Source of the DNA: Myxococcaceae bacterium
GTDB lineage: Bacteria; Myxococcota; Myxococcia; Myxococcales; Myxococcaceae
Assembly: GCA_016793095.1 (NCBI GenBank)
Contig: JAEUJQ010000001.1
Span: 62,001-126,000 of the forward strand
Length of the DNA stretch: 64,000 nt
Direction: 5' to 3'
Shown: in pieces, positions 1-64,000 of the stretch
How positions within the stretch are numbered: the first letter of the stretch is position 1
Layout: the number at the start of each line of letters is the position of its first letter
The notes under the pieces: generated by a model
Seen by the model: the letters and a program-made list of their open reading frames with translations, nothing else
What the model was told of the DNA's origin: nothing
Database searches by the model: none
Position numbers and translations under genes: made by a program

Positions 1-3000
1 GCCCCACTCTGCCAGCTTCGCGGTCGCCAACAGCAGCGCGTGGTACCCGTCGAGCCCGCGCTGACACGCGCTCACCGCGGCGTGCGGCCGGCCCTGCAGG
101 ATGCGGCCGATCATGCGCGTGCACGATCCCTGCGGCCCCGGCTCGACGAAGACGCGCACACCGTCGGCCCACGCCTGCTCGATGAGCGCGGGGAAGTCGA
201 AGCCGTGCAGCGCGTTCGCGACGATGGACTCGGCGCAGCGCTCGGTGGACACCTCGTAGGCCTTCGCCCAGGCCGCGCTGTAGAAGCGCACGCCCGGCGA
301 CGGGCTGGTGGGCAGCAGGTGCAGCGCCCGGTAGGCCTCGCGCACCGGCCCGAGCTGCGGCAGGTGCACGAACGGCACGCCCTCGAGGAAGATCGCCGCC
401 CCGCCGAGCCGCCCCACGACCGCGCGCACGTCGTCCTTGCGCCCGCCGATCACGCACTCACCTGGCGCGTTCACGATCAGCAGCGTCGCCGTGCCGCTGA
501 GCGCCTTCCCGATCTCGTCCTTCGACCGCATGACGAGCGCGACGGTCCACTCGGCGTCGGCGCCCCAGGCGTCGCGGATGATGGAGCCATCGCTCGTCAG
601 TTGCGTGCGGAAGAGCGCGCCTTCGAGGGTGCGGCGGAACATGGTGTCGCGATCACGCCAGGCACGCGACGCGAAGAGGCCCGCCGACTCGCCCAGGCTG
701 TAGCCCAGGTACGCCTGCGCGGTGACGCCGAGCAGGCGCAGCGCGTCGTGCACCACGAGGCCGTGCGTCACCTGCCGGACGATGATCTCAGCGAGCCCCG
801 CCGGCCCTGGCGTGACGGGCGGGAAGAGGTGCTTCGAGAAGTCCTGCACCTCGCGGCCGAGCTGCTCGAGCACCTGCGGGAACGAGAGCGGCAGCGACTC
901 GCCCATGCCGTCGTAGTGGCTGCCGGAGCCGGGGAAGACGAAGGCGAGCTCTCCGTCCATGCGCGCGGAGGCGGGCTTCGGCGCCAGGAGCTGCCGCTCG
1001 AGCTCGGCGGTCGAGGTCGCGACCCAGGCGCTCACGCCCTCGCGCTGCTCGCCGGTGCGGTGGAACCACTCGGAGGCGAGCCGATCGACGTGCACGTCAC
1101 GATGCTCGGCGACGAAGCGCGCGAGCTCGGCCTGCTGACCGGGAGCAGTGAAGAAGATGCCGGCAGGCCGCCGCCCCTCGAAGACCGGCTCAGGATCCCC
1201 CGGGCCTGCCTCGAGCGCGACGTGCAGCGCAGTACCGTCGAGGCCCGTCGTCGACACGCCCGCGCGGTGCTCCGAGGTCCCGCGTGGCCAGACGGTCGCG
1301 CGTGCACCTGCACCTGCCGGGCGCGCGCGGTGCCTGAGCGCGAGCGCGGTCGCTGCCACCGAGACGAGCCCCGCTGCGGCGCCGGGGGTGCCGACCTGCG
1401 CGTCGAGCTGCGCGGGCTCGAGCACGAACCCGGGCGCGTCGGGGCCCCACGCCAGCTCGACCGCCTCGCGCACGTCTCTGGATGCCCCGAAGCCCCGCAC
1501 CACCGCGGTGATCCGATCACCATCGCGCTGCGCGTCCGACAGGCGCTTCACGACGAAGGCGACGGCGCCGTCCGCAGGCAGCCCGTCGAGGTCGAGCGAG
1601 CGCGCCGCGAGCACCTTGCGCAGATCGCCGGCGAGATCGACCGCGCCGACGATCATCCGATCGACCTCACCCCGCTGGAGCAACCGCGACGCGATCTCGA
1701 GCGCGCGCAGCCCGCTCCCCTCCTCCGCCTGCACGCCGAAGCACGGCCCACCCAGCGCCAGCTCACGTGCGAGCCGGCTGGTGACGATGCCCCCGAGCGC
1801 GCCCAGCACCCGCTGCGCGTCCAGCGGAGCCGAGAGCGCGGCCTGGGCCCGCTCGATCCACCGCGAGAGCTCACCCTCGTCCACGCCGGTGTTCGCGAGC
1901 GCGCGCCGCGCGTGCTGCTCGATCACCCAGCGCAGGTGAAAGGCCGTCGTCTCGAGATCGAGCGCGAGGCCGACGACGGCGCCGGTGCGCGGGTGCGGTC
2001 CCGGACCCAGGCCTCGCGCGTCATCGACCGCGTTCGCCGCGACCTCGAGCATGAGCAACTGCTGAGGCAGCACCGAGGGCAGCTCGAGGGGCGGCACCTT
2101 GAAGCGGCCGATGGGGATCTCGAGCGCCTCGATCCACGCGCCCTGGAGCTCCGTCGTCAACTGCGTCCGCCAGCGGGTCGCGGGCCGCGGTCCGATCGCA
2201 GCGTTGCCCGTGAAGACCGTGTCGCGGAACGCCTGCACCGAGTCGAGCGCCCCGACGTGGATCCCAAGCCCTACGATGGCGACCGGCTCCGCGTCCTCGC
2301 TCGGCCCGGCCGCCTGTCCGGGCGAGTGCTCCTCGAGCAGCACGTGGGCGTTGATGCCGCCGAAGCCGAACCCCGAGATCGCCGCCCGGCGTGGTCCACT
2401 CGCTTCCCACGGGCGCGGGCGCTCGAGCACCTGCAGCGGCGCCGCGGTCGGGACGACCTCGCCCGCGTTCGTGTTGGGCGGCAGCGTCTTGTGCGCGAGC
2501 GCGCCGAGCACCTTCGAGAGCCCCGCCATGCCGGCGGCGGTCAGCAGGTGGCCCACGTTGCTCTTCACCGAGCCGATCACCGGGGCCGCGCCGCCGAACA
2601 GCGTCTTCAGGCTCTCGAGCTCGACCTGATCGCCGCGCGGCGTGCCCGTGCCGTGGCACTCGACGAGCTGCACGTCCGACGGGCTCCAGCCGGCCATCTC
2701 GTACGCGGCGCGCATCGAGCGCAGCTGCCCCTCGGACTCGGGCGACAGCAGGCTACCGCCGACGTCGTTCGACAGGCCGATGCCGCGAATCACCGCCAAC
2801 ACCCGATCGCCGTCGCGCTCGGCGTCCTCGAGCCGCTTGAGCAGCACCATGCCCCCGCCTTCGCCCACCACGAGCCCATCGGCCCGCGAGGTGAACGGCG
2901 CGCACACGCCGCTCGGCGACAGCGCCTGCAGCTGGGTGAAGCCGATCTGCGTGTAGAGCGACTGTGGCAGCGAGAGACCGCCCGCCAGCACGGCATCGAC

Positions 3001-3582
3001 CCGCCGGGCCTCGAGCTCGAGGCAGCCCAGGTGCAGCGCGTAGAGCGACGAAGCGCAGGCGGCGTCCAGCGTGTAGCTGCCCTTCCCCAGCCCCATCACC
3101 CGCGCCATCACGCCGATCGGCCACGCCGACGGGAACGCCTCGCGAGGATCCGCGTCAGCCGCGCTCAGCCGCCGATCGATCGCCCCGAGGATCAGCGCCT
3201 CGGCGAGCGTCGACGCGCCATCGGTCGGCAGCGCGATGTTGGCGATGATCGCCGCCGTCTTCGCGCGATCGATCTTCGCGCCTCGCGCGTCGTTGAAGGT
3301 CTGTCGCGCGACGTCGATGGCGAGGCGCGCGAGCGGCGTGAGCGGCTCCGTCGTGTCGTCGAGGGTGAAGGTCTCGAGCAGGCACGCCTTCAACGATCTG
3401 GCGCGATCGACCCCGCCAGCCCGATCGAGCACTGCCGCCGGGGGCACCGGCCACCGCGCCGCCGGCACCTCGCGCGCCATCGAGCGGCCGGACGACACGA
3501 GCTCCCACAGCGCGTCCACCGAGGGCGCGCCTGGGAATCGGCCTCCAGCGCCGACGATCGCGATGGCGCGCCGAGCGGTCAT
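1..3582 (-). CDS. pfa3: Pfa3-like polyketide/PUFA synthase subunit (KS-CLF-AT), C-terminus beyond window
   Basis: This is the first 1194 codons of a multidomain iterative fatty-acid/polyketide synthase that runs off the window start. An N-terminal ketosynthase opens with AIAIVGAGGRFPG, has its active Cys in DAACASS (about residue 180) and its His motifs in ECHGTGT and GHLLTAAG. A second KS-like domain starts at about residue 430; the Cys site is replaced (QAEEGSGL), as in chain-length factors. An acyltransferase follows, with Ser in GYSLGES (about residue 960). KS-CLF-AT is the order in terrestrial myxobacterial Pfa3, where DH and acyltransferase domains come next; those would lie outside the window. 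The start ATG overlaps the stop of the upstream gene by 4 nt (ATGA), so translation is probably coupled. The domain calls are secure. The product could be a PUFA or another specialised lipid. Confidence 0.9.
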   Translation of the reverse strand, partial: MTARRAIAIVGAGGRFPGAPSVDALWELVSSGRSMAREVPAARWPVPPAAVLDRAGGVDRARSLKACLLETFTLDDTTEPLTPLARLAIDVARQTFNDARGAKIDRAKTAAIIANIALPTDGASTLAEALILGAIDRRLSAADADPREAFPSAWPIGVMARVMGLGKGSYTLDAACASSLYALHLGCLELEARRVDAVLAGGLSLPQSLYTQIGFTQLQALSPSGVCAPFTSRADGLVVGEGGGMVLLKRLEDAERDGDRVLAVIRGIGLSNDVGGSLLSPESEGQLRSMRAAYEMAGWSPSDVQLVECHGTGTPRGDQVELESLKTLFGGAAPVIGSVKSNVGHLLTAAGMAGLSKVLGALAHKTLPPNTNAGEVVPTAAPLQVLERPRPWEASGPRRAAISGFGFGGINAHVLLEEHSPGQAAGPSEDAEPVAIVGLGIHVGALDSVQAFRDTVFTGNAAIGPRPATRWRTQLTTELQGAWIEALEIPIGRFKVPPLELPSVLPQQLLMLEVAANAVDDARGLGPGPHPRTGAVVGLALDLETTAFHLRWVIEQHARRALANTGVDEGELSRWIERAQAALSAPLDAQRVLGALGGIVTSRLARELALGGPCFGVQAEEGSGLRALEIASRLLQRGEVDRMIVGAVDLAGDLRKVLAARSLDLDGLPADGAVAFVVKRLSDAQRDGDRITAVVRGFGASRDVREAVELAWGPDAPGFVLEPAQLDAQVGTPGAAAGLVSVAATALALRHRARPAGAGARATVWPRGTSEHRAGVSTTGLDGTALHVALEAGPGDPEPVFEGRRPAGIFFTAPGQQAELARFVAEHRDVHVDRLASEWFHRTGEQREGVSAWVATSTAELERQLLAPKPASARMDGELAFVFPGSGSHYDGMGESLPLSFPQVLEQLGREVQDFSKHLFPPVTPGPAGLAEIIVRQVTHGLVVHDALRLLGVTAQAYLGYSLGESAGLFASRAWRDRDTMFRRTLEGALFRTQLTSDGSIIRDAWGADAEWTVALVMRSKDEIGKALSGTATLLIVNAPGECVIGGRKDDVRAVVGRLGGAAIFLEGVPFVHLPQLGPVREAYRALHLLPTSPSPGVRFYSAAWAKAYEVSTERCAESIVANALHGFDFPALIEQAWADGVRVFVEPGPQGSCTRMIGRILQGRPHAAVSACQRGLDGYHALLLATAKLAEWG

Positions 3583-6500
3583 GCCAGGGTCGTCGGCTGC
3601 AGCACGGGCGCGTCGGCGGTGAAGGCGCGTGACAGGCTCGAGCTGACGGTGCACTCGTAGCCCTCGAGCTTCGCCGCCAGCGCCCCCGACGAGTCGATGA
3701 GCTCGATGTCCGAGGTGACGATGGCGCCGTCCACGGCCCGCACGCGCACCAGGGCCTTCACGTCACCGGGCGCGAACGGCCGCAGCACGCGAACGGCGCC
3801 CAGCTTCGAGGGAAGCGACGGCGCGCCGCGCTCCGAGCGGGCCCAGACGATCAGCGCCTGGAAGACGCCGTCGAGGCACAGCGGGTCGAGCGCCCACGTG
3901 CGCGAGGGGCCGGGCACCAGCCGCTCGGACGTGGCGTGCGTCTTGAGCGTCAGGGCCATGCCTTCTTTGCCGAGGCCCTCGATCGAGCGCAGCGCCCACA
4001 GGCTGGGCCCATGGAACAGCTGGCTCGCGTACAGCTCGCTCACCGGCGTCTGGAAGGCTGGCAACGAGACCGGCTTGAGCCGCTCGATCTCGACGGGCAC
4101 AGCGCGCAGCACGGCGAGCCCCTTCACGTGGACGACGTCCTTCCGGTTGCGCAGCTCGAGCGGCACGACGAGCGTGTCACCGCGCGCCTCGGGCCGGCCG
4201 GCCCACACGGACAGCTCCTCGCGCTCGCCCTCGAACGTCACGCCCCGCAGCACGCGCACGTCTTCGAGCTCGACCGACGCGAGCCCCTCGCCCAGCGCGC
4301 GCGCGGCCTCGGTGAACCACTCGAGCGTCATCGCGAACGGCAGCACCGGCTTCCCGTTCAGACGGTGATCCGCGAGCACCGGCCACGAGCGATCGACGCG
4401 CTCGGCGTGCACGAGGGCCCAGCCCGCCTCGGGCGCCTCTCCGAAGCCCGCGCCGAAGACGACCTCGCAGGGGCCGCCGGGCAGGACGCGCAGCTCGTCC
4501 ACCAGGGCCTTCGCGCCGACGTCGAGCGGGATGAGCGAGATGCCCTCGGCCTTGAAGGTGGCCTCGAGCGCCGGCGTCACCATGCCGCCCGCCCACGGTC
4601 CCCAGTCGAGCGCCACGACACGGCACGACGGCCGCCGCGACGCCTCGGCCTGCGCGATCGACACGAGCGCCTGGTTCGCGAGCGCGTAGTCGGACTGGCC
4701 ACGCCGGCCGAAGCGGCCGCTCACCGACGAGAAGAGCGCCAGCACGCGGAGCTCATCCGACCGGGTCGCCTCGAGCACCGCGCGCAGCCCGGCGATCTTC
4801 GGGTCGAGCACCTGATCGACGTCGTCGTCTCGCTTGTCCTCGATGCGCTTGTCGCGCAGCACGCCAGCGCCGTGAATGAGGCCGCGCACGGGCCCGAGCG
4901 TTCGCCGCGCCTCGTCCAGCACGGCGCGCACCGACTCGACGTCGCGCACGTCGACCTGCCGGTACTCAGCCCGTACGCCGAGCGACGCGGCCGTCTCGAG
5001 GGTGGCGCGAATGTCGCGCGCGGCGAGCACCTGGCGGCACGACTCGGCGAGCTGCTTTGGGCTGGGCCGGGACCCTGAGGGCGCGCGCTCGAGCAGCACC
5101 CGCTTGATGCCTGCCTCGTCCTTCGCGAACGACAGCCACCCGGGCTCCACCGTCGGCGCCGGCGAGCGGCCGAGCAGCAGCAGCGTCGCACCCGAGGCCT
5201 TCGCGAGCGCCCGGGCGCAGTCGGCGGTGACGCCCCGCGCGCCGCCCGTCACCACCACCACGTCGCCGGGCCGCAGCGGCAGGTCGCCACCCTGCACCTT
5301 CGCGTCGCGGAGCCCGAGCGTCACCCGGCCGGCGGGCCCCAGGCCCAGCTCGGCGGGCCCATCGCACGACAGCTCGTCCACGATCGCGTGCGCCGCGTCA
5401 TCCACGCCCCACGCCGACGAGACGTCGAGCGATCGGCAGCGCACCTCGGGCCACTCGAGCGCGAGCGTCTTCACGAGCCCGCCGAGGGCTCCAGCGAGGG
5501 GATGCGACTCGGAGCGGGTCCGGCCGAAGCCGAAGACCCCGTCGCGACGGCTCACCGCCATCACCACGCTCCCGCGGCCCTGCCGCAGCGACGCCGAGGC
5601 GGCCCGCGCCGTGAAGAGCGCCTGCTTGAGGCGCTGCTCCGACGCGTCGCTCCAGGCCGAGCCGTGCGGCGCGGTGAGGATCAGCGCGCGCACCTCGCCC
5701 GAGATGGCCTGGCCGGCCGCGACGAGCTCGCAGGTGTGCCCCGCGCGCTCGAGCGTCTTCGTGAGCGCCCTCGCCAGCTCGGCGTCGTCTCCGGCGATCA
5801 GCACGCGGCCCGGCGGCAGCGCACCGGACGACGCGGCGGGCTTCGCGCGCACCGGCACGACGATGCGCCGCGACATGCTGGTTGATGCCTCAGGCGTGGT
5901 CGCGACCGCCTCGACGATGCGCCGCGACATGCTGGTTGACGCCTCAGGCGTGGTCGCGACCGCCTCGACGATGCGCCGCGACATGCTGGTTGATGCCTCA
6001 GGCGTGGTCCCGACCGCCTCGACGATCGGCGTGCGAGCCGTGACCACGGGCGCAGTCTTCGCCGCCACGCCCCCCACGAACCCCAGCACCTGCTCCAGCG
6101 TCCGCAGCCCCGAGAGCTTCTCGGGATCGACCGACGGCGCGTTCGGAATGCGCCTCGACAGCAGCGAGAGGATCTCGACGCGCTTGATCGAGTCGATGCC
6201 GAGATCGGCCTCGAGATCCATGCCGATCGACAGCGTCTCGATGGGGTAGCCGGTCAGCTCGCTCACCGTCGACAGCAGCACGCCACGGGCGTCAACCACC
6301 TGGCTCGCCTGTGCGACCGGCGCTGGCGCGGACGGCGCGACGACGGCGGGCACGGACTCCGAGATGAACGCCAGCACCTGCGCCAGCGTCTTCAGGCCCG
6401 ACAGCTTCTCGGGGTTCACCGACGGCGCGCCGGGAATGCGTCGTGACAACAGTGAGAGGATCTCGACGCGCTTGATCGAGTCGATGCCCAGATCAGCCTC

Positions 6501-9500
6501 GAGGTCCATCTCGAGCGACAGCGTGTCGGCCGGGTAGCCCGTCAGCTCGCTCACCGTCGAGAGCAGCACCGCGCGGGAATCGACCGCCGGAGCGCTCGTC
6601 GCAGCCACGGGGCCGACCGGAGCGGGGGCGACCGGAGCAGGAGACGCCGTCATCGCAGAGGCGCCGCCCACGAAGTCGGCCACCTGCTGCAGCGTTCGCA
6701 GCGAGCCGAGCTTCTCGGGGTTCACCGACGGAGCGCCGGGCACCCGCCGCGACAGCATCGAGAGGATCTCGACGCGCTTGATCGAGTCGATGCCGAGATC
6801 GGCCTCGAGGTCCATGCCGAGGGCGAGGGTCTCGATCGGGTATCCCGTCGCCTCGGAGACGACCTGCAACAGAAGCGGAACGACGTCGACCGAAGCGGCA
6901 GGCGTCGAGTCGAGCTCAGGGCGCAGCGAGGCGGAGACCTGGGCACCGCGAGCTTCGCTGGTCGTCGTGGACTGATGATGGAGCGCAGCCCCGACGTGCG
7001 GCAGGACGCCGACGGGCGCACCGTTCTCCGTGGGTTGATACGTGAGCGCAGGCCCCACTTTCCGGACGGTGGGTGGAGCACCCGCCCCGTTCGCCGTGGA
7101 CTGATGCGCGGCGCCGACGTGCGACGGGACGGTGGGTGGAGCACCTGCTCCGTTCGCCGTGGACTGATGCGCGGCACCGACGTGCGACGGGACGGGTGGA
7201 GCACCTGCTCCGTTCGCCGTGGACTGATGCGCGGCACCGACGTGCGACGGGACCGCAAGTGGAGCAGTTGCGCCGTGAGGCAGGGGCGCGGAGCCGACCT
7301 GCGGAGAGAGCGCAACCGGCGCGGCACCGACGATCGGCCCGCCCCCGACGGGCGAGACGCGCTGTCCCGCGAGCAGCGCGGCGACGTTCTGCTGCGCGGC
7401 CAGCTGGCCCTCGAGGAAGAGCTGGTGCACCTTCGCGGTCTGCTCCTGCAGCGCCTGCAGCGCGCGCAGGTTGTCCTGGTACATGCGCAGCACGTCACCG
7501 CTCGGCGCAGGCGCCTGGGTCGGCTGGACCGGCGCCTCGAGCGTGTGGGGCCCGTTCTTTCCGTTCACTCCAGCTCCCTTCGGCGTCCCCGGCGCGACCG
7601 GCTGGGCGACGACGCGCGGCGGCGACGGCGGCTTCGGCGTCGTGGGCGCGCGGTAGTTGGCGCCCGTCAGGGGCACGACCATCTTCGGCTTCCGTGCGGG
7701 CCGGTCGATCCACCGGGGCGGGCGCGGCGTCTGCTGCCACGCCGTGAGCGTCACCGCGTGCCCTTCAGCCGCGAGCCGGGCGAGCACGAACGCGAGATCG
7801 AACATCGCGCCGCGGCGGGTCTGCGCGTCCACGGCCATCGCCGAGAACGCGCGCTCCCCGAGGATCGCCTTCACCATGCCGGTGAGCGCTGTCTTCGGGC
7901 CGACCTCGACGAAGGTGCGGGCGCCCTGCGCGTAGAGCGCCTCGACGACGCCATCGAAGTGCACCGGGCGGGCGAGCTGGTTCGCGAGCAGCTCCCGCGC
8001 CGCCGCCAGGTCCGACGGGTACGGCTCGGCCGTGGTGTTCGCGATGACGGGCACCGTGGGAGGTCGCAGCTCGAGCTCCTGCAGGGTGGTGAGGAGCTCG
8101 GCCGCTGCCCCGGCGACGAGCGGACTGTGGAACGCGGCGCCCACGTTGAGCCTCGTCGCGCGCAGGCCCTTCGCCCTGCAGGCCACCTCTGCGCGCTCAA
8201 TCTCCTTGCGCTCACCTGACAGGACGCCCTGCGCCGGCGTGTTCCGGTTCGCGAGCACGAGCTCGAGCTTCTCGTCGGCGATCAGCGTCTCGACGTCGGC
8301 CAGCGGCGCGAGCACCGCGAGCATCGAGCCCCGGTCGGACCCATCGCCCGCCATCAGCTCACCCCGCCGTCGCGAGACACGCTCGAACGCAGGACCGCCG
8401 AGCACGCCCGCTGCGTGCAGCGCCACCAGCTCGCCGTAGGAGTGGCCCGCCACCAGCGACGGCTTCACCCCGAAGCGCGTCAGCACGTTCAACAACCCGC
8501 GCGTCACCACGCCGATCGCCGGCTGGGCGACGTTCGTCTTCGTCAGCTCGGCTTCACGGCGCTTCTGCTCGGCGTCGTCGAACGTGGGCAGCGGGTAGAG
8601 CTTCGCGGCGACGTCGGACAGCGCGGCCACCGACTCGAGCACCTCGGGGAAGACACAGGCGAGCTCGCGCAGCATGTCGACGTGCTGCGAGCCCTGACCG
8701 GGGAAGACGAAGGCGAGCGCGCCAGCGGGTGCGCCCACGCCGTAGGCGACGCCGTCGTTCGTGGTGAACGGCTGCCCTGCCTGCACCTTCGCGAGCACCG
8801 GCTGCAGGACGGCCTCGGCGGTCCGCCCGGCCTCGACGAGCGCCACCAGGCGATGTGCGTCCTCGCGCTGGAACGAGGCGCGCGACGCCGCCGCGAAGGC
8901 CGGGAGCTCCTCCGCCTTCATCGCCTCGTGCACGCGGGCGACCAGCGACGCGCCGTCCTTCGCCGAGAGCGCGAGCACCTCGACCGAGCCGTCCCACGCC
9001 GGAGCGCCGCGGCGCGAGCCGTACTCCTCGAGCACCGCGTGGAAGTTGCTGCCACCGAACCCGAACGAGCTGACGGCGGCGATGCGAGGCCCACGCGAAG
9101 AGGGCAGCCACGGGCGCGCCGCGGTCGGCAGCGAGAACGGGCTCTGGTCGATCTCGAGCGACGGGTTGGGGCGATCGATCTTGAGCGTCGGCGGGATCAC
9201 CCGGTGGTGGAGCGCGAGCGCCGCCTTGATGAGCCCGGCCGCGCCGGCAGCCGCCTTCGTGTGGCCGACCTGGGACTTCACCGAGCCGAGCGCGCACCAC
9301 GCCGCGTCGGGCGAGTCCTCGCGGAACACCGTCTTCAGCGCCTCGAACTCGGCGGCGTCTCCCGCCTTCGTGCCGGTGCCGTGCGCCTCGAGCAACTGCA
9401 CGTCACGGGGCCGCACGTTCGCGTCGTCGTAGGCGTTCTTCAGGGCGCGGGCCTGACCCTTCGGCAGCGGCGCGTAGATCGACTTCGCGCGTCCGTCGCT

Positions 9501-12104
9501 CGAGGTGCCGAGGCCGCGGATCAGCGCGTAGACGCGATCGCCGTCGCGCTCGGCGTCGGCCAGGCGCTTCAGCACGACCATGCCCAGGCCCTCGCCGAGC
9601 AGCGTGCCGTCGGCCTTGTCCGAGAACGGCCGCGCGTCTCCGGTCGGCGAGAGCGCGGGCGTCTTGCTGAAGCACATGTGCATGAAGATGTCGTTCAGCG
9701 TGTCGACACCTCCGGTGAGCACCATGTCGGCGCGCTTCGACTCGAGCTCAGCGACGGCCAGGTGCAGCGCGCCCAGGGAGCTCGCGCACGCCGCGTCGAC
9801 GACGCAGTTGGTGCCGCCGAGATCGAAGCGGTTCGCGATGCGGCCGGCGACGACGTTGCCCAGCAGGCCCGGGAACGAGTTCTCCTGCCACGAGACGTAC
9901 GAGGCGCCGATGCGCTCGACGACGTCCTTCGCGGTCGCCTCGTCGACGCCCGCGTCCTTCAGCGCCTTCTTCCAGTGCGGGTGGCCCAGGCGCGCGCCGA
10001 GGGAGATCACCAGCTCCTGCGTGCCGGTGACGCCGAGGAGCACGCTCGTGCGCGACCGATCCCACCCGCCGTCCTCGGGGTAGCCCGCGTCCTCGAGCGC
10101 CTGCTTCGCGACGACGAGCGCGAGCAGCTGCGAGGTGTCGGTCGCCTCGAGGATGGAGGGCGGAATGCCGAACTCGGTGGGGTCGAACTTCGCCGCCGAG
10201 AGGAAGGCGCCGCGCTTCGCGTACGTCATGTCCGGCGCCTTCTGATCGGCGTCGAAGTAGTCCGTGAGCGACCAGGAGCCGGGCGGCACGTCGCCCACCG
10301 CGTCCTGGCCGGTGCGCAGGAGCCGCCAGAGCGCCTGCAGGTTCTCGGCCTTCGGGAACATGGCGCCGAGGCCGACGATGGCGATGGGCTCCTTGCGGCG
10401 CGGCGCGGTGCGCTCGGCGGCCGGCGACGGAGCCTCCTCGAGCTGCCGGGCCACCGGCTTCTCCCGGCGACAGAGCACCTCGAGGTCGCCCAGCGAGCGG
10501 GGCGCGAAGGCCTCGACCTCGGCGGGCAGCACGACGCCCTGCGCCCGCAGCGCGGCGGCGCGGGTCAGCACGCACGCGCCGACCAGCAGGTTCTTCGACA
10601 GCGTCACGACGTCGCGCGCCTGCCAGGGTTCGAGCGCGCTGCCCTTCACCCACGCGTTGAAGGCGCCCATCGCCGGGCCGCACCACACCTGGTAGTCGAG
10701 CTTGCGCTCGGCGACGCCCTCGTTGGCCCACTTCGACGCCTGGCCGAGGTAGGCGCGGAAGAGCAGCGCGAGCTGGTGCTTCGGCTCCTTGCGCGCGCGC
10801 TCGAGCTGAGACGGGTCCCGGCGCTCGAAGAAGCGCTCGCAGCCGGCCCAGGCCTCCTCGAGCGTCGCGCGGAAGTACTTCGACTCGAGCTCTTCGCGGA
10901 CGGCCGACGGCAGCGCGGTGATGGACTCGTGGGCGCGGTACAGCTCGTACAGGCGCTGGGCGCGCACCGCGAAGAGCGTGCCGCGGGTGAGCACCTGCAC
11001 CTTCACGCCCAGCTCGAACATGTCGGCGGCGGGGGCCATCGCGACGTCCGTCGGCCCGGCCTGGGCGAGCAACTGGCGCACGGCGTCGCTGGTGCCGGCC
11101 TCACGGGTCGCCTGGTTGATCGAGCCGGTGACGACGTAGGCCGCGCCCATGGCGAACGCGGAGGCGACGGACGCCGGCGTCGCGAGGCCACCGGCGGCGC
11201 CCACGCGCGGACGCACGGCGTAGCCACGCTGCGCGCAGATCTCGTCCCGCAGCGCCTGGAGGGCCGGCAGCAGCAGCACGAGCGGGCGGTTGTCGGTGTG
11301 CCCGCCCGAGTCGGCCTCGGCGGTCACGTCGTCGGCCATCGGCACGCGCGCGGCGAGCTCGGCCTGCTCGCGGGTGATGGCGCCCGACGAGACGAGCTCG
11401 GTGAGGAAGCGCTCGGGCGCCGGCTCGAGGAACTTCCGCGCCACCTCGACCCGCGACACCTTCGCGATCAGGCGGTTCGGTACGACGATGGCGCCGTCGG
11501 GGCCGCGGTGAAGGCCGGTGACGCGCCACTTCACGACGGGCAGGGTGAGATCGAGGTACGCCGAGGCGCTGACGATGCGCAGGCCGCGCGCCAGGAAGAG
11601 CTCGACCAGCGCGGCCTCGAGCTTTTGATCGTCGGGCGAGTGGATGAGGTTGACGCCCCACGGCTCGGCGGGCAGCGACGCGCTCAGCCGCTCGATCGCC
11701 TGCTCGACCCGGGAGAGCGGGAGGCCGGCCGCGCCGAAGAGGCCCAGAAAGCCAGCGCGCGCGACCGCCTCGACGAGGGCCTCCGAGGCGATGCCGTTGG
11801 CCATCTCGCCGGCGACGAGCGGCGCCTCGAGGCCGTACGCCTCGCAGAACGAGCGATCACCGAGCCGGTCGGGCGTGAGCGCGGGCGCGTGACCCAGCAG
11901 CGGCAGCTGGCCCTCCGCAGGAACGCCGCCCAGCGACGCCACCCCACCCTTGACGATCGCCGGCCGACCGCCGACCTCGACGATGCTGATCGCGGCGCCG
12001 ACCTGCGCGAGCGCCTCCCTGAACGCCTCCGCGCCCGTGCGCGGGAGCATGTCTCCCGGAACGAAGGCGCCGAGCGAATGCGTTGCGAGGGTAGGACGCG
12101 TCAC
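3579..12104 (-). CDS. pfa2: Fused enoyl reductase and PUFA-type synthase: ER-KS-MAT-ACPx3-KR-DH
   Basis: This 2841-aa megasynthase starts with a PfaD-type FMN enoyl reductase (about residues 1-540; GLFGAAGLP, SGGHTDNRP, GAAGGLATP). It continues with a KS (about 570-1000; Cys in DAACASS), a malonyl/acyl transferase (GHSYGE at about 1220), an Ala/Pro-rich repeat linker, and three ACPs (LGIDSIKRVEIL three times, about 1770-1980). The C-terminal part has a KR (TGGARGVTADCA at about 2290; SSVSG with YALAN) and a hotdog DH with HRLNGKPVLP and DGVFQ. In known pfa clusters PfaD is usually a separate gene, so the N-terminal fusion stands out. A GTG at 12104 has a good Shine-Dalgarno (CAAGGAG, 12111-12117 region). 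An upstream in-frame GTG at 12143 adds 13 residues and is less likely. Product by homology: polyunsaturated or related polyketide acyl chains; the exact product cannot be read. Confidence 0.92.
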   Translation of the reverse strand: MTRPTLATHSLGAFVPGDMLPRTGAEAFREALAQVGAAISIVEVGGRPAIVKGGVASLGGVPAEGQLPLLGHAPALTPDRLGDRSFCEAYGLEAPLVAGEMANGIASEALVEAVARAGFLGLFGAAGLPLSRVEQAIERLSASLPAEPWGVNLIHSPDDQKLEAALVELFLARGLRIVSASAYLDLTLPVVKWRVTGLHRGPDGAIVVPNRLIAKVSRVEVARKFLEPAPERFLTELVSSGAITREQAELAARVPMADDVTAEADSGGHTDNRPLVLLLPALQALRDEICAQRGYAVRPRVGAAGGLATPASVASAFAMGAAYVVTGSINQATREAGTSDAVRQLLAQAGPTDVAMAPAADMFELGVKVQVLTRGTLFAVRAQRLYELYRAHESITALPSAVREELESKYFRATLEEAWAGCERFFERRDPSQLERARKEPKHQLALLFRAYLGQASKWANEGVAERKLDYQVWCGPAMGAFNAWVKGSALEPWQARDVVTLSKNLLVGACVLTRAAALRAQGVVLPAEVEAFAPRSLGDLEVLCRREKPVARQLEEAPSPAAERTAPRRKEPIAIVGLGAMFPKAENLQALWRLLRTGQDAVGDVPPGSWSLTDYFDADQKAPDMTYAKRGAFLSAAKFDPTEFGIPPSILEATDTSQLLALVVAKQALEDAGYPEDGGWDRSRTSVLLGVTGTQELVISLGARLGHPHWKKALKDAGVDEATAKDVVERIGASYVSWQENSFPGLLGNVVAGRIANRFDLGGTNCVVDAACASSLGALHLAVAELESKRADMVLTGGVDTLNDIFMHMCFSKTPALSPTGDARPFSDKADGTLLGEGLGMVVLKRLADAERDGDRVYALIRGLGTSSDGRAKSIYAPLPKGQARALKNAYDDANVRPRDVQLLEAHGTGTKAGDAAEFEALKTVFREDSPDAAWCALGSVKSQVGHTKAAAGAAGLIKAALALHHRVIPPTLKIDRPNPSLEIDQSPFSLPTAARPWLPSSRGPRIAAVSSFGFGGSNFHAVLEEYGSRRGAPAWDGSVEVLALSAKDGASLVARVHEAMKAEELPAFAAASRASFQREDAHRLVALVEAGRTAEAVLQPVLAKVQAGQPFTTNDGVAYGVGAPAGALAFVFPGQGSQHVDMLRELACVFPEVLESVAALSDVAAKLYPLPTFDDAEQKRREAELTKTNVAQPAIGVVTRGLLNVLTRFGVKPSLVAGHSYGELVALHAAGVLGGPAFERVSRRRGELMAGDGSDRGSMLAVLAPLADVETLIADEKLELVLANRNTPAQGVLSGERKEIERAEVACRAKGLRATRLNVGAAFHSPLVAGAAAELLTTLQELELRPPTVPVIANTTAEPYPSDLAAARELLANQLARPVHFDGVVEALYAQGARTFVEVGPKTALTGMVKAILGERAFSAMAVDAQTRRGAMFDLAFVLARLAAEGHAVTLTAWQQTPRPPRWIDRPARKPKMVVPLTGANYRAPTTPKPPSPPRVVAQPVAPGTPKGAGVNGKNGPHTLEAPVQPTQAPAPSGDVLRMYQDNLRALQALQEQTAKVHQLFLEGQLAAQQNVAALLAGQRVSPVGGGPIVGAAPVALSPQVGSAPLPHGATAPLAVPSHVGAAHQSTANGAGAPPVPSHVGAAHQSTANGAGAPPTVPSHVGAAHQSTANGAGAPPTVRKVGPALTYQPTENGAPVGVLPHVGAALHHQSTTTSEARGAQVSASLRPELDSTPAASVDVVPLLLQVVSEATGYPIETLALGMDLEADLGIDSIKRVEILSMLSRRVPGAPSVNPEKLGSLRTLQQVADFVGGASAMTASPAPVAPAPVGPVAATSAPAVDSRAVLLSTVSELTGYPADTLSLEMDLEADLGIDSIKRVEILSLLSRRIPGAPSVNPEKLSGLKTLAQVLAFISESVPAVVAPSAPAPVAQASQVVDARGVLLSTVSELTGYPIETLSIGMDLEADLGIDSIKRVEILSLLSRRIPNAPSVDPEKLSGLRTLEQVLGFVGGVAAKTAPVVTARTPIVEAVGTTPEASTSMSRRIVEAVATTPEASTSMSRRIVEAVATTPEASTSMSRRIVVPVRAKPAASSGALPPGRVLIAGDDAELARALTKTLERAGHTCELVAAGQAISGEVRALILTAPHGSAWSDASEQRLKQALFTARAASASLRQGRGSVVMAVSRRDGVFGFGRTRSESHPLAGALGGLVKTLALEWPEVRCRSLDVSSAWGVDDAAHAIVDELSCDGPAELGLGPAGRVTLGLRDAKVQGGDLPLRPGDVVVVTGGARGVTADCARALAKASGATLLLLGRSPAPTVEPGWLSFAKDEAGIKRVLLERAPSGSRPSPKQLAESCRQVLAARDIRATLETAASLGVRAEYRQVDVRDVESVRAVLDEARRTLGPVRGLIHGAGVLRDKRIEDKRDDDVDQVLDPKIAGLRAVLEATRSDELRVLALFSSVSGRFGRRGQSDYALANQALVSIAQAEASRRPSCRVVALDWGPWAGGMVTPALEATFKAEGISLIPLDVGAKALVDELRVLPGGPCEVVFGAGFGEAPEAGWALVHAERVDRSWPVLADHRLNGKPVLPFAMTLEWFTEAARALGEGLASVELEDVRVLRGVTFEGEREELSVWAGRPEARGDTLVVPLELRNRKDVVHVKGLAVLRAVPVEIERLKPVSLPAFQTPVSELYASQLFHGPSLWALRSIEGLGKEGMALTLKTHATSERLVPGPSRTWALDPLCLDGVFQALIVWARSERGAPSLPSKLGAVRVLRPFAPGDVKALVRVRAVDGAIVTSDIELIDSSGALAAKLEGYECTVSSSLSRAFTADAPVLQPTTLA
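5863..6024 (-). repeat. Three 54-bp in-frame tandem repeats in the ACP-KR linker
   Basis: Three nearly identical 54-bp units start at 5863, 5917 and 5971 and differ at only a few positions. They encode three 18-residue units built around RRIVEAVATTPEAST in the linker between the third ACP and the KR domain. The length is a multiple of three, so copy-number change would alter linker length and keep the frame. Confidence 0.9.
7078..7263 (-). repeat. 60/63-bp in-frame tandem repeats in the MAT-ACP linker
   Basis: Three consecutive copies of a 60- to 63-bp unit begin near 7078, 7141 and 7201. They encode HVGAAHQSTANGAGAPP-type units in the flexible region between the acyltransferase and the first ACP. 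More diverged copies can be seen on both sides. It is a coding repeat, not a CRISPR array: there are no unique spacers. Confidence 0.85.
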
Positions 12105-12210
12105 GACGGGCTCCTTGAGGCGAGCGGCGGCCTTAACAGCCACCCGTGGGCGTCACAATGCGCGGGTGGTGCTTTTCGGGCTTGCCCTCGCGCGAAACGC
12201 GACGGGCCAG

Positions 12211-12426
12211 TCACGGTTTCTCGGGCCAGCGCGACCCATCAGCGGGACGCTTCTCGCCGCACGTCCGGCAGACGCACGCCTTCCCCTTCGCCGCCTCGGG
12301 GAGCTTCGCCAGCGCCGCCGGGTCGAGCGTGACGGAGAAGCACCAGCAGTCGGACTTCCCCGCTGCCGCGCCGCAGGCGTTGTCTTGCTGACAGAGCGGG
12401 CAGCGCGTCGGGTCGGGCGTCGTCAT
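12211..12426 (-). CDS. Small cysteine-rich CWC-family protein
   Basis: This is a protein of about 71 aa with the pattern of the Cys_rich_CWC family: CPLCQQDNACG near the N-terminus, then DCWCFSV, then CVCRTCG. The paired CxxC and CxC motifs suggest a structural zinc site. The function of the family is not known. I chose the ATG at 12426; an in-frame ATG four codons upstream (12438) is also possible and neither has a clear Shine-Dalgarno. It lies between the pfa operon and a large lipoprotein gene on the same strand, but gaps on both sides and a hairpin upstream argue that it has its own transcript. Confidence 0.75.
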   Translation of the reverse strand: MTTPDPTRCPLCQQDNACGAAAGKSDCWCFSVTLDPAALAKLPEAAKGKACVCRTCGEKRPADGSRWPEKP

Positions 12427-12478
12427 AGGCCGCCCCATACCGACGGTCGTCGGTCGGTGTCACGCGCCCAGACGACGA

Positions 12479-12507
12479 CGGGGCGCCTCCGTGAAGGAAG
12501 CGCCCCG
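12479..12507 (-). terminator. Hairpin terminator candidate after the 909-aa lipoprotein gene
   Basis: A GC-rich stem of 11 pairs with one mismatch (12479-12490 with 12496-12507) closes a 5-nt loop. It starts 27 nt past the lipoprotein stop codon. No T-run follows on either strand, so it is either a high-GC intrinsic terminator lacking a U-tract or an mRNA 3'-end stabiliser. Confidence 0.45.
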
Positions 12508-12533
12508 CCTCGCCAACCCGAGCTGGGATCAGC

Positions 12534-15263
12534 TCAGTTGATCGTCACACCCGCCTGCGAGACCGAGATCTCGGGCAGCACCGGCGTGTTGGCGTCGTAG
12601 AAGAGCTGCGCCTTCACGGTCGCGCCGGTCGCCATGCAGGCCGCTGGCACAGTGAACTCGACCTCACCGCTGCCCGCCTTCGTCTCGGTGGCGGAGGACA
12701 GGGTGTCGCAGTTCGTGATCGGCATGCCCATAGCCGTCGAGAACGAGAGCTTCACGAGGCCGTCGTCGCCGGGCGCCGGCCCGAGCTTGAACTTCTCGAC
12801 CTTCACCACGATCTTGCCGGCGTCGGGCACGGGCATCGGCAGCGTCTTGAACGACACCGTCTGGGCGCCGTAGTCGAGGAAGCCGAAGGCGGTGAGGTAG
12901 TTCGTGATGCGGTCGTAGTTGGTGGCGTTCAGCTCGACGAGGGCCTGGAACGAGAGCGCCGGGCCGCCGGCAGGGGTCGGCGCACCCGAGAGCCGGAGCG
13001 CCTGCACCTGCATCTCCGACAGGCCGCCAGCCGCCATGCCCGTCGCGTACAGCCGGTCGCGGAACCCCATCGGAGCGGCCGGCAGGCTGAAGCCGTCAGC
13101 CGCGCGCGCGGCGTCGAACAGCACGTCCCAGCGGTGCTCGAGCTCGTTCGAGAACGACACGCGCAGCACCTGCGACGAGGTGCCCAGGGCGGTGGCCACC
13201 GACGAGGTGACGAACTTGAAGCTGCGGGGACCGACGCCCGCGACCGCCGCCGTGTGGCCGTTGAAACGGCCCGACTCGGGGAAGGTCGGGTACGACTGGC
13301 CCGAGATGTCGATGGGCGTGGCGCCGCGGGGATCGAAGAGGAGCTTGTTGTCCTGCAGCCGCAGGAAGAGCGCCGAAGCGCCGACCTGGGCCGAGGCATC
13401 GCTCGCGGCCGCCGCCGACAGGGCCGCCACGATGATCCCGTACTCCGCGCCCTCGACGCCGCTGTGCGCCGGCGCCGTACGGACAGGCAGCAGGCCCGCG
13501 GCGGGCAACGTCTCCTGCTTGTCCAGGATCGCGTCCGGCGGCGTGGCCACGTTCACCGCCGCGCCGAGGCCGAGGGGGATCACCCCGCGGCCGGGCACGT
13601 TCACGCCGGTCAGCGCGAGCGCGCCGTCCGCGAACTTGCCGCGGTAGCTCGGAAGGTTTCCGGACTTCAGCGCGAAGCCGAAGCCGAGCGGAATGTTCGC
13701 CCACTTCAGGTTCTTGTCCGTGAAGTGTCCGGTGTTCGTGTAGTCGTAGCCGTCCGTGCAGTCGGGGAAGGTCTTGCCGCCCTTGCAAGTCGCGTTCTGC
13801 AGGTTGAACTGCACGTCGCGGGCGATCGAGGAGTTCAGCTTGCGGATGAGCGGCTGCACCTGACCCAGGATGCCGCCGATGTTGATGTTCTCGGTGCCGC
13901 CCTGGAACGCCCCGAGCAGCGGGCTCAGGTCGCCGATGGTGAGCTCGCCTGAGAAGGCCCAGGCGCTCCGGGTGCCGCAGGTGCCGGCGCGGATCTTCGT
14001 CTCCTCCGCGGCGGTGACCGCACCCGAGGCGTCCGTGCAGGAGCCCGCGAGGCCGAGACCAGCGAACGTGTTCTTGTTCGTCTCGCTGAAGACGAGGAAC
14101 GCGCCGTCTGGAACGTCCACGTTCATGTCGATCGTCGTGCCCAGCTTGATGCGCGTGGGGCGCGAGGGGCCGAGCAGCTGGGTGAGCGACAGGTTGGTGA
14201 CCGCGCCCGCCAGCGACATGCCACCGACGCCCGCCTTGATGTTCGGGTTCATCGGGAAGCCGTCGAAGGTGCCCTTGAAGCCGCCGAACTTGTTCACCGG
14301 GTTCCGGCGCATCGACACCGCGAGCACGTTCGCGTCGCCGCCTGCCGGGCGGTAGTTCGCGATCGTCACGTAGGTGTAGTCGTTGTGGAAGACGCTGACG
14401 GAGTACTGGGTCGCGGCGCCGAAGGTGTACGCGCCGATGCCGGCGGCGGTGGTGTTCACCGGCGCGGCCTGGGCGATCTCCGCGCCCGTCGCGTCGCTGA
14501 TGATCACCCGCGCGCCCTCGACGGGACGGCCGGTGAGCTCATCGGTCACCACCACCGTGCCGCCGTTCGCAGGCGCGCCGACCACGATCACCTTCGCCTT
14601 GCAGGTCACGCCCATGAAGGCTGCCTGCACGCCGTCCACCCCGTCGCCACCCATGGTGGCGGTCATGCCCGCGGTGAACTCCGAGGCGAGGCCCGTGCCG
14701 GGCGTGGGCATCGAGAGCGGGCTGCCACCGGGCGCGGTCCACGTCGCGCCCTCCTTGATGATCACCGGCTCCGTGCCGGCCCAGGCCGACACCCAGAACT
14801 TCATCGTCTTGCCCGCCTTCACGATCGCGAAGTCCGGGATCACCGCGCAGCGGGTGACCGTCGACGCGGCCGGAGCGGCCTCGCACTTGCCCGAGCGGCA
14901 CACCAGGGTGCTGCCGCAGTCGGCGTCGGCCGAGCAGAGCTTCGCCTTACACTCGCCGCCAGCCTCGGTGTAGTCGCAGACACACGACGTGTCCGAGGGG
15001 CAGAACTCGAGCGCCGTCGCGCCAGCGGCCGTGCGGCCCGAAGGCGAGCACTGCGCGTTGCTGGTGCAGTCCGGCACGCAGGTGCTGGAGCTTCGGCTGC
15101 AACGGAACAACCTGGGGCACTGATCGTCTTCGTTGCACGCATCAGTGGCGCTGCCGCCGCCAGTGCCGCCATCGGTACCGGACGGTGGGGGACCACAGGC
15201 GATCATGGACAGCGCCGCAGCAGCGAGCGCCACCCAGAGGGTGTTTCGGAACTCTGCCTTCAT
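12534..15263 (-). CDS. Large Cys-rich lipoprotein of unknown function
   Basis: The 909-aa product has a lipoprotein signal (Lys at position 2, hydrophobic stretch, lipobox SMIAC) followed by a short Gly/Thr/Asp linker. Residues about 45-130 hold a disulfide-type Cys-rich region (CNEDDQCPRLFRC, CTSNAQC, CSADADCGSTLVC), a pattern common in myxobacterial surface proteins. The rest is rich in Gly, Ala and Thr and looks beta-structured. It includes a carboxypeptidase-regulatory-like segment (TDELTGRPVEGARVIISD). I do not recognise a catalytic domain. The ATG at 15263 has GGGAG eight bases upstream. An open frame extends 73 codons further upstream but lacks a signal peptide. Likely anchored in the outer membrane; role unknown. 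Confidence 0.85.
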   Translation of the reverse strand: MKAEFRNTLWVALAAAALSMIACGPPPSGTDGGTGGGSATDACNEDDQCPRLFRCSRSSSTCVPDCTSNAQCSPSGRTAAGATALEFCPSDTSCVCDYTEAGGECKAKLCSADADCGSTLVCRSGKCEAAPAASTVTRCAVIPDFAIVKAGKTMKFWVSAWAGTEPVIIKEGATWTAPGGSPLSMPTPGTGLASEFTAGMTATMGGDGVDGVQAAFMGVTCKAKVIVVGAPANGGTVVVTDELTGRPVEGARVIISDATGAEIAQAAPVNTTAAGIGAYTFGAATQYSVSVFHNDYTYVTIANYRPAGGDANVLAVSMRRNPVNKFGGFKGTFDGFPMNPNIKAGVGGMSLAGAVTNLSLTQLLGPSRPTRIKLGTTIDMNVDVPDGAFLVFSETNKNTFAGLGLAGSCTDASGAVTAAEETKIRAGTCGTRSAWAFSGELTIGDLSPLLGAFQGGTENINIGGILGQVQPLIRKLNSSIARDVQFNLQNATCKGGKTFPDCTDGYDYTNTGHFTDKNLKWANIPLGFGFALKSGNLPSYRGKFADGALALTGVNVPGRGVIPLGLGAAVNVATPPDAILDKQETLPAAGLLPVRTAPAHSGVEGAEYGIIVAALSAAAASDASAQVGASALFLRLQDNKLLFDPRGATPIDISGQSYPTFPESGRFNGHTAAVAGVGPRSFKFVTSSVATALGTSSQVLRVSFSNELEHRWDVLFDAARAADGFSLPAAPMGFRDRLYATGMAAGGLSEMQVQALRLSGAPTPAGGPALSFQALVELNATNYDRITNYLTAFGFLDYGAQTVSFKTLPMPVPDAGKIVVKVEKFKLGPAPGDDGLVKLSFSTAMGMPITNCDTLSSATETKAGSGEVEFTVPAACMATGATVKAQLFYDANTPVLPEISVSQAGVTIN

Positions 15264-15425
15264 TCGAGGTACTCCCTTTGGAGGTGGAAAACGGCCCTTG
15301 GGTGAGAAAGGCGCGGCCCGTTTCCGATATCGGCCTACCCGTGTCAACGGGGACCATGACGCACAGCGACGGTCGTGCCACCCGGGTTCACAAACCGTTT
15401 CGCACAGTTGGGACTCGAGGTGCGT

Positions 15426-15437
15426 GACAGCGCTGTC
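15426..15437. promoter_or_regulatory. 12-bp perfect palindrome in a divergent intergenic region
   Basis: The 197-bp region between the divergent lipoprotein gene (start 15263) and the DUF721 gene (start 15461) carries GACAGCGCTGTC, a perfect 12-bp palindrome 23 bp before the plus-strand start. It could be an operator for an unidentified dimeric regulator. I found no convincing -35/-10 pair for either gene, so this is only a candidate. Confidence 0.25.
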
Positions 15438-15460
15438 GCGGTCATCGAGACTGGAGCGCC

Positions 15461-15754
15461 GTGGCTTCCTCCGGACCCACATCGTCGGGTGATCTCCTCG
15501 CAGGTGTGCTGGCGGACGTGTCGCGACGGACGGGCTCGGCGCGAGTCCTCTTTCCGCTCTGGCGGCAGGTGGTCGGAGAGACGCTGGCCGGAGCCTCGGC
15601 GCCGCTCCGGTGGCAGGGCAGCACGCTCGTCATCGGCTGCTCGAGCGCGGCGTGGGCGACGGAGCTGACCCGCCAGCGCACCGAGTGCCTGCGGAAGCTG
15701 CAGCTGCGTCTCGGGAAGAAAATGGTCGAGTCCCTCGTCTTCGAGGCCGCATGA
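15461..15754 (+). CDS. DUF721 (DciA-like) protein
   Basis: This 97-aa protein starts at GTG. Its core pattern matches DUF721: LFPLWRQVVGETLAGASAPLRWQGSTLVIGCSSAAWATELTRQR, followed by a Leu/Lys helix (shown here by key features: the W-R-VVG, L-I-C-S-AWA-EL signature). DUF721 includes DciA, which helps load the replicative helicase in many bacteria. Whether this short copy does that cannot be told from sequence. Its stop overlaps the start of the next gene (ATGA at 15751-15754), so the two are probably co-translated. Confidence 0.75.
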   Translation: MASSGPTSSGDLLAGVLADVSRRTGSARVLFPLWRQVVGETLAGASAPLRWQGSTLVIGCSSAAWATELTRQRTECLRKLQLRLGKKMVESLVFEAA

Positions 15755-17238
15755 GCCTCGTCGTTGCCCTTCTCCTCGCCGCCGCGGGACCCACGATCGA
15801 GCGCGACGCGGCCTCGCAGGTGCGTCAGCGCTTCGAGCAGGCTGGCCGCTCGGTGCCGGCCGATGATCCGAGGCTGTTCTCCGCCGCCCGCGCGTTGGCC
15901 CGCCGCGCGCTGGATCGGACGGCCGGCGACGCAGCCGGGCTGTTGTCGGTGACCGAGGCGGTCTCGACGGCCGGTGGGTGGGACGCGAGCCCCACCGCCA
16001 TCCTGATCAAGGGGAGCCCTGCGCAGCTCCTCGAAGAGCTCTCCCAACAGCGCTCGCTCGCGAACGAGCCAGCCTCGGTGCTGGGAGTCGGGGTCGCGGA
16101 GGCGGGCGGGCGCGCCGCGCTCTGTGTGCTGCTCGGGCTGCGGAAGGTCGAGCTGGAGCCGGTCGCCCGCCACTTCAAGAAGCTGCCGCGTGAGGTGCGG
16201 GTCTGCGGCGAGCTTCTGCCGCCGCTCGAGACCGCCGAGCTCTTCGTCACGCAGCCCTCTGGCGCCGTCTCGCGCTTCCCGATGAGCGCGGTGAAGCAGA
16301 AGCGCTGCGCCACCTTCAAGCCCTCGGGTGAGGGGCGCTCGGCGGTCGAGGTCCTCGGCAAGGGTCCTCGCGGGCCCGAGGTCGCCGCGCTCTTCTTCCT
16401 CGACGTCGGCGCCACCGTGGCCAGCGTCGATCAGCAGGTGATCGAGCCCGCGACGGTCGAGGAGGGCCGTCGGGCCGTGCTGGCGCGGGTGAACGGGCTT
16501 CGCAAGACGATGGGGCTCGAGCTGGTTCGCGCCGATCCCGCGCTCGAGGCGATCGCGCAGGCCTGGGCGACGCGGCTGGCGACGGAGGGGTTCTTCGCGC
16601 ACGTCGATCCCTCGGGCGGCGATCTGAAGGGCAGGCTCAAGGCGGCGGGGTACCGCTTCCAGGCGGCCGGCGAGAACCTCGGCGCGTCCACCGGTCCGCT
16701 GGCGGCGCACTTCGGCATCGAGCACAGCCCGGGGCACCGGCTCAACCTGCTGGAGCCCGACCACCGGGTGCTCGGCGTGGGCATCACCCGCCGCGAGGAG
16801 GATGGGCTGACGGTGCTGGTCGAGGTGCTGGCGGCGCCGCTGGACGACGGTGGCGCCGATCCGGTGGGAGCCGTCTACCACGCCCTCGATGACCAGCGGC
16901 AGAAGCGGGCCTTGAAGCCGCTCAAGCGCAGCCCGGTGCTCGAAGCGCTCGCCCAGGAGCACGCCCGGCGGTGCCTGTCGCGAGACCTCCTGAAGGTCGA
17001 GCTGCCCGATGGCCGCAAGCTGCACGAGAAGGTCTTCGAGACCGTCGCCGACGCGAAGGAGGCCTCGATCGACCTCGCGATCGTCGATGCGCCATCCCTC
17101 GTGCCTGCCTCGAAGAACCTCACCGATGCGCGGTACGAGAGTGTGGGCGTCGGGCTGGTGCGCGGCGACTCCGAGCGGTACGGCAGCGACAAGCTCTGGC
17201 TCGTCGTGATCTACGCGAACCACGGCGCTGGCGACTGA
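15751..17238 (+). CDS. CAP (SCP/PR-1) domain exported protein
   Basis: The 495-aa product begins with a short hydrophobic stretch (MSLVVALLLAAAG), probably a signal peptide. The middle (about residues 235-360) is a CAP/SCP domain: RAVLARVNGLRKTMGL, then ATEGFFAHVDPSG, then AGENLG and a HSPGHRLNLL segment followed by VLGVGI. The His and Glu positions of the CAP cavity appear to be present. The N-terminal third and the C-terminal 130 residues, the latter perhaps a degenerate second copy, have no family I recognise. CAP proteins are secreted and bind lipids or cell-wall material in various systems; the bacterial role is mostly open. Starts in the 4-nt overlap with the DUF721 gene. Confidence 0.8.
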   Translation: MSLVVALLLAAAGPTIERDAASQVRQRFEQAGRSVPADDPRLFSAARALARRALDRTAGDAAGLLSVTEAVSTAGGWDASPTAILIKGSPAQLLEELSQQRSLANEPASVLGVGVAEAGGRAALCVLLGLRKVELEPVARHFKKLPREVRVCGELLPPLETAELFVTQPSGAVSRFPMSAVKQKRCATFKPSGEGRSAVEVLGKGPRGPEVAALFFLDVGATVASVDQQVIEPATVEEGRRAVLARVNGLRKTMGLELVRADPALEAIAQAWATRLATEGFFAHVDPSGGDLKGRLKAAGYRFQAAGENLGASTGPLAAHFGIEHSPGHRLNLLEPDHRVLGVGITRREEDGLTVLVEVLAAPLDDGGADPVGAVYHALDDQRQKRALKPLKRSPVLEALAQEHARRCLSRDLLKVELPDGRKLHEKVFETVADAKEASIDLAIVDAPSLVPASKNLTDARYESVGVGLVRGDSERYGSDKLWLVVIYANHGAGD

Positions 17239-17295
17239 CCAAAGACTGACGGAAAAACCCGGCGCTCGCTGTCGCCCGCAGGTAGATTCACCGAC

Positions 17296-19077
17296 GTGAC
17301 GACCGCCAACCGCCCCGTGGTCCTGGGCATCGACGAGGACCGCGGCAACCAGGGCAAGCTCGCGCAGGCCTTCAACGCGCAAGGGCTCTTCTACCGCTTC
17401 ATCACCGATCGCAAGAAGGTCCAGGGCGGCATCAAGCAGCTCTCGCCCGACATCCTGATGGTGTTCGGCGAGCTGTCGAGCGACTTCGTGATCCAGGTGC
17501 TCGATCAGATCGCGGCGGACGTGTCGTCGGCGACGTTGCCGATCATCGTCGTGGCCGGCGACATCAGCGACGCCCAGTTCGTGACCGGGCTGCGCACCAA
17601 CGTGGTGGCGCTCTTCCCGGCCCCGTTCGACACCTCGAGCGTCCTGGCGGTGAAGGGGCTCTATGACGAGCTGCACTCCCGGCCCGGCGTGGTGAAGGGC
17701 CAGGGTGACGCGAAGCTGCTCGCCAGGCTGGTGGATCACATTCGGCGCACCCGACGCGCTGGCTTCCTCACCATCGATCCGCGCACGCCCAACGAAGGGC
17801 GCGCCGTCTTCAGCCGCGGGAAGCTCGAGCGCGCGACCTTCCTCGGCGCGGGTGGGCCCGACGCGCTCAAGGCCATCCTCTCGGTGCCGCGCTGCGCGTG
17901 GACCTTCTCCGAGGTCGCAGGACAGGCGGGTGACGGGGCGGGCGTGGTGATCGAGGTGGGCGACGTCGTCTCTGGCGAGACCGAGGTGGCCGAGGTCGTG
18001 GTGGGCGAAGCCATGCCCGAGGACGAGCCGCTCGCCTTCGAGGTCTCGCTGCCGAGGGCGTCTGCGCCTCCGCCCCCGCCGATCGCTTCGAGCCCCTCTC
18101 CCGTGCCAGCGCCGAACCCGTCGGCGGTCCAGCTGCTGCTGGTGGACGACGACGAGGCGATCTTGCGCATGTTCAAGACGCTCTTCATCAAGCACGGCTT
18201 CCAGGTGAGCACCGCGACCGATGGCCAGCTCGGCGCCGAGGTCGCGTTGACGAAGCCCTTCGATCTGGTGCTGGCCGATCTCAACATGCCGCACCTCGAC
18301 GGCTGGGGGCTGCTGCGCCTGTTGCGCGAGGACTTCCGGACCCGCGAGCTGCCGGTGGCGTTCATCTCGGCGCACGACGACTACCGCGAGTCGCTCAAGG
18401 CGCTGAACGCCGGCGCCCAGGCCTACCTCTCGAAGGGCACCCGGCTCGACGCGCTGGTGACCCAGGCCAGGAAGCTGCTCGAGCCGCGCCAGAACGCCCT
18501 CGGGCTGCTCGCGTCGGGAGCGCCGTTCACCCTGCAGGTCGCGCCTGTCGGCCCTCAGTGGATGCTGCAGCGGCTCGCCGAGCTGCACGCCTCGGGGCGG
18601 CTCGACGCGCGCGATGGGTGGGCGGTCTACGCGCTGTTCTTCACCGACGGCGTCTGCACCCACTGCTCGGCCCAGGCAGGCAAGTACACCGCGGAGGGCG
18701 AGCGGGCCTTCAACGCCTTCGTCGCCAGCAAGAACGCCGAAGCAACCTGGACGCCCGGGAATGGCGCAGCCCCGCAGAACCTGCACCTGCCGACCGCGGT
18801 GCTGATCGAACGCGCCTGCGCGACGCTGAACGAGAACGAGCGCCGCATGCGTGAGAGCCTGATGGTCTCGGCGACCCAGGTGGACGTGAACCAGGATCTC
18901 TACGCGGTCTACTGCCAGGTCGGGCCGAAGCAGTGGTTGCAGGCCGCGAAGCTCATCTGCGAAGACAAGCTGTCACCCCGCGACATCATCGCCAACCACG
19001 ACATCAGCCCGGTGGATGTCGAAGAGACCATGAAGGATCTCATCCGGCGCGGGGTGGTGACGCTGCGGAAGGCGTGA
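17296..19077 (+). CDS. Response regulator with pseudo-receiver, DUF4388-like and receiver domains
   Basis: This 593-aa protein has four parts. Residues 1-115 look like a receiver fold (VVLGIDEDRGN) but lack the phospho-Asp: the strand ends in DILMVFGE. Residues about 140-215 resemble a DUF4388/PATAN module (RRAGFLTID, GRAVFSRGKLERATFLG). After a Pro-rich linker, a true receiver (about 275-395) has LLVDDDEA, phospho-acceptor Asp328 in VLADLNMP, and Lys in AYLSKG. The C-terminal 190 residues hold a second DUF4388-like module and a helical tail. No DNA-binding or catalytic output domain is visible. GTG start. DUF4388 regulators are typical of Myxococcota and often act in motility or polarity signalling, which is inference here. 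Confidence 0.85.
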   Translation: MTTANRPVVLGIDEDRGNQGKLAQAFNAQGLFYRFITDRKKVQGGIKQLSPDILMVFGELSSDFVIQVLDQIAADVSSATLPIIVVAGDISDAQFVTGLRTNVVALFPAPFDTSSVLAVKGLYDELHSRPGVVKGQGDAKLLARLVDHIRRTRRAGFLTIDPRTPNEGRAVFSRGKLERATFLGAGGPDALKAILSVPRCAWTFSEVAGQAGDGAGVVIEVGDVVSGETEVAEVVVGEAMPEDEPLAFEVSLPRASAPPPPPIASSPSPVPAPNPSAVQLLLVDDDEAILRMFKTLFIKHGFQVSTATDGQLGAEVALTKPFDLVLADLNMPHLDGWGLLRLLREDFRTRELPVAFISAHDDYRESLKALNAGAQAYLSKGTRLDALVTQARKLLEPRQNALGLLASGAPFTLQVAPVGPQWMLQRLAELHASGRLDARDGWAVYALFFTDGVCTHCSAQAGKYTAEGERAFNAFVASKNAEATWTPGNGAAPQNLHLPTAVLIERACATLNENERRMRESLMVSATQVDVNQDLYAVYCQVGPKQWLQAAKLICEDKLSPRDIIANHDISPVDVEETMKDLIRRGVVTLRKA

Positions 19078-19105
19078 CCGGAGAAGCCAGGCGGACGAGC
19101 CGCGG

Positions 19106-20197
19106 TCAGGGAGCCGCTCCTTCGTGAAGTTGCTCCAATCGGTCCTCGAGCATGATCCGGTCGCCGTCCCGAAGTGTCTGGAGCGCCAACGCTCTCCGAA
19201 GGTACCTTTCGGCCTTCTCGGGGTCGTAGGGGCAGATGCGCTCTGAGCGGAAGAAGTGCGAGTAGGCGTCGGCGAGCGCGACGTAGCCCCACACGTTCTC
19301 TGGCCACTTCTCAACCAGCTCGTGGAGGAGTTCGCTGGCCCGTTCGGACTGACCGAGTCTGTGGAGATGGGAGGACAGGGCGCGGCGGAAGTTCAACTGC
19401 ACGAGGTCGCTCTCGTCGCGAAACTGGGCGATCCACTCCGTGCAGTATTGGCTGCCCATGGTGGCGTAGCGCTGATCATGGAGAGAAGGGTTGAACAGCT
19501 CGTTCTCGAAGTCCTGGGACCAGTTGAACACTGACTGCAGGCCGTTGAAGACCGGGCTCGTGGAGTTCATCGTCGTCATCGAGGGCAAGAAGCGGGGAGA
19601 CAGCGTGCACCAGACCTTCCACCAGAGGTCGCACGCCTGAGCGCCCTTCCGTTCCTCGACCAGGGAGTACCCCTCCTGCATCCAGTCGTCGATCATCTCG
19701 ACCGACGGACGTTCCGGGGAGTACCGCTTCCAGAGCTCACAGGCCGCAAGTCCGAGGAAGTCCACCTCTGTGCCCCGGCAGGTCACGTCGTCGCGCTCGA
19801 GCCACACCTCCGAGATCGACCAGGCCGAGTCGCGGCCTTCCGCCAGACGCAGAAATCTCTCGCGCGAGTGGGCCACGCCATACGCCGCGAGCTGAGCCTC
19901 GATCGCCTGGGTCGTCAGCCTCTGGACCTTCATGATGGTCCAGCCGTCGCGGATGCCCCGTTCAATCAGCCGCCGCAGCCGTCGGTCCTGCCCCGCGGAC
20001 CGGGGATCCTCGGAGATCTTCGCCACGCTGTAGGGGCTCAGGCCAGGAAAGCCCATCATGGCGTTCATCGAGTCGGCGACCTGACTATTGCTTGCCTGCG
20101 ATGGAGCCGCCGGGGCATGGCTCGTCGCCTTGCCCAGGCAGCACTTCTTGAACTTCACGCCCGAGCCGCAGGGGCATGGCTCATTCCTGTTTCCCAC
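19106..20197 (-). CDS. SEC-C motif protein with TPR-like C-terminus
   Basis: The 363-aa product starts with a SEC-C zinc-binding motif (EPCPCGSGVKFKKCC, residues 6-20). The last 100 residues are helical and TPR-like (RALSSHLHRLGQSERASELL, then YVALADAYSHF and YDPEKAERYLRRAL). The middle is Trp-rich and unrecognised. SEC-C motifs occur in SecA and in many stand-alone proteins of unknown role. By eye the base composition is less GC-rich than the neighbours. It sits just past the tRNA-Glu terminator with about 26 bp left for promoter and ribosome binding site, which is unusually tight. Confidence 0.8.
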   Translation of the reverse strand: MGNRNEPCPCGSGVKFKKCCLGKATSHAPAAPSQASNSQVADSMNAMMGFPGLSPYSVAKISEDPRSAGQDRRLRRLIERGIRDGWTIMKVQRLTTQAIEAQLAAYGVAHSRERFLRLAEGRDSAWSISEVWLERDDVTCRGTEVDFLGLAACELWKRYSPERPSVEMIDDWMQEGYSLVEERKGAQACDLWWKVWCTLSPRFLPSMTTMNSTSPVFNGLQSVFNWSQDFENELFNPSLHDQRYATMGSQYCTEWIAQFRDESDLVQLNFRRALSSHLHRLGQSERASELLHELVEKWPENVWGYVALADAYSHFFRSERICPYDPEKAERYLRRALALQTLRDGDRIMLEDRLEQLHEGAAP

Positions 20198-20223
20198 GAA
20201 CGGTCTCCCTGAACGGCAGAAGG

Positions 20224-20259
20224 AAAAAAAAAAAAAGCCCCGAGGGTTAGCTCGGGGCT
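20224..20259 (-). terminator. Strong intrinsic terminator of tRNA-Glu
   Basis: A perfect 9-bp stem (AGCCCCGAG at 20236-20244 with CTCGGGGCT at 20251-20259) has a 6-nt loop. It is followed on the minus strand by 13 consecutive T residues (plus-strand A-run 20224-20236). It lies about 30 nt after the tRNA 3' end and is the clearest intrinsic terminator in the window. Confidence 0.9.
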
Positions 20260-20287
20260 TTCTGCACCTGGGGACGACCAGGATTTG

Positions 20288-20360
20288 TGACCCTGCCGGG
20301 ATTCGAACCCGGGTTTATGCCGTGAGAGGGCACCGTCCTAGGCCACTAGACGACAGGGCC
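20288..20360 (-). tRNA. tRNA-Glu (anticodon CTC)
   Basis: A 73-nt cloverleaf on the minus strand. The acceptor stem is GGCCCTG with CAGGGTC, the D-arm GTCTAGTGGCCTAGGAC, the anticodon loop CTCTCAC gives anticodon CTC (reads GAG), and the T-loop is GGGTTCGAATCCC. The discriminator is A. CCA is not encoded. Confidence 0.95.
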
Positions 20361-20380
20361 AACTGCAAAAGCGCGGCGGA

Positions 20381-20407
20381 AGTATGTGACGACTGCGCGG
20401 CTGTCAA
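20381..20407 (-). promoter_or_regulatory. Sigma70-like promoter of tRNA-Glu
   Basis: Minus-strand TTGACA (20402-20407) is a perfect -35 box. CATACT (20381-20386) is the best -10 with a 15-nt spacer, or TACTTC two bases downstream with 17 nt. The tRNA 5' end follows about 20 nt later. Confidence 0.6.
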
Positions 20408-20472
20408 CTGGTTCGACATGAGTTCGACGACGGGCGCGCCGGCGCCTGACGACCTGACGTGCTTCTGCCCCG

Positions 20473-23400
20473 TTAGCGCCCCTTCCGCTCGGGCCAGGGC
20501 TCGATCACCCGGGACAGATCGACGAGGCGCAGGCTGCCGCCGCCGAGATCCTTCGTGATCGACTTCCCGTCCAGCACGTCGGCGGGCACGTAGTCGAAGG
20601 GCCGGCAGGTGAAGACGAGCACCTGCGCGGCGAGGGCCGACTTGCGGAGCGCCTCGACGAACCACCCCATGCGGTCGGCGTCTGTGTGCACGAGGTGATC
20701 GTCGAGCACGAGCGCCGTCTTCAGCTGCCGCGCCACCGCCACCCGCAAGAGGCTCGCGAGCTGATCCCGCGTCCCGACGGACAGCGCGTCGAGCACCACG
20801 GCCCCGTCTTCCATCGCCCCCTCGGCCTTCACCGACAGCGTCGTCAGATCGGGGCCGAGCTCGATCGTCCCATAGCGGCCCTTCGTCAGCTCCGTGAACT
20901 GGGCGGCGAGGGGGACGGCCAGCGCGCGGCCGAGGTGCCCGCCCTGCGCGTTCTCGGAGTCGCGCAGCGTCTGCTGCAGCAGCTGCCACGACTCGGCGTC
21001 GAGCTCGACCTCCTTCTCGCGGTCCTTCGCGGCGGCCAGCGCCTCTTCGAGCTGCTGCACGTGCTCGCGGAGCTGCGGGCCGCCCACCTTCGAGAGCGCG
21101 CCGTCGGCCTTGTGGAACTCGGCCTCCTTCTCGGACGACTGATCGCGGATGGCGGAGAGGAGCTGCTCGGCCTCGGCGAGCTGCTCCGGCGTCACGACGG
21201 GGGACGAACGCAACGGCGCCAGCGCGGCGTCGGCGGCGTCGAGGGCGTGCTGGGCCTTCGGCCGATCGAGCCGCGCGACCTCGGCCTCGAGCGCCCCGGC
21301 CTGGCCCCTGCGCTCGTGCAGGAGCGCGCGGGAGGCGTCGAGCTTCTGCCTCGCCGCGACCCGCGACTGCTCGGCGGCGGTGGCCAGCGAGCGCTGCTTC
21401 TCGAGCGCCTGCTGCGCCGTCTTCACCTCGGCGCCCTGCTCCGCCTCGAGCGCCTGCAGCGCCACCACCAGCTTCGCCTGCTCGTTCCTGGCCACCGTGA
21501 GCTGCTGGGCGAGCACGGTGACGTCGCCCTGCCCGTGCGCGCTGGCGGCAGCGGCCCCGAGCGACGCCTTGCGCTCCGACGCCACGGCGAGCGCCGCGCG
21601 CACCTTCGTCTGCGCCTCCACCATCGTCTCGAGCGCGCGCTGCTGATCCCGCTCGGCGCGCTCCGTCTGCAACTCCCAGCCGGCGCCGAGGGAGTCGAAG
21701 GCCGCGGCGATCATCGCCAGCTGCTCCTGGGGAATCCGGTCGCGCCGCCGCTGGAGCGCCTCCGCCGACTCGGCGCCGCTCCCCTGCCGCCCGATGAGGG
21801 CGACCTGCTCGCGCGCGCTGCGCTCCTCGGACCGCCAGCGCTCGAGGTTCGACGCGAGCCCCTGCAGCTCGCTGCGCTCCTTCGCGAGGGCGTCGTGGCG
21901 GGCCTGCAGCTCGGCCACCGAGGTGACCTCGGCCTTCGTCAGCGCCGGGAGCACCTCGTTGCGCCACCGCTTCGAGAGCGTGTCGCGCTGTTGTCGCGCG
22001 GCCTTCGTGCCGGCGACGATCTCGAGCTCGACCATCTGCCCCAGCGCCAGCGTCACCTTCCGCTCGGCGTCGAAGGCGCGGTCCTTGTTGGCGCGCACGA
22101 CCTCGTCCACCGGCGCCTCGTCGTCCACCTCGGCGTGGAGGCGAACCTCCTCGCGGGGCCGCACCACGACGCTCAGCCCGCCGCCCGCCTGCGCGTCGGC
22201 GACCCGGCGATCGGCCTCGAGCCTCGCGAACGCCGCGACCTGCTCTGTCGAGGGGAGCCCGCTCTGCGCCGCGGTGAGCGCCGCCTCACGCCGCCCGAGC
22301 TCGGCCTCTCCGGCCGCGAGCTGCTCGCGAACGGCCTTCGCCTTCTGCTCGAGCGCGACCAGCTCGGCCCGGGCCCTGCTCGCGCGCTCGGCGCCCTTCT
22401 CGGCGTCCTTCCAGCGGCCGTAGTCGAGGATCAACCGCGCCACCTCGACGCCCTGCTTCGCCGCCTGCGCCTGCCCGTCGAGCGCGTCGAGCTCGCGCTG
22501 CAGCCTGGCGGCCTCGGCCTCGACTGCGGCGAGCTGCTTCACCGAGTCCTGGGCCGCCTGGGCTTTCTCGAGCCGGGGCGCCAGGGTCGCGATCGTCGCC
22601 TCGAGCTCGGCCTTGCGGCTGGTGAGGTTCGCGCGCTGCAGCTCACGCGCCCTCGCGCCCTCCTGGCTCTGGGCGCGCTGGAGCGCCTCCTCGGCCGACT
22701 TCGTGGCCTGCCCCGCCGCGCGCGTCGCCTCGTCGGCCCTCCGAAGCGCCGCGTCGTCCTCCGCGACGGTCGCCTCGAGCGAGGTCACCTCGGCGCGCAG
22801 CGTCTCGGCCCGTCGCAGCACCTCGTCGATGCGCGCCAACGCCGCCCTCGCCTCGGCGACCTGCGCCTCGGCCGTGACCCGCGACCGGGAGCGCTCGACG
22901 CCACGGCGGGCCTCGTCCACCATCACCGTCGCGTCCTTCAGCTGCTGCCGCGCGACGTCCACCTCATGACGCAGCTTCGCGACCAGCCCCTCCGTCGAGG
23001 CCGACTGATCGAGCTGCGCGCGCGCCTGGGCGAGCTCGTCGGCCAGCTTCTTCACCTCGTCGCCCACGACCGCGAACCGGGAGCGCGCCCCACCCCGCCG
23101 GCGCCCCGTCTCGGTGAAGTACTGGTCGAGCTCGGCGGTGGCCTTGTCGAGCACGTGCTTGAAGAGCGGATCTTCGGCGAGGGCCGCGAGCGCCCGCGTC
23201 AGCCACTTCTTCGCGCTCTCGGAGTCGTCCCCATCGACGCCGCGCGCGAGGATGTCGTCCACCCCCGTCTGGGCGCCGAGCAGCACGTTCGACAGGAAGG
23301 TGTCGGGAATGCCGAAGCCGCCCCGCGCCTTGCCGCCGAGATCCGCTGCGCCCCACGGCAGCATCGTGCGCAGCTTCTGATCGACCTCGCGCGCCTTCGC

Positions 23401-23721
23401 CTCGAGCGTGTAGTCGCGCCCGTCCTTCGACGACGCCAGCTCGGCCTTCCCTTCGCCGAACGTCTTGATGACGCGCCACAGCCTTCCGTCATCGGCCTCG
23501 AAGACGAGCACCACCTGCGGGCTCGCGTCGCGGTACCACGGCACGAACGCCTGCCCCTCGGCGGACTTCGCCGGCACCAGCAGCGCGGCCCTCAGCGCCG
23601 TCACCAGCGTCGACTTGCCGAGGTCGTTCGGGCCGAACAGCACGTTGAGCTGCGGCGCGAACTCGAGCCCGGCGTGGGCGATCGCCTGGAAGCTCTTCAC
23701 CTCGAGGGACACGAACCGCAT
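20473..23721 (-). CDS. YhaN/SbcC-like ATPase with long coiled coil
   Basis: A 1082-aa SMC/Rad50-type ATPase. Walker A is GPNDLGKS at residues 30-37. The middle (about 190-930) is a long coiled coil rich in Ala, Glu, Arg and Gln, broken near residues 480-600. The ABC signature is LSVGTRDQLASLLRVA (about 980) and Walker B is LVLDDHLVHTD (about 1003). There is no CxxC zinc hook, unlike canonical SbcC/Rad50. The GTRDQ signature and DDHLVHTD box are closer to YhaN. It starts 3 nt after the stop of the SbcD-like gene, so they almost certainly form a complex. Likely role: DNA end processing or clearing of aberrant DNA (by family); a defence role is inference. Confidence 0.88.
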   Translation of the reverse strand: MRFVSLEVKSFQAIAHAGLEFAPQLNVLFGPNDLGKSTLVTALRAALLVPAKSAEGQAFVPWYRDASPQVVLVFEADDGRLWRVIKTFGEGKAELASSKDGRDYTLEAKAREVDQKLRTMLPWGAADLGGKARGGFGIPDTFLSNVLLGAQTGVDDILARGVDGDDSESAKKWLTRALAALAEDPLFKHVLDKATAELDQYFTETGRRRGGARSRFAVVGDEVKKLADELAQARAQLDQSASTEGLVAKLRHEVDVARQQLKDATVMVDEARRGVERSRSRVTAEAQVAEARAALARIDEVLRRAETLRAEVTSLEATVAEDDAALRRADEATRAAGQATKSAEEALQRAQSQEGARARELQRANLTSRKAELEATIATLAPRLEKAQAAQDSVKQLAAVEAEAARLQRELDALDGQAQAAKQGVEVARLILDYGRWKDAEKGAERASRARAELVALEQKAKAVREQLAAGEAELGRREAALTAAQSGLPSTEQVAAFARLEADRRVADAQAGGGLSVVVRPREEVRLHAEVDDEAPVDEVVRANKDRAFDAERKVTLALGQMVELEIVAGTKAARQQRDTLSKRWRNEVLPALTKAEVTSVAELQARHDALAKERSELQGLASNLERWRSEERSAREQVALIGRQGSGAESAEALQRRRDRIPQEQLAMIAAAFDSLGAGWELQTERAERDQQRALETMVEAQTKVRAALAVASERKASLGAAAASAHGQGDVTVLAQQLTVARNEQAKLVVALQALEAEQGAEVKTAQQALEKQRSLATAAEQSRVAARQKLDASRALLHERRGQAGALEAEVARLDRPKAQHALDAADAALAPLRSSPVVTPEQLAEAEQLLSAIRDQSSEKEAEFHKADGALSKVGGPQLREHVQQLEEALAAAKDREKEVELDAESWQLLQQTLRDSENAQGGHLGRALAVPLAAQFTELTKGRYGTIELGPDLTTLSVKAEGAMEDGAVVLDALSVGTRDQLASLLRVAVARQLKTALVLDDHLVHTDADRMGWFVEALRKSALAAQVLVFTCRPFDYVPADVLDGKSITKDLGGGSLRLVDLSRVIEPWPERKGR

Positions 23722-23724
23722 GCG

Positions 23725-24876
23725 TCAGGAGGCCTTCCTCGTCGAGCGGAACAGGTGGAACAGCGCGCGCTGCGCGACGGGTCGCCTCAGCGGATCATGC
23801 GCGACGGTCTGCAGCTTCTGCACCGTCGTCTGCAGGACCTGCGGCAGCGTCTGGCTCCAGTCGCTCAGGTTCGAGACGTCGAGCTCGAGGCGGTCGCGGC
23901 GCAGGTCGAGCACGCCCGCCATGCCATGCACGGCCTGGTTGCCGCCGAGCTGTTCGATCAGCCGCTCGGCCTCATCGAGCTCGGGCGCGGAGACGCTGAG
24001 ATCGACGGTGACACGGAGCACGCGCGACTTGAGATCCTGCCGCGCCACCAACTGCCGCAGCTGCGCCATCGAGGTGATCGCCACCTCTTCCCAGTCCCAC
24101 GAGGCCACCCGGCGCGGCGTCACCATCGCCCTGCGCTGCCGCGAGATGAAGACGATCGCGACCGAGCCGGGATCGCGCTCGTCGAAGGCCGTCGGCTCCG
24201 GCGCGCCCGGGTAGATGGTGGGCGGCTGCTTGCGCTCGGGCGGGATGAAGCGGAAGCCGTGGGTGTCGCCGAGGGCGAGGTAGTCGAGGCCGCGCTCCAC
24301 CGCCGCGTCCTTCGCGATGGGGAAGTTCGTCTGCGCGTTCGGCGCGTCGAAGGTGCTGCCGTGCACCATGCCGATGCGCACGCGCTCGTCGCCCGGCGCC
24401 CGCGACGGGATCTTCGCGGTGGGATCGAGCTGGCCCGCGCGCGACTCGCACGGCACCGCATGCAGGACGCAGCCGTTGGCCAACGCGAACTCCCCTGGCG
24501 CCTCGATCACGTGCGCCCACGCAGGGAGAGCGCGGCGAAACTTCGGGTCGAACCAGACCGAGTCCTGGAGCAGCGGATCGTGGTTGCCCGGCAGCAGGAA
24601 GACGGGCCGGTTCGTCCACTTCCGGCGCGCCAGACAGTCGGCGAGCCCGGCGCTCCACTCGGATGACGGGTTCGGCTCGTCGAAGAGATCGCCCGCGCAG
24701 AGCACCGCGTCGACGGCGTGCCGCTCGGCCTCGTTGAAGATGCGGTCGAGCACCTCGAGGCGCGCGCGCGAGAGCTTCAAGCTCGCCTCCTCGGAGAAGG
24801 AGCGGAAGCGGCGGCCCAGGTGCCAGTCCGCGGTGTGCAGGAGCTTCAGCACGATGTCGTCCTCCGTGCTCGTCAT
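23725..24876 (-). CDS. SbcD/YhaO-like metallophosphoesterase (DNA exonuclease)
   Basis: A 383-aa calcineurin-type phosphoesterase. The metal-site motifs are in order: HTADWHLG (residues 14-21), CAGDLFDE (about 60), LPGNHDPL (about 95), GMVHGS, and LGDTHGF in place of the usual GHxH. The C-terminal part after residue 270 resembles the DNA-capping region of SbcD/Mre11 relatives. Its ATG overlaps the stop of the helicase gene (ATGA, 24873-24876) and its stop is 3 nt from the ATPase start. It is the probable nuclease subunit of the complex. Two-metal dependent exo/endonuclease activity is expected from the family; the GDTH variant in the last motif is worth noting. Confidence 0.88.
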   Translation of the reverse strand: MTSTEDDIVLKLLHTADWHLGRRFRSFSEEASLKLSRARLEVLDRIFNEAERHAVDAVLCAGDLFDEPNPSSEWSAGLADCLARRKWTNRPVFLLPGNHDPLLQDSVWFDPKFRRALPAWAHVIEAPGEFALANGCVLHAVPCESRAGQLDPTAKIPSRAPGDERVRIGMVHGSTFDAPNAQTNFPIAKDAAVERGLDYLALGDTHGFRFIPPERKQPPTIYPGAPEPTAFDERDPGSVAIVFISRQRRAMVTPRRVASWDWEEVAITSMAQLRQLVARQDLKSRVLRVTVDLSVSAPELDEAERLIEQLGGNQAVHGMAGVLDLRRDRLELDVSNLSDWSQTLPQVLQTTVQKLQTVAHDPLRRPVAQRALFHLFRSTRKAS

Positions 24877-27797
24877 GTGAACACCACGTCGAGATCGACC
24901 AGCAGGTCGAGGCGCGGCGGCGTGTAGCGCCGGCCGTGAATGTGCTCGAGGAAGCGGCGGTAGCGCTCGTCGTCCCGCGCCTGCAGCTTCGCGATCTTCT
25001 CCTCGAGGGCCTGCAGCTCACGCCCGGCCACCTGCAGCCCGTGCTCGGCCGCCGTGCGCGCCTCGGAGCCGATGGCCCCGTCGCGCCGCTTCGTCGCGGA
25101 GTCGATCTTCTGCTCGACCTCGGCCCGTTGCCGCCGCAAGACGAGGAGCCGATCGTCGAGGAACCGCTGGGCCTGCAGCGACGCGGCCTCGAAGCGCCGG
25201 TGCTCGGCGTCGTCCACGTCGGTCTGGAGCAGGAAGAGCGTCTGCTCCTGCGCGTCGGCCATGATCGCGTCGTCGATCGCGCGCGCCGCCTTCACGTCGG
25301 CCATGGCCTCGTCGAGCAGCCCGCGCGCCGCCGGCTGATCGAGCACCTGCGCGTCGGGGCTGACGACGATCGGCACGATCAGCTCGACGCGCTCGAAGCC
25401 GTCGAACACCGCGCGCACCAGCCGCAGCCGGCCCGTGCCTGCGGGGATCCCCCACTCTGGCCGACGAGCGAGCGAGATCGCACCACCACCGCTGAAGCGC
25501 CTCGCGTCCTCCACCGCCGCGCGCACGAGCGGGTGCCCGAGGTGAAGCGACTGGTGCTCCGCAGCGACCCCCAGGGCGACCGTGACGCCTTCGCGCAGCG
25601 CTGGCAGCAACGGCGAGGCGGCGATGACGAGCAGCGTCGCTCCGTCGCGGGTCTGCTCCTCGAAGCCGATCCCGTGTGCCGCCAGCCACTCGCGCACCAC
25701 CTGCCCCAGCTCGTGATCGAGCGCGGCGAGGGACGACGAGACGGCGTCGCGGTGCAGCCGGAAGACCCGCTGGACCTCGTCGTCGAAGCGCTGCTCGATG
25801 ATCCCGATGGTGCGGGCGCGGGTCTCCTCGTAGCGGCGCCGATCCTCGGCGACCTTCTCCCGCAGCGCGCGCAGCTCGGCGTGCACCTCCTCGATCGTCC
25901 GGGCCCGCTCGTAGATGCGCGCGAGCTCGGCCTCGACCTCAGCGCCGAGCGCGCTCGCGAGCACCTCACCGTCGGCGCCCTGCGGCCGGTGGAGGACCTG
26001 GTCCGACGCGCTCAGCACCGTGCCGAACAGCTCGAGCTTCTGCGCGAGGATCTCGAAGGTCAGCGCCTGCGCCTCGTTGTCCTTGGCGATGAAGTTGATG
26101 ACCGTGACGTCGTGCTGCTGGCCGTAGCGGTGGCAGCGGCCGATGCGCTGCTCGATGCGCTGCGGGTTCCAGGGCAGATCCCAGTTCACCACTGCGTTGC
26201 AGAACTGCAGGTTGAGGCCTTTGGCGCCGGCCTCGGTCGAGATGAAGACGCGGGTGCGCGTCTTGAACTCGTGCACGAGCGCGAGCCGCAGCGCGATGTC
26301 CTTGCTCGGCGGTTGAGCGTCAGCCGGCACCTCGGCGCGCCACCGCTCGAGCGCCTGGTGGGCGCGGGGCCCGTCATTGGTGCCCCGGAAGAGCGTGATC
26401 TCACCCGGGCGCACGAGGCCGCTCTCGACGAGCGCGTCGCGCAGGTACTCCTGGGTGACGAGCGACTCGGTGAAGATCACCAGCTTGTCCGAGCCCTGCC
26501 CGGCCTTCGCGCGCGTCGCGACGAAGTCGATGGCGGTGAGCAGCGCCCGGAACCGCCCGTCGTCGCGCACCAGCGCGTTCGCGCGCTGAATGAACGTCTC
26601 GACCCGCGCGAGCTCCATCGACACGTTCACCGGCTCCGCGCTCGCCGGCGCGTCGTCATCGGCTGGCACGACCAGCTCGTCGTCGTCGAGATCAGCCACC
26701 ATCGCGTCGAGGGCGCGATCGTCTGGAGCCTCGCCTCGCGCGATCTTCCTGAGCCGCGCGGCGACATGCTCGAGCGAGGACGCCAGGGCCCGGGTGGACG
26801 ACGCCATGCGGCGGTGAAAGCCGAGCAGCAGCAGCTTGCGGTGGCGCCCCTGAAAGGCGCGGATCCCGGGCTCGAGCAGGTACTTCGTCACGTCGTCGTA
26901 GAGGGCGCGCTCCGAGACGCTCATCGAGTACTCGAAGAGCCGCGCCTGGCGCCCGACGAAGGGCTTCTCGAGGAACGCCTGGGCCTGGCGCCGCAGGGTG
27001 CGCTGGAGCACGTGCTCGAGGCGGCTGCGCAGCTCCTGCTCCTGCCCGCGGGCGAGCTGGCGATCGTCGTCGCCGCAGAAGACCTGCCGGAACGTGGGCA
27101 GGTCGCCGAGCAGCGTGCCGAGCGGATCGACGTACTGCACGAGGCCCCACAGCTCGGCGAGGTTGTTCTGGATCGGCGTGGCGGTGAGCAGCAGCACCGG
27201 CGTCTGGCTCGCCTGCAGCACCTCGCGCACCCTGCCCGCCGTGCGCGCCGCCGGGGCCTCGTCGTCGTAGTCTCCCGACGGCCGGAACCGCTTGTAGATG
27301 CCCGCGAAGACCTCGTGCGCCTCGTCGATCACGCAGAGATCGAACGGCTCGCTCGACAGCAGCGCGTCGCGCCCCTTCTCGGATCCTGCCGCCTCGCGGT
27401 TCACGAGGAACACCCCGGGGCCGTCGAACCCGCCCGGCTTCGGCTGCCCTTCCCGCGCCTCGAGATCGAACAGCGTCATCAGCTCGTCCCGCCACTGGCC
27501 GACGAGGGACTTGGGGGCGATCAGCAGCACGCGCCGGGCGCCCTCGGCGAGCAGCTGGGTGATCACGAGCCCGGCCTCGATCGTCTTCCCGAGGCCCACC
27601 TCGTCCGCGAGGATGCAGCCCCCTTCCCTCACCCGGGCGAGCGCGAAGACGACGGCGTCGATCTGGTGCGGGTTGGGATCGATGCGGGCAGCGCGCTGTG
27701 GGGCGATCGCGCGGCGGTGCTCGTCGCTTCGGCGCAGGCGGACCAGCTCCTCGGCGTGCAGGCGGCGCTGGAGCGGGTGGGAAGAGCCTTTCGGCAT
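24873..27797 (-). CDS. SNF2-family (RapA-like) helicase, first gene of the helicase-SbcD-YhaN operon
   Basis: A 974-aa SF2/SNF2 ATPase. Motifs in order: the Q-region HQIDAV (about residue 44), Walker A DEVGLGKTIEAG (about 65), DEAH (VIDEAHEVF at about 158), LLLTATPIQNN (about 205), and in the second lobe STEAGAKGLNLQ and QRIGRCHRYGQ (about 550). A 300-residue C-terminal helical region ends in a coiled coil (VEQKIDSATKRRD, LEEKIAKLQARDDER). It would translocate on double-stranded DNA without classical unwinding. It leads an operon with overlapping or 3-nt-spaced nuclease and coiled-coil ATPase genes, so it may open or remodel DNA or remove bound protein for them. RapA-type RNA polymerase recycling is a less likely alternative given this context. 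Confidence 0.88.
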   Translation of the reverse strand: MPKGSSHPLQRRLHAEELVRLRRSDEHRRAIAPQRAARIDPNPHQIDAVVFALARVREGGCILADEVGLGKTIEAGLVITQLLAEGARRVLLIAPKSLVGQWRDELMTLFDLEAREGQPKPGGFDGPGVFLVNREAAGSEKGRDALLSSEPFDLCVIDEAHEVFAGIYKRFRPSGDYDDEAPAARTAGRVREVLQASQTPVLLLTATPIQNNLAELWGLVQYVDPLGTLLGDLPTFRQVFCGDDDRQLARGQEQELRSRLEHVLQRTLRRQAQAFLEKPFVGRQARLFEYSMSVSERALYDDVTKYLLEPGIRAFQGRHRKLLLLGFHRRMASSTRALASSLEHVAARLRKIARGEAPDDRALDAMVADLDDDELVVPADDDAPASAEPVNVSMELARVETFIQRANALVRDDGRFRALLTAIDFVATRAKAGQGSDKLVIFTESLVTQEYLRDALVESGLVRPGEITLFRGTNDGPRAHQALERWRAEVPADAQPPSKDIALRLALVHEFKTRTRVFISTEAGAKGLNLQFCNAVVNWDLPWNPQRIEQRIGRCHRYGQQHDVTVINFIAKDNEAQALTFEILAQKLELFGTVLSASDQVLHRPQGADGEVLASALGAEVEAELARIYERARTIEEVHAELRALREKVAEDRRRYEETRARTIGIIEQRFDDEVQRVFRLHRDAVSSSLAALDHELGQVVREWLAAHGIGFEEQTRDGATLLVIAASPLLPALREGVTVALGVAAEHQSLHLGHPLVRAAVEDARRFSGGGAISLARRPEWGIPAGTGRLRLVRAVFDGFERVELIVPIVVSPDAQVLDQPAARGLLDEAMADVKAARAIDDAIMADAQEQTLFLLQTDVDDAEHRRFEAASLQAQRFLDDRLLVLRRQRAEVEQKIDSATKRRDGAIGSEARTAAEHGLQVAGRELQALEEKIAKLQARDDERYRRFLEHIHGRRYTPPRLDLLVDLDVVFT

Positions 27798-27857
27798 CGC
27801 GCGCGCAAGCTACCATCGTGAGGTCAACGCAGCGGCCGAGAATGGACACCTGAGGCC

Positions 27858-28487
27858 ATGCCCTTCGAGCTCTGGAGCCGGGACCTCTTCGATCGTGAGA
27901 GCGCGCCCTTCCGCGAGGCGACGTTCGCGCGCTTCGCTGACGGCCTCACCGCCCTGTGGCGCAAGGTCCTCGACGAGGTGATCCAGGACGACGGGCGGCC
28001 GACCTTCACGGACTTCTCGCTCGAGGGCGAGGGCCGCGTGGTGTGGATTCCCCGCGATCCGTTCGAGAACCCGGTGCTGGCCGAGCTGCGCCGCCGCGCG
28101 CGCGTGGAGGCGGACTTCGTCGAGCGCCTCGTCACCGAGCACCAATCTCGCTTCGGCCACGGCCCGGTCGCGCTCGACACGCTGGCGCTGGCCCTCACTC
28201 CGCTGCCCTCGACGCTCCACAGGGCGGTGGTGGTGATCGGCCGGCAGCGAGGGCTCGCGCCGCGGCTGACGCTGGGGACGACGGGCGGTTGGCAGGGACC
28301 GGGGCTGACGATCACCGCGACCTGGAGCCGCGCGGGCGTCGCCGGGTGGCGGCTCGAGCTGAGCGCGCTCGACGGCCCGGCCGTGCTCACGCTCGAGGAG
28401 GGTGGAGTCCGGCTCGAGGCCCCGCCGGGCGGCGCGGGGGAGGTGCTGAGGGACGCGCTGCTCGAGGCGGGTGTGCTGGCCTCCTGA
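27858..28487 (+). CDS. Conserved-looking protein of unknown function
   Basis: A 209-aa soluble protein, divergent from the helicase operon with 60 bp between starts. It has no signal peptide or membrane segment. The N-terminal half is charged and helical (RDLFDRESAPFREATFARFADGL) and the C-terminal half is beta-rich (RLTLGTTGGW, LTITATWSRAGVAGWRLEL). I do not recognise the family. The frame has a strong GC third-position bias, and its stop comes 6 nt before the stop of the convergent lipoprotein gene, which supports a real gene. It could be functionally linked to the divergent helicase operon, but nothing in the sequence proves this. Confidence 0.65.
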   Translation: MPFELWSRDLFDRESAPFREATFARFADGLTALWRKVLDEVIQDDGRPTFTDFSLEGEGRVVWIPRDPFENPVLAELRRRARVEADFVERLVTEHQSRFGHGPVALDTLALALTPLPSTLHRAVVVIGRQRGLAPRLTLGTTGGWQGPGLTITATWSRAGVAGWRLELSALDGPAVLTLEEGGVRLEAPPGGAGEVLRDALLEAGVLAS

Positions 28488-28493
28488 AGCGCC

Positions 28494-31400
28494 TCACTGC
28501 CTCTGCAGCCGTCCCGACGCCGGCGCCGGCACCGCGATGCACACGCGCATCGCCTCGACGTGCCCGTTCGGCTTCTCCACGAGGATGTACTCGCACTGGG
28601 TGCCGGTCGCGCAGTCGCTGTCGTTGCAGCACTTGTCCACGCAGACGTTCCGGTTCCGCTCGCAGAACTGCGACAGGCAGTCGGCGTTCGACGAGCAGGC
28701 CTGGCCCGCGACCCGGGTGCCCATGGTGGTGCGGGGGACGCAGAGCGGGAAGCCGGTGTCGGCCGGCTCTCCGGTGCCGCCGAGCGTGCCCACCTGCGTC
28801 GCCGGCCCCAGCAACGTGCAGTAGGTCCCCATCGTGCAGTCGGCGTTCTTGCAGCACGGCTCGCCGCACACGCCGTTGAAGCACGAGAGCGCGCCCCACT
28901 TGCAGTCGGCGCCCGTACACGCCTGCCCCTGTGTCTTCGTGCCCGCGATGCGCGAGGTGAGCAGGCACTGGCCGTAGTAGAGCGCCGGCGTCGAGCCGTT
29001 CGACACCACGCAGGTCGTGTTCGCCGAGCAGTAGTTGCGATCGTTCCCGCACAGATCACCGCAGGCACGAATGCCCATGCCGTAGTTGAGGCACGAGCCG
29101 CTCTTGCACTGGTTGTCGTTGCTGCACGCCGCGCCGGCGCCCGCGGTCGCGGTGATGCCCGAGGCCGTGCAGAGATGATCGTTGTAGCCGATGGTGAGCC
29201 GCGAGGCGCACGACTGACCGCTGGGGCACCCGTCGCCGACGCCCGCGCCGGGCTGGCTGAAGTTGCAGAACGAGCCGCAGGTGCGCGCGCCGGTCGTGGA
29301 GTCGATCGCGCACAGGAACCGATCCCTGCAGACGTCGTTGGCGGCCCAGCCGCAGTTCTGGCCGACGCCGCAGTTCTGCACGGTGGCGGCGTTGCAGTCG
29401 TTGTCCTTGCCGTCGCAGAGCTCAGGCGCGCCCGGGTAGACGGTGTTGTCGTTGTCGGCGCAGTCGCCGGTGCACTGGCTGTAGCCGTCGCCGTCGTTGT
29501 CGGCGGTGGAGCACCCGCAGGTCTCGTCCGTGCGACCATTGCAGTTGTCATCGACGCCGTTGGCGGGCGGGCAGCCGGGCACCAGAGCCGTCGCGCAGAC
29601 GCCGCAGTCGTACGTCTTGCCCGGGTGCACGAAGGCGTTGCCGTCGTTGCAGTCCACCCGGCCCGACTGGAGGCCCGGCCCGCAGGCGCCCCAGGTGCCC
29701 GTGCACGCGGCGCTCCGGCAGCCGGGGTGGGTGCCGCAGGTGGTGTAGCAGTCGTTGTCGGCGTCGAAGCCCTCGTCGATGAGCGTGTCGCAGTCGTTGT
29801 CGCGGCCGTCGCAGATCTCCGTCGCGCCCGGGCGGATGGTGGCGTCGTTGTCGTTGCAGTCGCCACCGCAGACGGTGACCCCATCGAAGTCCGCGTCGAC
29901 CCCGCCGCCGCCGCTGCAGCCACAGACGTTCGCGGTGCCGCCGCCGCCGCAGGTCTGAGGGGAAGTACAGGCGCCGCAGCTCAGAGTGCCGCCGCAGCCG
30001 TCCGAGATGGTGCCGCAGTTCTTCCCCTGCGCGACGCACGTCGTGGGCGTGCAGCCGCAGACGTTCGCGGTGCCCGCGCCGCCGCACGTCTGGGGCGCCG
30101 TGCAGGAACCGCAGCTCAACGTCCCGCCGCAGCCGTCGGGAATGGAGCCGCAGTTCTTCCCCTGCGCCGCGCAGGTCGTCGGTGTGCACCCGCACACGTT
30201 CGCGGTCCCTCCGCCGCCGCACGTCTGGGGCGCGGTGCAGGCGCCACAGCTCAACGTGCCTCCGCACCCGTCAGCGATCGAGCCACAGTTCTTCCCCTGC
30301 GCCGCGCACGTCGTCGGCGTGCAGCCGCACACGTTCGCCGTGCCGGAGCCGCCGCACGTCTGGGGCGCGGCGCAGGCGCCACAGCTCAGCGTGCCTCCGC
30401 AGCCGTCGGCGATGGAGCCGCAGTTCTTCCCCTGCGCCGCGCACGTCGTCGGCGTGCAGCCACACCCGTTCGCCGTGCCGGATCCGCCGCACGTCTGGGG
30501 CGCGCTGCACACGCCGCACATCAGGGTGCCGCCGCAGCCGTCGGAGATGGAGCCGCAGTTCTTCCCCTGCGCCGCGCACGTCGTCGGGGTGCAGCCGCAC
30601 ACGTTCGCCGTGCCCGAGCCGCCGCACGTCTGAGGGGCGGTACAGGCGCCGCAGCTCAACGTGCCGCCGCAGCCGTCGGCAATGGAGCCGCAGTTCTTCC
30701 CCTGCGCCGCGCACGTCGTCGGCGTGCACCCGCACACGTTGGCGGTGCCCGCGCCGCCGCAGGTCTGGGGTGCGGTGCAGGTGCCGCAGCTCAACGTCCC
30801 GCCGCAGCCGTTGGGAATGGGGCCGCAGTTCTTCCCCTGCGCCGCGCACGTCGTCGGGGTGCACCCGCACACGTTCGCCGTCCCTGCGCCGCCGCAGGTC
30901 TGGGGCGCGCTGCACGTCCCGCACGACAGCGTCGCGCCGCAGCCGTCAGAGATGGTGCCGCAGTTCTTCCCCTGCGCCACGCACGTCGTCGGCACGCAGG
31001 GCACGAGGCCGCAGACGTTCGCCGCGCCGCCGCCACCGCAGACCTCAGGCATCACGCAGACACCGCAGGTCAACGTGCCGCCGCAGCCATCGGGGATGGT
31101 GCCGCAGTTCTTCCCCTGCGCCGCGCACGTCGTCGGCGTGCAGCCACACACGTTCGCCGTGCCCGAGCCTCCGCAGGTCTGCGGCGCCGAGCAGGTTCCG
31201 CAGCTCAGCGTGCCCCCGCACCCGTCGGGAATGGAGCCGCAGTTCTTCCCCTGCGCAGCGCACGTCGTTGGCGTGCAGCCACACACGTTCGCCGTGCCGG
31301 AGCCTCCACACGTCTGAGGCGAGGTACAGACGCCGCACGACAGCGTCCCGCCACAACCGTCGGGAATGGAGCCGCAGTTCTTCCCCTGCGCCGCGCACGT

Positions 31401-32936
31401 CGTCGGCGTGCAGCCACACACGTTCGCCGTGCCCGCGCCTCCGCAGGTCTGCGGTGACGTGCAGGATCCACAGCTCAGCGTGCCGCCACAGCCGTTGGGA
31501 ATGGTGCCGCAGTTCTTCCCCTGCGCCGCGCACGTCGTGGGCGTGCACCCGCACACGTTCGCCGTCCCCGTACCGCCGCACGTCTGGGGCGCGCTGCAGA
31601 CGCCGCACATCAGCGTGCCGCCGCAGCCATCGGGGATGGCGCCGCAGTTCTTCCCCTGCGCCGCGCACGTCGTCGGCGTGCACCCGCACACGTTCGCCGT
31701 GCCCGCGCCGCCACACGTCTGGGGCCCGACGCAGACGCCGCACATCAACGCGCCACCGCAGCCGTCGGGAATGGCGCCGCAGTTCTTCCCCTGCGCCGCG
31801 CACGTCGTGGGCGTGCACCCGCACACGTTCGCCGTGCCTGCGCCACCACACGTCTGAGGTGCCATGCAGACGCCGCAGCTCAGGGTGCCGCCGCAGCCAT
31901 CGGGGATCGAGCCGCAGTTCTTCCCCTGCGCCGCGCAGGTCGTCGGCGTGCACCCGCACACGTTCGCCGCGCCAGCCCCTGCGCAGGTCTGCGGCGCCGA
32001 GCAGATGCCGCAGTTCAACGTGCCGCCGCACGCGTCTGGAATGGAGCCGCAGTTCTTCCCCTGCGTCGCGCACGTCGTCGGCGTGCACCCGCAGACGTTG
32101 GCCGTGCCCGCGCCTCCACACGTCTGAGGGGCGGTGCAGTTCCCGCAGCTCAGCGTGCCGCCACAGCCGTCGGAGATGGTGCCGCAGTTCTTCCCCTGTG
32201 CCGCGCAGGTCGTCGGCGTGCAGCCACACACGTTCGCGACGCCCGCGCCGCCGCACGTCTGGGGCGCCGTGCAGGTACCGCAGCTCAGCATGCCGCCGCA
32301 GCCGTCATCGACGGACCCGCAGTTCTTCCCGAGCGCCGCGCAGGACACGGGCGGCAGCGGCGTGCAGGTGCCGGGCGTTCCATTCACGCAGGCCGGCGCC
32401 GTCGTCTGGCACGCGCCGGTGCCGCAGGTGATCACCGCCGCCTCGAAGTCCTCGTCGAAAAGACCGTCGCAGTCGTCGTCGCGGCCGTTGCAGAGCTCGG
32501 TCTGCGAGTTCACGACGCCGGTGCAGGAGCCGAAGGAGCCAGCCGCGCAGGTCTGCGTGCCCAGGCGGCACTCGCCGAACTTCGAGGTGCCGCAGCTGCG
32601 GGGCTCGCCGTCGAAGCAGGCAGGAGGCGGACCGCCGGCGTCGGGCTCCTCCCCGGCGTCCACGGCCATCGGCTGAATGCACTGGCCGCTCGAGGGCAGG
32701 CACACGTAACCGCCGTCCACGTCGCAGTCGGCGTTGGTCGCGCACAGGACCTGGGCGTCGGGGAGCTCCGGGTCGGTGCACACGCCCATCACGCAGCGGC
32801 GCGGCGCCTCGCAGTCCGGGTCCGTGGTGCACTCGGGGCCGGGCGGGGGATCCATCTTCGCGGGCGCCACGCACTGGCACGCCGAGTGGAGCGCGAGCGC
32901 GATCAGCGCGAACCGGAACGTCGGGCGGATCGTCAT
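28494..32936 (-). CDS. Giant Cys-repeat lipoprotein with MopE-type metal-binding motifs
   Basis: A 1480-aa lipoprotein (signal and lipobox region FALIALALHSAC). An early segment has a MopE-like NGRDDDCDGLFDED. Eighteen tandem Cys-rich repeats of 45 residues follow (about residues 195-1007). Each has the pattern TPTTCAAQGKNCG, DGCGGTLSCG, CTAPQTCGG and NVCGC, with eight Cys per unit. Then come several putative metal-binding motifs (DCNDNDATIRPGATEICDG, DNDCDTLIDE, GDCADNDNTVYPGAPELCDG), and a C-terminal Cys-rich region. MopE of Methylococcus binds copper through a related motif, so metal binding at the surface is plausible but unproven. The start at 32936 overlaps the stop of the preceding lipoprotein gene (ATGA), so the two are probably co-expressed. 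Confidence 0.88.
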   Translation of the reverse strand: MTIRPTFRFALIALALHSACQCVAPAKMDPPPGPECTTDPDCEAPRRCVMGVCTDPELPDAQVLCATNADCDVDGGYVCLPSSGQCIQPMAVDAGEEPDAGGPPPACFDGEPRSCGTSKFGECRLGTQTCAAGSFGSCTGVVNSQTELCNGRDDDCDGLFDEDFEAAVITCGTGACQTTAPACVNGTPGTCTPLPPVSCAALGKNCGSVDDGCGGMLSCGTCTAPQTCGGAGVANVCGCTPTTCAAQGKNCGTISDGCGGTLSCGNCTAPQTCGGAGTANVCGCTPTTCATQGKNCGSIPDACGGTLNCGICSAPQTCAGAGAANVCGCTPTTCAAQGKNCGSIPDGCGGTLSCGVCMAPQTCGGAGTANVCGCTPTTCAAQGKNCGAIPDGCGGALMCGVCVGPQTCGGAGTANVCGCTPTTCAAQGKNCGAIPDGCGGTLMCGVCSAPQTCGGTGTANVCGCTPTTCAAQGKNCGTIPNGCGGTLSCGSCTSPQTCGGAGTANVCGCTPTTCAAQGKNCGSIPDGCGGTLSCGVCTSPQTCGGSGTANVCGCTPTTCAAQGKNCGSIPDGCGGTLSCGTCSAPQTCGGSGTANVCGCTPTTCAAQGKNCGTIPDGCGGTLTCGVCVMPEVCGGGGAANVCGLVPCVPTTCVAQGKNCGTISDGCGATLSCGTCSAPQTCGGAGTANVCGCTPTTCAAQGKNCGPIPNGCGGTLSCGTCTAPQTCGGAGTANVCGCTPTTCAAQGKNCGSIADGCGGTLSCGACTAPQTCGGSGTANVCGCTPTTCAAQGKNCGSISDGCGGTLMCGVCSAPQTCGGSGTANGCGCTPTTCAAQGKNCGSIADGCGGTLSCGACAAPQTCGGSGTANVCGCTPTTCAAQGKNCGSIADGCGGTLSCGACTAPQTCGGGGTANVCGCTPTTCAAQGKNCGSIPDGCGGTLSCGSCTAPQTCGGAGTANVCGCTPTTCVAQGKNCGTISDGCGGTLSCGACTSPQTCGGGGTANVCGCSGGGGVDADFDGVTVCGGDCNDNDATIRPGATEICDGRDNDCDTLIDEGFDADNDCYTTCGTHPGCRSAACTGTWGACGPGLQSGRVDCNDGNAFVHPGKTYDCGVCATALVPGCPPANGVDDNCNGRTDETCGCSTADNDGDGYSQCTGDCADNDNTVYPGAPELCDGKDNDCNAATVQNCGVGQNCGWAANDVCRDRFLCAIDSTTGARTCGSFCNFSQPGAGVGDGCPSGQSCASRLTIGYNDHLCTASGITATAGAGAACSNDNQCKSGSCLNYGMGIRACGDLCGNDRNYCSANTTCVVSNGSTPALYYGQCLLTSRIAGTKTQGQACTGADCKWGALSCFNGVCGEPCCKNADCTMGTYCTLLGPATQVGTLGGTGEPADTGFPLCVPRTTMGTRVAGQACSSNADCLSQFCERNRNVCVDKCCNDSDCATGTQCEYILVEKPNGHVEAMRVCIAVPAPASGRLQRQ
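29916..32354 (-). repeat. Eighteen 135-bp tandem coding repeats
   Basis: Eighteen units of 135 bp run head to tail (one is 144 bp, at about 31.0 kb) and encode the 45-residue Cys-rich repeat. A nearly invariant core encodes AAQGKNCG and recurs every 135 bp from 30016 upward. Divergence is concentrated in a few codons of each unit. This suggests expansion by unequal recombination with purifying selection on the Cys, Gly and Asn positions. Confidence 0.95.
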
Positions 32937-34960
32937 GGAGCGACCTCGTACCAGCCGATGCCGCCAGGCCGGGTGGCGTTGGGAGCGCACTGCAGGCTGC
33001 CGCGCTGGCGCCAGCCGAAGCGCGAGAGCACCGGGGACGTGACGTAGCCGCCGTCACCGGCGCCGGGCACGACGACGACGGGCCGGGGACGCCCGCCGTC
33101 CGACAGGAGCGCCACCGACGTGGGCCACTCGACGTCCGCCAGGTGGAGCAGCTGGCACGGCGCGCCGACCGCCAGCTCGTCGGGAGGCGTGAGGGTCTCG
33201 AGGGGCACCACGGCCGACGGCGTCGCCTCGCCACGCAGGAAGAGCCTGAGCACCGGCTTCGCGGGCACCACGCAGCGGCCAGCGCCGATCGGCGCGCTCG
33301 TCTTCGGGGCCTCGTCGGCCACGCACACCTGTCCGGCCACGCAGTCACAGCGCTCGCCGTCACGACAGGCTCCGCCCACGGTGCAGCCCGCGTCAGGCCG
33401 GCGGCGATCGGCGAAGACGTGCGCCATCACCCGGTAGGTGCAGACGCCGGCGTCGCAGCGCGCGTCGTGCTCGGGGTAGTTGAGGGAGGCCGTCTCGATC
33501 AGTTGGCCGGTGCCGATGTCGTCGAGGTTCAGCCGCGGATCGTCGAACGCTCCCGGCAGGCCCCAGTCGAAGTCCGTGCCGGGCAGGTTCTGCTGCAGCA
33601 GCGCCGCGTAGCCGTTGAGATCGCCCGCCGTGCCGCCGTCACCTTCCGAGAAGAACGAGAACGGCGCCGACGACGGCCGCACGAGGTGGAGATCGAGATC
33701 GACGTCGGAGAACCCGCTCCATGAGAGCTGGGCCACGAGATCGCGCTTGAGGGCGACCTCGAAGGTGACGGTGGCGACGCTGGTGTGCCCCTGCGCGTCA
33801 GCCACGGTGAGCTCGACGGTGTACGCGCCGGTCGCGAGCGGGAGGAGCCGCGCCAGCCCAGGGGCCTGCGGAGCGATCGGCGGCGCCATGGTGCCCGCGG
33901 GCGCGGCGAGCACCCGCCACTGCCAGGTGAGCCCGAGCCGCCCGTCTTCGGGATCCGTGGTGCAGTCGGTCTCGTCAGCGCTCGAGAGGGCGCTTAGCGT
34001 CACGTCGGACCGCGGCTGGATCTCGCGCACGGCGCGCAGGTCGAACCCGGCGTCGGCAAGCCCGTTCACGAGCGGCGCCCAGTGCGCGGGCCCGGAGTAG
34101 TCGCGCGGGGCGGAGCCGTCGCTGGGCACCACGCGCACGACGTTCAGGCACACGCGGGGCGCGAGGTTGGGGCGCAGGGCTCCGGCGAGCGGCACCCGCA
34201 CCTCGGGCCGCAGCACGTCGTCGGAGCGGGCGATCACCTCGGCGCGGTAGTCGAGCTGGGTCTCGCTGAGCGGCGAGAAGCGCAGCGGAATGGTCGTCCG
34301 GGCCTGGGGCGCCACCCGCAGCGGCAGCACGGGCGGCTCGACGAAGGTGAAGGCCCTCGCGTCAGCGCCGGCGATCGACAGCGCGTCGATGAGGAGCTCG
34401 ACCGGCCCGTCGTTGCGGACGATCAGCGCTGGGAGCGTCGGCACGGCGCCGGGGAGTCGTCTCGCGAACGCCTCAGGCGCGAAGTCAACGCGCGGAGGTG
34501 TGGCGGTGACGGTCGCGCGGCAGCCGGTCGAGGCGTCGCAGCGGGGCTCGATCACCAGCACCGGGGTCGCGCCCTCCCCGCCCACCGGCACGCGGAGCGG
34601 CGAGTTCTCGGGATCGTTCGAGGTGATCACGATGGCGCCCTCGAAGCGGGTGAGCCCGGTCGGCGCGAACCGCACGGGCAGCCGCTGCTGGGTGAGCCCG
34701 GGGATCGCGGTGGGCGCCTCCCCGAGGGAGAACTCGCCCGGCCCATCCACCACGATCGACGAGGTGAGGAGCTCGACCTGCGTCTGGGACGAGATGACGA
34801 GCGGGAGCTCGAGCGGCGCCGACGGCTTCACCTTGCCGAACTCGAGGGCCACCGGATCCACGCCGATGCCGGGCGCCAGCCGCTGCACCGACCCACCACA
34901 CCCGCGGCACCCGGCAAGGACGACGAGGGCTGCGAAGGTGGCGAGGCGGATCGCAGACAT
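32933..34960 (-). CDS. Lipoprotein with N-terminal HYDIN/ASPM-like Ig domains
   Basis: A 675-aa lipoprotein with signal peptide and lipobox VLAGC (start ATG 34960). Residues about 25-250 form two Ig-like domains of the choice-of-anchor D/ASPM-SPD2-HYDIN kind (LEFGKVKPSAPLELPLVI, LPVRFAPTGLTRFEGAIVI, SNDPENSPLRVPV). The middle resembles a PKD-like domain (GAYTVELTVADAQGHTSVATVTFEV). A C-terminal half with WSGFSDVDLDLHLVRP follows, plus a small Cys cluster (CTVGGACRDGERCDC). It is the first gene of a two-gene unit with the Cys-repeat lipoprotein, overlapping by 4 nt. Likely surface adhesion or scaffold; exact role unknown. An in-frame ATG at 35008 would lack a proper signal peptide. Confidence 0.85.
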   Translation of the reverse strand: MSAIRLATFAALVVLAGCRGCGGSVQRLAPGIGVDPVALEFGKVKPSAPLELPLVISSQTQVELLTSSIVVDGPGEFSLGEAPTAIPGLTQQRLPVRFAPTGLTRFEGAIVITSNDPENSPLRVPVGGEGATPVLVIEPRCDASTGCRATVTATPPRVDFAPEAFARRLPGAVPTLPALIVRNDGPVELLIDALSIAGADARAFTFVEPPVLPLRVAPQARTTIPLRFSPLSETQLDYRAEVIARSDDVLRPEVRVPLAGALRPNLAPRVCLNVVRVVPSDGSAPRDYSGPAHWAPLVNGLADAGFDLRAVREIQPRSDVTLSALSSADETDCTTDPEDGRLGLTWQWRVLAAPAGTMAPPIAPQAPGLARLLPLATGAYTVELTVADAQGHTSVATVTFEVALKRDLVAQLSWSGFSDVDLDLHLVRPSSAPFSFFSEGDGGTAGDLNGYAALLQQNLPGTDFDWGLPGAFDDPRLNLDDIGTGQLIETASLNYPEHDARCDAGVCTYRVMAHVFADRRRPDAGCTVGGACRDGERCDCVAGQVCVADEAPKTSAPIGAGRCVVPAKPVLRLFLRGEATPSAVVPLETLTPPDELAVGAPCQLLHLADVEWPTSVALLSDGGRPRPVVVVPGAGDGGYVTSPVLSRFGWRQRGSLQCAPNATRPGGIGWYEVAP

Positions 34961-35064
34961 CGAGTACCCATCAGAGCGCGACCGGGGCGCGATTTCCAAG
35001 GGCATCACGCCCGGAACCTCGTAAAAGCCGGGTGCGTTCGAACCACGCCAACCCCGGGGGTCCC

Positions 35065-36528
35065 ATGCTCCACCGTCTCGCGCTGTCTCTTCTCGGCGTC
35101 GCGCTGTTGCTGCCCTGGCCAGCGCACGCGTTCTGCGGCTTCTACGTGTCCAGCGCCGGCGCCGATCTGTTCAACGACGCGACGATGGTGGTGCTGATGC
35201 GCGACGGGACGCGCACGGTGCTGTCGATGCAGAACAACTACCGGGGACCGACGCAGGACTTCGCGCTGGTGATCCCGGTGCCCGTCATCCTCAAGAAGGA
35301 CATGGTGAAGACGCTGCCGAAGAACGTCTTCGAGCGCATCGACGCGCTCTCAAGCCCGCGCCTGGTGGAGTACTTCGAGCCAGGGCAGTGCCCCGCCCCT
35401 CCGCCGATGCCGAGCTCGATGCCGCCGTCGATGCCCGTCGCCGACGCGCCCGTGCGCCGGGATCTGGGCGTGAAGATCGAGGCGAAGTTCGAGGTGGGCG
35501 AGTACGAGATCCTGATCCTCTCGGCGAAGGAGGCGCTGGGCCTCGAGATCTGGCTGAAGGAAAACAAGTACAAGATCCCCGCGAACGCGGCGCCGCTGCT
35601 GGCGCCGTACATCCAGAACAACTGGAAGTTCTTCGTCGCGAAGGTGAACGCGAAGAAGGTGACGTTCGTGGACGGCCAGGCGGTGCTGTCGCCGCTGCGG
35701 TTCCACTACGACGCCGAGAAGTTCGAGCTGCCGATCCGCCTCGGGCTGGCGAACAGCGCGGGCACGCAGGATCTCGTCGTGCACGTGATCTCGAAGCAGC
35801 GTTACGAGCTGGCGAACCGGCCCAACGTGCTGGTGCCGACGAACGTCGAGGTGACGCCCGCGGTCGAGGGCCAGTTCGGCCCCTTCTACGCGTCGATCAT
35901 CGAGAAGACGTTCGAGAAGAACCCCGAGGCGGCGATCACCGAGTTCGCGTGGAAGGGCGCGATGCCGCCGCCGCAGGTGATGGTGAACTCGGGGATCTAC
36001 GGCGTGACGTGCGACCCCTGTCCGCCTCCGCACCCGGTGGATGATCCGCTGACGCGCTTCCTCGGCGCCGACGTGATGCCGGGCGTGAAGACCGACGAAG
36101 ACGTCGCGAAGTACGCCCGCGAGGCGACGCTGACGCGCCTGCACCTGCGCTACGGCAAGGACACCGCGAAGGACGATCTCGTGTTCCGCATCACCGACCC
36201 GATCGCCGGCGGCGTTCCCGACAAGCCGCGCCCCACCGCCGCGAAGGACAACCGGTTCCAGGGCCGGTTCATCATGTGGAAGCCGTTCGACCCGAGCCGC
36301 TGCTGGAGCGGAATGATGGGCGGCGGTATCGCCATGCCCCCCGGGCCGATGCCCACGCCGATCGGCGCGCCCGCTCCTGCGACGCCCTCGAACATGTCGA
36401 AGCCGGGCAAGCTGACGGCGAGCCTCGAGAGCTACCTGAAGGCCGACGTGCCCGAGCTGGGGCTCAAGGCGATGGGCGGCGTGAAGAAGGGACCGCAGGA
36501 TCCGAAGCTGGCGCCGAAGTCGAAGTAG
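35065..36528 (+). CDS. DUF2330 domain exported protein
   Basis: A 487-aa protein with a cleavable signal peptide (LALSLLGVALLLPWPAHAF, cleavage after AHA). The mature N-terminus CGFYVSSAGADLFNDATMV and the following QDFALVIPVP pattern match DUF2330 proteins, which are common in myxobacteria and actinobacteria and of unknown function. A Pro/Met-rich insertion sits at about residues 113-130. The C-terminal end is Pro/Gly/Met-rich, then Lys-rich. It is divergently transcribed from the lipoprotein pair (104 bp between starts), so a shared regulatory region is possible. The ATG at 35065 gives the best signal peptide; an upstream frame start at 35032 does not. Confidence 0.85.
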   Translation: MLHRLALSLLGVALLLPWPAHAFCGFYVSSAGADLFNDATMVVLMRDGTRTVLSMQNNYRGPTQDFALVIPVPVILKKDMVKTLPKNVFERIDALSSPRLVEYFEPGQCPAPPPMPSSMPPSMPVADAPVRRDLGVKIEAKFEVGEYEILILSAKEALGLEIWLKENKYKIPANAAPLLAPYIQNNWKFFVAKVNAKKVTFVDGQAVLSPLRFHYDAEKFELPIRLGLANSAGTQDLVVHVISKQRYELANRPNVLVPTNVEVTPAVEGQFGPFYASIIEKTFEKNPEAAITEFAWKGAMPPPQVMVNSGIYGVTCDPCPPPHPVDDPLTRFLGADVMPGVKTDEDVAKYAREATLTRLHLRYGKDTAKDDLVFRITDPIAGGVPDKPRPTAAKDNRFQGRFIMWKPFDPSRCWSGMMGGGIAMPPGPMPTPIGAPAPATPSNMSKPGKLTASLESYLKADVPELGLKAMGGVKKGPQDPKLAPKSK

Positions 36529-36538
36529 CGCGGGTCGC

Positions 36539-37780
36539 TCAACGTCGCTCGCGCGGCGCCGGGTTCTCGACGCGCCCGAGGAACAGGAGCGTGCCTGAGC
36601 GCAGGTCGCGCAGGGCGAAGAGAAACGGGTGGTCTGCCCTGAAGCTCTTCGGGTGCCGCTGCTTCGCGGTGATTGTGGTCTCGATCACAGTCGCAGCGGC
36701 GGCCTCGGCGCCTTCTTCGTTCACCTCGATGAAGACCCGGTGCGTCACCCGCCCGATCCGCAGAGGGGCTGTCATCATCGCGGAGAAGTCTGCCGGGCCC
36801 TTGATCGCCTTCGTCATGCCCATCGCAGGCAAGGTCTCCTCGAGTGGGTAGCGTGCGTCGATCGTGAAGCGCGGCAACGCAACCACGACGTCGGAGGTCT
36901 CGAGCGACGCGTTGACCTCGTGCAGGAGCGCCGGCGTGAGCCGCTGCTCGAGCGCTGCGAGACCGTCCCGGGCGTTCGGAAGAAGAACGAGCAGGGCGAG
37001 GTCGCTCCCATCCGAGAACTGCAGCTCGACCGCGGTCATCGAGGGCAGCGCGCCGTAACGAGTCTGCAACGACTGCATCATCATCGGCACGGTCTCAGCG
37101 CCCGAGGGCGCAAAGAACGCTTGCGGCGTCGTCGCCCGCTTGTCGAACGGGCGCCGCCAGGCCCCTTTGAAGGCGACTGCGTTCACAAGCACGATCTGGG
37201 AAGGGGGCTCCTGCTCCGAGAGGCAGTCGTTGATGCGCTCGCGGGTCTGCTCTGAGATCCAGCGGTTGATGTGCTCGACCACTGCCTGCGGCTGGCCGAA
37301 GTCGAGTGACTCGGTGTTGGCGAAGTACTGATCGCGCGTGATCTCCTTGAATCCGTCCAGCAACTGCACCTTCGCGTTGATGAACAGCCCGTTGGCCACA
37401 GCGAGCTCGACCATCGGCCGGTCGGTCGTGATCGAATCGACGAGCGTGGCGAAGCCGGCGTGGGCGCGTGCGCCGGGCAGGTGAAGCACCGCGCGCATCT
37501 CCTCGGCGGTCTCGCCGCGGGCGCCGGACCAGGTCATCGCGAGCGCGCTGGAGACGCTGAAGGGGGAGATGGCGATGTTGCCGTTCGCACGCGCAAGGTG
37601 GGCGTAGAGCTCGAGAGCGAACGCGGTGTTGCCAGACACAAGCTCGGTGGTGTCCACGACCGGGGGGCGGGGTCGGCGTGGCGTGAGCCGGGCGCCAACG
37701 GCAACGCAGAGAATGACGGCGGTGACGATCACCGCGCCGCTCAGAATGCGGGACGACCGTCGTCGAGGTTCGGTGCGCAT
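36539..37780 (-). CDS. Serpin-family protease inhibitor, membrane-anchored or exported
   Basis: A 413-aa serpin. An N-terminal hydrophobic segment (SGAVIVTAVILCVAVGA, residues 14-30) suggests a signal anchor or signal peptide. Serpin hallmarks follow: NIAISPFSVSSALAM, GARGETAEEM, NAVAFKGAW, and the hinge EVNEEGAEAAAATVIETT before the distal FRADHPFLFALRD. Counting from the hinge places P1 near the Thr of TTITAK, so the target protease cannot be read reliably. The small-residue hinge is consistent with an inhibitory serpin. Bacterial serpins are patchy and often acquired by transfer. Convergent with the DUF2330 gene with only 10 bp between stops. Confidence 0.9.
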   Translation of the reverse strand: MRTEPRRRSSRILSGAVIVTAVILCVAVGARLTPRRPRPPVVDTTELVSGNTAFALELYAHLARANGNIAISPFSVSSALAMTWSGARGETAEEMRAVLHLPGARAHAGFATLVDSITTDRPMVELAVANGLFINAKVQLLDGFKEITRDQYFANTESLDFGQPQAVVEHINRWISEQTRERINDCLSEQEPPSQIVLVNAVAFKGAWRRPFDKRATTPQAFFAPSGAETVPMMMQSLQTRYGALPSMTAVELQFSDGSDLALLVLLPNARDGLAALEQRLTPALLHEVNASLETSDVVVALPRFTIDARYPLEETLPAMGMTKAIKGPADFSAMMTAPLRIGRVTHRVFIEVNEEGAEAAAATVIETTITAKQRHPKSFRADHPFLFALRDLRSGTLLFLGRVENPAPRERR

Positions 37781-37897
37781 ACGCGTTCGGGTGTGACATC
37801 AGCGCAGCCTTGAGGTTCCCCCAGGCTCCGGGTACCCTGCGCGCCTGCCTGCTTCAAGCAGTGACGCCCCGTCTGTTGACGCCCCCCCTCCGTCAGC

Positions 37898-38187
37898 TCA
37901 ACGAAGCTTGATGTCGCCCCAGGCGCGCTGCTTGACCTCGAAGTGGTCACGCGCCCACTCAGCGATGACGTCGGTGGGGAGGGCCTCGGCGCGCTCGTCG
38001 CGGAATGGCCGGAGGAAGATCGGGCCCTTGTCCTTCGGGTGCAGCTCGAGTGTGAGGTGCTTCCCGTCGAACTCGAGCCATCGGCGCAGCAGATTCCAAT
38101 CGGTCACGGCGTGCACCGAGTGCGGGGCCGTGGCGCCGTTCTGAGGCGCGCCTTCTTCACGCCGATCAACGCGACGCCCTCGGGCAT
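37898..38187 (-). pseudogene. Small gene with probable frameshift near 38145
   Basis: Two overlapping frames look like parts of one protein of about 95 aa. The first, from ATG 38187, reads MPEGVALIGVKKARLR and then becomes Arg/Pro-rich and stops at 38104. The second frame carries the rest (NGATAPHSVHAVTDWNLL, then FDGKHLTLELHPKDKG, to IKLR with a stop at 37898). Adding one base in the CTCAGAAC stretch (about 38140-38147) joins them. If there is no frameshift, a 72-aa protein from GTG 38116 would be the gene. Either way the C-terminal 70 codons look coding. Family unknown. The ATG lies 15 nt after the stop of the upstream gene on the same strand. Confidence 0.45.
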
Positions 38188-38202
38188 CTCCACGCCGGGC
38201 TT

Positions 38203-39060
38203 CTACGGCGTGAGCGTCACGAGCTCGACCCCGGGAGACTTCATGACGAGCGCAGCGAGCTGAACCCCCGACGACGCCAGCTGCCGCACCGAAGACAACC
38301 GCAGTGAGCCTGGCGCCCCCTCATCGTGCGCCAGGGCGCAGCGCCGCGCGTCACCCCACGCGACCCAACTTGCACCGACCGCGAGCATGTTCGGTGCGTG
38401 CGCCGCCGGGTGCTCGACCGTCGGGCCACCACCGGTCTCGACGACCACGCGGACCGTCGAGTTTCGGAAGGCCTCGTCCCATGAGACACGGAGGCTGGCC
38501 TCGCGAGCCCCCCAGGCCATCGGTGAGGCCGGGTCCGGCCCGGGGCGCTCTGCCGTCACCAGGTCAAGGCCGATGGCGAGGCGGCCGACGAAGATGCGCC
38601 GCCCCAGCCGCCCCACCTGTGACACCGAGCCGCAGTAGCTCGCCGGCTGGAGCTCGAGGCTCGCCCGCAGCCCGCCGGTCGCGCCGAGGCGGTGCAGCGC
38701 CCAGCCATGGCCCCGCGGTTCCTTCTCGAGGCTCGAGGACAGCACGACCTCGCCGTCGACCGCCGCGAGCCATGGCACCGCGCGCGCCGCGGCGCCGAGC
38801 ACGTCGAGAGAGCGCCACGGCACCACGCGTTCGCCCTCGAGCACGGCGATCGAGCTCGCGACCAGCTCATGGGCGCGCGCCTTCGCCTTCGCAAGCGCGA
38901 GCCAGGTGCGCTCGCCATCGAAGCAGGCTGCGGTCACCACGCCGTCCGTGGCGAGCATCGTCGCGCCACCCTTGCCCACCAGGTAGCTCTGCTTGCCACC
39001 GGCGACGAGCCAGCCCGTGCCCGCCCACGTCACGAACGGGCTCGACAGACCGTGAAACAT
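38203..39060 (-). CDS. Unknown protein, probably beta-propeller-like
   Basis: A 285-aa protein from ATG 39060 (a TTG at 39081 would add seven residues). There is no clear signal peptide. Repeated patterns of short beta strands with W, G and V (FVTWAGTGWLVAGG, ERTWLALAKAK, VPWLAAVDGEVVLSSS, ASWVAWGDARRCALA) suggest a beta-propeller or similar sheet fold. I do not recognise the family. It is surrounded by damaged small reading frames, so it may be part of a locus in decay, although its own frame is intact. Confidence 0.6.
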   Translation of the reverse strand: MFHGLSSPFVTWAGTGWLVAGGKQSYLVGKGGATMLATDGVVTAACFDGERTWLALAKAKARAHELVASSIAVLEGERVVPWRSLDVLGAAARAVPWLAAVDGEVVLSSSLEKEPRGHGWALHRLGATGGLRASLELQPASYCGSVSQVGRLGRRIFVGRLAIGLDLVTAERPGPDPASPMAWGAREASLRVSWDEAFRNSTVRVVVETGGGPTVEHPAAHAPNMLAVGASWVAWGDARRCALAHDEGAPGSLRLSSVRQLASSGVQLAALVMKSPGVELVTLTP

Positions 39061-39160
39061 CAGCCGCGCGCGATCACCCAAGGCCGCTCACCCAGAAGCT
39101 CGACATCCCGGACCGGACCATAGACGGAGAGAGGGACAAAACGGGAAACGGGCAGGAGGC

Positions 39161-39501
39161 TCAAGCGGCGGGGAGAGAGGCGCTGGAGTACGCGTGCTCG
39201 AGGAGGTCGACGCCGACGGCCAGGACCCGCACGCAGGTGGCGTCGGTCGCGGTGGTGAACCGGAACGTGTACTCCGGCGGCGAGCACTCGTGCGCGCCAC
39301 CATCGGCGCGCCAAACGCGCGATCGAGCGCCGCCTTGGCCGCAAGCTGCTGCAAATCGCCTGAACGCACGTCTCCACGTCATCGCTGCACGACTTCTTCC
39401 TGACGGACGGGCCGCAGCTGCAGGAGAGCCTGGTCCGGAAACGACTGCTCCGCCTCGAGGATTCCGAAGATGTCTGGGTCCAACGCCTTCAGGCGCTTCA
39501 C
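39161..39501 (-). pseudogene. Probable decayed small gene downstream of the VWA lipoprotein
   Basis: A GTG start (39501) directly follows the TGA of the VWA gene. The frame reads MKRLKALDPDIFGILEAEQS onward for 40 residues to an in-frame TGA at 39379. It then continues in the same frame with GDLQQLAAKAALDRAFGAP. After about 39310 the coding-like sequence moves to another frame (DGGAHECSPPEYTFRF, then ATCVRVLAVGVDLLEHAYSS) and stops at 39161. One nonsense codon and one frameshift would thus explain a single protein of about 110 aa. The alternative is one 40-aa gene plus noise. The opposite strand also has a coding-like stretch here without a start codon, so this is a moderate-confidence reading. 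Confidence 0.4.
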
Positions 39502-40506
39502 TCAGAAGAGGTGCGCGACCGCGCCGTTGCCGAGCGCGCACCTGCCCTGCTCGGGGTTGCCCGCGGTGCGGATCACCTTCGCCGGGTCGACCTCGACGCG
39601 GGTGCCGGCGAGCTCGCTGGCGATGACGCGCTCGACCGCGTGGTTCAGCTTCGTCACCACGTAGCAGGGAATGCTCGGCTCCTTGTGCGCGGCCCCCACG
39701 CCGGAGTCGTCGGTGAGGAACAGGTAGCGCCCCATCGTCAACTGGGCGCTCGCGCGCATCGCGTACTCCGTGCGCTCGTCGATGCCGCTGGAGGCCACCG
39801 GGTACACGTGCACGCCCCTGTCCCGCAGCGCGCGCACGGCCGCGGAGAACGGCGCGACGTCGTCGTCATGCGGCGGCGCGTCGGCGATCCAGAAGACGAG
39901 CTTCGCGGTAGACGGCGCGCTGCTCCACGAGAGCTGCGCCGCCTGGGCCAGGGCGCGCTCGGGAGCCTCGGGAAAGTCACCACCGCCGCCGGCAGCCAGC
40001 GGGCTCAACGAGCTCCGATAGTCGGACAGGTTGGCGGTGAAGTCGTCGTGGCGCACCACGTACTGATCCCCGTCGTCGCGGTAGTGCACCAACGCCCACC
40101 GCTGCTGAGCGCCAGGGTGCGTCGTGGCGACGTCGGCGGAAAGGGCGGCCACCTCGGCCTTCAGCCACTTGATCTCGTCCGACATGCTGCCGGTGGTGTC
40201 GATCACCACCGCGATGTCGAGGGCGGTGGTGGCGGTCCGGCTCGCTCCCGCCGCGGCCTGCTGCTCTGCCGCGGTGAAGTCGACCAGCGGGGAGGACTGC
40301 GCGTCGCGGAACGCCGTGAAGCGGTCGAAGTTGAGCGAGTCGTCCCAGATGCCTGCCGTCAGGGTGCCCGCTGAGACCCCCGAGCCTTTGGCAACAGGCG
40401 CAGACGCGGCGGACGTGGCGGCGCGTTCGCCGGTGCCTGAGAACGGCGCGGAGCCACAGCCAAGGTGAATCGCGGCAGAGAACAGGAGCAGGAGGGATGG
40501 GCGCAT
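39502..40506 (-). CDS. VWA-domain lipoprotein
   Basis: A 334-aa lipoprotein (signal RPSLLLLFSAAIHLGC). A von Willebrand factor A domain covers about residues 95-290. It has the MIDAS sequence IDTTGSMS, a GGGGDFPE loop and an Asp-containing strand end FWIADAPPHDDD, so divalent metal binding is likely. VWA lipoproteins mediate protein-protein contacts at the cell surface. The last residues (CALGNGAVAHLF) have no known domain. The stop is followed at once by a GTG that opens the damaged small frame described next to it. Confidence 0.88.
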   Translation of the reverse strand: MRPSLLLLFSAAIHLGCGSAPFSGTGERAATSAASAPVAKGSGVSAGTLTAGIWDDSLNFDRFTAFRDAQSSPLVDFTAAEQQAAAGASRTATTALDIAVVIDTTGSMSDEIKWLKAEVAALSADVATTHPGAQQRWALVHYRDDGDQYVVRHDDFTANLSDYRSSLSPLAAGGGGDFPEAPERALAQAAQLSWSSAPSTAKLVFWIADAPPHDDDVAPFSAAVRALRDRGVHVYPVASSGIDERTEYAMRASAQLTMGRYLFLTDDSGVGAAHKEPSIPCYVVTKLNHAVERVIASELAGTRVEVDPAKVIRTAGNPEQGRCALGNGAVAHLF

Positions 40507-40704
40507 GCCGCGCCGTCGTGCATCGGCCAGGCCACCGGGCGTGCTGACGAGTCGCGCGGGTCTGCGCGGCCCGCGATGCGACAGTCGTGCCCTGGCCGGA
40601 CGAGCGTGTCAGGGGTGGCCGTTCCGGTCCTCTCCCGGACATCGACGTTCGTTCCCCCCCCAACGGACTGGTGAGCGCGTGAGGCCGAGGGTACGACATC
40701 CCAC

Positions 40705-41502
40705 ATGATGCTCGTTGTTCTGCTCGTGTCCTGTAGTGGTGCGAAGATCGCCGTGCCCCCGGTCGCCAGCACGGACAAGGCGCTGGTCGAGCCGCTCAAT
40801 CAGGTAGTGGCAGACGAGGTCCTCGCCCGCGCTCCTACGGGCAGCACCGTGCTGACGAGCTCCGACATCACCGCGGCTCTCGCGAACGAGAGGCAGCGGC
40901 AGTTGCTGGGCTGCGACTCGGCAAGCTCCGACTGCCTCACGGAGGTCGCGGCAGCGCTCTCAGCCGACGAACAGGTGCTCACGACGGTCACGGTCCTCGG
41001 CAGCAGCGCGACCGGGACGCAGTATGTCATCGAGGTGCGGAGGTTGTCAGGGAAGAACATGGGGCGGCTGGGGGCGGGGCTGGTCGAGGTGTGCGGCAGT
41101 GGCAGTCGGCTCACAGATGCGGTCCGCGAAGCAGTCGCAGCGGCCTATGGTGCTCCAGCGCGCGCATCGGTCGGAAGCCGATGCGCCCCGACATGGACGG
41201 TGCCGACCATGGTGAGCGGAGTCGTGCTCTCGGCGGCGGCCATCGCCGGCGTCACGATCGGCTTGTTGACGAAGTTCGCCTTCGACGCGCAACAGGCGCC
41301 AGGCAGCATCGCAACCGTCTCCCGGGCGGACGCGGCGATCGCCCAGGGGCTCTTCGTCGGGGGCCTTGCGGCCGGGGTCGCCGGCATCGGCCTCGTCGCC
41401 AGCTCTATCGTCGGGTTGCTCTGGCGACCGGAGGGCCGGCTCTCGGCCAGCGTGTCCCTCGGCCCCCACGTGATGTCCATCGTTCTCGGAGGAGCGCTGT
41501 GA
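40705..41502 (+). CDS. Lipoprotein with two hydrophobic segments, unknown function
   Basis: A 265-aa protein. Its very short N-terminal hydrophobic stretch MMLVVLLVSC resembles a lipoprotein signal (lipobox LVSC). The first 140 residues form a soluble alpha/beta domain with a Cys pair (GCDSASSDC). Two membrane-type helices follow (MVSGVVLSAAAIAGVTIGLL at about 173-192 and GLFVGGLAAGVAGIGLVASS at about 215-234). The final strand pattern SASVSLGPHVMSIVLGGAL may be a C-terminal beta element. I do not recognise the family. The stop overlaps the GTG start of the next lipoprotein gene (GTGA), so they form a unit. Confidence 0.7.
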   Translation: MMLVVLLVSCSGAKIAVPPVASTDKALVEPLNQVVADEVLARAPTGSTVLTSSDITAALANERQRQLLGCDSASSDCLTEVAAALSADEQVLTTVTVLGSSATGTQYVIEVRRLSGKNMGRLGAGLVEVCGSGSRLTDAVREAVAAAYGAPARASVGSRCAPTWTVPTMVSGVVLSAAAIAGVTIGLLTKFAFDAQQAPGSIATVSRADAAIAQGLFVGGLAAGVAGIGLVASSIVGLLWRPEGRLSASVSLGPHVMSIVLGGAL

Positions 41503-42974
41503 ACAGGCTCATCGCGATCCTCGCTTGTACCGCGACAGCTTCGTGTCTGTTTGACCCCTCTGGGCGCTACCGATGTGAGCCGGGCGATCTCTCGTGTGAA
41601 GTCGGTGGTGGGGAAGGCGGCGGCTCGCTCGCAGGAGGTGCGGCTGGCGGTGAGGGCGGAGGTCTTGCTGGTGGCGAAGCGGGTGGTGTCACTGCTGGGG
41701 GCGGGATGAGCGGTGGGGGGAGTGCCGGTGGAGACCCCGGTGGCGGAAGTCCAGGAGGCGGAAGTCCAGGAGGCGGAAGTCCAGGAGGCGGAAGCCCAGG
41801 AGGCGGAAGCCCAGGAGGCGGAAGTCCTGGAGGCGGAAGTCCTGGAGGCGGGAGTCCTGGAGGCGGAAGTCCTGGAGGCGGAAGTCCTGGAGGCGGAATG
41901 GGCGGCGGCTCTCCAGGCGGTGGGGCCCCGTTTCCATGTGGCCAGCCGCCGTTCTCGCTCGTCGTCAGGGTGCCCTTCCCTGCGTCCGTGATGCCTGATC
42001 GCCCGTCCGTCGCGATTGACGGGAACCGCCTCGCAGTAGGAACGCCGCGGCCGAACCCGAGCACCGACGGAACCCTGCACCTCGTCGGGACCGAGGACGG
42101 AGGCGACCGCCAGCTCGTCCGGTACGACGCCGGCTTCCCGCCCCGGGAGTTCGGGAGAAATGTGGTGTGCAACTCGGGCTGCAGCCTGGTGGGCGTGACG
42201 TTCACCCAGGTCGATGGCGGGGGCGTCGAGATCCGAGACCCATCAACCGGCGCGCTTCGTGCGACCCTGCCCCGCCGAATCGGGCCAAGCACCTGCGGGA
42301 AGTCCGTGAGCCTCGCGAGTCAGGCGCTCGTGGCAGCGACCGGTTGCGGTGAGATGCTCGACGGCTACTGCTCGGAGATCGCCGTGCTCCGGCCCGACGG
42401 CGGCCTCACGTCGTGGTTTGGTCACACTTTCGCCGAGGACGTGGCCTTCAGTGCCTCTGGCGACTTCCTCGCAGGCGTTGGCTGCCACACGGACGGCGGG
42501 TTCTGCCGTGTGACGGTCCTGGGGGACGTTCTTCGCTCCATCGTCTCGCCGGTCTACCGATCGCTCGAGCTGCCAGCCGCAGACTCACTCCGGTACTACA
42601 ACGTCGAGCTGAGCGAGTCGGGCTCGGTCCTTGCCGTCTCGAACCCGCGGTGGTTCGGCGGTTACGGGGGCCTCAAGGTATTCACGTTCTCGGGCTCCAC
42701 GTTCGATCTCCAGGCCGAGATCGATGGCGGGGTCGCAAACGATGAGCTCGGGTTCGGGCTGGCGATGGCAGCGAACGCGAACGTCATTGTCGTCACCCGG
42801 CTCAGGGGCCTGTCGGCTTTCGTGTACGACCGCTTCTCCGACGGGGGGCTCTGTCTCTCCCAGACGCTGCCCGCGGCGAGCCTGGTGCGCGGCGACGTGA
42901 GCATCAGCCGGGACGGCCGGACGATCGCGCTGGTCGCGCTGGATGGTGGTCTCCAGGTGTACCAGCGGCCGTAG
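41499..42974 (+). CDS. Lipoprotein with Gly-rich GGGSP repeat linker and propeller-like domain
   Basis: A 491-aa lipoprotein (LIAILACTATASC). A Gly-rich linker of about 110 residues follows. It includes ten copies of the five-residue unit PGGGS. The C-terminal 330 residues contain recurring strand patterns (PSVAIDGNRLAVGTPRP, LSESGSVLAVSNP, ANANVIVVTRL, ISRDGRTIALVAL) of the kind found in FG-GAP or WD-type beta-propellers. Starts at GTG 41499 within a 4-nt overlap with the preceding gene. Probably a surface protein held away from the membrane by the linker; ligand unknown. Confidence 0.8.
   Translation: MNRLIAILACTATASCLFDPSGRYRCEPGDLSCEVGGGEGGGSLAGGAAGGEGGGLAGGEAGGVTAGGGMSGGGSAGGDPGGGSPGGGSPGGGSPGGGSPGGGSPGGGSPGGGSPGGGSPGGGSPGGGSPGGGMGGGSPGGGAPFPCGQPPFSLVVRVPFPASVMPDRPSVAIDGNRLAVGTPRPNPSTDGTLHLVGTEDGGDRQLVRYDAGFPPREFGRNVVCNSGCSLVGVTFTQVDGGGVEIRDPSTGALRATLPRRIGPSTCGKSVSLASQALVAATGCGEMLDGYCSEIAVLRPDGGLTSWFGHTFAEDVAFSASGDFLAGVGCHTDGGFCRVTVLGDVLRSIVSPVYRSLELPAADSLRYYNVELSESGSVLAVSNPRWFGGYGGLKVFTFSGSTFDLQAEIDGGVANDELGFGLAMAANANVIVVTRLRGLSAFVYDRFSDGGLCLSQTLPAASLVRGDVSISRDGRTIALVALDGGLQVYQRP
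41736..41885 (+). repeat. Ten 15-bp tandem repeats encoding PGGGS
   Basis: Ten uninterrupted 15-bp units (variants of CCAGGAGGCGGAAGT) encode the linker of the lipoprotein. Third-position variants fall in blocks (CCA early, CCT late), which suggests recent slippage or unequal exchange. Unit length keeps the frame. Confidence 0.95.
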
Positions 42975-42990
42975 ATCTGAGACGTGACGG

Positions 42991-43037
42991 GAAGGCCCCG
43001 AAGTCGACCCGGTTTCCCGAGCGACTTCAGGGCCTTC
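42991..43037. terminator. Long inverted repeat, shared terminator for lipoprotein gene and tRNA-Gly
   Basis: Fifteen of sixteen bases pair between 42991-43006 and 43022-43037 around a 15-nt loop. It lies 17 nt after the plus-strand lipoprotein stop and 6 nt past the 3' end of the minus-strand tRNA-Gly, so it can serve both. There is no T-run on either side. Confidence 0.6.
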
Positions 43038-43042
43038 AGGTG

Positions 43043-43115
43043 AGCGGCGGATGGGATTCGAACCCACGACCCCGAGCTTGGGAAGCTCGTGCTCTACCAA
43101 CTGAGCTACCACCGC
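43043..43115 (-). tRNA. tRNA-Gly (anticodon CCC)
   Basis: A 73-nt minus-strand cloverleaf. The acceptor stem is GCGGTGG with CCGCCGC, the D-arm AGCTCAGTTGGTAGAGC, the anticodon stem CGAGC/GCTCG with loop TTCCCAA (anticodon CCC, reads GGG), and the T-loop GGGTTCGAATCCC. CCA is not encoded. Confidence 0.95.
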
Positions 43116-43128
43116 GTGCGACTCCTCG

Positions 43129-43157
43129 TTCGTACCGGAACTGCCTCAGGGACGCAA
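43129..43157 (-). promoter_or_regulatory. Sigma70-like promoter of tRNA-Gly
   Basis: Minus-strand TTGCGT (43152-43157) and TACGAA (43129-43134) are separated by exactly 17 nt and lie 14 nt upstream of the tRNA 5' end. Confidence 0.55.
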
Positions 43158-43190
43158 CGACTTGAGCGCCCTGACACCCGTCCAGGGTGA

Positions 43191-44627
<1,437 letters not shown>

Positions 44628-44649
44628 GGGCCCTGCTACAAGGCGAGGC

Positions 44650-45918
44650 GTGGTCAGCCTCGTCTTCAGCTACCGCTTCCCCGGCCGGTACGCGCTCACC
44701 GCGCTCGCCGGCGCGCTCGAGACGCACGCCGACCTCGCGTCGATGCCACTGCACGTGCCGCGCACCACCGGCGCGTTGATCGACACCGTTCGCGCCGAGC
44801 AGGCCCGCGGGCACACCGTCGTCGTCGCCTGGAGCTTCTACTCGCCCAGCTTCCCCGAGTGCGCCGAGGAGCTGCGCCACGTGCGCGCGGCGTGCGGCCC
44901 GTTCCTCGCGATCGCCGGCGGCGTGCACGCCACGGCCGAGCCGCTCGAGACGCTGAAGGGAGGCTTCGAGCTCGTCTGCATCGGCGAGGGCGAGCGGGCG
45001 CTGCCGGAGCTGCTGCGGCGGCTCCAGGCCGGCGGGGACGTGACGGGGACTCCCGGCTTCGCGCGGCTCGTCGACGGGGCCGTGGCCCGCAACCCGAGGC
45101 CCGAGCGCATCGAGCTCGACGACGCCCCGCCCTTCTCGCCCGCGCGCTGCCTCTTCGGCGCCATCGAGCTCACCCGCGGCTGCATCTACGCCTGCCGGTT
45201 CTGCCAGACGCCCTTCTTCAGCAAGGCGACCTTCCGCCACCGCAGCGTCGACAACGTCGCGCGCTGGGCGAAGGAGCTGCGCCGCGCGGGCAAACGTGAT
45301 CTGCGCTTCATCTCGCCCACGTCGCTCTCGTACGGCTCGCACGACGAGTCGGTGAACCTCGCGGCGGTCGAGGAGCTGCTCGCGCGCTCCACCGAGGCGA
45401 TGGCGCCGGGCGGGCGCGTCTTCTTCGGCACCTTCCCGTCCGAGGTGCGGCCCGAGCACGTGACGCCCGAGGCGCTGGCGCTGCTCGCGCGCTACGTCGC
45501 GAACGACTCCCTCATCATCGGCGGCCAGTCGGGGAGCGAGCGGGTGCTCGAGCAGAGCCGGCGCGGCCATGACGTCGCCGCGATCGAGCGGGCGGTGGAG
45601 ATCGCGCTCGCCGGCGGCTTCCGGCCCGACGTCGACTTCATCCTCGGGCTGCCGGGCGAAGGCCCGGACGAGGTGCGCGCCACCGTGCGGCTCATGGAGC
45701 GGCTCTCGGAGCTGGGGGCGAAGGTGCACGGGCACGCTTTCATGCCGCTGCCGGGCACGCCGTTTCGCGACGCCGCGCCGGCCACCATCGACGACGAGAC
45801 GCAGCTCGCGCTCGAGCGCCTCGCCTCGCAGCAGCGCCTCTATGGCCAATGGAGGTCGCAGGTCTCGATCGCCGCCGACATCGCGCGGCGAAGGGACTCG
45901 CTCACGTCGCGAGGATGA
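44650..45918 (+). CDS. B12-binding domain radical SAM protein (MJ_1487-like)
   Basis: A 422-aa protein. An N-terminal Rossmann-type region (VVVAWSFYSPSF, AIAGGVHATAEP, CIGEGERALPELL) resembles the cobalamin-binding domain found before radical SAM domains. The 4Fe-4S site is RGCIYACRFCQT (CxxxCxxC) at about residue 177. The barrel continues with FGTFPSEVRPEHV, IIGGQSGSERVL and DFILGLPGEGPDEV. This matches the B12-binding radical SAM family best known from archaeal MJ_1487; the reaction is unknown. Starts with GTG 22 nt after tyrosine phenol-lyase on the same strand, so co-transcription is likely. Its last 17 bp overlap the end of the convergent gene. Confidence 0.85.
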   Translation: MVSLVFSYRFPGRYALTALAGALETHADLASMPLHVPRTTGALIDTVRAEQARGHTVVVAWSFYSPSFPECAEELRHVRAACGPFLAIAGGVHATAEPLETLKGGFELVCIGEGERALPELLRRLQAGGDVTGTPGFARLVDGAVARNPRPERIELDDAPPFSPARCLFGAIELTRGCIYACRFCQTPFFSKATFRHRSVDNVARWAKELRRAGKRDLRFISPTSLSYGSHDESVNLAAVEELLARSTEAMAPGGRVFFGTFPSEVRPEHVTPEALALLARYVANDSLIIGGQSGSERVLEQSRRGHDVAAIERAVEIALAGGFRPDVDFILGLPGEGPDEVRATVRLMERLSELGAKVHGHAFMPLPGTPFRDAAPATIDDETQLALERLASQQRLYGQWRSQVSIAADIARRRDSLTSRG

Positions 45919-47203
45919 TGCGGGGCGCCGAGAGCGCCTGCCGCACGACCGCCAGCGCGGGCTCGCTGGCCGCCTCGGCCTCGGTGAGCCGCCGCACGCA
46001 GATGTCCTTGCCGGAGTCGATCACGCGCTTCAGATCGCCGAGCAGCAGGAGCGCCGCGTCGAGCATCTGCTTCGCCTCCTCGTGCCCCTGCGGCGTCACG
46101 TCGCCGGTCTGCTTCTTCACCTCGGCGCCGAAGCGCGCGATCGCGTCGCGCGTCTTCTTCTCGTCGAACTTCGCGAGCGGCTCCTTGAGCGCGTCGGCGC
46201 CCACCTTCACGAGCCGCAGGTGCTGGATCGCGCCGAAGCCCTCGTGCGGCAGCCCCAGGGACGAGGCGGGGAAGGCGTTGAGCAGGCCGTCTTCGTCGGG
46301 CGCCTTGTACTGGTAGGGCACCACGTCGAGGAACAGCAGCATCGGGTCGATGCCCTGCTTCGCGGCTTCCAGCTCCTGGCCCTCGAGCGCGGGGAACTTC
46401 TCGGGCGTGCCCACGAAGAGCAGCGGCATCACCACGTCCATCCAGAACTCCTCGGGCGCGGAGCCGGTGGACGCGGCGCTGCCGAAGAGCAGGCCGACGA
46501 GTTCGCAGACCCTGGGCGCGCGGCCGACCTGCGAGATGAGCGGCTTGCCCGGCTCCATGCGCTGCAGCGCGGTGAGCAACTGGCTCTCCATCTGCTTCTT
46601 GAGCTCGGGGGGCAGCTTCGCCGCGCGGCCGATGGCGTCGCGCACGTCGATCGCGAGGCGCTCGGGCGGCGTCGTCCACGTCTGGCCGGCCTTCACCGGA
46701 TCGAGCGCGACGATCTGCACGAAGCCCGGATCGAAGAGGCGCATGTAGTCCTCCGGCCCCAGCCGCGGGGGAGCGCCCCCCATCACGCCGCCGGCCCCGA
46801 ACTTCACCTGCGCGAGCGAGGTGCGGATGTCCTTCTGCACGTCGTCGAGGCGGGCCAGGCGGGCCGAGGCGAGCGCGTCCATCACGGCGCCGAAGGGTGA
46901 CAGCATGATCAGCGCATCGGGGAAGCCCAGAGACGCGCCCTCGGCGGCCTCGCGCGAGGGGAACCAGAAGGCCTGGTGATCGGCGTTGAGCCGGCGCGCG
47001 AAGGCAGTGGCGAGCCCCAGCGCGACGACCTGATGCTCCATCTGCTGGGGGTTGAACGGGCCGCCCAGCACCTTGATGACGGCCTTCTCGATGACGTCCC
47101 ACGGCTCCTTCGTGAGATCGACCTTCCGCCCCTCGAGCTGATCGATGACGCCCGAGACCTGGGCGAAGGCGGCGTCGAGCTGCGGAGGCGTGGGCATCGT
47201 CAT
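45902..47203 (-). CDS. Conserved-looking cytoplasmic protein of unknown function
   Basis: A 433-aa protein without signal peptide or membrane segment. It is helical and rich in Leu, Ala, Glu and Lys. Recognisable stretches are KEPWDVIEKAVIKVLGGPFN, RRLNADHQAFWFPSREAAEG, LGPEDYMRLFDPGFVQIVA and a C-terminal helix with KRVIDSGKDICVRRL. I do not recognise a family. Codon use and third-position GC fit the neighbours. The gene is convergent with the radical SAM gene (stops overlap by 17 bp) and divergent from the peptidase-fusion gene with 38 bp between starts. Confidence 0.75.
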   Translation of the reverse strand: MTMPTPPQLDAAFAQVSGVIDQLEGRKVDLTKEPWDVIEKAVIKVLGGPFNPQQMEHQVVALGLATAFARRLNADHQAFWFPSREAAEGASLGFPDALIMLSPFGAVMDALASARLARLDDVQKDIRTSLAQVKFGAGGVMGGAPPRLGPEDYMRLFDPGFVQIVALDPVKAGQTWTTPPERLAIDVRDAIGRAAKLPPELKKQMESQLLTALQRMEPGKPLISQVGRAPRVCELVGLLFGSAASTGSAPEEFWMDVVMPLLFVGTPEKFPALEGQELEAAKQGIDPMLLFLDVVPYQYKAPDEDGLLNAFPASSLGLPHEGFGAIQHLRLVKVGADALKEPLAKFDEKKTRDAIARFGAEVKKQTGDVTPQGHEEAKQMLDAALLLLGDLKRVIDSGKDICVRRLTEAEAASEPALAVVRQALSAPRIILAT

Positions 47204-47241
47204 GGTGCGCGCGCTCGTAGCACCGACCCTCCTGATGCGCG

Positions 47242-50199
47242 ATGGTTCGCGCGATGCGCCGTCTGCTCGTTCTGCTGGCCCCGCTCGCCCTCGGCTGCGC
47301 GACCGCCACCCCGCGCTTCAGCCAGGAGCTCGCGACGGCCTTCGCCGAGGACGACATGCGGCGCCTCGAGACGCCCGAGCTCGAGCTGTACTACCCGGCG
47401 GCGCACCGCGACGCGGCCGAGCTGATCGCCCGCCGGGCCGCCGAGTGCCTGCGACGGTTCCGCGAGCTGCAGCGCACCGATCGGCCCCGCGAGCGCGCCC
47501 TGCTCTTCCTCACCAGCGCCGCGTTCAACAACGCCTACGTGACGGGCCAGGCGATCGGCGAGCCGCTGCACTCGGTGAACCCGCTGCAGACCTCGCTCGA
47601 GCTGCTGCACTGGTACGGGCTGTCGGGCGCGGGCCCGGCCGACGTGAGCTGCCACGAGATGTTCCACTACGCGCACTTCGAGCAGGTCGAGGTGTTCTGG
47701 CGCCTGGTGAACGCGGTCACCGGGCCGACCGTCTCGCCGCAGCTCTTCCTCGAGCGGTGGTTCACCGAGGGCGTCGCGCAGTACTACGAGGGCCGGCTCT
47801 CGCGCCCCGTCGGCCGGCCGAACAGCCCGATCTACCGCGGCGTCTTCGACGGCTTCGTGGACGCTCGTGGCGGCGCGCTGCAGCCCGGCGATCTCAGCCA
47901 GCACCAACGAGAGCTCTTCCCGTGGAACGGCGCCTACCTCACCTCCCTCGCCTTCATCGAGTGGCTGGTGAAGCGCTCGGGCGAGGAGGCGCTGTGGCGG
48001 CTCATGGACAAGCAGGGCCGCGACTTCTTCGCGCCCCTCGGCGTCTCGCTGCGGTTCCAGGCCGTCTACGATCGCGCGCTGGGCGATCTCGTCTCGGAGT
48101 GGTCGCGAGAGCTCTCCCGAACCCACGTCCCGCGCGTTCGCCCGAAGGAGCAGCAGGTGCTGCGGCCCGCCCTCGGCCAGCTCGCGCGGATCGCGGTGCA
48201 CGGCCCGAGCGGCGCCATCGCGCTGGTGCACTCGGGCAACGAGCAGGTCGCGATGCTGCGGGTGCTCGAGGCCGACGGCGCGGTGCGCTTCGAGGAGCGG
48301 CTCACGCGGGTGCTGCCGGGCCGCGAGTGGGTGGCCGTCGGGCCGGTCGCGATGAGCGGTCTGTCGTTCACCGCCGACGGGCGGTTCCTGTTCCTGATGA
48401 ACGAGGACCTCGTCTCGCGCGGCGACACCCGCACCCAGCTCTGGAAGATCGACGCCGCCACCGGCGAGGTGGCGAAGGTGTGGCAGGCGGTCGCGCGAGG
48501 ACAGGGCGGCGCGGTACGACCTGACGGGCGCGCGTACGTCTTCATCGACTTCAGCGCGGGTCGGTCGCGCCTGGCGTCGTTCGATCTCGAGACCGGGGCG
48601 ATCACGCCGCTCTACGAGCCTGCGCCGGGCGTCGCGCTCGCCTCACCCGCGATCTCGCCCGACGGCGCCCGCGTCGTCTTCTCCCAGCTCGACGGCAACG
48701 GCTGGAACCTGCGGCTGCGGGAGGCCGACGGCGTGGTGCGACCGCTCACCGACGACGGCGCGTTCAACTACGGCGCGAAGTGGATCGACGGTGAGCACCT
48801 CAGCCTGACCCGCACCCACGAGGGGCGACTCCAGGCTCACCGGCTGCGGGTGGCGACGGGCCGCCTCGAGCGGCTCACCGACGCGCCCTGGACGATGCTG
48901 GACGCGTGGCCCTCGCGCGAGGCCGTGGTCTTCGTGAACCGGGACGGCACGCAGTGGTCGCTCGACCGGGCGCCGCTCGCGGTGCTCGGCGTCGTGAAGG
49001 AAGGCGCCGTGCTCGCACAGGTCGAGCCCGAGCCCGCGCCCGTCGCCACCGACGCGACGCCCGTGCCCGCGCTGGGCCCACCGCCCTTCCCGTCCTCGCC
49101 TCCGCTGACGGTGACGGCCGACGAGCCCTACTCGAGCCTCGATCACCTCTTCGTGCCCCAGCTGCGGCTCCCCCTCGTCTCGGTGCTCCCGGTCGTGAAC
49201 GAGGATCAGTCGATCAGCTGGTTCACCACGATCCACGCCTCGCTCTCGGGACGCGACCGGCTGAGCCGCCACAACTGGGCGCTCAACGGCGCGCTCCGGC
49301 TGCCCGACCGCGTGTGGACGGCGTCGTTCGACTACGTGAACACGCAGCTCGCGCCGTGGCAGCTCGGGCTGTCAGCCTCCCGAGACGGGGTGAGCGACGG
49401 CGCGTTCTGGTCGGCCGCGCTGAGCGGCTCCCGCAGCTTCTTCACGGTGCCCGTCGGCTTCGCCGCGCGCGCGCTCGTGAGCGAGCTGAGCGCTGCGTCG
49501 GGCCCGGCCCTCTTCGAGAAGTACTTCGGGCCCGAGGTGTCGATCGCCTTCCAGGGCACCGAGGCGACGGCCTACGGCGGGGCGCAGCGGCAGTTCTCGA
49601 CGAGCGCCGTGGCCCGCGCCTACCCGGCGGTCTTCGGCTCTGATCGCAACCTCTTCGATCTGCGGGCGACGCTGGGCTTCGCGCTGCCCCTGCCGTTCAC
49701 CCAGCGCCACTCGTTCGCGGTGTCGCTCGTGGGCCGGTGGCTGCCGGCCAGCCCCGCGGGAGCGCTGCGGCTCGGCGGCCAGCCGCTGGGTCTCGCCACG
49801 CTGTTCCAGAGCCAACGTGACACCCCGATCCCCCAGGGCCCGGGCGGCTACCTGCCAGGCTCCCTGGCCGAGGCGGTGCGCGGCTACGACGACACCACCA
49901 TTCGCACCGAGGGGGCGGGCATCGGCACCGCGCGTTACCGCTTCAGCTTCATCATCGATCGCGGCACCGCGTCGATCCTCTGGCTGTTCCCGTCGTTCTT
50001 CGCGCGGCAGCTCGACGTCGAGCTCTTCGGGGCGGGAGCGCTCAGCGCCCAGGGCCAGTGGCTGCGGGCCGCCGGTGGCGCCGCGATCTTCCGCTTCAAC
50101 CTGATGGACGTGATTCCCATCTCGCTCGCGTACCAGTACGCGTGGCGCTTCGACCTCGGCCGCGGTGGCCTGCACACCGTGTCCCTTCTGCTGGAGTGA
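47242..50199 (+). CDS. Lipoprotein fusion: gluzincin peptidase, TolB-like propeller and beta-barrel
   Basis: A 985-aa lipoprotein (LVLLAPLALGC). Residues about 40-290 contain a zinc-peptidase signature: HEMFH at 138-142 and the third ligand Glu176 in WFTEGVAQYYEG, typical of gluzincins (M1/M61-like arrangement). Residues about 310-590 have propeller repeats of the TolB/WD40 type (ISPDGARVVFSQLDGNGWNL, SFTADGRFLFL). Residues about 630-985 look like outer-membrane beta strands ending in LHTVSLLLE, with aromatic residues at strand ends, as in surface antigen or Omp85-type barrels. It thus appears to be a cell-envelope peptidase with its own barrel. A second ATG at 47254 also gives a good signal peptide. 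Confidence 0.85.
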   Translation: MVRAMRRLLVLLAPLALGCATATPRFSQELATAFAEDDMRRLETPELELYYPAAHRDAAELIARRAAECLRRFRELQRTDRPRERALLFLTSAAFNNAYVTGQAIGEPLHSVNPLQTSLELLHWYGLSGAGPADVSCHEMFHYAHFEQVEVFWRLVNAVTGPTVSPQLFLERWFTEGVAQYYEGRLSRPVGRPNSPIYRGVFDGFVDARGGALQPGDLSQHQRELFPWNGAYLTSLAFIEWLVKRSGEEALWRLMDKQGRDFFAPLGVSLRFQAVYDRALGDLVSEWSRELSRTHVPRVRPKEQQVLRPALGQLARIAVHGPSGAIALVHSGNEQVAMLRVLEADGAVRFEERLTRVLPGREWVAVGPVAMSGLSFTADGRFLFLMNEDLVSRGDTRTQLWKIDAATGEVAKVWQAVARGQGGAVRPDGRAYVFIDFSAGRSRLASFDLETGAITPLYEPAPGVALASPAISPDGARVVFSQLDGNGWNLRLREADGVVRPLTDDGAFNYGAKWIDGEHLSLTRTHEGRLQAHRLRVATGRLERLTDAPWTMLDAWPSREAVVFVNRDGTQWSLDRAPLAVLGVVKEGAVLAQVEPEPAPVATDATPVPALGPPPFPSSPPLTVTADEPYSSLDHLFVPQLRLPLVSVLPVVNEDQSISWFTTIHASLSGRDRLSRHNWALNGALRLPDRVWTASFDYVNTQLAPWQLGLSASRDGVSDGAFWSAALSGSRSFFTVPVGFAARALVSELSAASGPALFEKYFGPEVSIAFQGTEATAYGGAQRQFSTSAVARAYPAVFGSDRNLFDLRATLGFALPLPFTQRHSFAVSLVGRWLPASPAGALRLGGQPLGLATLFQSQRDTPIPQGPGGYLPGSLAEAVRGYDDTTIRTEGAGIGTARYRFSFIIDRGTASILWLFPSFFARQLDVELFGAGALSAQGQWLRAAGGAAIFRFNLMDVIPISLAYQYAWRFDLGRGGLHTVSLLLE

Positions 50200-50202
50200 A
50201 CC

Positions 50203-51591
50203 ATGGCCTCGATCCACTTCCTCGGCGCGGCTGGCACGGTGACGGGCTCGAAGTTCCTGCTCGAGCACGAAGACAAGCAGGTGCTGATCGACTGTGGCCT
50301 GTTCCAGGGCGTCAAGGAGCTGCGACTGCGCAACTGGGCGCCCACGCCCATCGACGTGAAGAAGCTGAACGCAGTGGTGCTGACGCACGCGCACATCGAT
50401 CACACCGGCGGGCTGCCGCGGCTGGTGAGCCAGGGCTACCGCGGCCCCGTGTACTCGACGCCCGGCACGCGTGATCTCTGCGGCCTGCTGCTCCCGGACT
50501 CGGCCCGCATTCAGGAAGAAGAGGCCCGGTACGCGAACAAGGAGGGCTACTCGAAGCACAAGCCCGCGCTCCCGCTGTACACGGAGGCGGACGCGAAGCG
50601 CGCCCTCGAGCTCTTCGAGACGTTCGGCTACGGGCGGGCGCGGGAGCTCGTGCCGGGCATTCTGGTCACCTTCGTCCCGGCAGGGCACATCCTCGGGAGC
50701 GCGATCTGCGTCTTCGATCTGGTGAGCACGAAGCAGCGCGTCGTCTTCAGCGGCGACCTCGGGCGCTACAACGCCCCGATCCTGCGCGATCCGGTCGCGG
50801 TGCAGTCGGCGACGACGCTCATCGCCGAGAGCACCTACGGAGACCGCACCCACCACGAGACGAAGCCGATGGAGCTGCTCGCCGAGGTGGTGAACGACAC
50901 GGTGACGCGCGGCGGGGTGCTCGTGATCCCGGCGTTCGCGGTCGGCCGCACGCAGGAGATCCTCTTCCACCTCGACAACCTCGAGCGCGCGAAGCGGATC
51001 CCCGAGTTGCCGGTCTTCGTCGACTCGCCGATGGCCTGCGACGCGACCCCCATCTACCTCGCGCACTCGAGCGATCACGATCTCGACATGCGCAAGCTGG
51101 TGAACGACGGGAAGACGCCGCTCCAGACGCGCCACACGCGCTTCGTGGTGTCGAGCAACGAGAGCAAGCAGCTCAACCACTTCCGCGGGCCGGGCATCAT
51201 CATCTCGGCGAGCGGCATGGCCACCGGCGGTCGGATCCTGCACCACCTCAAGCACCGCGCGCCCGATCCGAAGAACACCATCGTCTTCGTCGGCTACCAG
51301 TCGGTGGGCACTCGCGGGCGCCGCATGCTCGACGGCGAGCCGACGGTGCGCATCCACGGGCAGGAGGTGCCGGTGCGCGCGAAGCTGACCCAGATCTCCG
51401 GCTTCTCCGCCCACGCCGACTGGACCGAGATGCTCACGTGGATGGAGGGCTTCACCACGCCTCCCAAGCAGGTCCTCCTGGTGCACGGCGAGGAGTCGGC
51501 GCTGCAAGCCCTCAAGGGCCGCGTGGAGGCGAAGGGGTGGCCGACGTACATCCCCCGCCACCTCGAACGGGTGGAGCTCGTGCGCGGCTGA
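50203..51591 (+). CDS. Metallo-beta-lactamase fold, beta-CASP RNA nuclease
   Basis: A 462-aa protein of the CPSF/RNase J-like MBL superfamily. The metal motif is THAHIDHTG (about residues 61-69). Further ligands are in FVPAGHILGSA and FSGDLGRYNAP. Beta-CASP motifs include AESTYGDRTH, IPAFAVGRTQEIL, ISASGMATGGRILHHL and GFSAHADWTEM. Proteins of this length and architecture are RNA-processing nucleases (YSH1-like). It has no KH domains. GGAG lies 7 nt before the ATG, inside the end of the upstream peptidase gene 3 nt away, so the two are likely co-transcribed. Confidence 0.92.
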   Translation: MASIHFLGAAGTVTGSKFLLEHEDKQVLIDCGLFQGVKELRLRNWAPTPIDVKKLNAVVLTHAHIDHTGGLPRLVSQGYRGPVYSTPGTRDLCGLLLPDSARIQEEEARYANKEGYSKHKPALPLYTEADAKRALELFETFGYGRARELVPGILVTFVPAGHILGSAICVFDLVSTKQRVVFSGDLGRYNAPILRDPVAVQSATTLIAESTYGDRTHHETKPMELLAEVVNDTVTRGGVLVIPAFAVGRTQEILFHLDNLERAKRIPELPVFVDSPMACDATPIYLAHSSDHDLDMRKLVNDGKTPLQTRHTRFVVSSNESKQLNHFRGPGIIISASGMATGGRILHHLKHRAPDPKNTIVFVGYQSVGTRGRRMLDGEPTVRIHGQEVPVRAKLTQISGFSAHADWTEMLTWMEGFTTPPKQVLLVHGEESALQALKGRVEAKGWPTYIPRHLERVELVRG

Positions 51592-51831
51592 GTTCGAGCC
51601 GTGCGTGGGAGCTGCGGGCGAGAGGTTCCTTCCGGGCGGCGCGAGTGCGTGGCCTCCGGCGTCCTCCGTCGTCGAGGTCAGCGCCTGAGGGCCGAGGCCC
51701 CGACGCCTCCGATCGACGCGCAGCCACGACGCCCGCCGGCGCCAGGCGGCCCGACGTCGACGCGGAACGGACGCCTCGAGGAGGGCGGCCTGCTTCGCCC
51801 CGGCTGAGCCCTCGTGCTACCCTCCCCGCCC
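51592..51831. other. Intergenic region without a supported gene
   Basis: These 240 bp separate the MBL nuclease and the small membrane protein. Open frames here are short and have poor codon pattern. I see no RNA gene, clear promoter or terminator. Confidence 0.4.
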
Positions 51832-52194
51832 ATGAAGCGATGGTTCTTCGCCGGGGTTGCCGCTCTCGTCGTCGCTGCGCCGCTCGCGTTCGCCGACAAG
51901 CCCCGCCGCGGCCTCCAGAAGTACGAGGAGGACACGAGCGAGGTGAAGGACCTCAACAAGAAGCCCAGCAAGGTGAAGAGCTGGGTGGAGACTGAAGAGG
52001 CGCCCGACGCGGAGTTCAAGTTCCCCTGGGTGCCACTGGGGGGCGCGCTGCTGTGTTTCCTGCTCGCGGCGCCCTTCGCCTGGAAGCTGTACCAGAACGT
52101 GAACGAAGAGATCGCCTCGACGAAGAGCGAGAAGGACCTCGGGGCGCCCCGCGTCCGCCGGAAGTTGACTGGCGAACGATCCACCGGCGCCTGA
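51832..52194 (+). CDS. Small exported membrane protein, unknown
   Basis: A 120-aa protein with a cleavable signal (KRWFFAGVAALVVAAPLAFA) followed by a charged stretch (KYEEDTSEVKDLNKKPSKVK). One transmembrane helix lies at about residues 68-86 (VPLGGALLCFLLAAPFAWKL), and a basic tail follows. The topology suggests an extracytoplasmic N-terminal region and a cytoplasmic tail. No known domain. Short proteins of this shape are common and poorly known in myxobacteria. ATG at 51832; an in-frame TTG or GTG upstream at 51814 is less likely. Confidence 0.7.
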   Translation: MKRWFFAGVAALVVAAPLAFADKPRRGLQKYEEDTSEVKDLNKKPSKVKSWVETEEAPDAEFKFPWVPLGGALLCFLLAAPFAWKLYQNVNEEIASTKSEKDLGAPRVRRKLTGERSTGA

Positions 52195-52202
52195 GCCCGG
52201 CT

Positions 52203-53240
52203 TCAGCGCGGTGACACCTCGACCGAGTCGCCCTGCAGCGTCACCCTGATCGGCAGGAACGCCTCGAGCACCCGGGCGTGCGTCGTGAGGTGATCGGTGA
52301 TCGCCTGCGCACGAAAGCGCGACGGCCTGGCCGCGCCGAGCAACCCCGCGGCCGCGAGCCCCATCGGCAGCAACACCTGATCGCCAGCGTGCTCGTCCAG
52401 CGCCCCAACGCCACGCAGCCAATCCCGCGCGTCCCTCGCTGCCGAGCGGCCCACCTCCTCGGCCGGCACGCGGCGCTCGCCCAGCGCCGAGAAGCCCGCG
52501 ATCGCGCGTCCGTTCGACTCGGCGAGGACGAGCACCGCGGTCCCCCTGGAGTGAGCGACGGGCAGCGACTCGACGTCGGTCTCGACCGCGAGGCCCAGAT
52601 CGGTGAGCGCGCGCCGCGCGGTCTCGGCCTGGCGATGCGCGATGTCGAGCGGCAGCCCGCCGACCACCGATCGAACGACCAGCCGATCGACGACGGGCCG
52701 GGTGGAGAGCGCCGGGTCCTCACCTCGCGCGACGGGCTCGATCTGCGCCCACAGACGGCCGCCGCCTTCCGGGAAGAAGCCCGCGAGCTCGAGCTCGAGC
52801 CGCACCACGAAGCCCCATCGCCGCACCAGCGGCGCCCACACCCGCGCGACGTAGTCGAAGGAGGGGCTGGCGATGACGTGAGAGCCGCCGGTCAGGGTGA
52901 GCGCGCCACCGCCCGCCAGCGCCAGCGGGTAGACGAGGCAGTGGAGGAGCAGGTTCGTCGAGCCCGCCGTGCCGACGTGAAACCCGAAGGCGCCGGCCTT
53001 CGCCGCCCTGGGCCGGAAGGTGACGGTGTTGCTGCCGATGGACGCTCCCTCGACCTCTGCGTCCGAGAGCCTGGCGGCGCCCTCGACGCAGGTGAGGTGC
53101 TGGGCCTTGAGCCCCGGCGGCCGGCGCTTCGCGCGCACCTTCTCGAGCCGAAAGGGCTGGGCGGTGATGATCGACAGCGACAGCGCCGAGCGCAGCACCT
53201 GGCCGCCACCCTCCCCTTCGCTGCCGTCGAGCACGATCAT
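52203..53240 (-). CDS. rtcA: RNA 3'-terminal phosphate cyclase
   Basis: A 345-aa RtcA, which converts RNA 3'-phosphate ends to 2',3'-cyclic phosphates using ATP. The N-terminus MIVLDGSEGEGGGQVLRSAL is the family signature, followed by RRPPGLKAQHL and the segment FFPEGGGRL. The family's nucleotidylated His is near the C-terminus; ITDHLTTHARV is the matching region. Length agrees with known RtcA (about 340 aa). The ATG at 53240 gives exactly the family N-terminus; the upstream 38-codon extension does not look coding. No RtcB ligase or RtcR regulator lies nearby, so it is not in the classical rtcBA arrangement. Confidence 0.92.
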   Translation of the reverse strand: MIVLDGSEGEGGGQVLRSALSLSIITAQPFRLEKVRAKRRPPGLKAQHLTCVEGAARLSDAEVEGASIGSNTVTFRPRAAKAGAFGFHVGTAGSTNLLLHCLVYPLALAGGGALTLTGGSHVIASPSFDYVARVWAPLVRRWGFVVRLELELAGFFPEGGGRLWAQIEPVARGEDPALSTRPVVDRLVVRSVVGGLPLDIAHRQAETARRALTDLGLAVETDVESLPVAHSRGTAVLVLAESNGRAIAGFSALGERRVPAEEVGRSAARDARDWLRGVGALDEHAGDQVLLPMGLAAAGLLGAARPSRFRAQAITDHLTTHARVLEAFLPIRVTLQGDSVEVSPR

Positions 53241-53278
53241 GCGGCCATCGTCGCAGAGCGCCGCCGACCCTGACGACG

Positions 53279-53312
53279 AAAACGCCCGGGCCCCTCGAGG
53301 GAGCGCCGGGCG
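53279..53312 (-). terminator. Intrinsic terminator of the phaC-phaB unit
   Basis: A 7-bp outer stem (CGCCCGG at 53283-53289 with CCGGGCG at 53306-53312) encloses a CCTCGAGG-type palindrome. Four T residues follow on the minus strand. It starts 25 nt after the reductase stop codon. Confidence 0.65.
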
Positions 53313-53337
53313 CCGTCGCCAGACGATGGAGCGCGCG

Positions 53338-54080
<743 letters not shown>

Positions 54081-54084
<4 letters not shown>

Positions 54085-55061
54085 GCGTTCCTCTCTTTCA
54101 TCCAGGTGATGAGGGCTGGGTACAGCTTGTCCGCGGCCCTGCTTCCCACAACCGCGCCCACGTGGCCACCGGGGACCGAGAGCACGCGGGCCTCGCGCGA
54201 GGTGACCGCGGAGTTGATCGCCGTCGCGGCAGCCGGTGGGCAGATGGTGTCCTTCTCGGCGGCGATGGTGAGCACCGGGCACGTGATCGAGCGCAAGTCG
54301 ACGCGCTTGCCGCCGACGTAGTGCTTGCCCTGTACGAGCAGGTTCCGCTGGTACAGCTCGTCGATGTACGTGGTGTACGCAGCGGCCGGGAAGGCGACGT
54401 TGTCGTTGGCCCAGGCCTCGAGCGCCTCGAAGGACTCGCGGAACGCCGGGTCGAAGGCGCGATCGAGCACGGTGACGAGCTTCGACAGATCCTGCGTGGG
54501 CCGCAGCAGCTTGAAGCCCGACTGCATCTGATGGGGCGCGACGTTGCCGGCCTCGGCGATGGCCTCGGCGTCGAACCACCGCGGATCCGTCATGTGCGCG
54601 AGCAGGCCGGCCTTCGAGAAGTCGATGGGCCCCAGCAGGTTGATGAAGCCCGCGTACCGCTCAGGGTGAAGGGCCGCGTGCACGGAGCACAGCGTCGCCC
54701 CCATGCAGTAGCCGAGCACCGTGAGCTTGTCCTTGCCCGTCTCACGAATGGTGCGGCGCATCATGCGATCGAGGCGCGCCAGCGCGTCCTGCCAGGTGAA
54801 GTACCGGTCGTGATCTTCGGGGGCGCCCCAGTCGAGGCACCAGACGTCGAGGCCGGCGTTGACGAGCGCCTCGACGACGCTCGAGCCCTTGCGCAGGTCG
54901 AGCACGTACCAGCGGTTGATCATCGACGGCACGAGGAAGACGGGCGGCGCGTCGGCGAGCGCGACGTCACCTGCGGGGTGAAACCGGTACAGCTTCGCGG
55001 GGCCGTCTTCGAGGACGGTGCTCCGCGGGGTGGGCATGAGCGAGGTGGGCTGGTTGAGCAT
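54081..55061 (-). CDS. phaC: Class III-like PHA synthase subunit PhaC
   Basis: A 326-aa alpha/beta-hydrolase-fold polymerase. The lipase-box-like GYCMGAT puts the nucleophile at Cys119. The Asp is in AAEKDTICPP and the His in VPGGHVGAVV. The segments FLVPSMINRWYVLDLRKG and LDWGAPEDHDRYFTW are typical of PhaC. The short length fits class III, where PhaC needs a PhaE partner. It polymerises (R)-3-hydroxyacyl-CoA on granules. It lies between the phasin and reductase genes on the same strand and is one of two phaC genes in this locus. Confidence 0.9.
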
Positions 55062-55095
55062 GGGTGGACTCGGGCGCTGCCACGAAGAAGGAAGC

Positions 55096-55129
55096 CGCCG
55101 TGGCCAGCCTGGAGCTTCCGGCCACGGCG
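55096..55129 (-). terminator. Hairpin between phasin and phaC, possible attenuator
   Basis: A perfect 10-bp stem (55096-55105 with 55120-55129) with a 14-nt loop lies 20 nt after the phasin stop, followed on the minus strand by a short pyrimidine-rich tail. It may partly stop transcription, so that the abundant phasin is made in excess of the synthase. Confidence 0.5.
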
Positions 55130-55148
55130 ACGATGCTGCGTCTGCACA

Positions 55149-55424
55149 TCAGCGGACGAAGAGCTCCATGGCCTTCTTCGAGCTCTCGACGGACAGCTTG
55201 CGCGCGCTGGTCGCCAGCTCGTTCATGTAGTTGAACTGGGTCTTCATCAACTCGGCCATCTCGTCGATCTGCGTGTTGCCGTACTCGATCCACTTCGAGT
55301 GGGCCTTGCCCAGCTCGTCGAACATGGTGCTCATGCGCGTGTTCTGATCGTCCATCGCCTTCTTCCACTGCTCGACACCGGGGAGCTGCTGCACCTGCGA
55401 AGCGGTCGACTTGGTCTCAGCCAT
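55149..55424 (-). CDS. Phasin-like PHA granule protein
   Basis: A 91-aa, almost fully helical amphipathic protein (QLPGVEQWKKAMDDQNTRMS, then FDELGKAHSKWIEYGNTQID and FNYMNELATSARKLS). It resembles phasins, which coat PHA granules, and its place between phaR and phaC supports this. Alternatives are a short PhaE-like activator or PhaF-type protein. The ATG at 55424 has a strong AAGGAG seven bases upstream, as expected for a highly made protein, and a good promoter lies just before it. Confidence 0.82.
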   Translation of the reverse strand: MAETKSTASQVQQLPGVEQWKKAMDDQNTRMSTMFDELGKAHSKWIEYGNTQIDEMAELMKTQFNYMNELATSARKLSVESSKKAMELFVR

Positions 55425-55490
55425 GGTTCTTCTCCTTGAAGGGGTTCGTTGCGGCTACCTCTCCGGCCGTCCCTCGACCGGAACCCGCAC

Positions 55491-55518
55491 AGGATACGCA
55501 GCGAACGTGACGCGTCAA
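55491..55518 (-). promoter_or_regulatory. Sigma70-like phasin promoter
   Basis: Minus-strand TTGACG (55513-55518) and TATCCT (55491-55496) are separated by 16 nt. The -10 box lies 66 nt upstream of the phasin ATG. Upstream of it lies the PhaR operator candidate. Confidence 0.65.
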
Positions 55519-55520
55519 GC

Positions 55521-55532
55521 AGAATTTGTTGC
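55521..55532 (-). promoter_or_regulatory. Candidate PhaR operator
   Basis: GCAACAAATTCT on the minus strand matches 11 of 12 positions of the Ralstonia eutropha PhaR site as I recall it (GCAMMAAWTMMD). It ends 2 nt before the -35 box of the phasin promoter, the position reported for one phaP1 site in Ralstonia. Derived by eye, not by footprint. Confidence 0.5.
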
Positions 55533-55548
55533 AGCGCACCATTTCTGG

Positions 55549-56061
55549 CTACCTTCTTCGCTTCTGCAGCGAGGCCTTCAGCTCGTCGAGCTCGCGGCGC
55601 AGGCTCTCGACGTCGGCGGGCGGGGGCTGGGGAGTGGCGGGCCCCTGCGACTGCGCCGACGGCTGCTGCCCGCCCAACCACCCGCTGAAGGGCCCGCTCT
55701 GGCCGAGGAAGGGGTTCAGCGCCAGCAGCGGGTTGAAGGGCATGATGGCCTGGGTCGACTTGCGGGCCTGCAGGTAGAGCTCGAGGGCGCCCTGCACGTA
55801 GCGCCCGAGGAACTCGGCGAGGGCGTCGTCGCCGAGACGAATCAACTGGTGGAGCAGCGGCGCGGGGAACAGCGTGTCGGCGCCCCGACTCTCGATGATG
55901 ATCTGGGTGAGCGTCTCCTGGGTGAGGTCGCGGTTGGTCTTCGCGTCCACCACCCGCACCTCGGCCCCACCCCGGATCTTCCCGGTCAGCTCCTCGAGCG
56001 TGATGTAGCGGCTGGCTTCGGTGTCGTAGAGGCGGCGGTTGCCGTACTTTTTGACGAGCAT
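55549..56061 (-). CDS. phaR: PHA synthesis regulator PhaR
   Basis: A 170-aa regulator. The N-terminal PHB_acc DNA-binding domain has the family hallmark KKYGNRRLYDTEASRYITL (residues 4-22), followed by VVDAKTNRDLTQETLTQII. The second helical region covers about 75-115 (LGDDALAEFLGRYVQGALEL), then a Pro/Gln-rich stretch and a final short coiled coil (SLRRELDELKASLQKRRR). PhaR represses phasin genes until granules form, then binds PHA and releases DNA. It is transcribed with the phasin gene in the same direction but the phasin has its own promoter between them. Confidence 0.93.
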   Translation of the reverse strand: MLVKKYGNRRLYDTEASRYITLEELTGKIRGGAEVRVVDAKTNRDLTQETLTQIIIESRGADTLFPAPLLHQLIRLGDDALAEFLGRYVQGALELYLQARKSTQAIMPFNPLLALNPFLGQSGPFSGWLGGQQPSAQSQGPATPQPPPADVESLRRELDELKASLQKRRR

Positions 56062-56254
56062 GCGTCAGCCATAGCACCCGCCTTGTGCAACGCAACAGCG
56101 GGGCTTGACATGGGCGTCGCAAAGCGTCATTTGAGCCCTCGTATTGCTGCACATGCACATGACGCCAACGACGCCCCGCGACGCCCGACCCTCTCCCGAG
56201 CCCCCGGGTGGATTTCGCGCGGGTGGCGGCGTATTGGCCCGCGCGGAGGCTGGT
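56062..56254. promoter_or_regulatory. Divergent phaR / lipoprotein-operon control region
   Basis: These 193 bp separate phaR (minus) from the plus-strand operon. They contain TGC-rich motifs: TTGTGCAACGCAACAG at 56083-56098 and ATTGCTGCACATGCAC at 56143-56158. Similar TGC/GCA pairs are PhaR targets in some alphaproteobacteria. TTGACA at 56105-56110 is a -35 candidate on the plus strand, with no clear -10. Confidence 0.35.
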
Positions 56255-57259
56255 GTGGTTCGACTTCGACTGGTGGCGCCGCTGATCACGCTGGCCCTTG
56301 CCTGCGGCACGAACCCGCCCATGCCCGACTGCCGTGTCGGGGCCGACTGCGCGAGCGGCGTGTGCTCCCGTGAGGGGAAGTGCGCCCCGGCGGCCGGCGG
56401 TGGCGTCGCGGGTGGCGCTGGCGGGGGAGCGATGACTGGCGGCGGGGTGGCCGGGGGCGTGATGGGCGGCGGCGCGGCCGGCGGCCAGGCTGGCGGCGCG
56501 AGCGGCGGCGGTCAGGCGGGCGGTCAGCCCACGGGCGGGGGCGTCACCTGCCTGCCGAACCACGACGGCACCATCACCCGCGCGGAGGTCGTCACGGCCC
56601 CGGGCCTGCGGGCGACCTTCCGCGTCTCGGAGCAGACCGCCTTCGACACCTCCGGCATCGGCCTCCCGGACGGGGGACGCGCGTGGGACTTCACGCAGGT
56701 GCTCACCGGCGACCTGAACACGCTGGTCGAGACCCAGGCGATCCAGGGCAAGTGGTTCGAGTCGCACTACCCCGACGCCGGCTACGTCGTGCCCCTGGGC
56801 CAGGGCACCGATCTCATCGCGGTCTTCGCGTCGAACCCCGACGGGCTGTACCTTCTGGGCACGGCGTCGCCGACCGACGGGCTGCTCTCGACCCGCCTCA
56901 CCTACACCCCACCCGTGAAGCTCCTGCAGTTCCCGCTGCGGTCGGGTGACACGTGGAGCACCGCCTCGATGGTGACCGGCACCGCGAGCGGCGTCGCCAT
57001 CTTCGGAACGACCGACACCTACACCTCGACCGTGGACCGCGCGGGCGAGGCGAACACGCCCTACGCGCGGTTCCCCGTGCTGCGCGTGCGAACGACGATG
57101 GAGCGGAGCGTGCCGCTCAACCCCTTCGCCAACACGAGCTTCCGGCAGTTCCAGTACGTCACCGAGTGCTTCGGGACGATCGCCGCCGTGCGCTCACGCG
57201 ATCTCGAGACCTCGACCGAGTTCATGACGGCGAAGGAAGTGCGGAGGCTGGCGCCGTGA
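56255..57259 (+). CDS. Lipoprotein of the PHA-locus envelope module (paralogue 1)
   Basis: A 334-aa lipoprotein (VRLRLVAPLITLALAC) with a small Cys cluster (CRVGADCASGVCSREGKC) and a Gly-rich linker of about 60 residues. The folded domain starts at LPNHDGTITRAEVVTAPGL. It shares a pattern with the 278-aa lipoprotein at 59748: an N-DG-I-EV start, GKWF.S.YP with VPL, YTSTVDRAGE and TECFGTIAAVRS at the end. The family is unknown. The GTG at 56255 has GGAGG 6 nt upstream; longer starts lack a signal at the right place. It leads a run of genes overlapping by 4 nt. Confidence 0.82.
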   Translation: MVRLRLVAPLITLALACGTNPPMPDCRVGADCASGVCSREGKCAPAAGGGVAGGAGGGAMTGGGVAGGVMGGGAAGGQAGGASGGGQAGGQPTGGGVTCLPNHDGTITRAEVVTAPGLRATFRVSEQTAFDTSGIGLPDGGRAWDFTQVLTGDLNTLVETQAIQGKWFESHYPDAGYVVPLGQGTDLIAVFASNPDGLYLLGTASPTDGLLSTRLTYTPPVKLLQFPLRSGDTWSTASMVTGTASGVAIFGTTDTYTSTVDRAGEANTPYARFPVLRVRTTMERSVPLNPFANTSFRQFQYVTECFGTIAAVRSRDLETSTEFMTAKEVRRLAP

Positions 57260-58173
57260 CGGGGTTGGCCACCCTCAGCCGGGTCGTGCGCTGGGGGCTG
57301 GCGGCCTCGCTCGTCACCTGCGGGACGGGGTGTCTGTCGCACCACCAGGGCGCGATGAAGGGCGAGCCGATCGAGGCCACCTTCCTCACCATCGAGGGCA
57401 CGCGCGTGCGCTACCTCGACGTGGGCCAGGGCCCGCCGGTGGTGCTGCTCCACGGCTTCGCGTCGGCCATCGAGAACTGGGCCGGCGTCATCCCCGAGCT
57501 CAAGCAGAAGCACCGCGTGTTGGCGCTCGATCTCAAGGGCTTCGGGTGGACCGACCGGCCCGTCGGCGACTACTCGCCCGCGGCCCAGGCGGCGGTGGTG
57601 AAGGCGCTCATGAAGGAGCGCGGCATCGACAAGGCCGCCATCGTCGCCCATTCGTGGGGCAGCTCGGTGGCGCTCGCCTTCGCGCTCGCCTGGCCCGAGG
57701 CCGTCGATCGGATCGCGCTCTACGACGCGTGGGTCTACGAGCAGCAGCTGCCGTCGATGTTCCAGCTCGCGCGCGCGAAGGGCCTGGGCGAGTTCCTCTT
57801 CGCGGCCTTCTACTCCGAGCGAGGCGAGGAGCGGCTCGCGAACGGCTTCTACGACCCCGAGATCATCCCCGAGAAGCTCGTCGAGGACGTCGAGCAGGCG
57901 ATGGAGCGGCCGGGCACCCGGGCGGCGGCGCTCGAGGCCGTGCGGGGCATGCGCTTCTCCGACGTCGAGGCGAAGTACTCGACGATCAGCCACCCCACCC
58001 TCCTCCTCTGGGGCCGCGAGGACATCGTCACGCCCCCGTCGATCGGCGAGCGGCTCGTGCGGCAGCTGCGAAACGCCCGCCTCGTCGTCTACCCCCGCTG
58101 CGGCCATTTCCCGATGATCGAGGCGCTCGCCGAGTCGAACCGCGAGCTGCTGACGTTCCTGGAGGGCCAGTGA
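57256..58173 (+). CDS. Lipoprotein alpha/beta hydrolase
   Basis: A 305-aa hydrolase. Its N-terminus has a lipobox-type sequence (LAASLVTCGTGC), so it is probably membrane-anchored outside the cytoplasm. The fold is clear: oxyanion segment VVLLHGFASAIENW, nucleophile Ser in AHSWGSS (about residue 134), Asp in WGREDIVTPP and His in PRCGHFPMIE. Substrate unknown; an ester such as a PHA oligomer is an attractive guess because of the neighbours, not something the sequence shows. GTG start inside a 4-nt overlap with the preceding lipoprotein and another GTGA overlap with the next gene. Confidence 0.88.
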   Translation: MTGLATLSRVVRWGLAASLVTCGTGCLSHHQGAMKGEPIEATFLTIEGTRVRYLDVGQGPPVVLLHGFASAIENWAGVIPELKQKHRVLALDLKGFGWTDRPVGDYSPAAQAAVVKALMKERGIDKAAIVAHSWGSSVALAFALAWPEAVDRIALYDAWVYEQQLPSMFQLARAKGLGEFLFAAFYSERGEERLANGFYDPEIIPEKLVEDVEQAMERPGTRAAALEAVRGMRFSDVEAKYSTISHPTLLLWGREDIVTPPSIGERLVRQLRNARLVVYPRCGHFPMIEALAESNRELLTFLEGQ

Positions 58174-59738
58174 TCGGCGCCCTCCTCGCGCTCGTCCTCA
58201 CGACCGGCCCGTCGGGCCTCGGCGCGCACGGCGAAGATCTGCTCGTACGCGAGAAGCCCGAGGTGAAGCTGAGCGGGTTCTTCCGGGTGCGCGGCGATCT
58301 GCTGCACAACCTCGACCTCGATCGCGGCACCACGCCATCGGGGCTGCCCCTCTTCGCGGTGCCCCTGTCCGACCCGCTGGGCCAGTCGCTCGCCGTCGCC
58401 GACATGCGCCTGCGCACGGACCTCGCGATCTACGCGCCGTTCGCAGCTGCAGCAGTGAAGGTGCGCGCCGATCTCATCGACGATCTCGTGCTCGGCTCGA
58501 CGCCCGCGCTCTCTCCCGGCACCGGCAACGCCCCGACGCCGGCGGCCTCTCCCGGCCAGCTGCCCGCCTCGCTCTTCCGCATCAAGCGCGCCTACGGCGA
58601 GGTGCTGACGCCGATCGGCTACTTCGCCGCCGGGCGCATGGGTAACCAGTGGGGCCTCGGCATGCTGTCGAACGGCGGGGACTGCCTCGACTGCAACCTC
58701 GGCGACGCCGCCGATCGCCTCGCCTTCGTGACCGCGCTCGCGGGGCACCTGTGGGCCGTGGCCTACGACTTCTCGGCCGTCGGCCCCACGCCCCTGCGCA
58801 AGGACGGCCAGCGTGCCCTCGTGCTCGACAACGCGGTAGACGTGAAGAGCGTCACCTTCGCGTGGATGAACGTTCGCGACGACGTCTCGCGACGCCGGCG
58901 CACGCGGGCCGGAAAGCTGACCCTCGAGTACGGCGCCTTCGTCTCCCACCGCTGGCAGGACTTCGACGCGCCCGAGTCCTACCTGCCGGTCTCCACCGTG
59001 CGTCCCCTCGCGCCGGCCTCCGTCATGCGCCGGGGCTACCGCGCGCTGGCGGCCGATGCGTGGCTCCGCCTCACCGCGCCCTCGTTCCGCGTCGAGCTCG
59101 AGGGGGCGATGCTGTTCGCCGAGTCGGAGCAGGCGTCGCTGCTGCCCGGCGTGCTGCTGCGCGACAAGGTGCAGTCGGCCCAGTTCGGCGCGGCGCTCGA
59201 GACGCAGCTCGGCGCCAACGACGCGCGGTTCGTCGGTGGGCTCAACGCGGGCTACGCGAGCGGCGACCCGGCGCCCGGCTTCGGCGCGTTCCCCCGCGGC
59301 GCCACGCCCGCGGCCACCGGAGAGCTCGACGGCGCGCAGGTGAACGTGCCCCGCGACAACCGCGTCGACAACTTCCGCTTCCACCCCGACTACCGCGTCG
59401 ATCGCATCCTCTGGGCCGAGCTCGTCGGCACGGTCACCGACGCGCTCTACGTGCGCCCGTGGGGGCGGCTGCGGCTGCTCGACTTCTCGAGCACCCAGCT
59501 CAACCTGAAGAGCGCGGCCACCGTGTCCCGCACGATCTTCGCGCCCTCGACGCCGAACAACGACGCCGCCCTCGGCATGGAGCTGTGGGCCGCGCTCACC
59601 TGGGAGTCGAAGGACGGCTTCGACGTGCTCGCCGAGTACGCCGTCCTGTTCCCCTTCGGCGCGTTCAACAACCCCACCCAGGGCCTCACCGCGACGCCCG
59701 CGCAGCTCGGCCGGGTTCGCCTGGCCTGGAAGTTCTGA
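58170..59738 (+). CDS. Outer-membrane beta-barrel-like protein (TIGR04551-like)
   Basis: A 522-aa protein with a signal peptide (GALLALVLTTGPSGLGAHG). The rest has alternating hydrophobic and polar strands typical of porin-like barrels (KLSGFFRVRGDLLHNL, DMRLRTDLAIYAPF, RVELEGAMLFAESE) and ends with RVRLAWKF, a C-terminal aromatic as used by the BAM complex. It resembles TIGR04551 proteins of Myxococcota, whose role is unknown. A CLDCNLG Cys pair lies near residue 175. GTG 58170 overlaps the hydrolase stop by 4 nt and has GGAGG just before it. Confidence 0.82.
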   Translation: MIGALLALVLTTGPSGLGAHGEDLLVREKPEVKLSGFFRVRGDLLHNLDLDRGTTPSGLPLFAVPLSDPLGQSLAVADMRLRTDLAIYAPFAAAAVKVRADLIDDLVLGSTPALSPGTGNAPTPAASPGQLPASLFRIKRAYGEVLTPIGYFAAGRMGNQWGLGMLSNGGDCLDCNLGDAADRLAFVTALAGHLWAVAYDFSAVGPTPLRKDGQRALVLDNAVDVKSVTFAWMNVRDDVSRRRRTRAGKLTLEYGAFVSHRWQDFDAPESYLPVSTVRPLAPASVMRRGYRALAADAWLRLTAPSFRVELEGAMLFAESEQASLLPGVLLRDKVQSAQFGAALETQLGANDARFVGGLNAGYASGDPAPGFGAFPRGATPAATGELDGAQVNVPRDNRVDNFRFHPDYRVDRILWAELVGTVTDALYVRPWGRLRLLDFSSTQLNLKSAATVSRTIFAPSTPNNDAALGMELWAALTWESKDGFDVLAEYAVLFPFGAFNNPTQGLTATPAQLGRVRLAWKF

Positions 59739-59747
59739 GGAGACGAG

Positions 59748-60584
59748 ATGACGACGCGACCCCTCCTCCCCGTGCTCCTCGTCGCCGCCGCCGGGTGCGA
59801 TCCCAACCGCACCGTGCCCGATCGCAACGCGTACGTGCCGCAGACCGTGGCGCCGCTCGAGTGCGTGCCCAACCTCGACGGCAGGATCGAGGCGACCGAG
59901 CTGAAGACGGCCCTCGGGGTGCCGGTGCGGTACCTCGTCAACCCGACCGGCACCCGCCGGCCCGTCGACCTGGCGGGCGTCACGGACGGCGCGGGGCGGC
60001 GGATCTGGCAGCTCTCCACGGACTACGCAGACGATCAGCTGGCCACGATCTCCGCCTCCACCCTCGAGGGCAAGTGGTACCGCGCGAGCTTTCCCAGCGG
60101 GCAGTTCGTCGCGCCGCTCGATCTCGGCGGCGCCATCGAGGCGGTGTACCTCAACGATGGCGCGACGCTGCTGCTGCTCGGCTACGCGTCGAAGGACGAG
60201 GCGCCAGCCGTGGGCAAGACGCTGGTCGTCTACAGCTCGCCGATCGCTGCCCTGCGCTTCCCGGTGACGCCAGGCCAGCAGTGGATCTCGGCGAGCGAGG
60301 TGCGCAACGCGACCGTGCGCGGGCTGCCGTACGCGGGTCGCGACACCTACACGCTGCGCATCGACGCCGCGGGCACGCTCGACCTGCCCGACGTCACCTT
60401 CACCCAGGCGATGCGGCTGCGCACCATGTTGTCCATCGAGCCGGCGGTCGGCGCCTCCGTCATCCGCCGGCAGACCGGCTTCTTCTTCGAGTGCTTCGGC
60501 GAGGTGGCTCGCGCCGTCAGCGCCGACAACGAGGCGAACGACGACTTCACCCAAACCACCGAGCTCAGGCGGCTCGGCTTCTGA
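59748..60584 (+). CDS. Lipoprotein of the PHA-locus envelope module (paralogue 2)
   Basis: A 278-aa lipoprotein (LLPVLLVAAAGC). It lacks the Cys cluster and Gly linker of the 334-aa protein at 56255 but shares the same domain: CVPNLDGRIEATELKTALGV, GKWYRASFP, FVAPLDLGG, YTLRIDAAGTLDLP and FFECFGEVARAVS. The two copies sit on either side of the hydrolase and barrel genes. Strong ribosome site GAGGAG 9 nt before ATG. Function unknown. Confidence 0.85.
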   Translation: MTTRPLLPVLLVAAAGCDPNRTVPDRNAYVPQTVAPLECVPNLDGRIEATELKTALGVPVRYLVNPTGTRRPVDLAGVTDGAGRRIWQLSTDYADDQLATISASTLEGKWYRASFPSGQFVAPLDLGGAIEAVYLNDGATLLLLGYASKDEAPAVGKTLVVYSSPIAALRFPVTPGQQWISASEVRNATVRGLPYAGRDTYTLRIDAAGTLDLPDVTFTQAMRLRTMLSIEPAVGASVIRRQTGFFFECFGEVARAVSADNEANDDFTQTTELRRLGF

Positions 60585-60616
60585 ACGCAGCACCCACCAA
60601 CCACGAGGAGTGACAC

Positions 60617-60910
60617 ATGATCTGGGAGACCTGGAAGAAGGGCTTCGACACCTGGGAGCAGAAGACGGCCGAGATGATGGAGACGGTGCTGAAGAGCCCG
60701 GCGGTGTTGCAGCCGATGGGCAACATGCTGACCGCCTCGATGAAGATGAAGGCCGCCACCGACAAGGCCATCGCCAACTGGTGGGAGCTGATGGGCCTGC
60801 CGACCCGCCGCGATCAGGAGCGCACGCTGCACGCCCTCAACCAGCTGCAGAGCCGGCTCATCGATCTCGAAGAGAAGCTGGCCGACCTCGACAAGGCGAA
60901 GAAGAACTGA
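60617..60910 (+). CDS. Small PhaE/phasin-like helical protein
   Basis: A 97-aa amphipathic helical protein (ETWKKGFDTWEQKTAEMMET, then NMLTASMKMKAATDKAIANW). Its C-terminal part LGLPTRR-type (here MGLPTRRDQERTLHALNQL, then LIDLEEKLADLDK) resembles the conserved end of PhaE, the partner of class III PhaC, and also some phasins. It stands before the acyl-CoA ligase and second phaC. It may activate either PhaC. It has a strong GAGGAG site and is much shorter than typical PhaE. Confidence 0.78.
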   Translation: MIWETWKKGFDTWEQKTAEMMETVLKSPAVLQPMGNMLTASMKMKAATDKAIANWWELMGLPTRRDQERTLHALNQLQSRLIDLEEKLADLDKAKKN

Positions 60911-60944
60911 TCAACCCTCGCCCGCCTCACCACGGGAGTCCGCC

Positions 60945-62687
<1,743 letters not shown>

Positions 62688-62688
62688 C

Positions 62689-63969
62689 ATGGAGCTTAAG
62701 AGCCTGACGAACCTGCTGTCGCTGCCCACGCGGAAGAAGCCGGAGGTCGGCAGCACGCCCGCTGACGTCGTCTGGGAGGAGAACAAGTGGCGGCTGCTGC
62801 GCTACCGCGCGCGGCCCGAGGGCGTCGGCTACCAGACGCCGCTGTTGCTGGTGCCGTCGCTGATCAACCGGCACTACGTGCTCGATCTGATGCCCGGAAA
62901 GTCCTTCGCCGAGTTCATGGTGAAGCGCGGCTTCGACGTCTTCTGCATCGACTGGGGCACCCCCGGGGACGAGGACCGGTTCGTCACCTTCGACGACGTC
63001 GTCGATCGCTGGCTGGGGCGCGCCATTCGCCAGGCCGCGAAGACGGTGCCGCACGAGAAGGTGCACCTGCTCGGCTACTGCATGGGCGGCACGCTGACCG
63101 CCATTCACGGGGCGGTGCACCCCGAGCACATCGCCTCGATGGTGGCGCTGGCGGCGCCGGTCCGCTTCCACGACGGCAGCCTGCTGTCGAAGTGGACCAA
63201 CTCGAAGGGCTTCGACGTGGACGTGGTGGTGAACGCGGTGGGCACGGTGCCGTGGCAGCTGCTCCAGTCGGCGTTCCACCTGCTGCGCCCGACGCTGAAC
63301 CTGTCAAAGGCCGTCTCGCTGCTCGATCGCGCGTGGAACGACGAGTTCCTCGACGGCTTCCTCGCGCTCGAGACGTGGGGCAACGACAACGTCTCGCTGC
63401 CGGGTGAGTTCTACCGGCGCTACATCAAGGCGCTGTACCAGGACGACGGCCTGCTCGCCGGGCGCTTCTCGCTCTCGGGCAGACGGGTCGACCTGAAGAA
63501 CGTCACCTTCCCGACCCTCGCGGTGACGTTCGAGCACGACAACATCGTGCCCGGGCCGAGCGCCGGCGCGCTCATCGACGCGATCGGCTCGCGGGTGAAG
63601 CAGCACCTGCACCTGCCGGGCGGGCACGTCGGCGCGGTGGTGTCGAAGCACGCCGCGAAGACGCTGTGGCCGCAGCTCGAGGCCTTCTACGCCGCCCACG
63701 ACGCGCCGCCGAAGGCCGAGCCGATCGCGCCGGTGGTCCCGCTGACGGCCGTGCCCCGCCCTCCCGCGCCGCTGGACGCCGCCGCGCAGCCGCCGAAGAC
63801 GAAGCCCGCTCCGCCGCGCCCGCCGAAGCCCCCTGCGCCGAAGCCGGCCCTCGACAAGCCCGTCGCGACCAGAGCTCCGGAGGCGAAGTCGGCAGAGGCC
63901 AGGCCGCAAGAGCCGAAGGCCCCCATCAGGAAGGCGCCCACGAAGCCGCCTCCGCGGATCGCGCGCTGA
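62689..63969 (+). CDS. phaC: Second class III-like PHA synthase PhaC with Pro-rich tail
   Basis: A 426-aa PhaC. The catalytic Cys131 is in GYCMGGT, the Asp in FEHDNIVPGPS and the His in PGGHVGAVV. VPSLINRHYVLDLMPGKS and CIDWGTPGDEDRF align with the other copy at 54081. After about residue 340 a Pro/Lys/Ala-rich tail follows (PRPPKPPAPKPALDKP), ending PPPRIAR. This tail is absent from the 326-aa copy and resembles Pro/Lys linkers that bind phasins, granules or nucleoid DNA. The start codon follows the ligase stop by one base, so the two are co-translated. Two different synthases in one locus suggest different substrates or partners. Confidence 0.9.
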   Translation: MELKSLTNLLSLPTRKKPEVGSTPADVVWEENKWRLLRYRARPEGVGYQTPLLLVPSLINRHYVLDLMPGKSFAEFMVKRGFDVFCIDWGTPGDEDRFVTFDDVVDRWLGRAIRQAAKTVPHEKVHLLGYCMGGTLTAIHGAVHPEHIASMVALAAPVRFHDGSLLSKWTNSKGFDVDVVVNAVGTVPWQLLQSAFHLLRPTLNLSKAVSLLDRAWNDEFLDGFLALETWGNDNVSLPGEFYRRYIKALYQDDGLLAGRFSLSGRRVDLKNVTFPTLAVTFEHDNIVPGPSAGALIDAIGSRVKQHLHLPGGHVGAVVSKHAAKTLWPQLEAFYAAHDAPPKAEPIAPVVPLTAVPRPPAPLDAAAQPPKTKPAPPRPPKPPAPKPALDKPVATRAPEAKSAEARPQEPKAPIRKAPTKPPPRIAR

Positions 63970-64000
63970 CGAGACGGCGCCCTCGTGGGCGAGCGACGTG

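Follow-up and report, generated by a model that had tools for sequence, protein, structure and literature searches.

The stretch of DNA analysed here, referred to as the window, comprises 64,000 nucleotides of one contig of a Myxococcaceae bacterium. On its minus strand, three genes (the trio) encode, in transcription order, an SNF2-family protein, an SbcD-like nuclease and an SbcC-like ATPase (Table 1; L, G and C numbers denote loci, genomes and contigs). The SNF2 and SbcD genes overlap by 4 nt, and the SbcD and SbcC genes are separated by a gap of 3 nt. The compact three-gene operon that had been described in an earlier reading of the DNA, made from its letters (the sequence-only reading), was thus confirmed. 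Since the three genes keep this order and strand in other phyla as well, the arrangement is more than chance.

Table 1. Features of the three-gene operon and its 3' flank (window coordinates).
Feature	Position	Strand	Basis
SNF2-family ATPase/translocase, DrmD/RapA-like, operon gene 1, 974 aa	24873..27797	-	Pfam SNF2-rel_dom and Helicase_C; DrmD_b; motifs; model matches RapA
SbcD/Mre11-like calcineurin-type nuclease, 383 aa	23725..24876	-	Metallophos; TIGR00619; PDB SbcD/Mre11 chains
Motif V GDTH for GHxH, residues 203-206 of the SbcD-like protein	24259..24270	-	sequence/alignment
Rad50/SbcC/YhaN-like coiled-coil ABC ATPase without zinc hook, 1082 aa	20473..23721	-	profile, alignment, model
Predicted six-stranded beta domain at the coiled-coil apex, residues ~513-571	22009..22185	-	AlphaFold2 model; aligned region in relatives
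tRNA-Glu(CTC) beside the operon 3' end; conserved-site marker, outside the machine	20287..20360	-	

The nuclease was matched by Pfam Metallophos and by SbcD/Mre11 chains of the PDB. TIGR00619 gave 79.0 bits against a cut-off of 77.65, mainly over residues 10-101 in the N-terminal part, and it fell just below the cut-off on most of the SbcD-like orthologues; no PADLOC model matched in a search with the nuclease. The motifs DWH, GDLFD, GNHD and HGST/HGQT are retained, and the replacement of GHxH by GDTH at motif V, noticed in the sequence-only reading, was confirmed. GDTH is present in all 19 aligned rows and at 34 of the 37 distinct loci (L061 is outside the count), the exceptions being L164 and L165 with GDHH and L133 without most catalytic residues, whereas all four distant two-gene homologues carry GHWH. 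At L133 (4681-9013, in G108), SbcD and SbcC form a pair that lacks SNF2; the nuclease reading frame is open there, but its catalytic motifs are gone. A second SbcD-like copy, in two frames and with an internal stop, was seen in the Planctomycetota MAG that holds L052 (G575, contig C85, 9749-10886).

For the ATPase of the window, Pfam gave weak SMC/AAA heads only, PADLOC gave weak ATPase-head matches, and AAA_27 gave no match at E<=0.01 (protein P0003). AAA_27 is above its cut-off in the ATPases of L050 and L063, and no match was listed for those of L054, L057, L064 and L131. The motifs GPN, LGKS, the signature S.G...Q, LDD and TC.P are retained. The protein contains a single cysteine, and a zinc-hook CxxC was found in 0 of 27 ATPase sequences, 8 of which are partial. 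The ATPase is therefore hook-less, as had been claimed, but two-gene relatives align through the apex region too, so the absence of the hook is no special trait of the trio. In an AlphaFold2 model based on 13 sequences (mean pLDDT 75.1 and pTM 0.40 for the whole), the coiled coil is capped by a six-stranded beta domain with a local pLDDT of ~80; PDB matches of the model were SMC, Wadjet JetABC and Rad50 proteins. Two-gene relatives (L027-L029) can be aligned over the length of the trio ATPase, and the alignment takes in the apex. The apex domain therefore probably predates the trio, and its status as a trio-only trait was rejected. The zinc hook and the SMC hinge have been reported to be interchangeable (PMC6969161). 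By eye, the orthologue at L064 (3906-8048) has a hydrophobic, membrane-like stretch in place of the apex beta domain.

The SNF2 protein of the window carries the motifs GLGKT, DEAH, TATP, GLNLQ and QRIGR. Its NCBIfam matches were DrmD_b with 400 bits, under the cut-off of 950, and RapA with 132 bits; the PADLOC models matching it were DrmD, BrxHI/HII, HmaA and DpdE, and the best ones are defence helicases. The top PDB matches of its structure model, which is of moderate confidence (71.8, pTM 0.47), were RapA. Together with the NCBIfam RapA score, these matches speak for a RapA-like RNA-polymerase remodeller, in which case the operon would clear transcription-replication conflicts by displacing RNA polymerase and trimming the exposed DNA end or fork. 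This explanation is considered improbable: a RapA match is to be expected of most SNF2 models, DrmD_b scores three times as high as RapA, and the structure model is of moderate confidence. A second SNF2 protein, ~38-40% identical to that of the trio, is encoded at L039 (~7726-9645, G000:C33), and similar second proteins are present in most genomes of the window's family.

A scan of named genome contigs revealed 19 loci whose relatives are 43-77% identical along the protein; the next matches, at similar coverage, do not exceed 29% identity. The loci are labelled as Myxococcota, Acidobacteriota groups, Planctomycetota, Gammaproteobacteria, Verrucomicrobiota and Rokuibacteriota, although all 19 come from MAGs and individual assignments could result from faulty binning (L048 duplicates the contig of G005, and L049 that of G018). 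The neighbourhood search suggested in the sequence-only reading thus bore out the trio as a recurrent unit, with the same order in MAGs labelled with six phyla. Matches at E<=1e-40 were found in 10 of 195 genomes of the window's phylum group, and in 5 of 149 when only high-quality genomes are counted. For the group of G195, the figure is 23 of 377 at E<=1e-45; 9 of the 377, with E<1e-100, were taken as the trio clade, and the remaining 14 (~1e-46 to 1e-58) were assigned to the two-gene family by assumption. At E<=1e-90, seeds included, the counts were 4/396 in the group of G572 and 1/293 in the order of G574. A universal housekeeping operon with no defence association, the case that the sequence-only reading had named as evidence against itself, is rejected by this patchiness (10/195, 9/377, 4/396, 1/293).

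Gene order was assessed in 38 pooled SbcD loci, consisting of 10 of the window's family, 17 other named loci and 11 obtained by sampling. The SNF2 gene lies directly upstream of SbcD in 34 of these 38 clade loci (exceptions: L058, L133, L164 and L165), and SbcC lies directly downstream of SbcD in 35 of 37, L061 ending at a contig edge. The two exceptions for SbcC are G004, where it lies elsewhere (L042, apart from L025), and L052, with none within 5 kb. In G004, SNF2-SbcD is on C59 (L025) and the SbcC-like gene on C362 (L042) with differing neighbours, which may reflect a rearrangement or an assembly fault. Frameshifts occur at L049, L059 and L061. By-eye counts gave an SNF2/SbcD overlap of exactly 4 nt in 18 of the 25 loci with both genes and of 7 nt in two; L056, L057 and L065 have short gaps under the chosen start, although longer ORFs at L056 and L057 would overlap, and the remaining two loci, L059 and L061, are frameshifted.

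Trees were built for SbcD (26 rows) and, by a quick method, for SNF2 (22 rows) and SbcC (20 rows). The window's genus, L131+L132, L050+L068 (weakly supported in the SbcD tree, 82/47) and the gammaproteobacterial clade are groups common to all three; L053+L054 groups in two trees (SbcD and SbcC) and L059+L062 in that of SbcD alone, the rows concerned being absent from the others. Because the trees agree on the main groups, the three genes appear, from their sequences, to travel together. The groupings of L050 (with L068), L053+L054 and L059+L062 span named phyla. These results bear on a further explanation, namely that the nuclease is a plain two-gene one of the SbcD/YhaN-like kind and the SNF2 gene, unrelated to it, only happens to be in its operon. 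Relatives without SNF2 do exist (L027-L030), and SNF2 is absent at the four clade loci named above. However, its position immediately upstream at all other clade loci across named phyla, the agreement of the trees and the loss of most catalytic motifs from the nuclease at L133, a locus without SNF2, make this explanation hard to credit. An all-against-all comparison of neighbours for a recurrent fourth gene returned mostly flanks common to related genomes; an FG-GAP/ASPIC protein was found near the trio in L057 and L171-L173. At L063, a 261-aa ORF overlaps the end of SbcC and has no Pfam match at E<=1e-5.

The genomic site is constant in the window's genus: tRNA-Glu adjoins the trio in G001 and G005 and, judged by sequence match, also in G003 and G006, with further flanks in common with G001. 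G002 is a species of this genus without the trio, and in the empty-site comparison its tRNA-Glu lies at a contig edge. The trio is flanked by gltX- and glnS-type genes in three genomes from the group of G572. Integration into the 3' end of tRNA-Glu is not supported, since the operon is located 5' of the tRNA in the window and on another contig than tRNA-Glu in G018, G109 and G110.

The sequence-only reading had given the trio the shape of a DNA repair or an anti-plasmid/anti-phage module. In a dedicated system against phages, plasmids and other foreign DNA, the clamp would sense foreign ends or structures, the DrmD/BrxHII-type SNF2 protein would drive along the invader, and the nuclease would degrade it. 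Evidence for this comes from L054/L136, a Kofleriaceae MAG, where BrxE, BrxC, PDC-S27, PglX, PglZ, BrxD, BrxHI, SNF2, SbcD and SbcC lie on one strand and the genes overlap from PglZ through SbcC, so that the trio directly continues a BREX operon. Here BrxHI has a C-terminal 3'-5' exonuclease domain (DNA_pol_A_exo1), and BrxE is accompanied by a PDC-S27 candidate-family ATPase between BrxC and PglX (L054 3264-6026, and L136); PDC-S27 proteins at L132 and L136 are 24% identical (E 2e-4). In 20 neighbourhoods (107 proteins), clear defence genes were found at three loci, as raw counts with no background control: L054, L057 (a type II methyltransferase) and L068 (AbiEi). PDC-S27, PDC-S01, PD-T4-6, mad6 and DinG gave further single PADLOC matches among the 107 neighbours and were not placed by locus. 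The 107 scanned proteins are from 121 neighbour ORFs; those unscanned are 4 antisense within the cysteine-rich gene, 2 very long (L131, L132) and 8 short, terminal or doubtful, and the neighbours of L158-L173 lie outside the PADLOC scan. A GajB-like match at L050 was discounted as a defence gene because it covers the C-terminal helicase part only.

The defensive explanation is also favoured by the patchy spread of the whole unit across phyla and by the DrmD, BrxHII and DpdE matches of the SNF2 protein. On the other side, tblastn with the BREX proteins of L054 placed them beside none of the other loci tested, and PADLOC at E<=1e-6 matched 0 of the 25 other window ORFs. Defence-island association as a rule, which had been proposed as a check, was therefore not borne out (3/20 neighbourhoods). 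Chromosomal sites are stable within genera, and no methyltransferase or other self-marking gene travels with the trio. No close trio copies were found in viral contigs, in phages (3 records at 26-31%) or on plasmids (146 records, all <60%, the ten listed at 31-36%); a phage or plasmid origin was rejected, only distant relatives being present there. Dedicated defence is held as the main rival explanation, though a tentative one. Somewhat more doubtful is its specific form, in which a DrmD/BrxHII-type motor drives a hook-less nuclease that mostly stands alone and serves as the degradative arm of BREX in at least one lineage.

A role in repair was approached through the co-occurrence of canonical SbcD, defined as TIGR00619 at >=133 bits. 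In the window's family, canonical SbcD is present in 0 of 10 trio carriers versus 12 of 25 non-carriers (Fisher p=0.007), and overall in 5/34 versus 19/46 (p=0.013); the 34 carriers omit the hosts of L051, L053, L058 and L061, and G108, G377 and G565 are without adjoining SNF2. Outside the window's family the values are 5/24 and 7/21 (p=0.50), by which strict exclusion of SbcCD is rejected there. Within the window's genus, the sole trio-less species, G002, has canonical SbcD; among the non-carriers of genus g16, it is present in G021 and absent from G107 and G111. Because the species are non-independent and the 46 non-carriers were hand-picked, the association is only a hint that the trio substitutes for SbcCD in the window's family. 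In M. xanthus treated with mitomycin C, the canonical SbcC1D1 goes up and SbcD2 goes down (PMC12288472).

Based on these results, the explanation preferred here is a DNA-processing complex of the Mre11-Rad50 type, assisted by a motor, that has a role in chromosomal repair and is occasionally recruited to defence, at a probability of about 0.48. The machine itself is likely; between repair and defence the odds are almost equal, repair being slightly preferred. The reading is built on the operon, its conserved order, the agreeing trees, the kept catalytic motifs, one BREX continuation and family carriers without canonical SbcD. The three proteins would form one physical complex. An SbcD-like dimer and a pair of coiled-coil ATPases may make up an Mre11-Rad50-type clamp for the recognition of DNA ends, hairpins or blocked ends, the ATPase arms being joined via the apex beta domain rather than a zinc hook. 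The SNF2 protein would track on double-stranded DNA, stripping protein blocks or feeding duplex to the nuclease. The main job would be the processing of chromosomal DNA ends or forks, a function that overlaps that of SbcCD, whose place the complex may have taken in the window's lineage. The whole unit may have spread between phyla and could be recruited into a defence operon.

The points counted for repair are the fixed sites, the order at 34/38 and 35/37 loci, the agreeing trees, the distribution of SbcD in the window's family (0/10 versus 12/25), the lack of PADLOC matches among the 25 window ORFs, the lack of close viral, phage and plasmid copies, and the SbcC1D1 response in M. xanthus. Counted against it are the non-exclusive SbcD outside the family and the best SNF2 models being defence helicases, though RapA scores too; the patchy cross-phylum spread and the BREX operon at L054 fit defence equally well. 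The LDD motif of the ATPase, which we take to be a change of the catalytic Glu to Asp that may lower hydrolysis, also counts against the repair reading.

The trio resembles several known systems in part. It shares with SbcCD/Mre11-Rad50 a nuclease and an ABC ATPase in one operon, a Rad50-type head and an SbcD-type N-terminal domain, but differs in GDTH for GHxH, the missing zinc hook, the apex beta domain and the fixed SNF2; canonical SbcD proteins, which TIGR00619 matches over their full length, form a family of their own. Another relative is a two-gene pair that we presume to be like YhaO/YhaN of B. subtilis: the ATPases align end to end, apex included, and AAA_27 exceeds its cut-off in the trio ATPases of L050 and L063, though the window's ATPase has no such match at E<=0.01; the pair has no SNF2 and carries GHWH. 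In M. xanthus, the two-gene family is perhaps represented by SbcD2 with its RecN-like neighbour (PMC12288472). The trio SNF2 is DrmD-like, as in DISARM, but below the DrmD_b cut-off, and PADLOC found no DrmA/B/C or methyltransferase among the 25 other window ORFs. A related SNF2 type (BrxHII) is known from BREX, whereas PglZ, BrxC and PglX/BrxL are absent in the window and BREX genes occur only at L054/L136 among the loci tested. Lamassu and Wadjet likewise combine an SMC/Rad50-like coiled-coil ATPase with a nuclease partner (PMC10586767); the trio differs in its metallophosphoesterase nuclease and SNF2 motor. LmuB models reached 22-27 bits, mostly on the head, with no LmuA among the 25 other window ORFs, and for Wadjet no Jet model is among the 25 of 37 matches listed for the ATPase and no PADLOC match among the other 25 ORFs. 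The claim that a dedicated SNF2 motor is fixed to an SMC/Rad50-like nuclease pair, in a combination unlike Wadjet, Lamassu, DISARM and classical SbcCD, is therefore supported. The motor is the new part, and the apex domain is common to a wider two-gene SbcD/YhaN-like family. The trio is a real and apparently unnamed variant of the SbcCD/YhaNO kind with conserved gene order and a dedicated SNF2 motor; a literature search, judged from titles and the starts of abstracts of mostly non-subscription papers, found no description of it.

Mre11-Rad50 complexes must handle protein-blocked DNA, and helper motors are usually encoded separately. In the trio, gene order ties a double-strand motor to an Mre11-Rad50-type nuclease across a large phylogenetic distance, and the coupling of motor and nuclease thereby becomes directly testable in bacteria. 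If the trio replaces SbcCD, it would be a second solution for DNA-end processing; if it defends, it would be an unlisted system whose nuclease has no PADLOC model and which is able to join BREX.

Several other genes were observed in the window. At 28494-32990, a cysteine-rich protein of 1498 aa is encoded in which a unit of 135 bp (45 aa) is repeated about 18 times in tandem, with 84% matches; the array spans 29915-32342. A CAP-domain protein (cysteine-rich secretory protein family) with two matched stretches is encoded at 15610-17238, a bacterial serpin at 36539-37780 (E 3e-104), and a metallo-beta-lactamase of the Beta-CASP/RMMBL RNA-hydrolase type at 50203-51591.

Follow-up and report, generated by a model that had tools for sequence, protein, structure and literature searches.

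PHA is generally treated as a purely internal store, and gene clusters for it with a class III-like synthase and PhaR carry phaR, phasin, phaC, phaE and phaB genes. In the uptake of fatty acids through FadL and FadD, the acid crosses the inner membrane by flip-flop and the ligase traps it as a CoA thioester, while in PET degraders the MHETase, an outer-membrane lipoprotein of the alpha/beta-hydrolase type, acts ahead of the uptake of the acid monomers. Among the lipoproteins of the outer membrane, GfcB, of the YmcC type, binds the neighbouring barrel GfcD (PMC8592465), and the motif TG[N]TGC[N]3GCAA was identified by footprinting in Herbaspirillum as the site of PhbF/PhaR (PMC3206438).

Parts that resemble these systems are found together in the DNA analysed here, a stretch of 64,000 nucleotides (the window) which corresponds to C85:62001-126000 within a genome of 8.8 Mb, and which contains a four-gene envelope module set between two arms of a PHA locus.

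Organization of the locus

The genes of the locus, in window positions, are as follows.

53338-54084, minus strand: PhaB-like SDR reductase of 248 aa, assigned from sequence, at the end of the divergent PHA arm
54081-55061, minus strand: PhaC1, a class III-like PHA synthase with a GxCxG (GYCMG) box; TIGR01836 237 bits
55149-55424, minus strand: phasin-like small protein of 91 aa; weak Phasin_2 similarity (E 0.03), position conserved
55549-56061, minus strand: PhaR, PHA-responsive regulator; PHB_acc_N (PF07879) 88.4 bits, above the Pfam cut-off of 25, and TIGR01848 98 bits, under the cut-off of 109
56255-57259, plus strand: LP1, paralogue of LP2, a lipoprotein with a Gly-rich linker and an LP domain; its sequence shows the signal LALAC
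57256-58173, plus strand: Hyd, lipoprotein alpha/beta-hydrolase with an intact Ser-Asp-His triad
58170-59738, plus strand: barrel, 18-strand outer-membrane channel according to its model, of the TIGR04551 family, with a C-terminal Phe
59748-60584, plus strand: LP2, lipoprotein with a predicted YmcC/LolA-like fold of the lipid-carrier type
60617-60910, plus strand: PhaE-like short PHA synthase partner of 97 aa; PF09712 34 bits, above the cut-off
60945-62687, plus strand: Lig, AMP-forming acyl-CoA ligase of the FadD type; PF00501 214 bits, PF23562 41 bits
62689-63969, plus strand: PhaC2, class III-like PHA synthase; TIGR01836 277 bits, nearest solved structures the PHB polymerases 5hz2/5t6o

This arrangement bears out the anatomy given in an earlier note on this DNA, in which two paralogous lipoproteins were said to flank a hydrolase and a barrel at 56255-60584, with PHA genes following in the same direction. 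All four genes lie on the plus strand, and the genes after them are phaE-like, acyl-CoA ligase and phaC. The overlaps that it reported among the first three genes are likewise present, GTGA being shared by LP1 and Hyd at 57256-57259 and by Hyd and the barrel at 58170-58173. The remaining junctions are also tight, with gaps of 9 bp between the barrel and LP2, 32 bp between LP2 and the PhaE-like gene, 34 bp between the latter and the ligase, and 1 bp between the ligase and PhaC2. Upstream, phaR, the phasin-like gene, phaC1 and phaB form an arm divergent from the module, and orthologues of the PhaB-like protein, 65-94% identical, occupy the same position in many loci.

Neither synthase reaches the class III cut-off (TIGR01836, 365.3 bits), and PhaC1 and PhaC2 are thus, by sequence, relatives of the class III synthases and not curated members. 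PhaC2 retains the catalytic features of a PHA synthase (GYCMG, EHDNIVPG and GGHVG), as aligned with the solved PHB polymerase 5hz2. The solved relatives of the ligase include FadD13, feruloyl-CoA synthetase and carboxylic acid reductase.

The proteins of the module

LP1 and LP2 are paralogues with 31% identity over 243 aa (E 3e-30), and neither gave any hit in Pfam or NCBIfam, hence no family-level match to GfcB/YmcC. The predicted structure of LP2 (pLDDT 89) has as its top fold matches the YmcC-like lipoproteins, with Z scores of 9.6, 9.0 and 7.0, followed by FapF, LmcA and others; given that Foldseek alone yields an E of 0.007 at best, this is a putative likeness of fold and not membership. 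In one genome (G056, L051:8837-10587), two LP2-type genes stand in tandem after the barrel at the end of a contig, on which no phaE, ligase or phaC was detected.

Pfam places Hyd among the alpha/beta-hydrolases (Abhydrolase_1, 110 bits), and its lipobox Cys26 and its triad Ser133, Asp256 and His284 are invariant among the 17 orthologues aligned. Among solved structures it is closest to meta-cleavage hydrolases, and behind these comes a mixed group with the PHB depolymerase 8ynv and 6i8w, the latter of which we take to be the membrane-anchored PlaF of Pseudomonas. Given the breadth of these relatives, with the meta-cleavage hydrolases scoring highest, the likeness to PlaF is not specific. The N-terminal half of Hyd aligns with the solved PHB depolymerases 8ynv/8ynw, and in the profile search the protein reached none of the PHA-depolymerase cut-offs, its 78 bits to the intracellular nPHA-scl family (NF050089) being far under the cut-off of 300.

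The barrel belongs to TIGR04551, with 312 bits over residues 33-522 against a cut-off of 300; this is its only match in NCBIfam, and no Pfam family was found at E <= 1. Its AlphaFold model (pLDDT 79.5) has 18 strands, and the nearest solved folds are AlgE (Z 24.8), MOMP (Z 24.7) and the OprD/Occ channels (Z of about 20-23), at about 10% identity to OprD/Occ or AlgE and with no family-level sequence match to either; no such match to FadL was found in Pfam or NCBIfam. Another TIGR04551-like barrel, with about 35% identity, is encoded elsewhere in the same genome, at G000:C82:46880-48427 (L063:6887-8425), and occurs throughout the 60 relatives searched, which indicates that the barrel of the module is a specialised paralogue. 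The universal copy showed no constant neighbour when its context was compared in three genomes. The conserved pore charges of the module barrel are mixed (17 basic and 13 acidic) and mostly common to the universal paralogue, so they are no proof of an acid channel and an acid-selective pore is not claimed.

Distribution and linkage with PHA genes

The contigs of 84,980 genomes were scanned against the LP alignment, which yielded 73 loci, all of them in MAGs of or near Myxococcota by label, including Polyangiaceae, Sandaracinaceae and Kofleriaceae. The window has its relatives among Myxococcota MAGs with labels such as Archangium and Myxococcaceae.

The earlier note had proposed conservation of the module with phaC across genomes as a check, and would have taken a module occurring mostly without PHA genes as refuting its proposal. 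On this check the proposal clearly holds, given that phaR, phaE or phaC lie in the same stretch in 69 of the 73 loci; of the remaining four, the stretch is short or cut in L084, L087 and L101, the fourth being L117. The seven genes from LP1 to PhaC2 are collinear in 46 loci, in 41 of which phaR lies, in addition, on the other strand, and most loci have two PhaC genes. Among the 60 relatives, LP2 is present in 19, and in 18 of these the module is flanked by the divergent phaR and by phaE-lig-phaC2, to the extent that the contigs cover the region.

The order of the genes is not fixed. Members of distant clades (G163, G182 and G183) have the order Lig-LP-Hyd-Barrel-LP-PhaC, and in G061, G062 and G065 LP1 is preceded by PhaR and PhaC, the ligase lying still further upstream. 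A divergent PhaC-like protein with a GYCGxG box takes the place of PhaC behind LP2 in G192 and L117. This divergent family, with a GYCGQG or GYCGSG box, is represented by L117:7651-9063 (plus strand) and L140:5973-7592 (minus strand), which are 48% identical to each other and match TIGR01836 weakly, with 20-26 bits, the L117 copy having no Pfam match. Despite rearrangement in several distant clades, therefore, the module keeps the ligase and a PhaC nearby, and because the gene order recurs across the phylum, the association of the module with PHA is more than local chance.

At the level of the phylum, the module is present in 35 of 195 genomes. A PhaC (E <= 1e-40) was found in 30 of these 35 and in 46 of the 160 genomes without the module (Fisher p 5e-10, relatedness not corrected), and the PhaC2 orthologue in 19 of the 35 against 3 of the 160 (Fisher p 4e-14, likewise uncorrected). 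The intracellular PHB depolymerase domain PF06850 occurs in nine of the 195 genomes, of which only G021 and G030 have the module; most module-bearing genomes lack the domain.

The association has exceptions in both directions. In G076 (L152) and G077 (L153), phaR and phaE-lig-phaC2 are adjacent with no module between them, and in G007 PhaE-Lig-PhaC2 is present and LP2 was not detected upstream. The module is thus a dispensable add-on to this PHA locus, and the ligase must have a role independent of it. Conversely, G070 and G193 have the module with no PHA genes close by, PhaR being located elsewhere in both genomes.

PhaR-type operators and predicted regulation

Two further features lie between phaR and LP1.

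56083-56097: PhaR-operator-like box TTGTGCAACGCAACA, of the TGCN3GCA type, the first base of which deviates from the strict TG[N]TGC[N]3GCAA
56105-56110, plus strand: TTGACA, putative -35 element of the module promoter, right after the PhaR box

The TGCN3GCA motif was found in all 44 of the phaR-LP1 gaps tested, with 81 sites where 9.3 would be expected under a dinucleotide model. The strict form, TG.TGC...GCAA, is present in 29 of these gaps, and its density of 2.38 per kb there compares with 0.066 per kb in the remainder of the same loci. In many of the loci, TTGAC(A) comes after the box, and TGCN3GCA also precedes LP1 in G192, in L117 and in G070, which has no PHA gene nearby. Given these boxes ahead of LP1, control of the module by PhaR is predicted; some of the TGCN3GCA sites may serve phaR itself. 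A further TGC/GCA-rich stretch, TTGCTGCACATGCACATG, is located past the TTGACA at window positions 56144-56161, and similar stretches are found there in several loci.

Proposed role and alternative explanations

The linkage suggests that, in many uncultured myxobacteria, acids enter through the outer membrane for storage as PHA. The reading preferred here, to which we give an even chance, is that the module is the outer-membrane uptake arm of the PHA storage operon; it was built from the gene content, the catalytic residues, the predicted folds, the linkage with the ligase and PhaC, and the PhaR-type boxes. Hyd, as an outer-membrane lipoprotein esterase or lipase presumably exposed on the outer leaflet, would split ester-linked (hydroxy)acids off lipids or oligoesters outside the cell or off prey material. 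These hydrophobic acids could be carried or gated by LP1 and LP2, with their predicted LolA/YmcC-like open barrels, and, if the parts hand over to one another, the 18-strand barrel would let the acids inward through the outer membrane. At the inner membrane the acids would cross by flip-flop, pulled by the ligase, with no need of an extra gene; the FadD-type ligase would trap them in the cytoplasm as CoA thioesters, which PhaC2 and PhaE would polymerise into granules, either as such or following conversion. PhaR is predicted to turn on the module together with granule synthesis.

The earlier note had already proposed that acids may be moved across the envelope to feed the ligase and PhaC, and the anatomy, the linkage and the PhaR-type operators are in keeping with this part of its claim. 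That the ligase recurs next to the module although the gene order varies points to free, incoming acids as the cargo, and an operon with no inner-membrane permease is consistent with trapping in the manner of FadD. Counted against uptake are the genomes G070 and G193, with no PHA genes beside the module, and the occurrence of PhaE-Lig-PhaC2 without it in G076, G077 and G007.

The direction of transport could also be outward, given that AlgE exports and that GfcB and GfcD belong to a capsule (export) operon, so that the fold leaves the direction unfixed. An export arm would carry out of the cell, or put in the outer membrane, hydroxyalkanoate oligomers, hydroxyacids or a PHA-tailed product, much as AlgE exports alginate and as has been proposed for GfcBCD with lipid-anchored capsule, and Hyd would trim or release the product. 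We consider this rather unlikely, and retain it since export is the function, known or proposed, of the closest folds and arrangements, those of AlgE and GfcBCD: the barrel fold is closest to that of the alginate exporter AlgE (Z 24.8), and the LP fold seems to resemble that of YmcC/GfcB, whose partner GfcD exports lipid-anchored chains according to a model (PMC11494523). Predicted control by PhaR would match the formation of a product, and, as it would mean expression during granule formation, it fits uptake and export alike. However, the operon has neither an inner-membrane exporter nor a periplasmic duct, the acid-activating ligase, which accompanies the module in more than one gene order, points to incoming acids, and the import-type MOMP and OprD/Occ channels fit the barrel nearly as well (Z 20-25). 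A PHA-linked envelope machine that places polyester or oligomers at the cell surface, or secretes them, under the control of PhaR is similarly doubtful.

Another explanation requires no external substrate. Hyd may be a PlaF-like (phospho)lipase, in which case the module would serve envelope housekeeping by recycling fatty acids from the outer membrane of the cell itself while carbon flows into PHA. The alignment of Hyd with 6i8w, the putative lipid-carrier-like folds of the LPs and the predicted control by PhaR agree with this, but 6i8w is one among other hydrolases in a broad set of relatives, and the patchy presence of the module (35 of 195 genomes) is a poor fit for a housekeeping function, which makes this explanation quite unlikely.

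The use of external PHA, the other substrate raised in the earlier note, fared worse, given that Hyd falls under every PHA-depolymerase cut-off. According to this idea, which we regard as improbable, Hyd would be an oligomer hydrolase acting downstream of a secreted PHA depolymerase, comparable to the MHETase of PET users. The module does adjoin PHA genes, and Hyd is weakly similar to the nPHA-scl depolymerases (78 bits) and, in its N-terminal half, to 8ynv/8ynw, but it stays far under the family cut-off of 300 and the operon has no secreted depolymerase; the broad esterase family PF10503, found in 93 of 195 genomes, has no evident tie with the module and is uninformative. Finally, co-inheritance of module and PHA locus by synteny with no functional link, as the module-less loci of G007, G076 and G077 and the modules away from PHA genes in G070 and G193 might suggest, is rejected as highly unlikely, since the association outlasts several rearrangements and even the replacement of the synthase, PhaR-type boxes precede LP1, and the operon is tightly spaced.

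Comparison with known systems

If the preferred reading, that of an uptake arm, is true, the storage of PHA is tied to events at the cell surface. The locus gives first hints on the uncharacterised families TIGR04551 and LP1/LP2, and in uncultured Myxococcota it provides a setting in which a coupling of substrate capture to the synthesis of polyester can be tested. A literature search on the module (TIGR04551, myxobacterial and Myxococcota PHA genes), open-access and judged by titles and abstracts and thus weak evidence of absence, found no description of it.

In comparison with the known PHA clusters, the core enzymes and the regulator are the same here, and the operator is close to TG[N]TGC[N]3GCAA (PMC3206438). 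What sets the locus apart is that its operon also encodes an outer-membrane module and an acyl-CoA ligase, that PhaC is present twice in most cases, and that the synthases score below the curated class III cut-off. With FadL/FadD the locus shares an outer-membrane channel and an acid-trapping acyl-CoA ligase, in an operon with no inner-membrane permease; unlike that system, its channel is an AlgE/OprD-like 18-strand barrel and not FadL, the product goes to PHA, and a lipoprotein hydrolase is present together with two carrier-like lipoproteins. The 18-strand fold itself is like that of OprD/Occ and AlgE (Z 20-25), whereas the module barrel, about 10% identical to them, belongs to the separate family TIGR04551.

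In the GfcB(YmcC)-GfcC-GfcD set of the group 4 capsule, and in YjbFGH, the gene of an outer-membrane lipoprotein of the YmcC fold stands beside that of a beta-barrel with which the lipoprotein may act (PMC8592465), an arrangement that the LP genes would match if their predicted fold holds. Here, in contrast, two paralogous lipoproteins with no Pfam match replace GfcB and GfcC, the hydrolase is located between them, and the linkage is with PHA and not with polysaccharide. Hyd differs from MHETase in that it belongs to a different hydrolase family and is joined to genes of polymer synthesis. The parts are therefore of known kinds, and it is their combination, a PHA operon to which an outer-membrane arm belongs, that is so far found only in Myxococcota MAGs.
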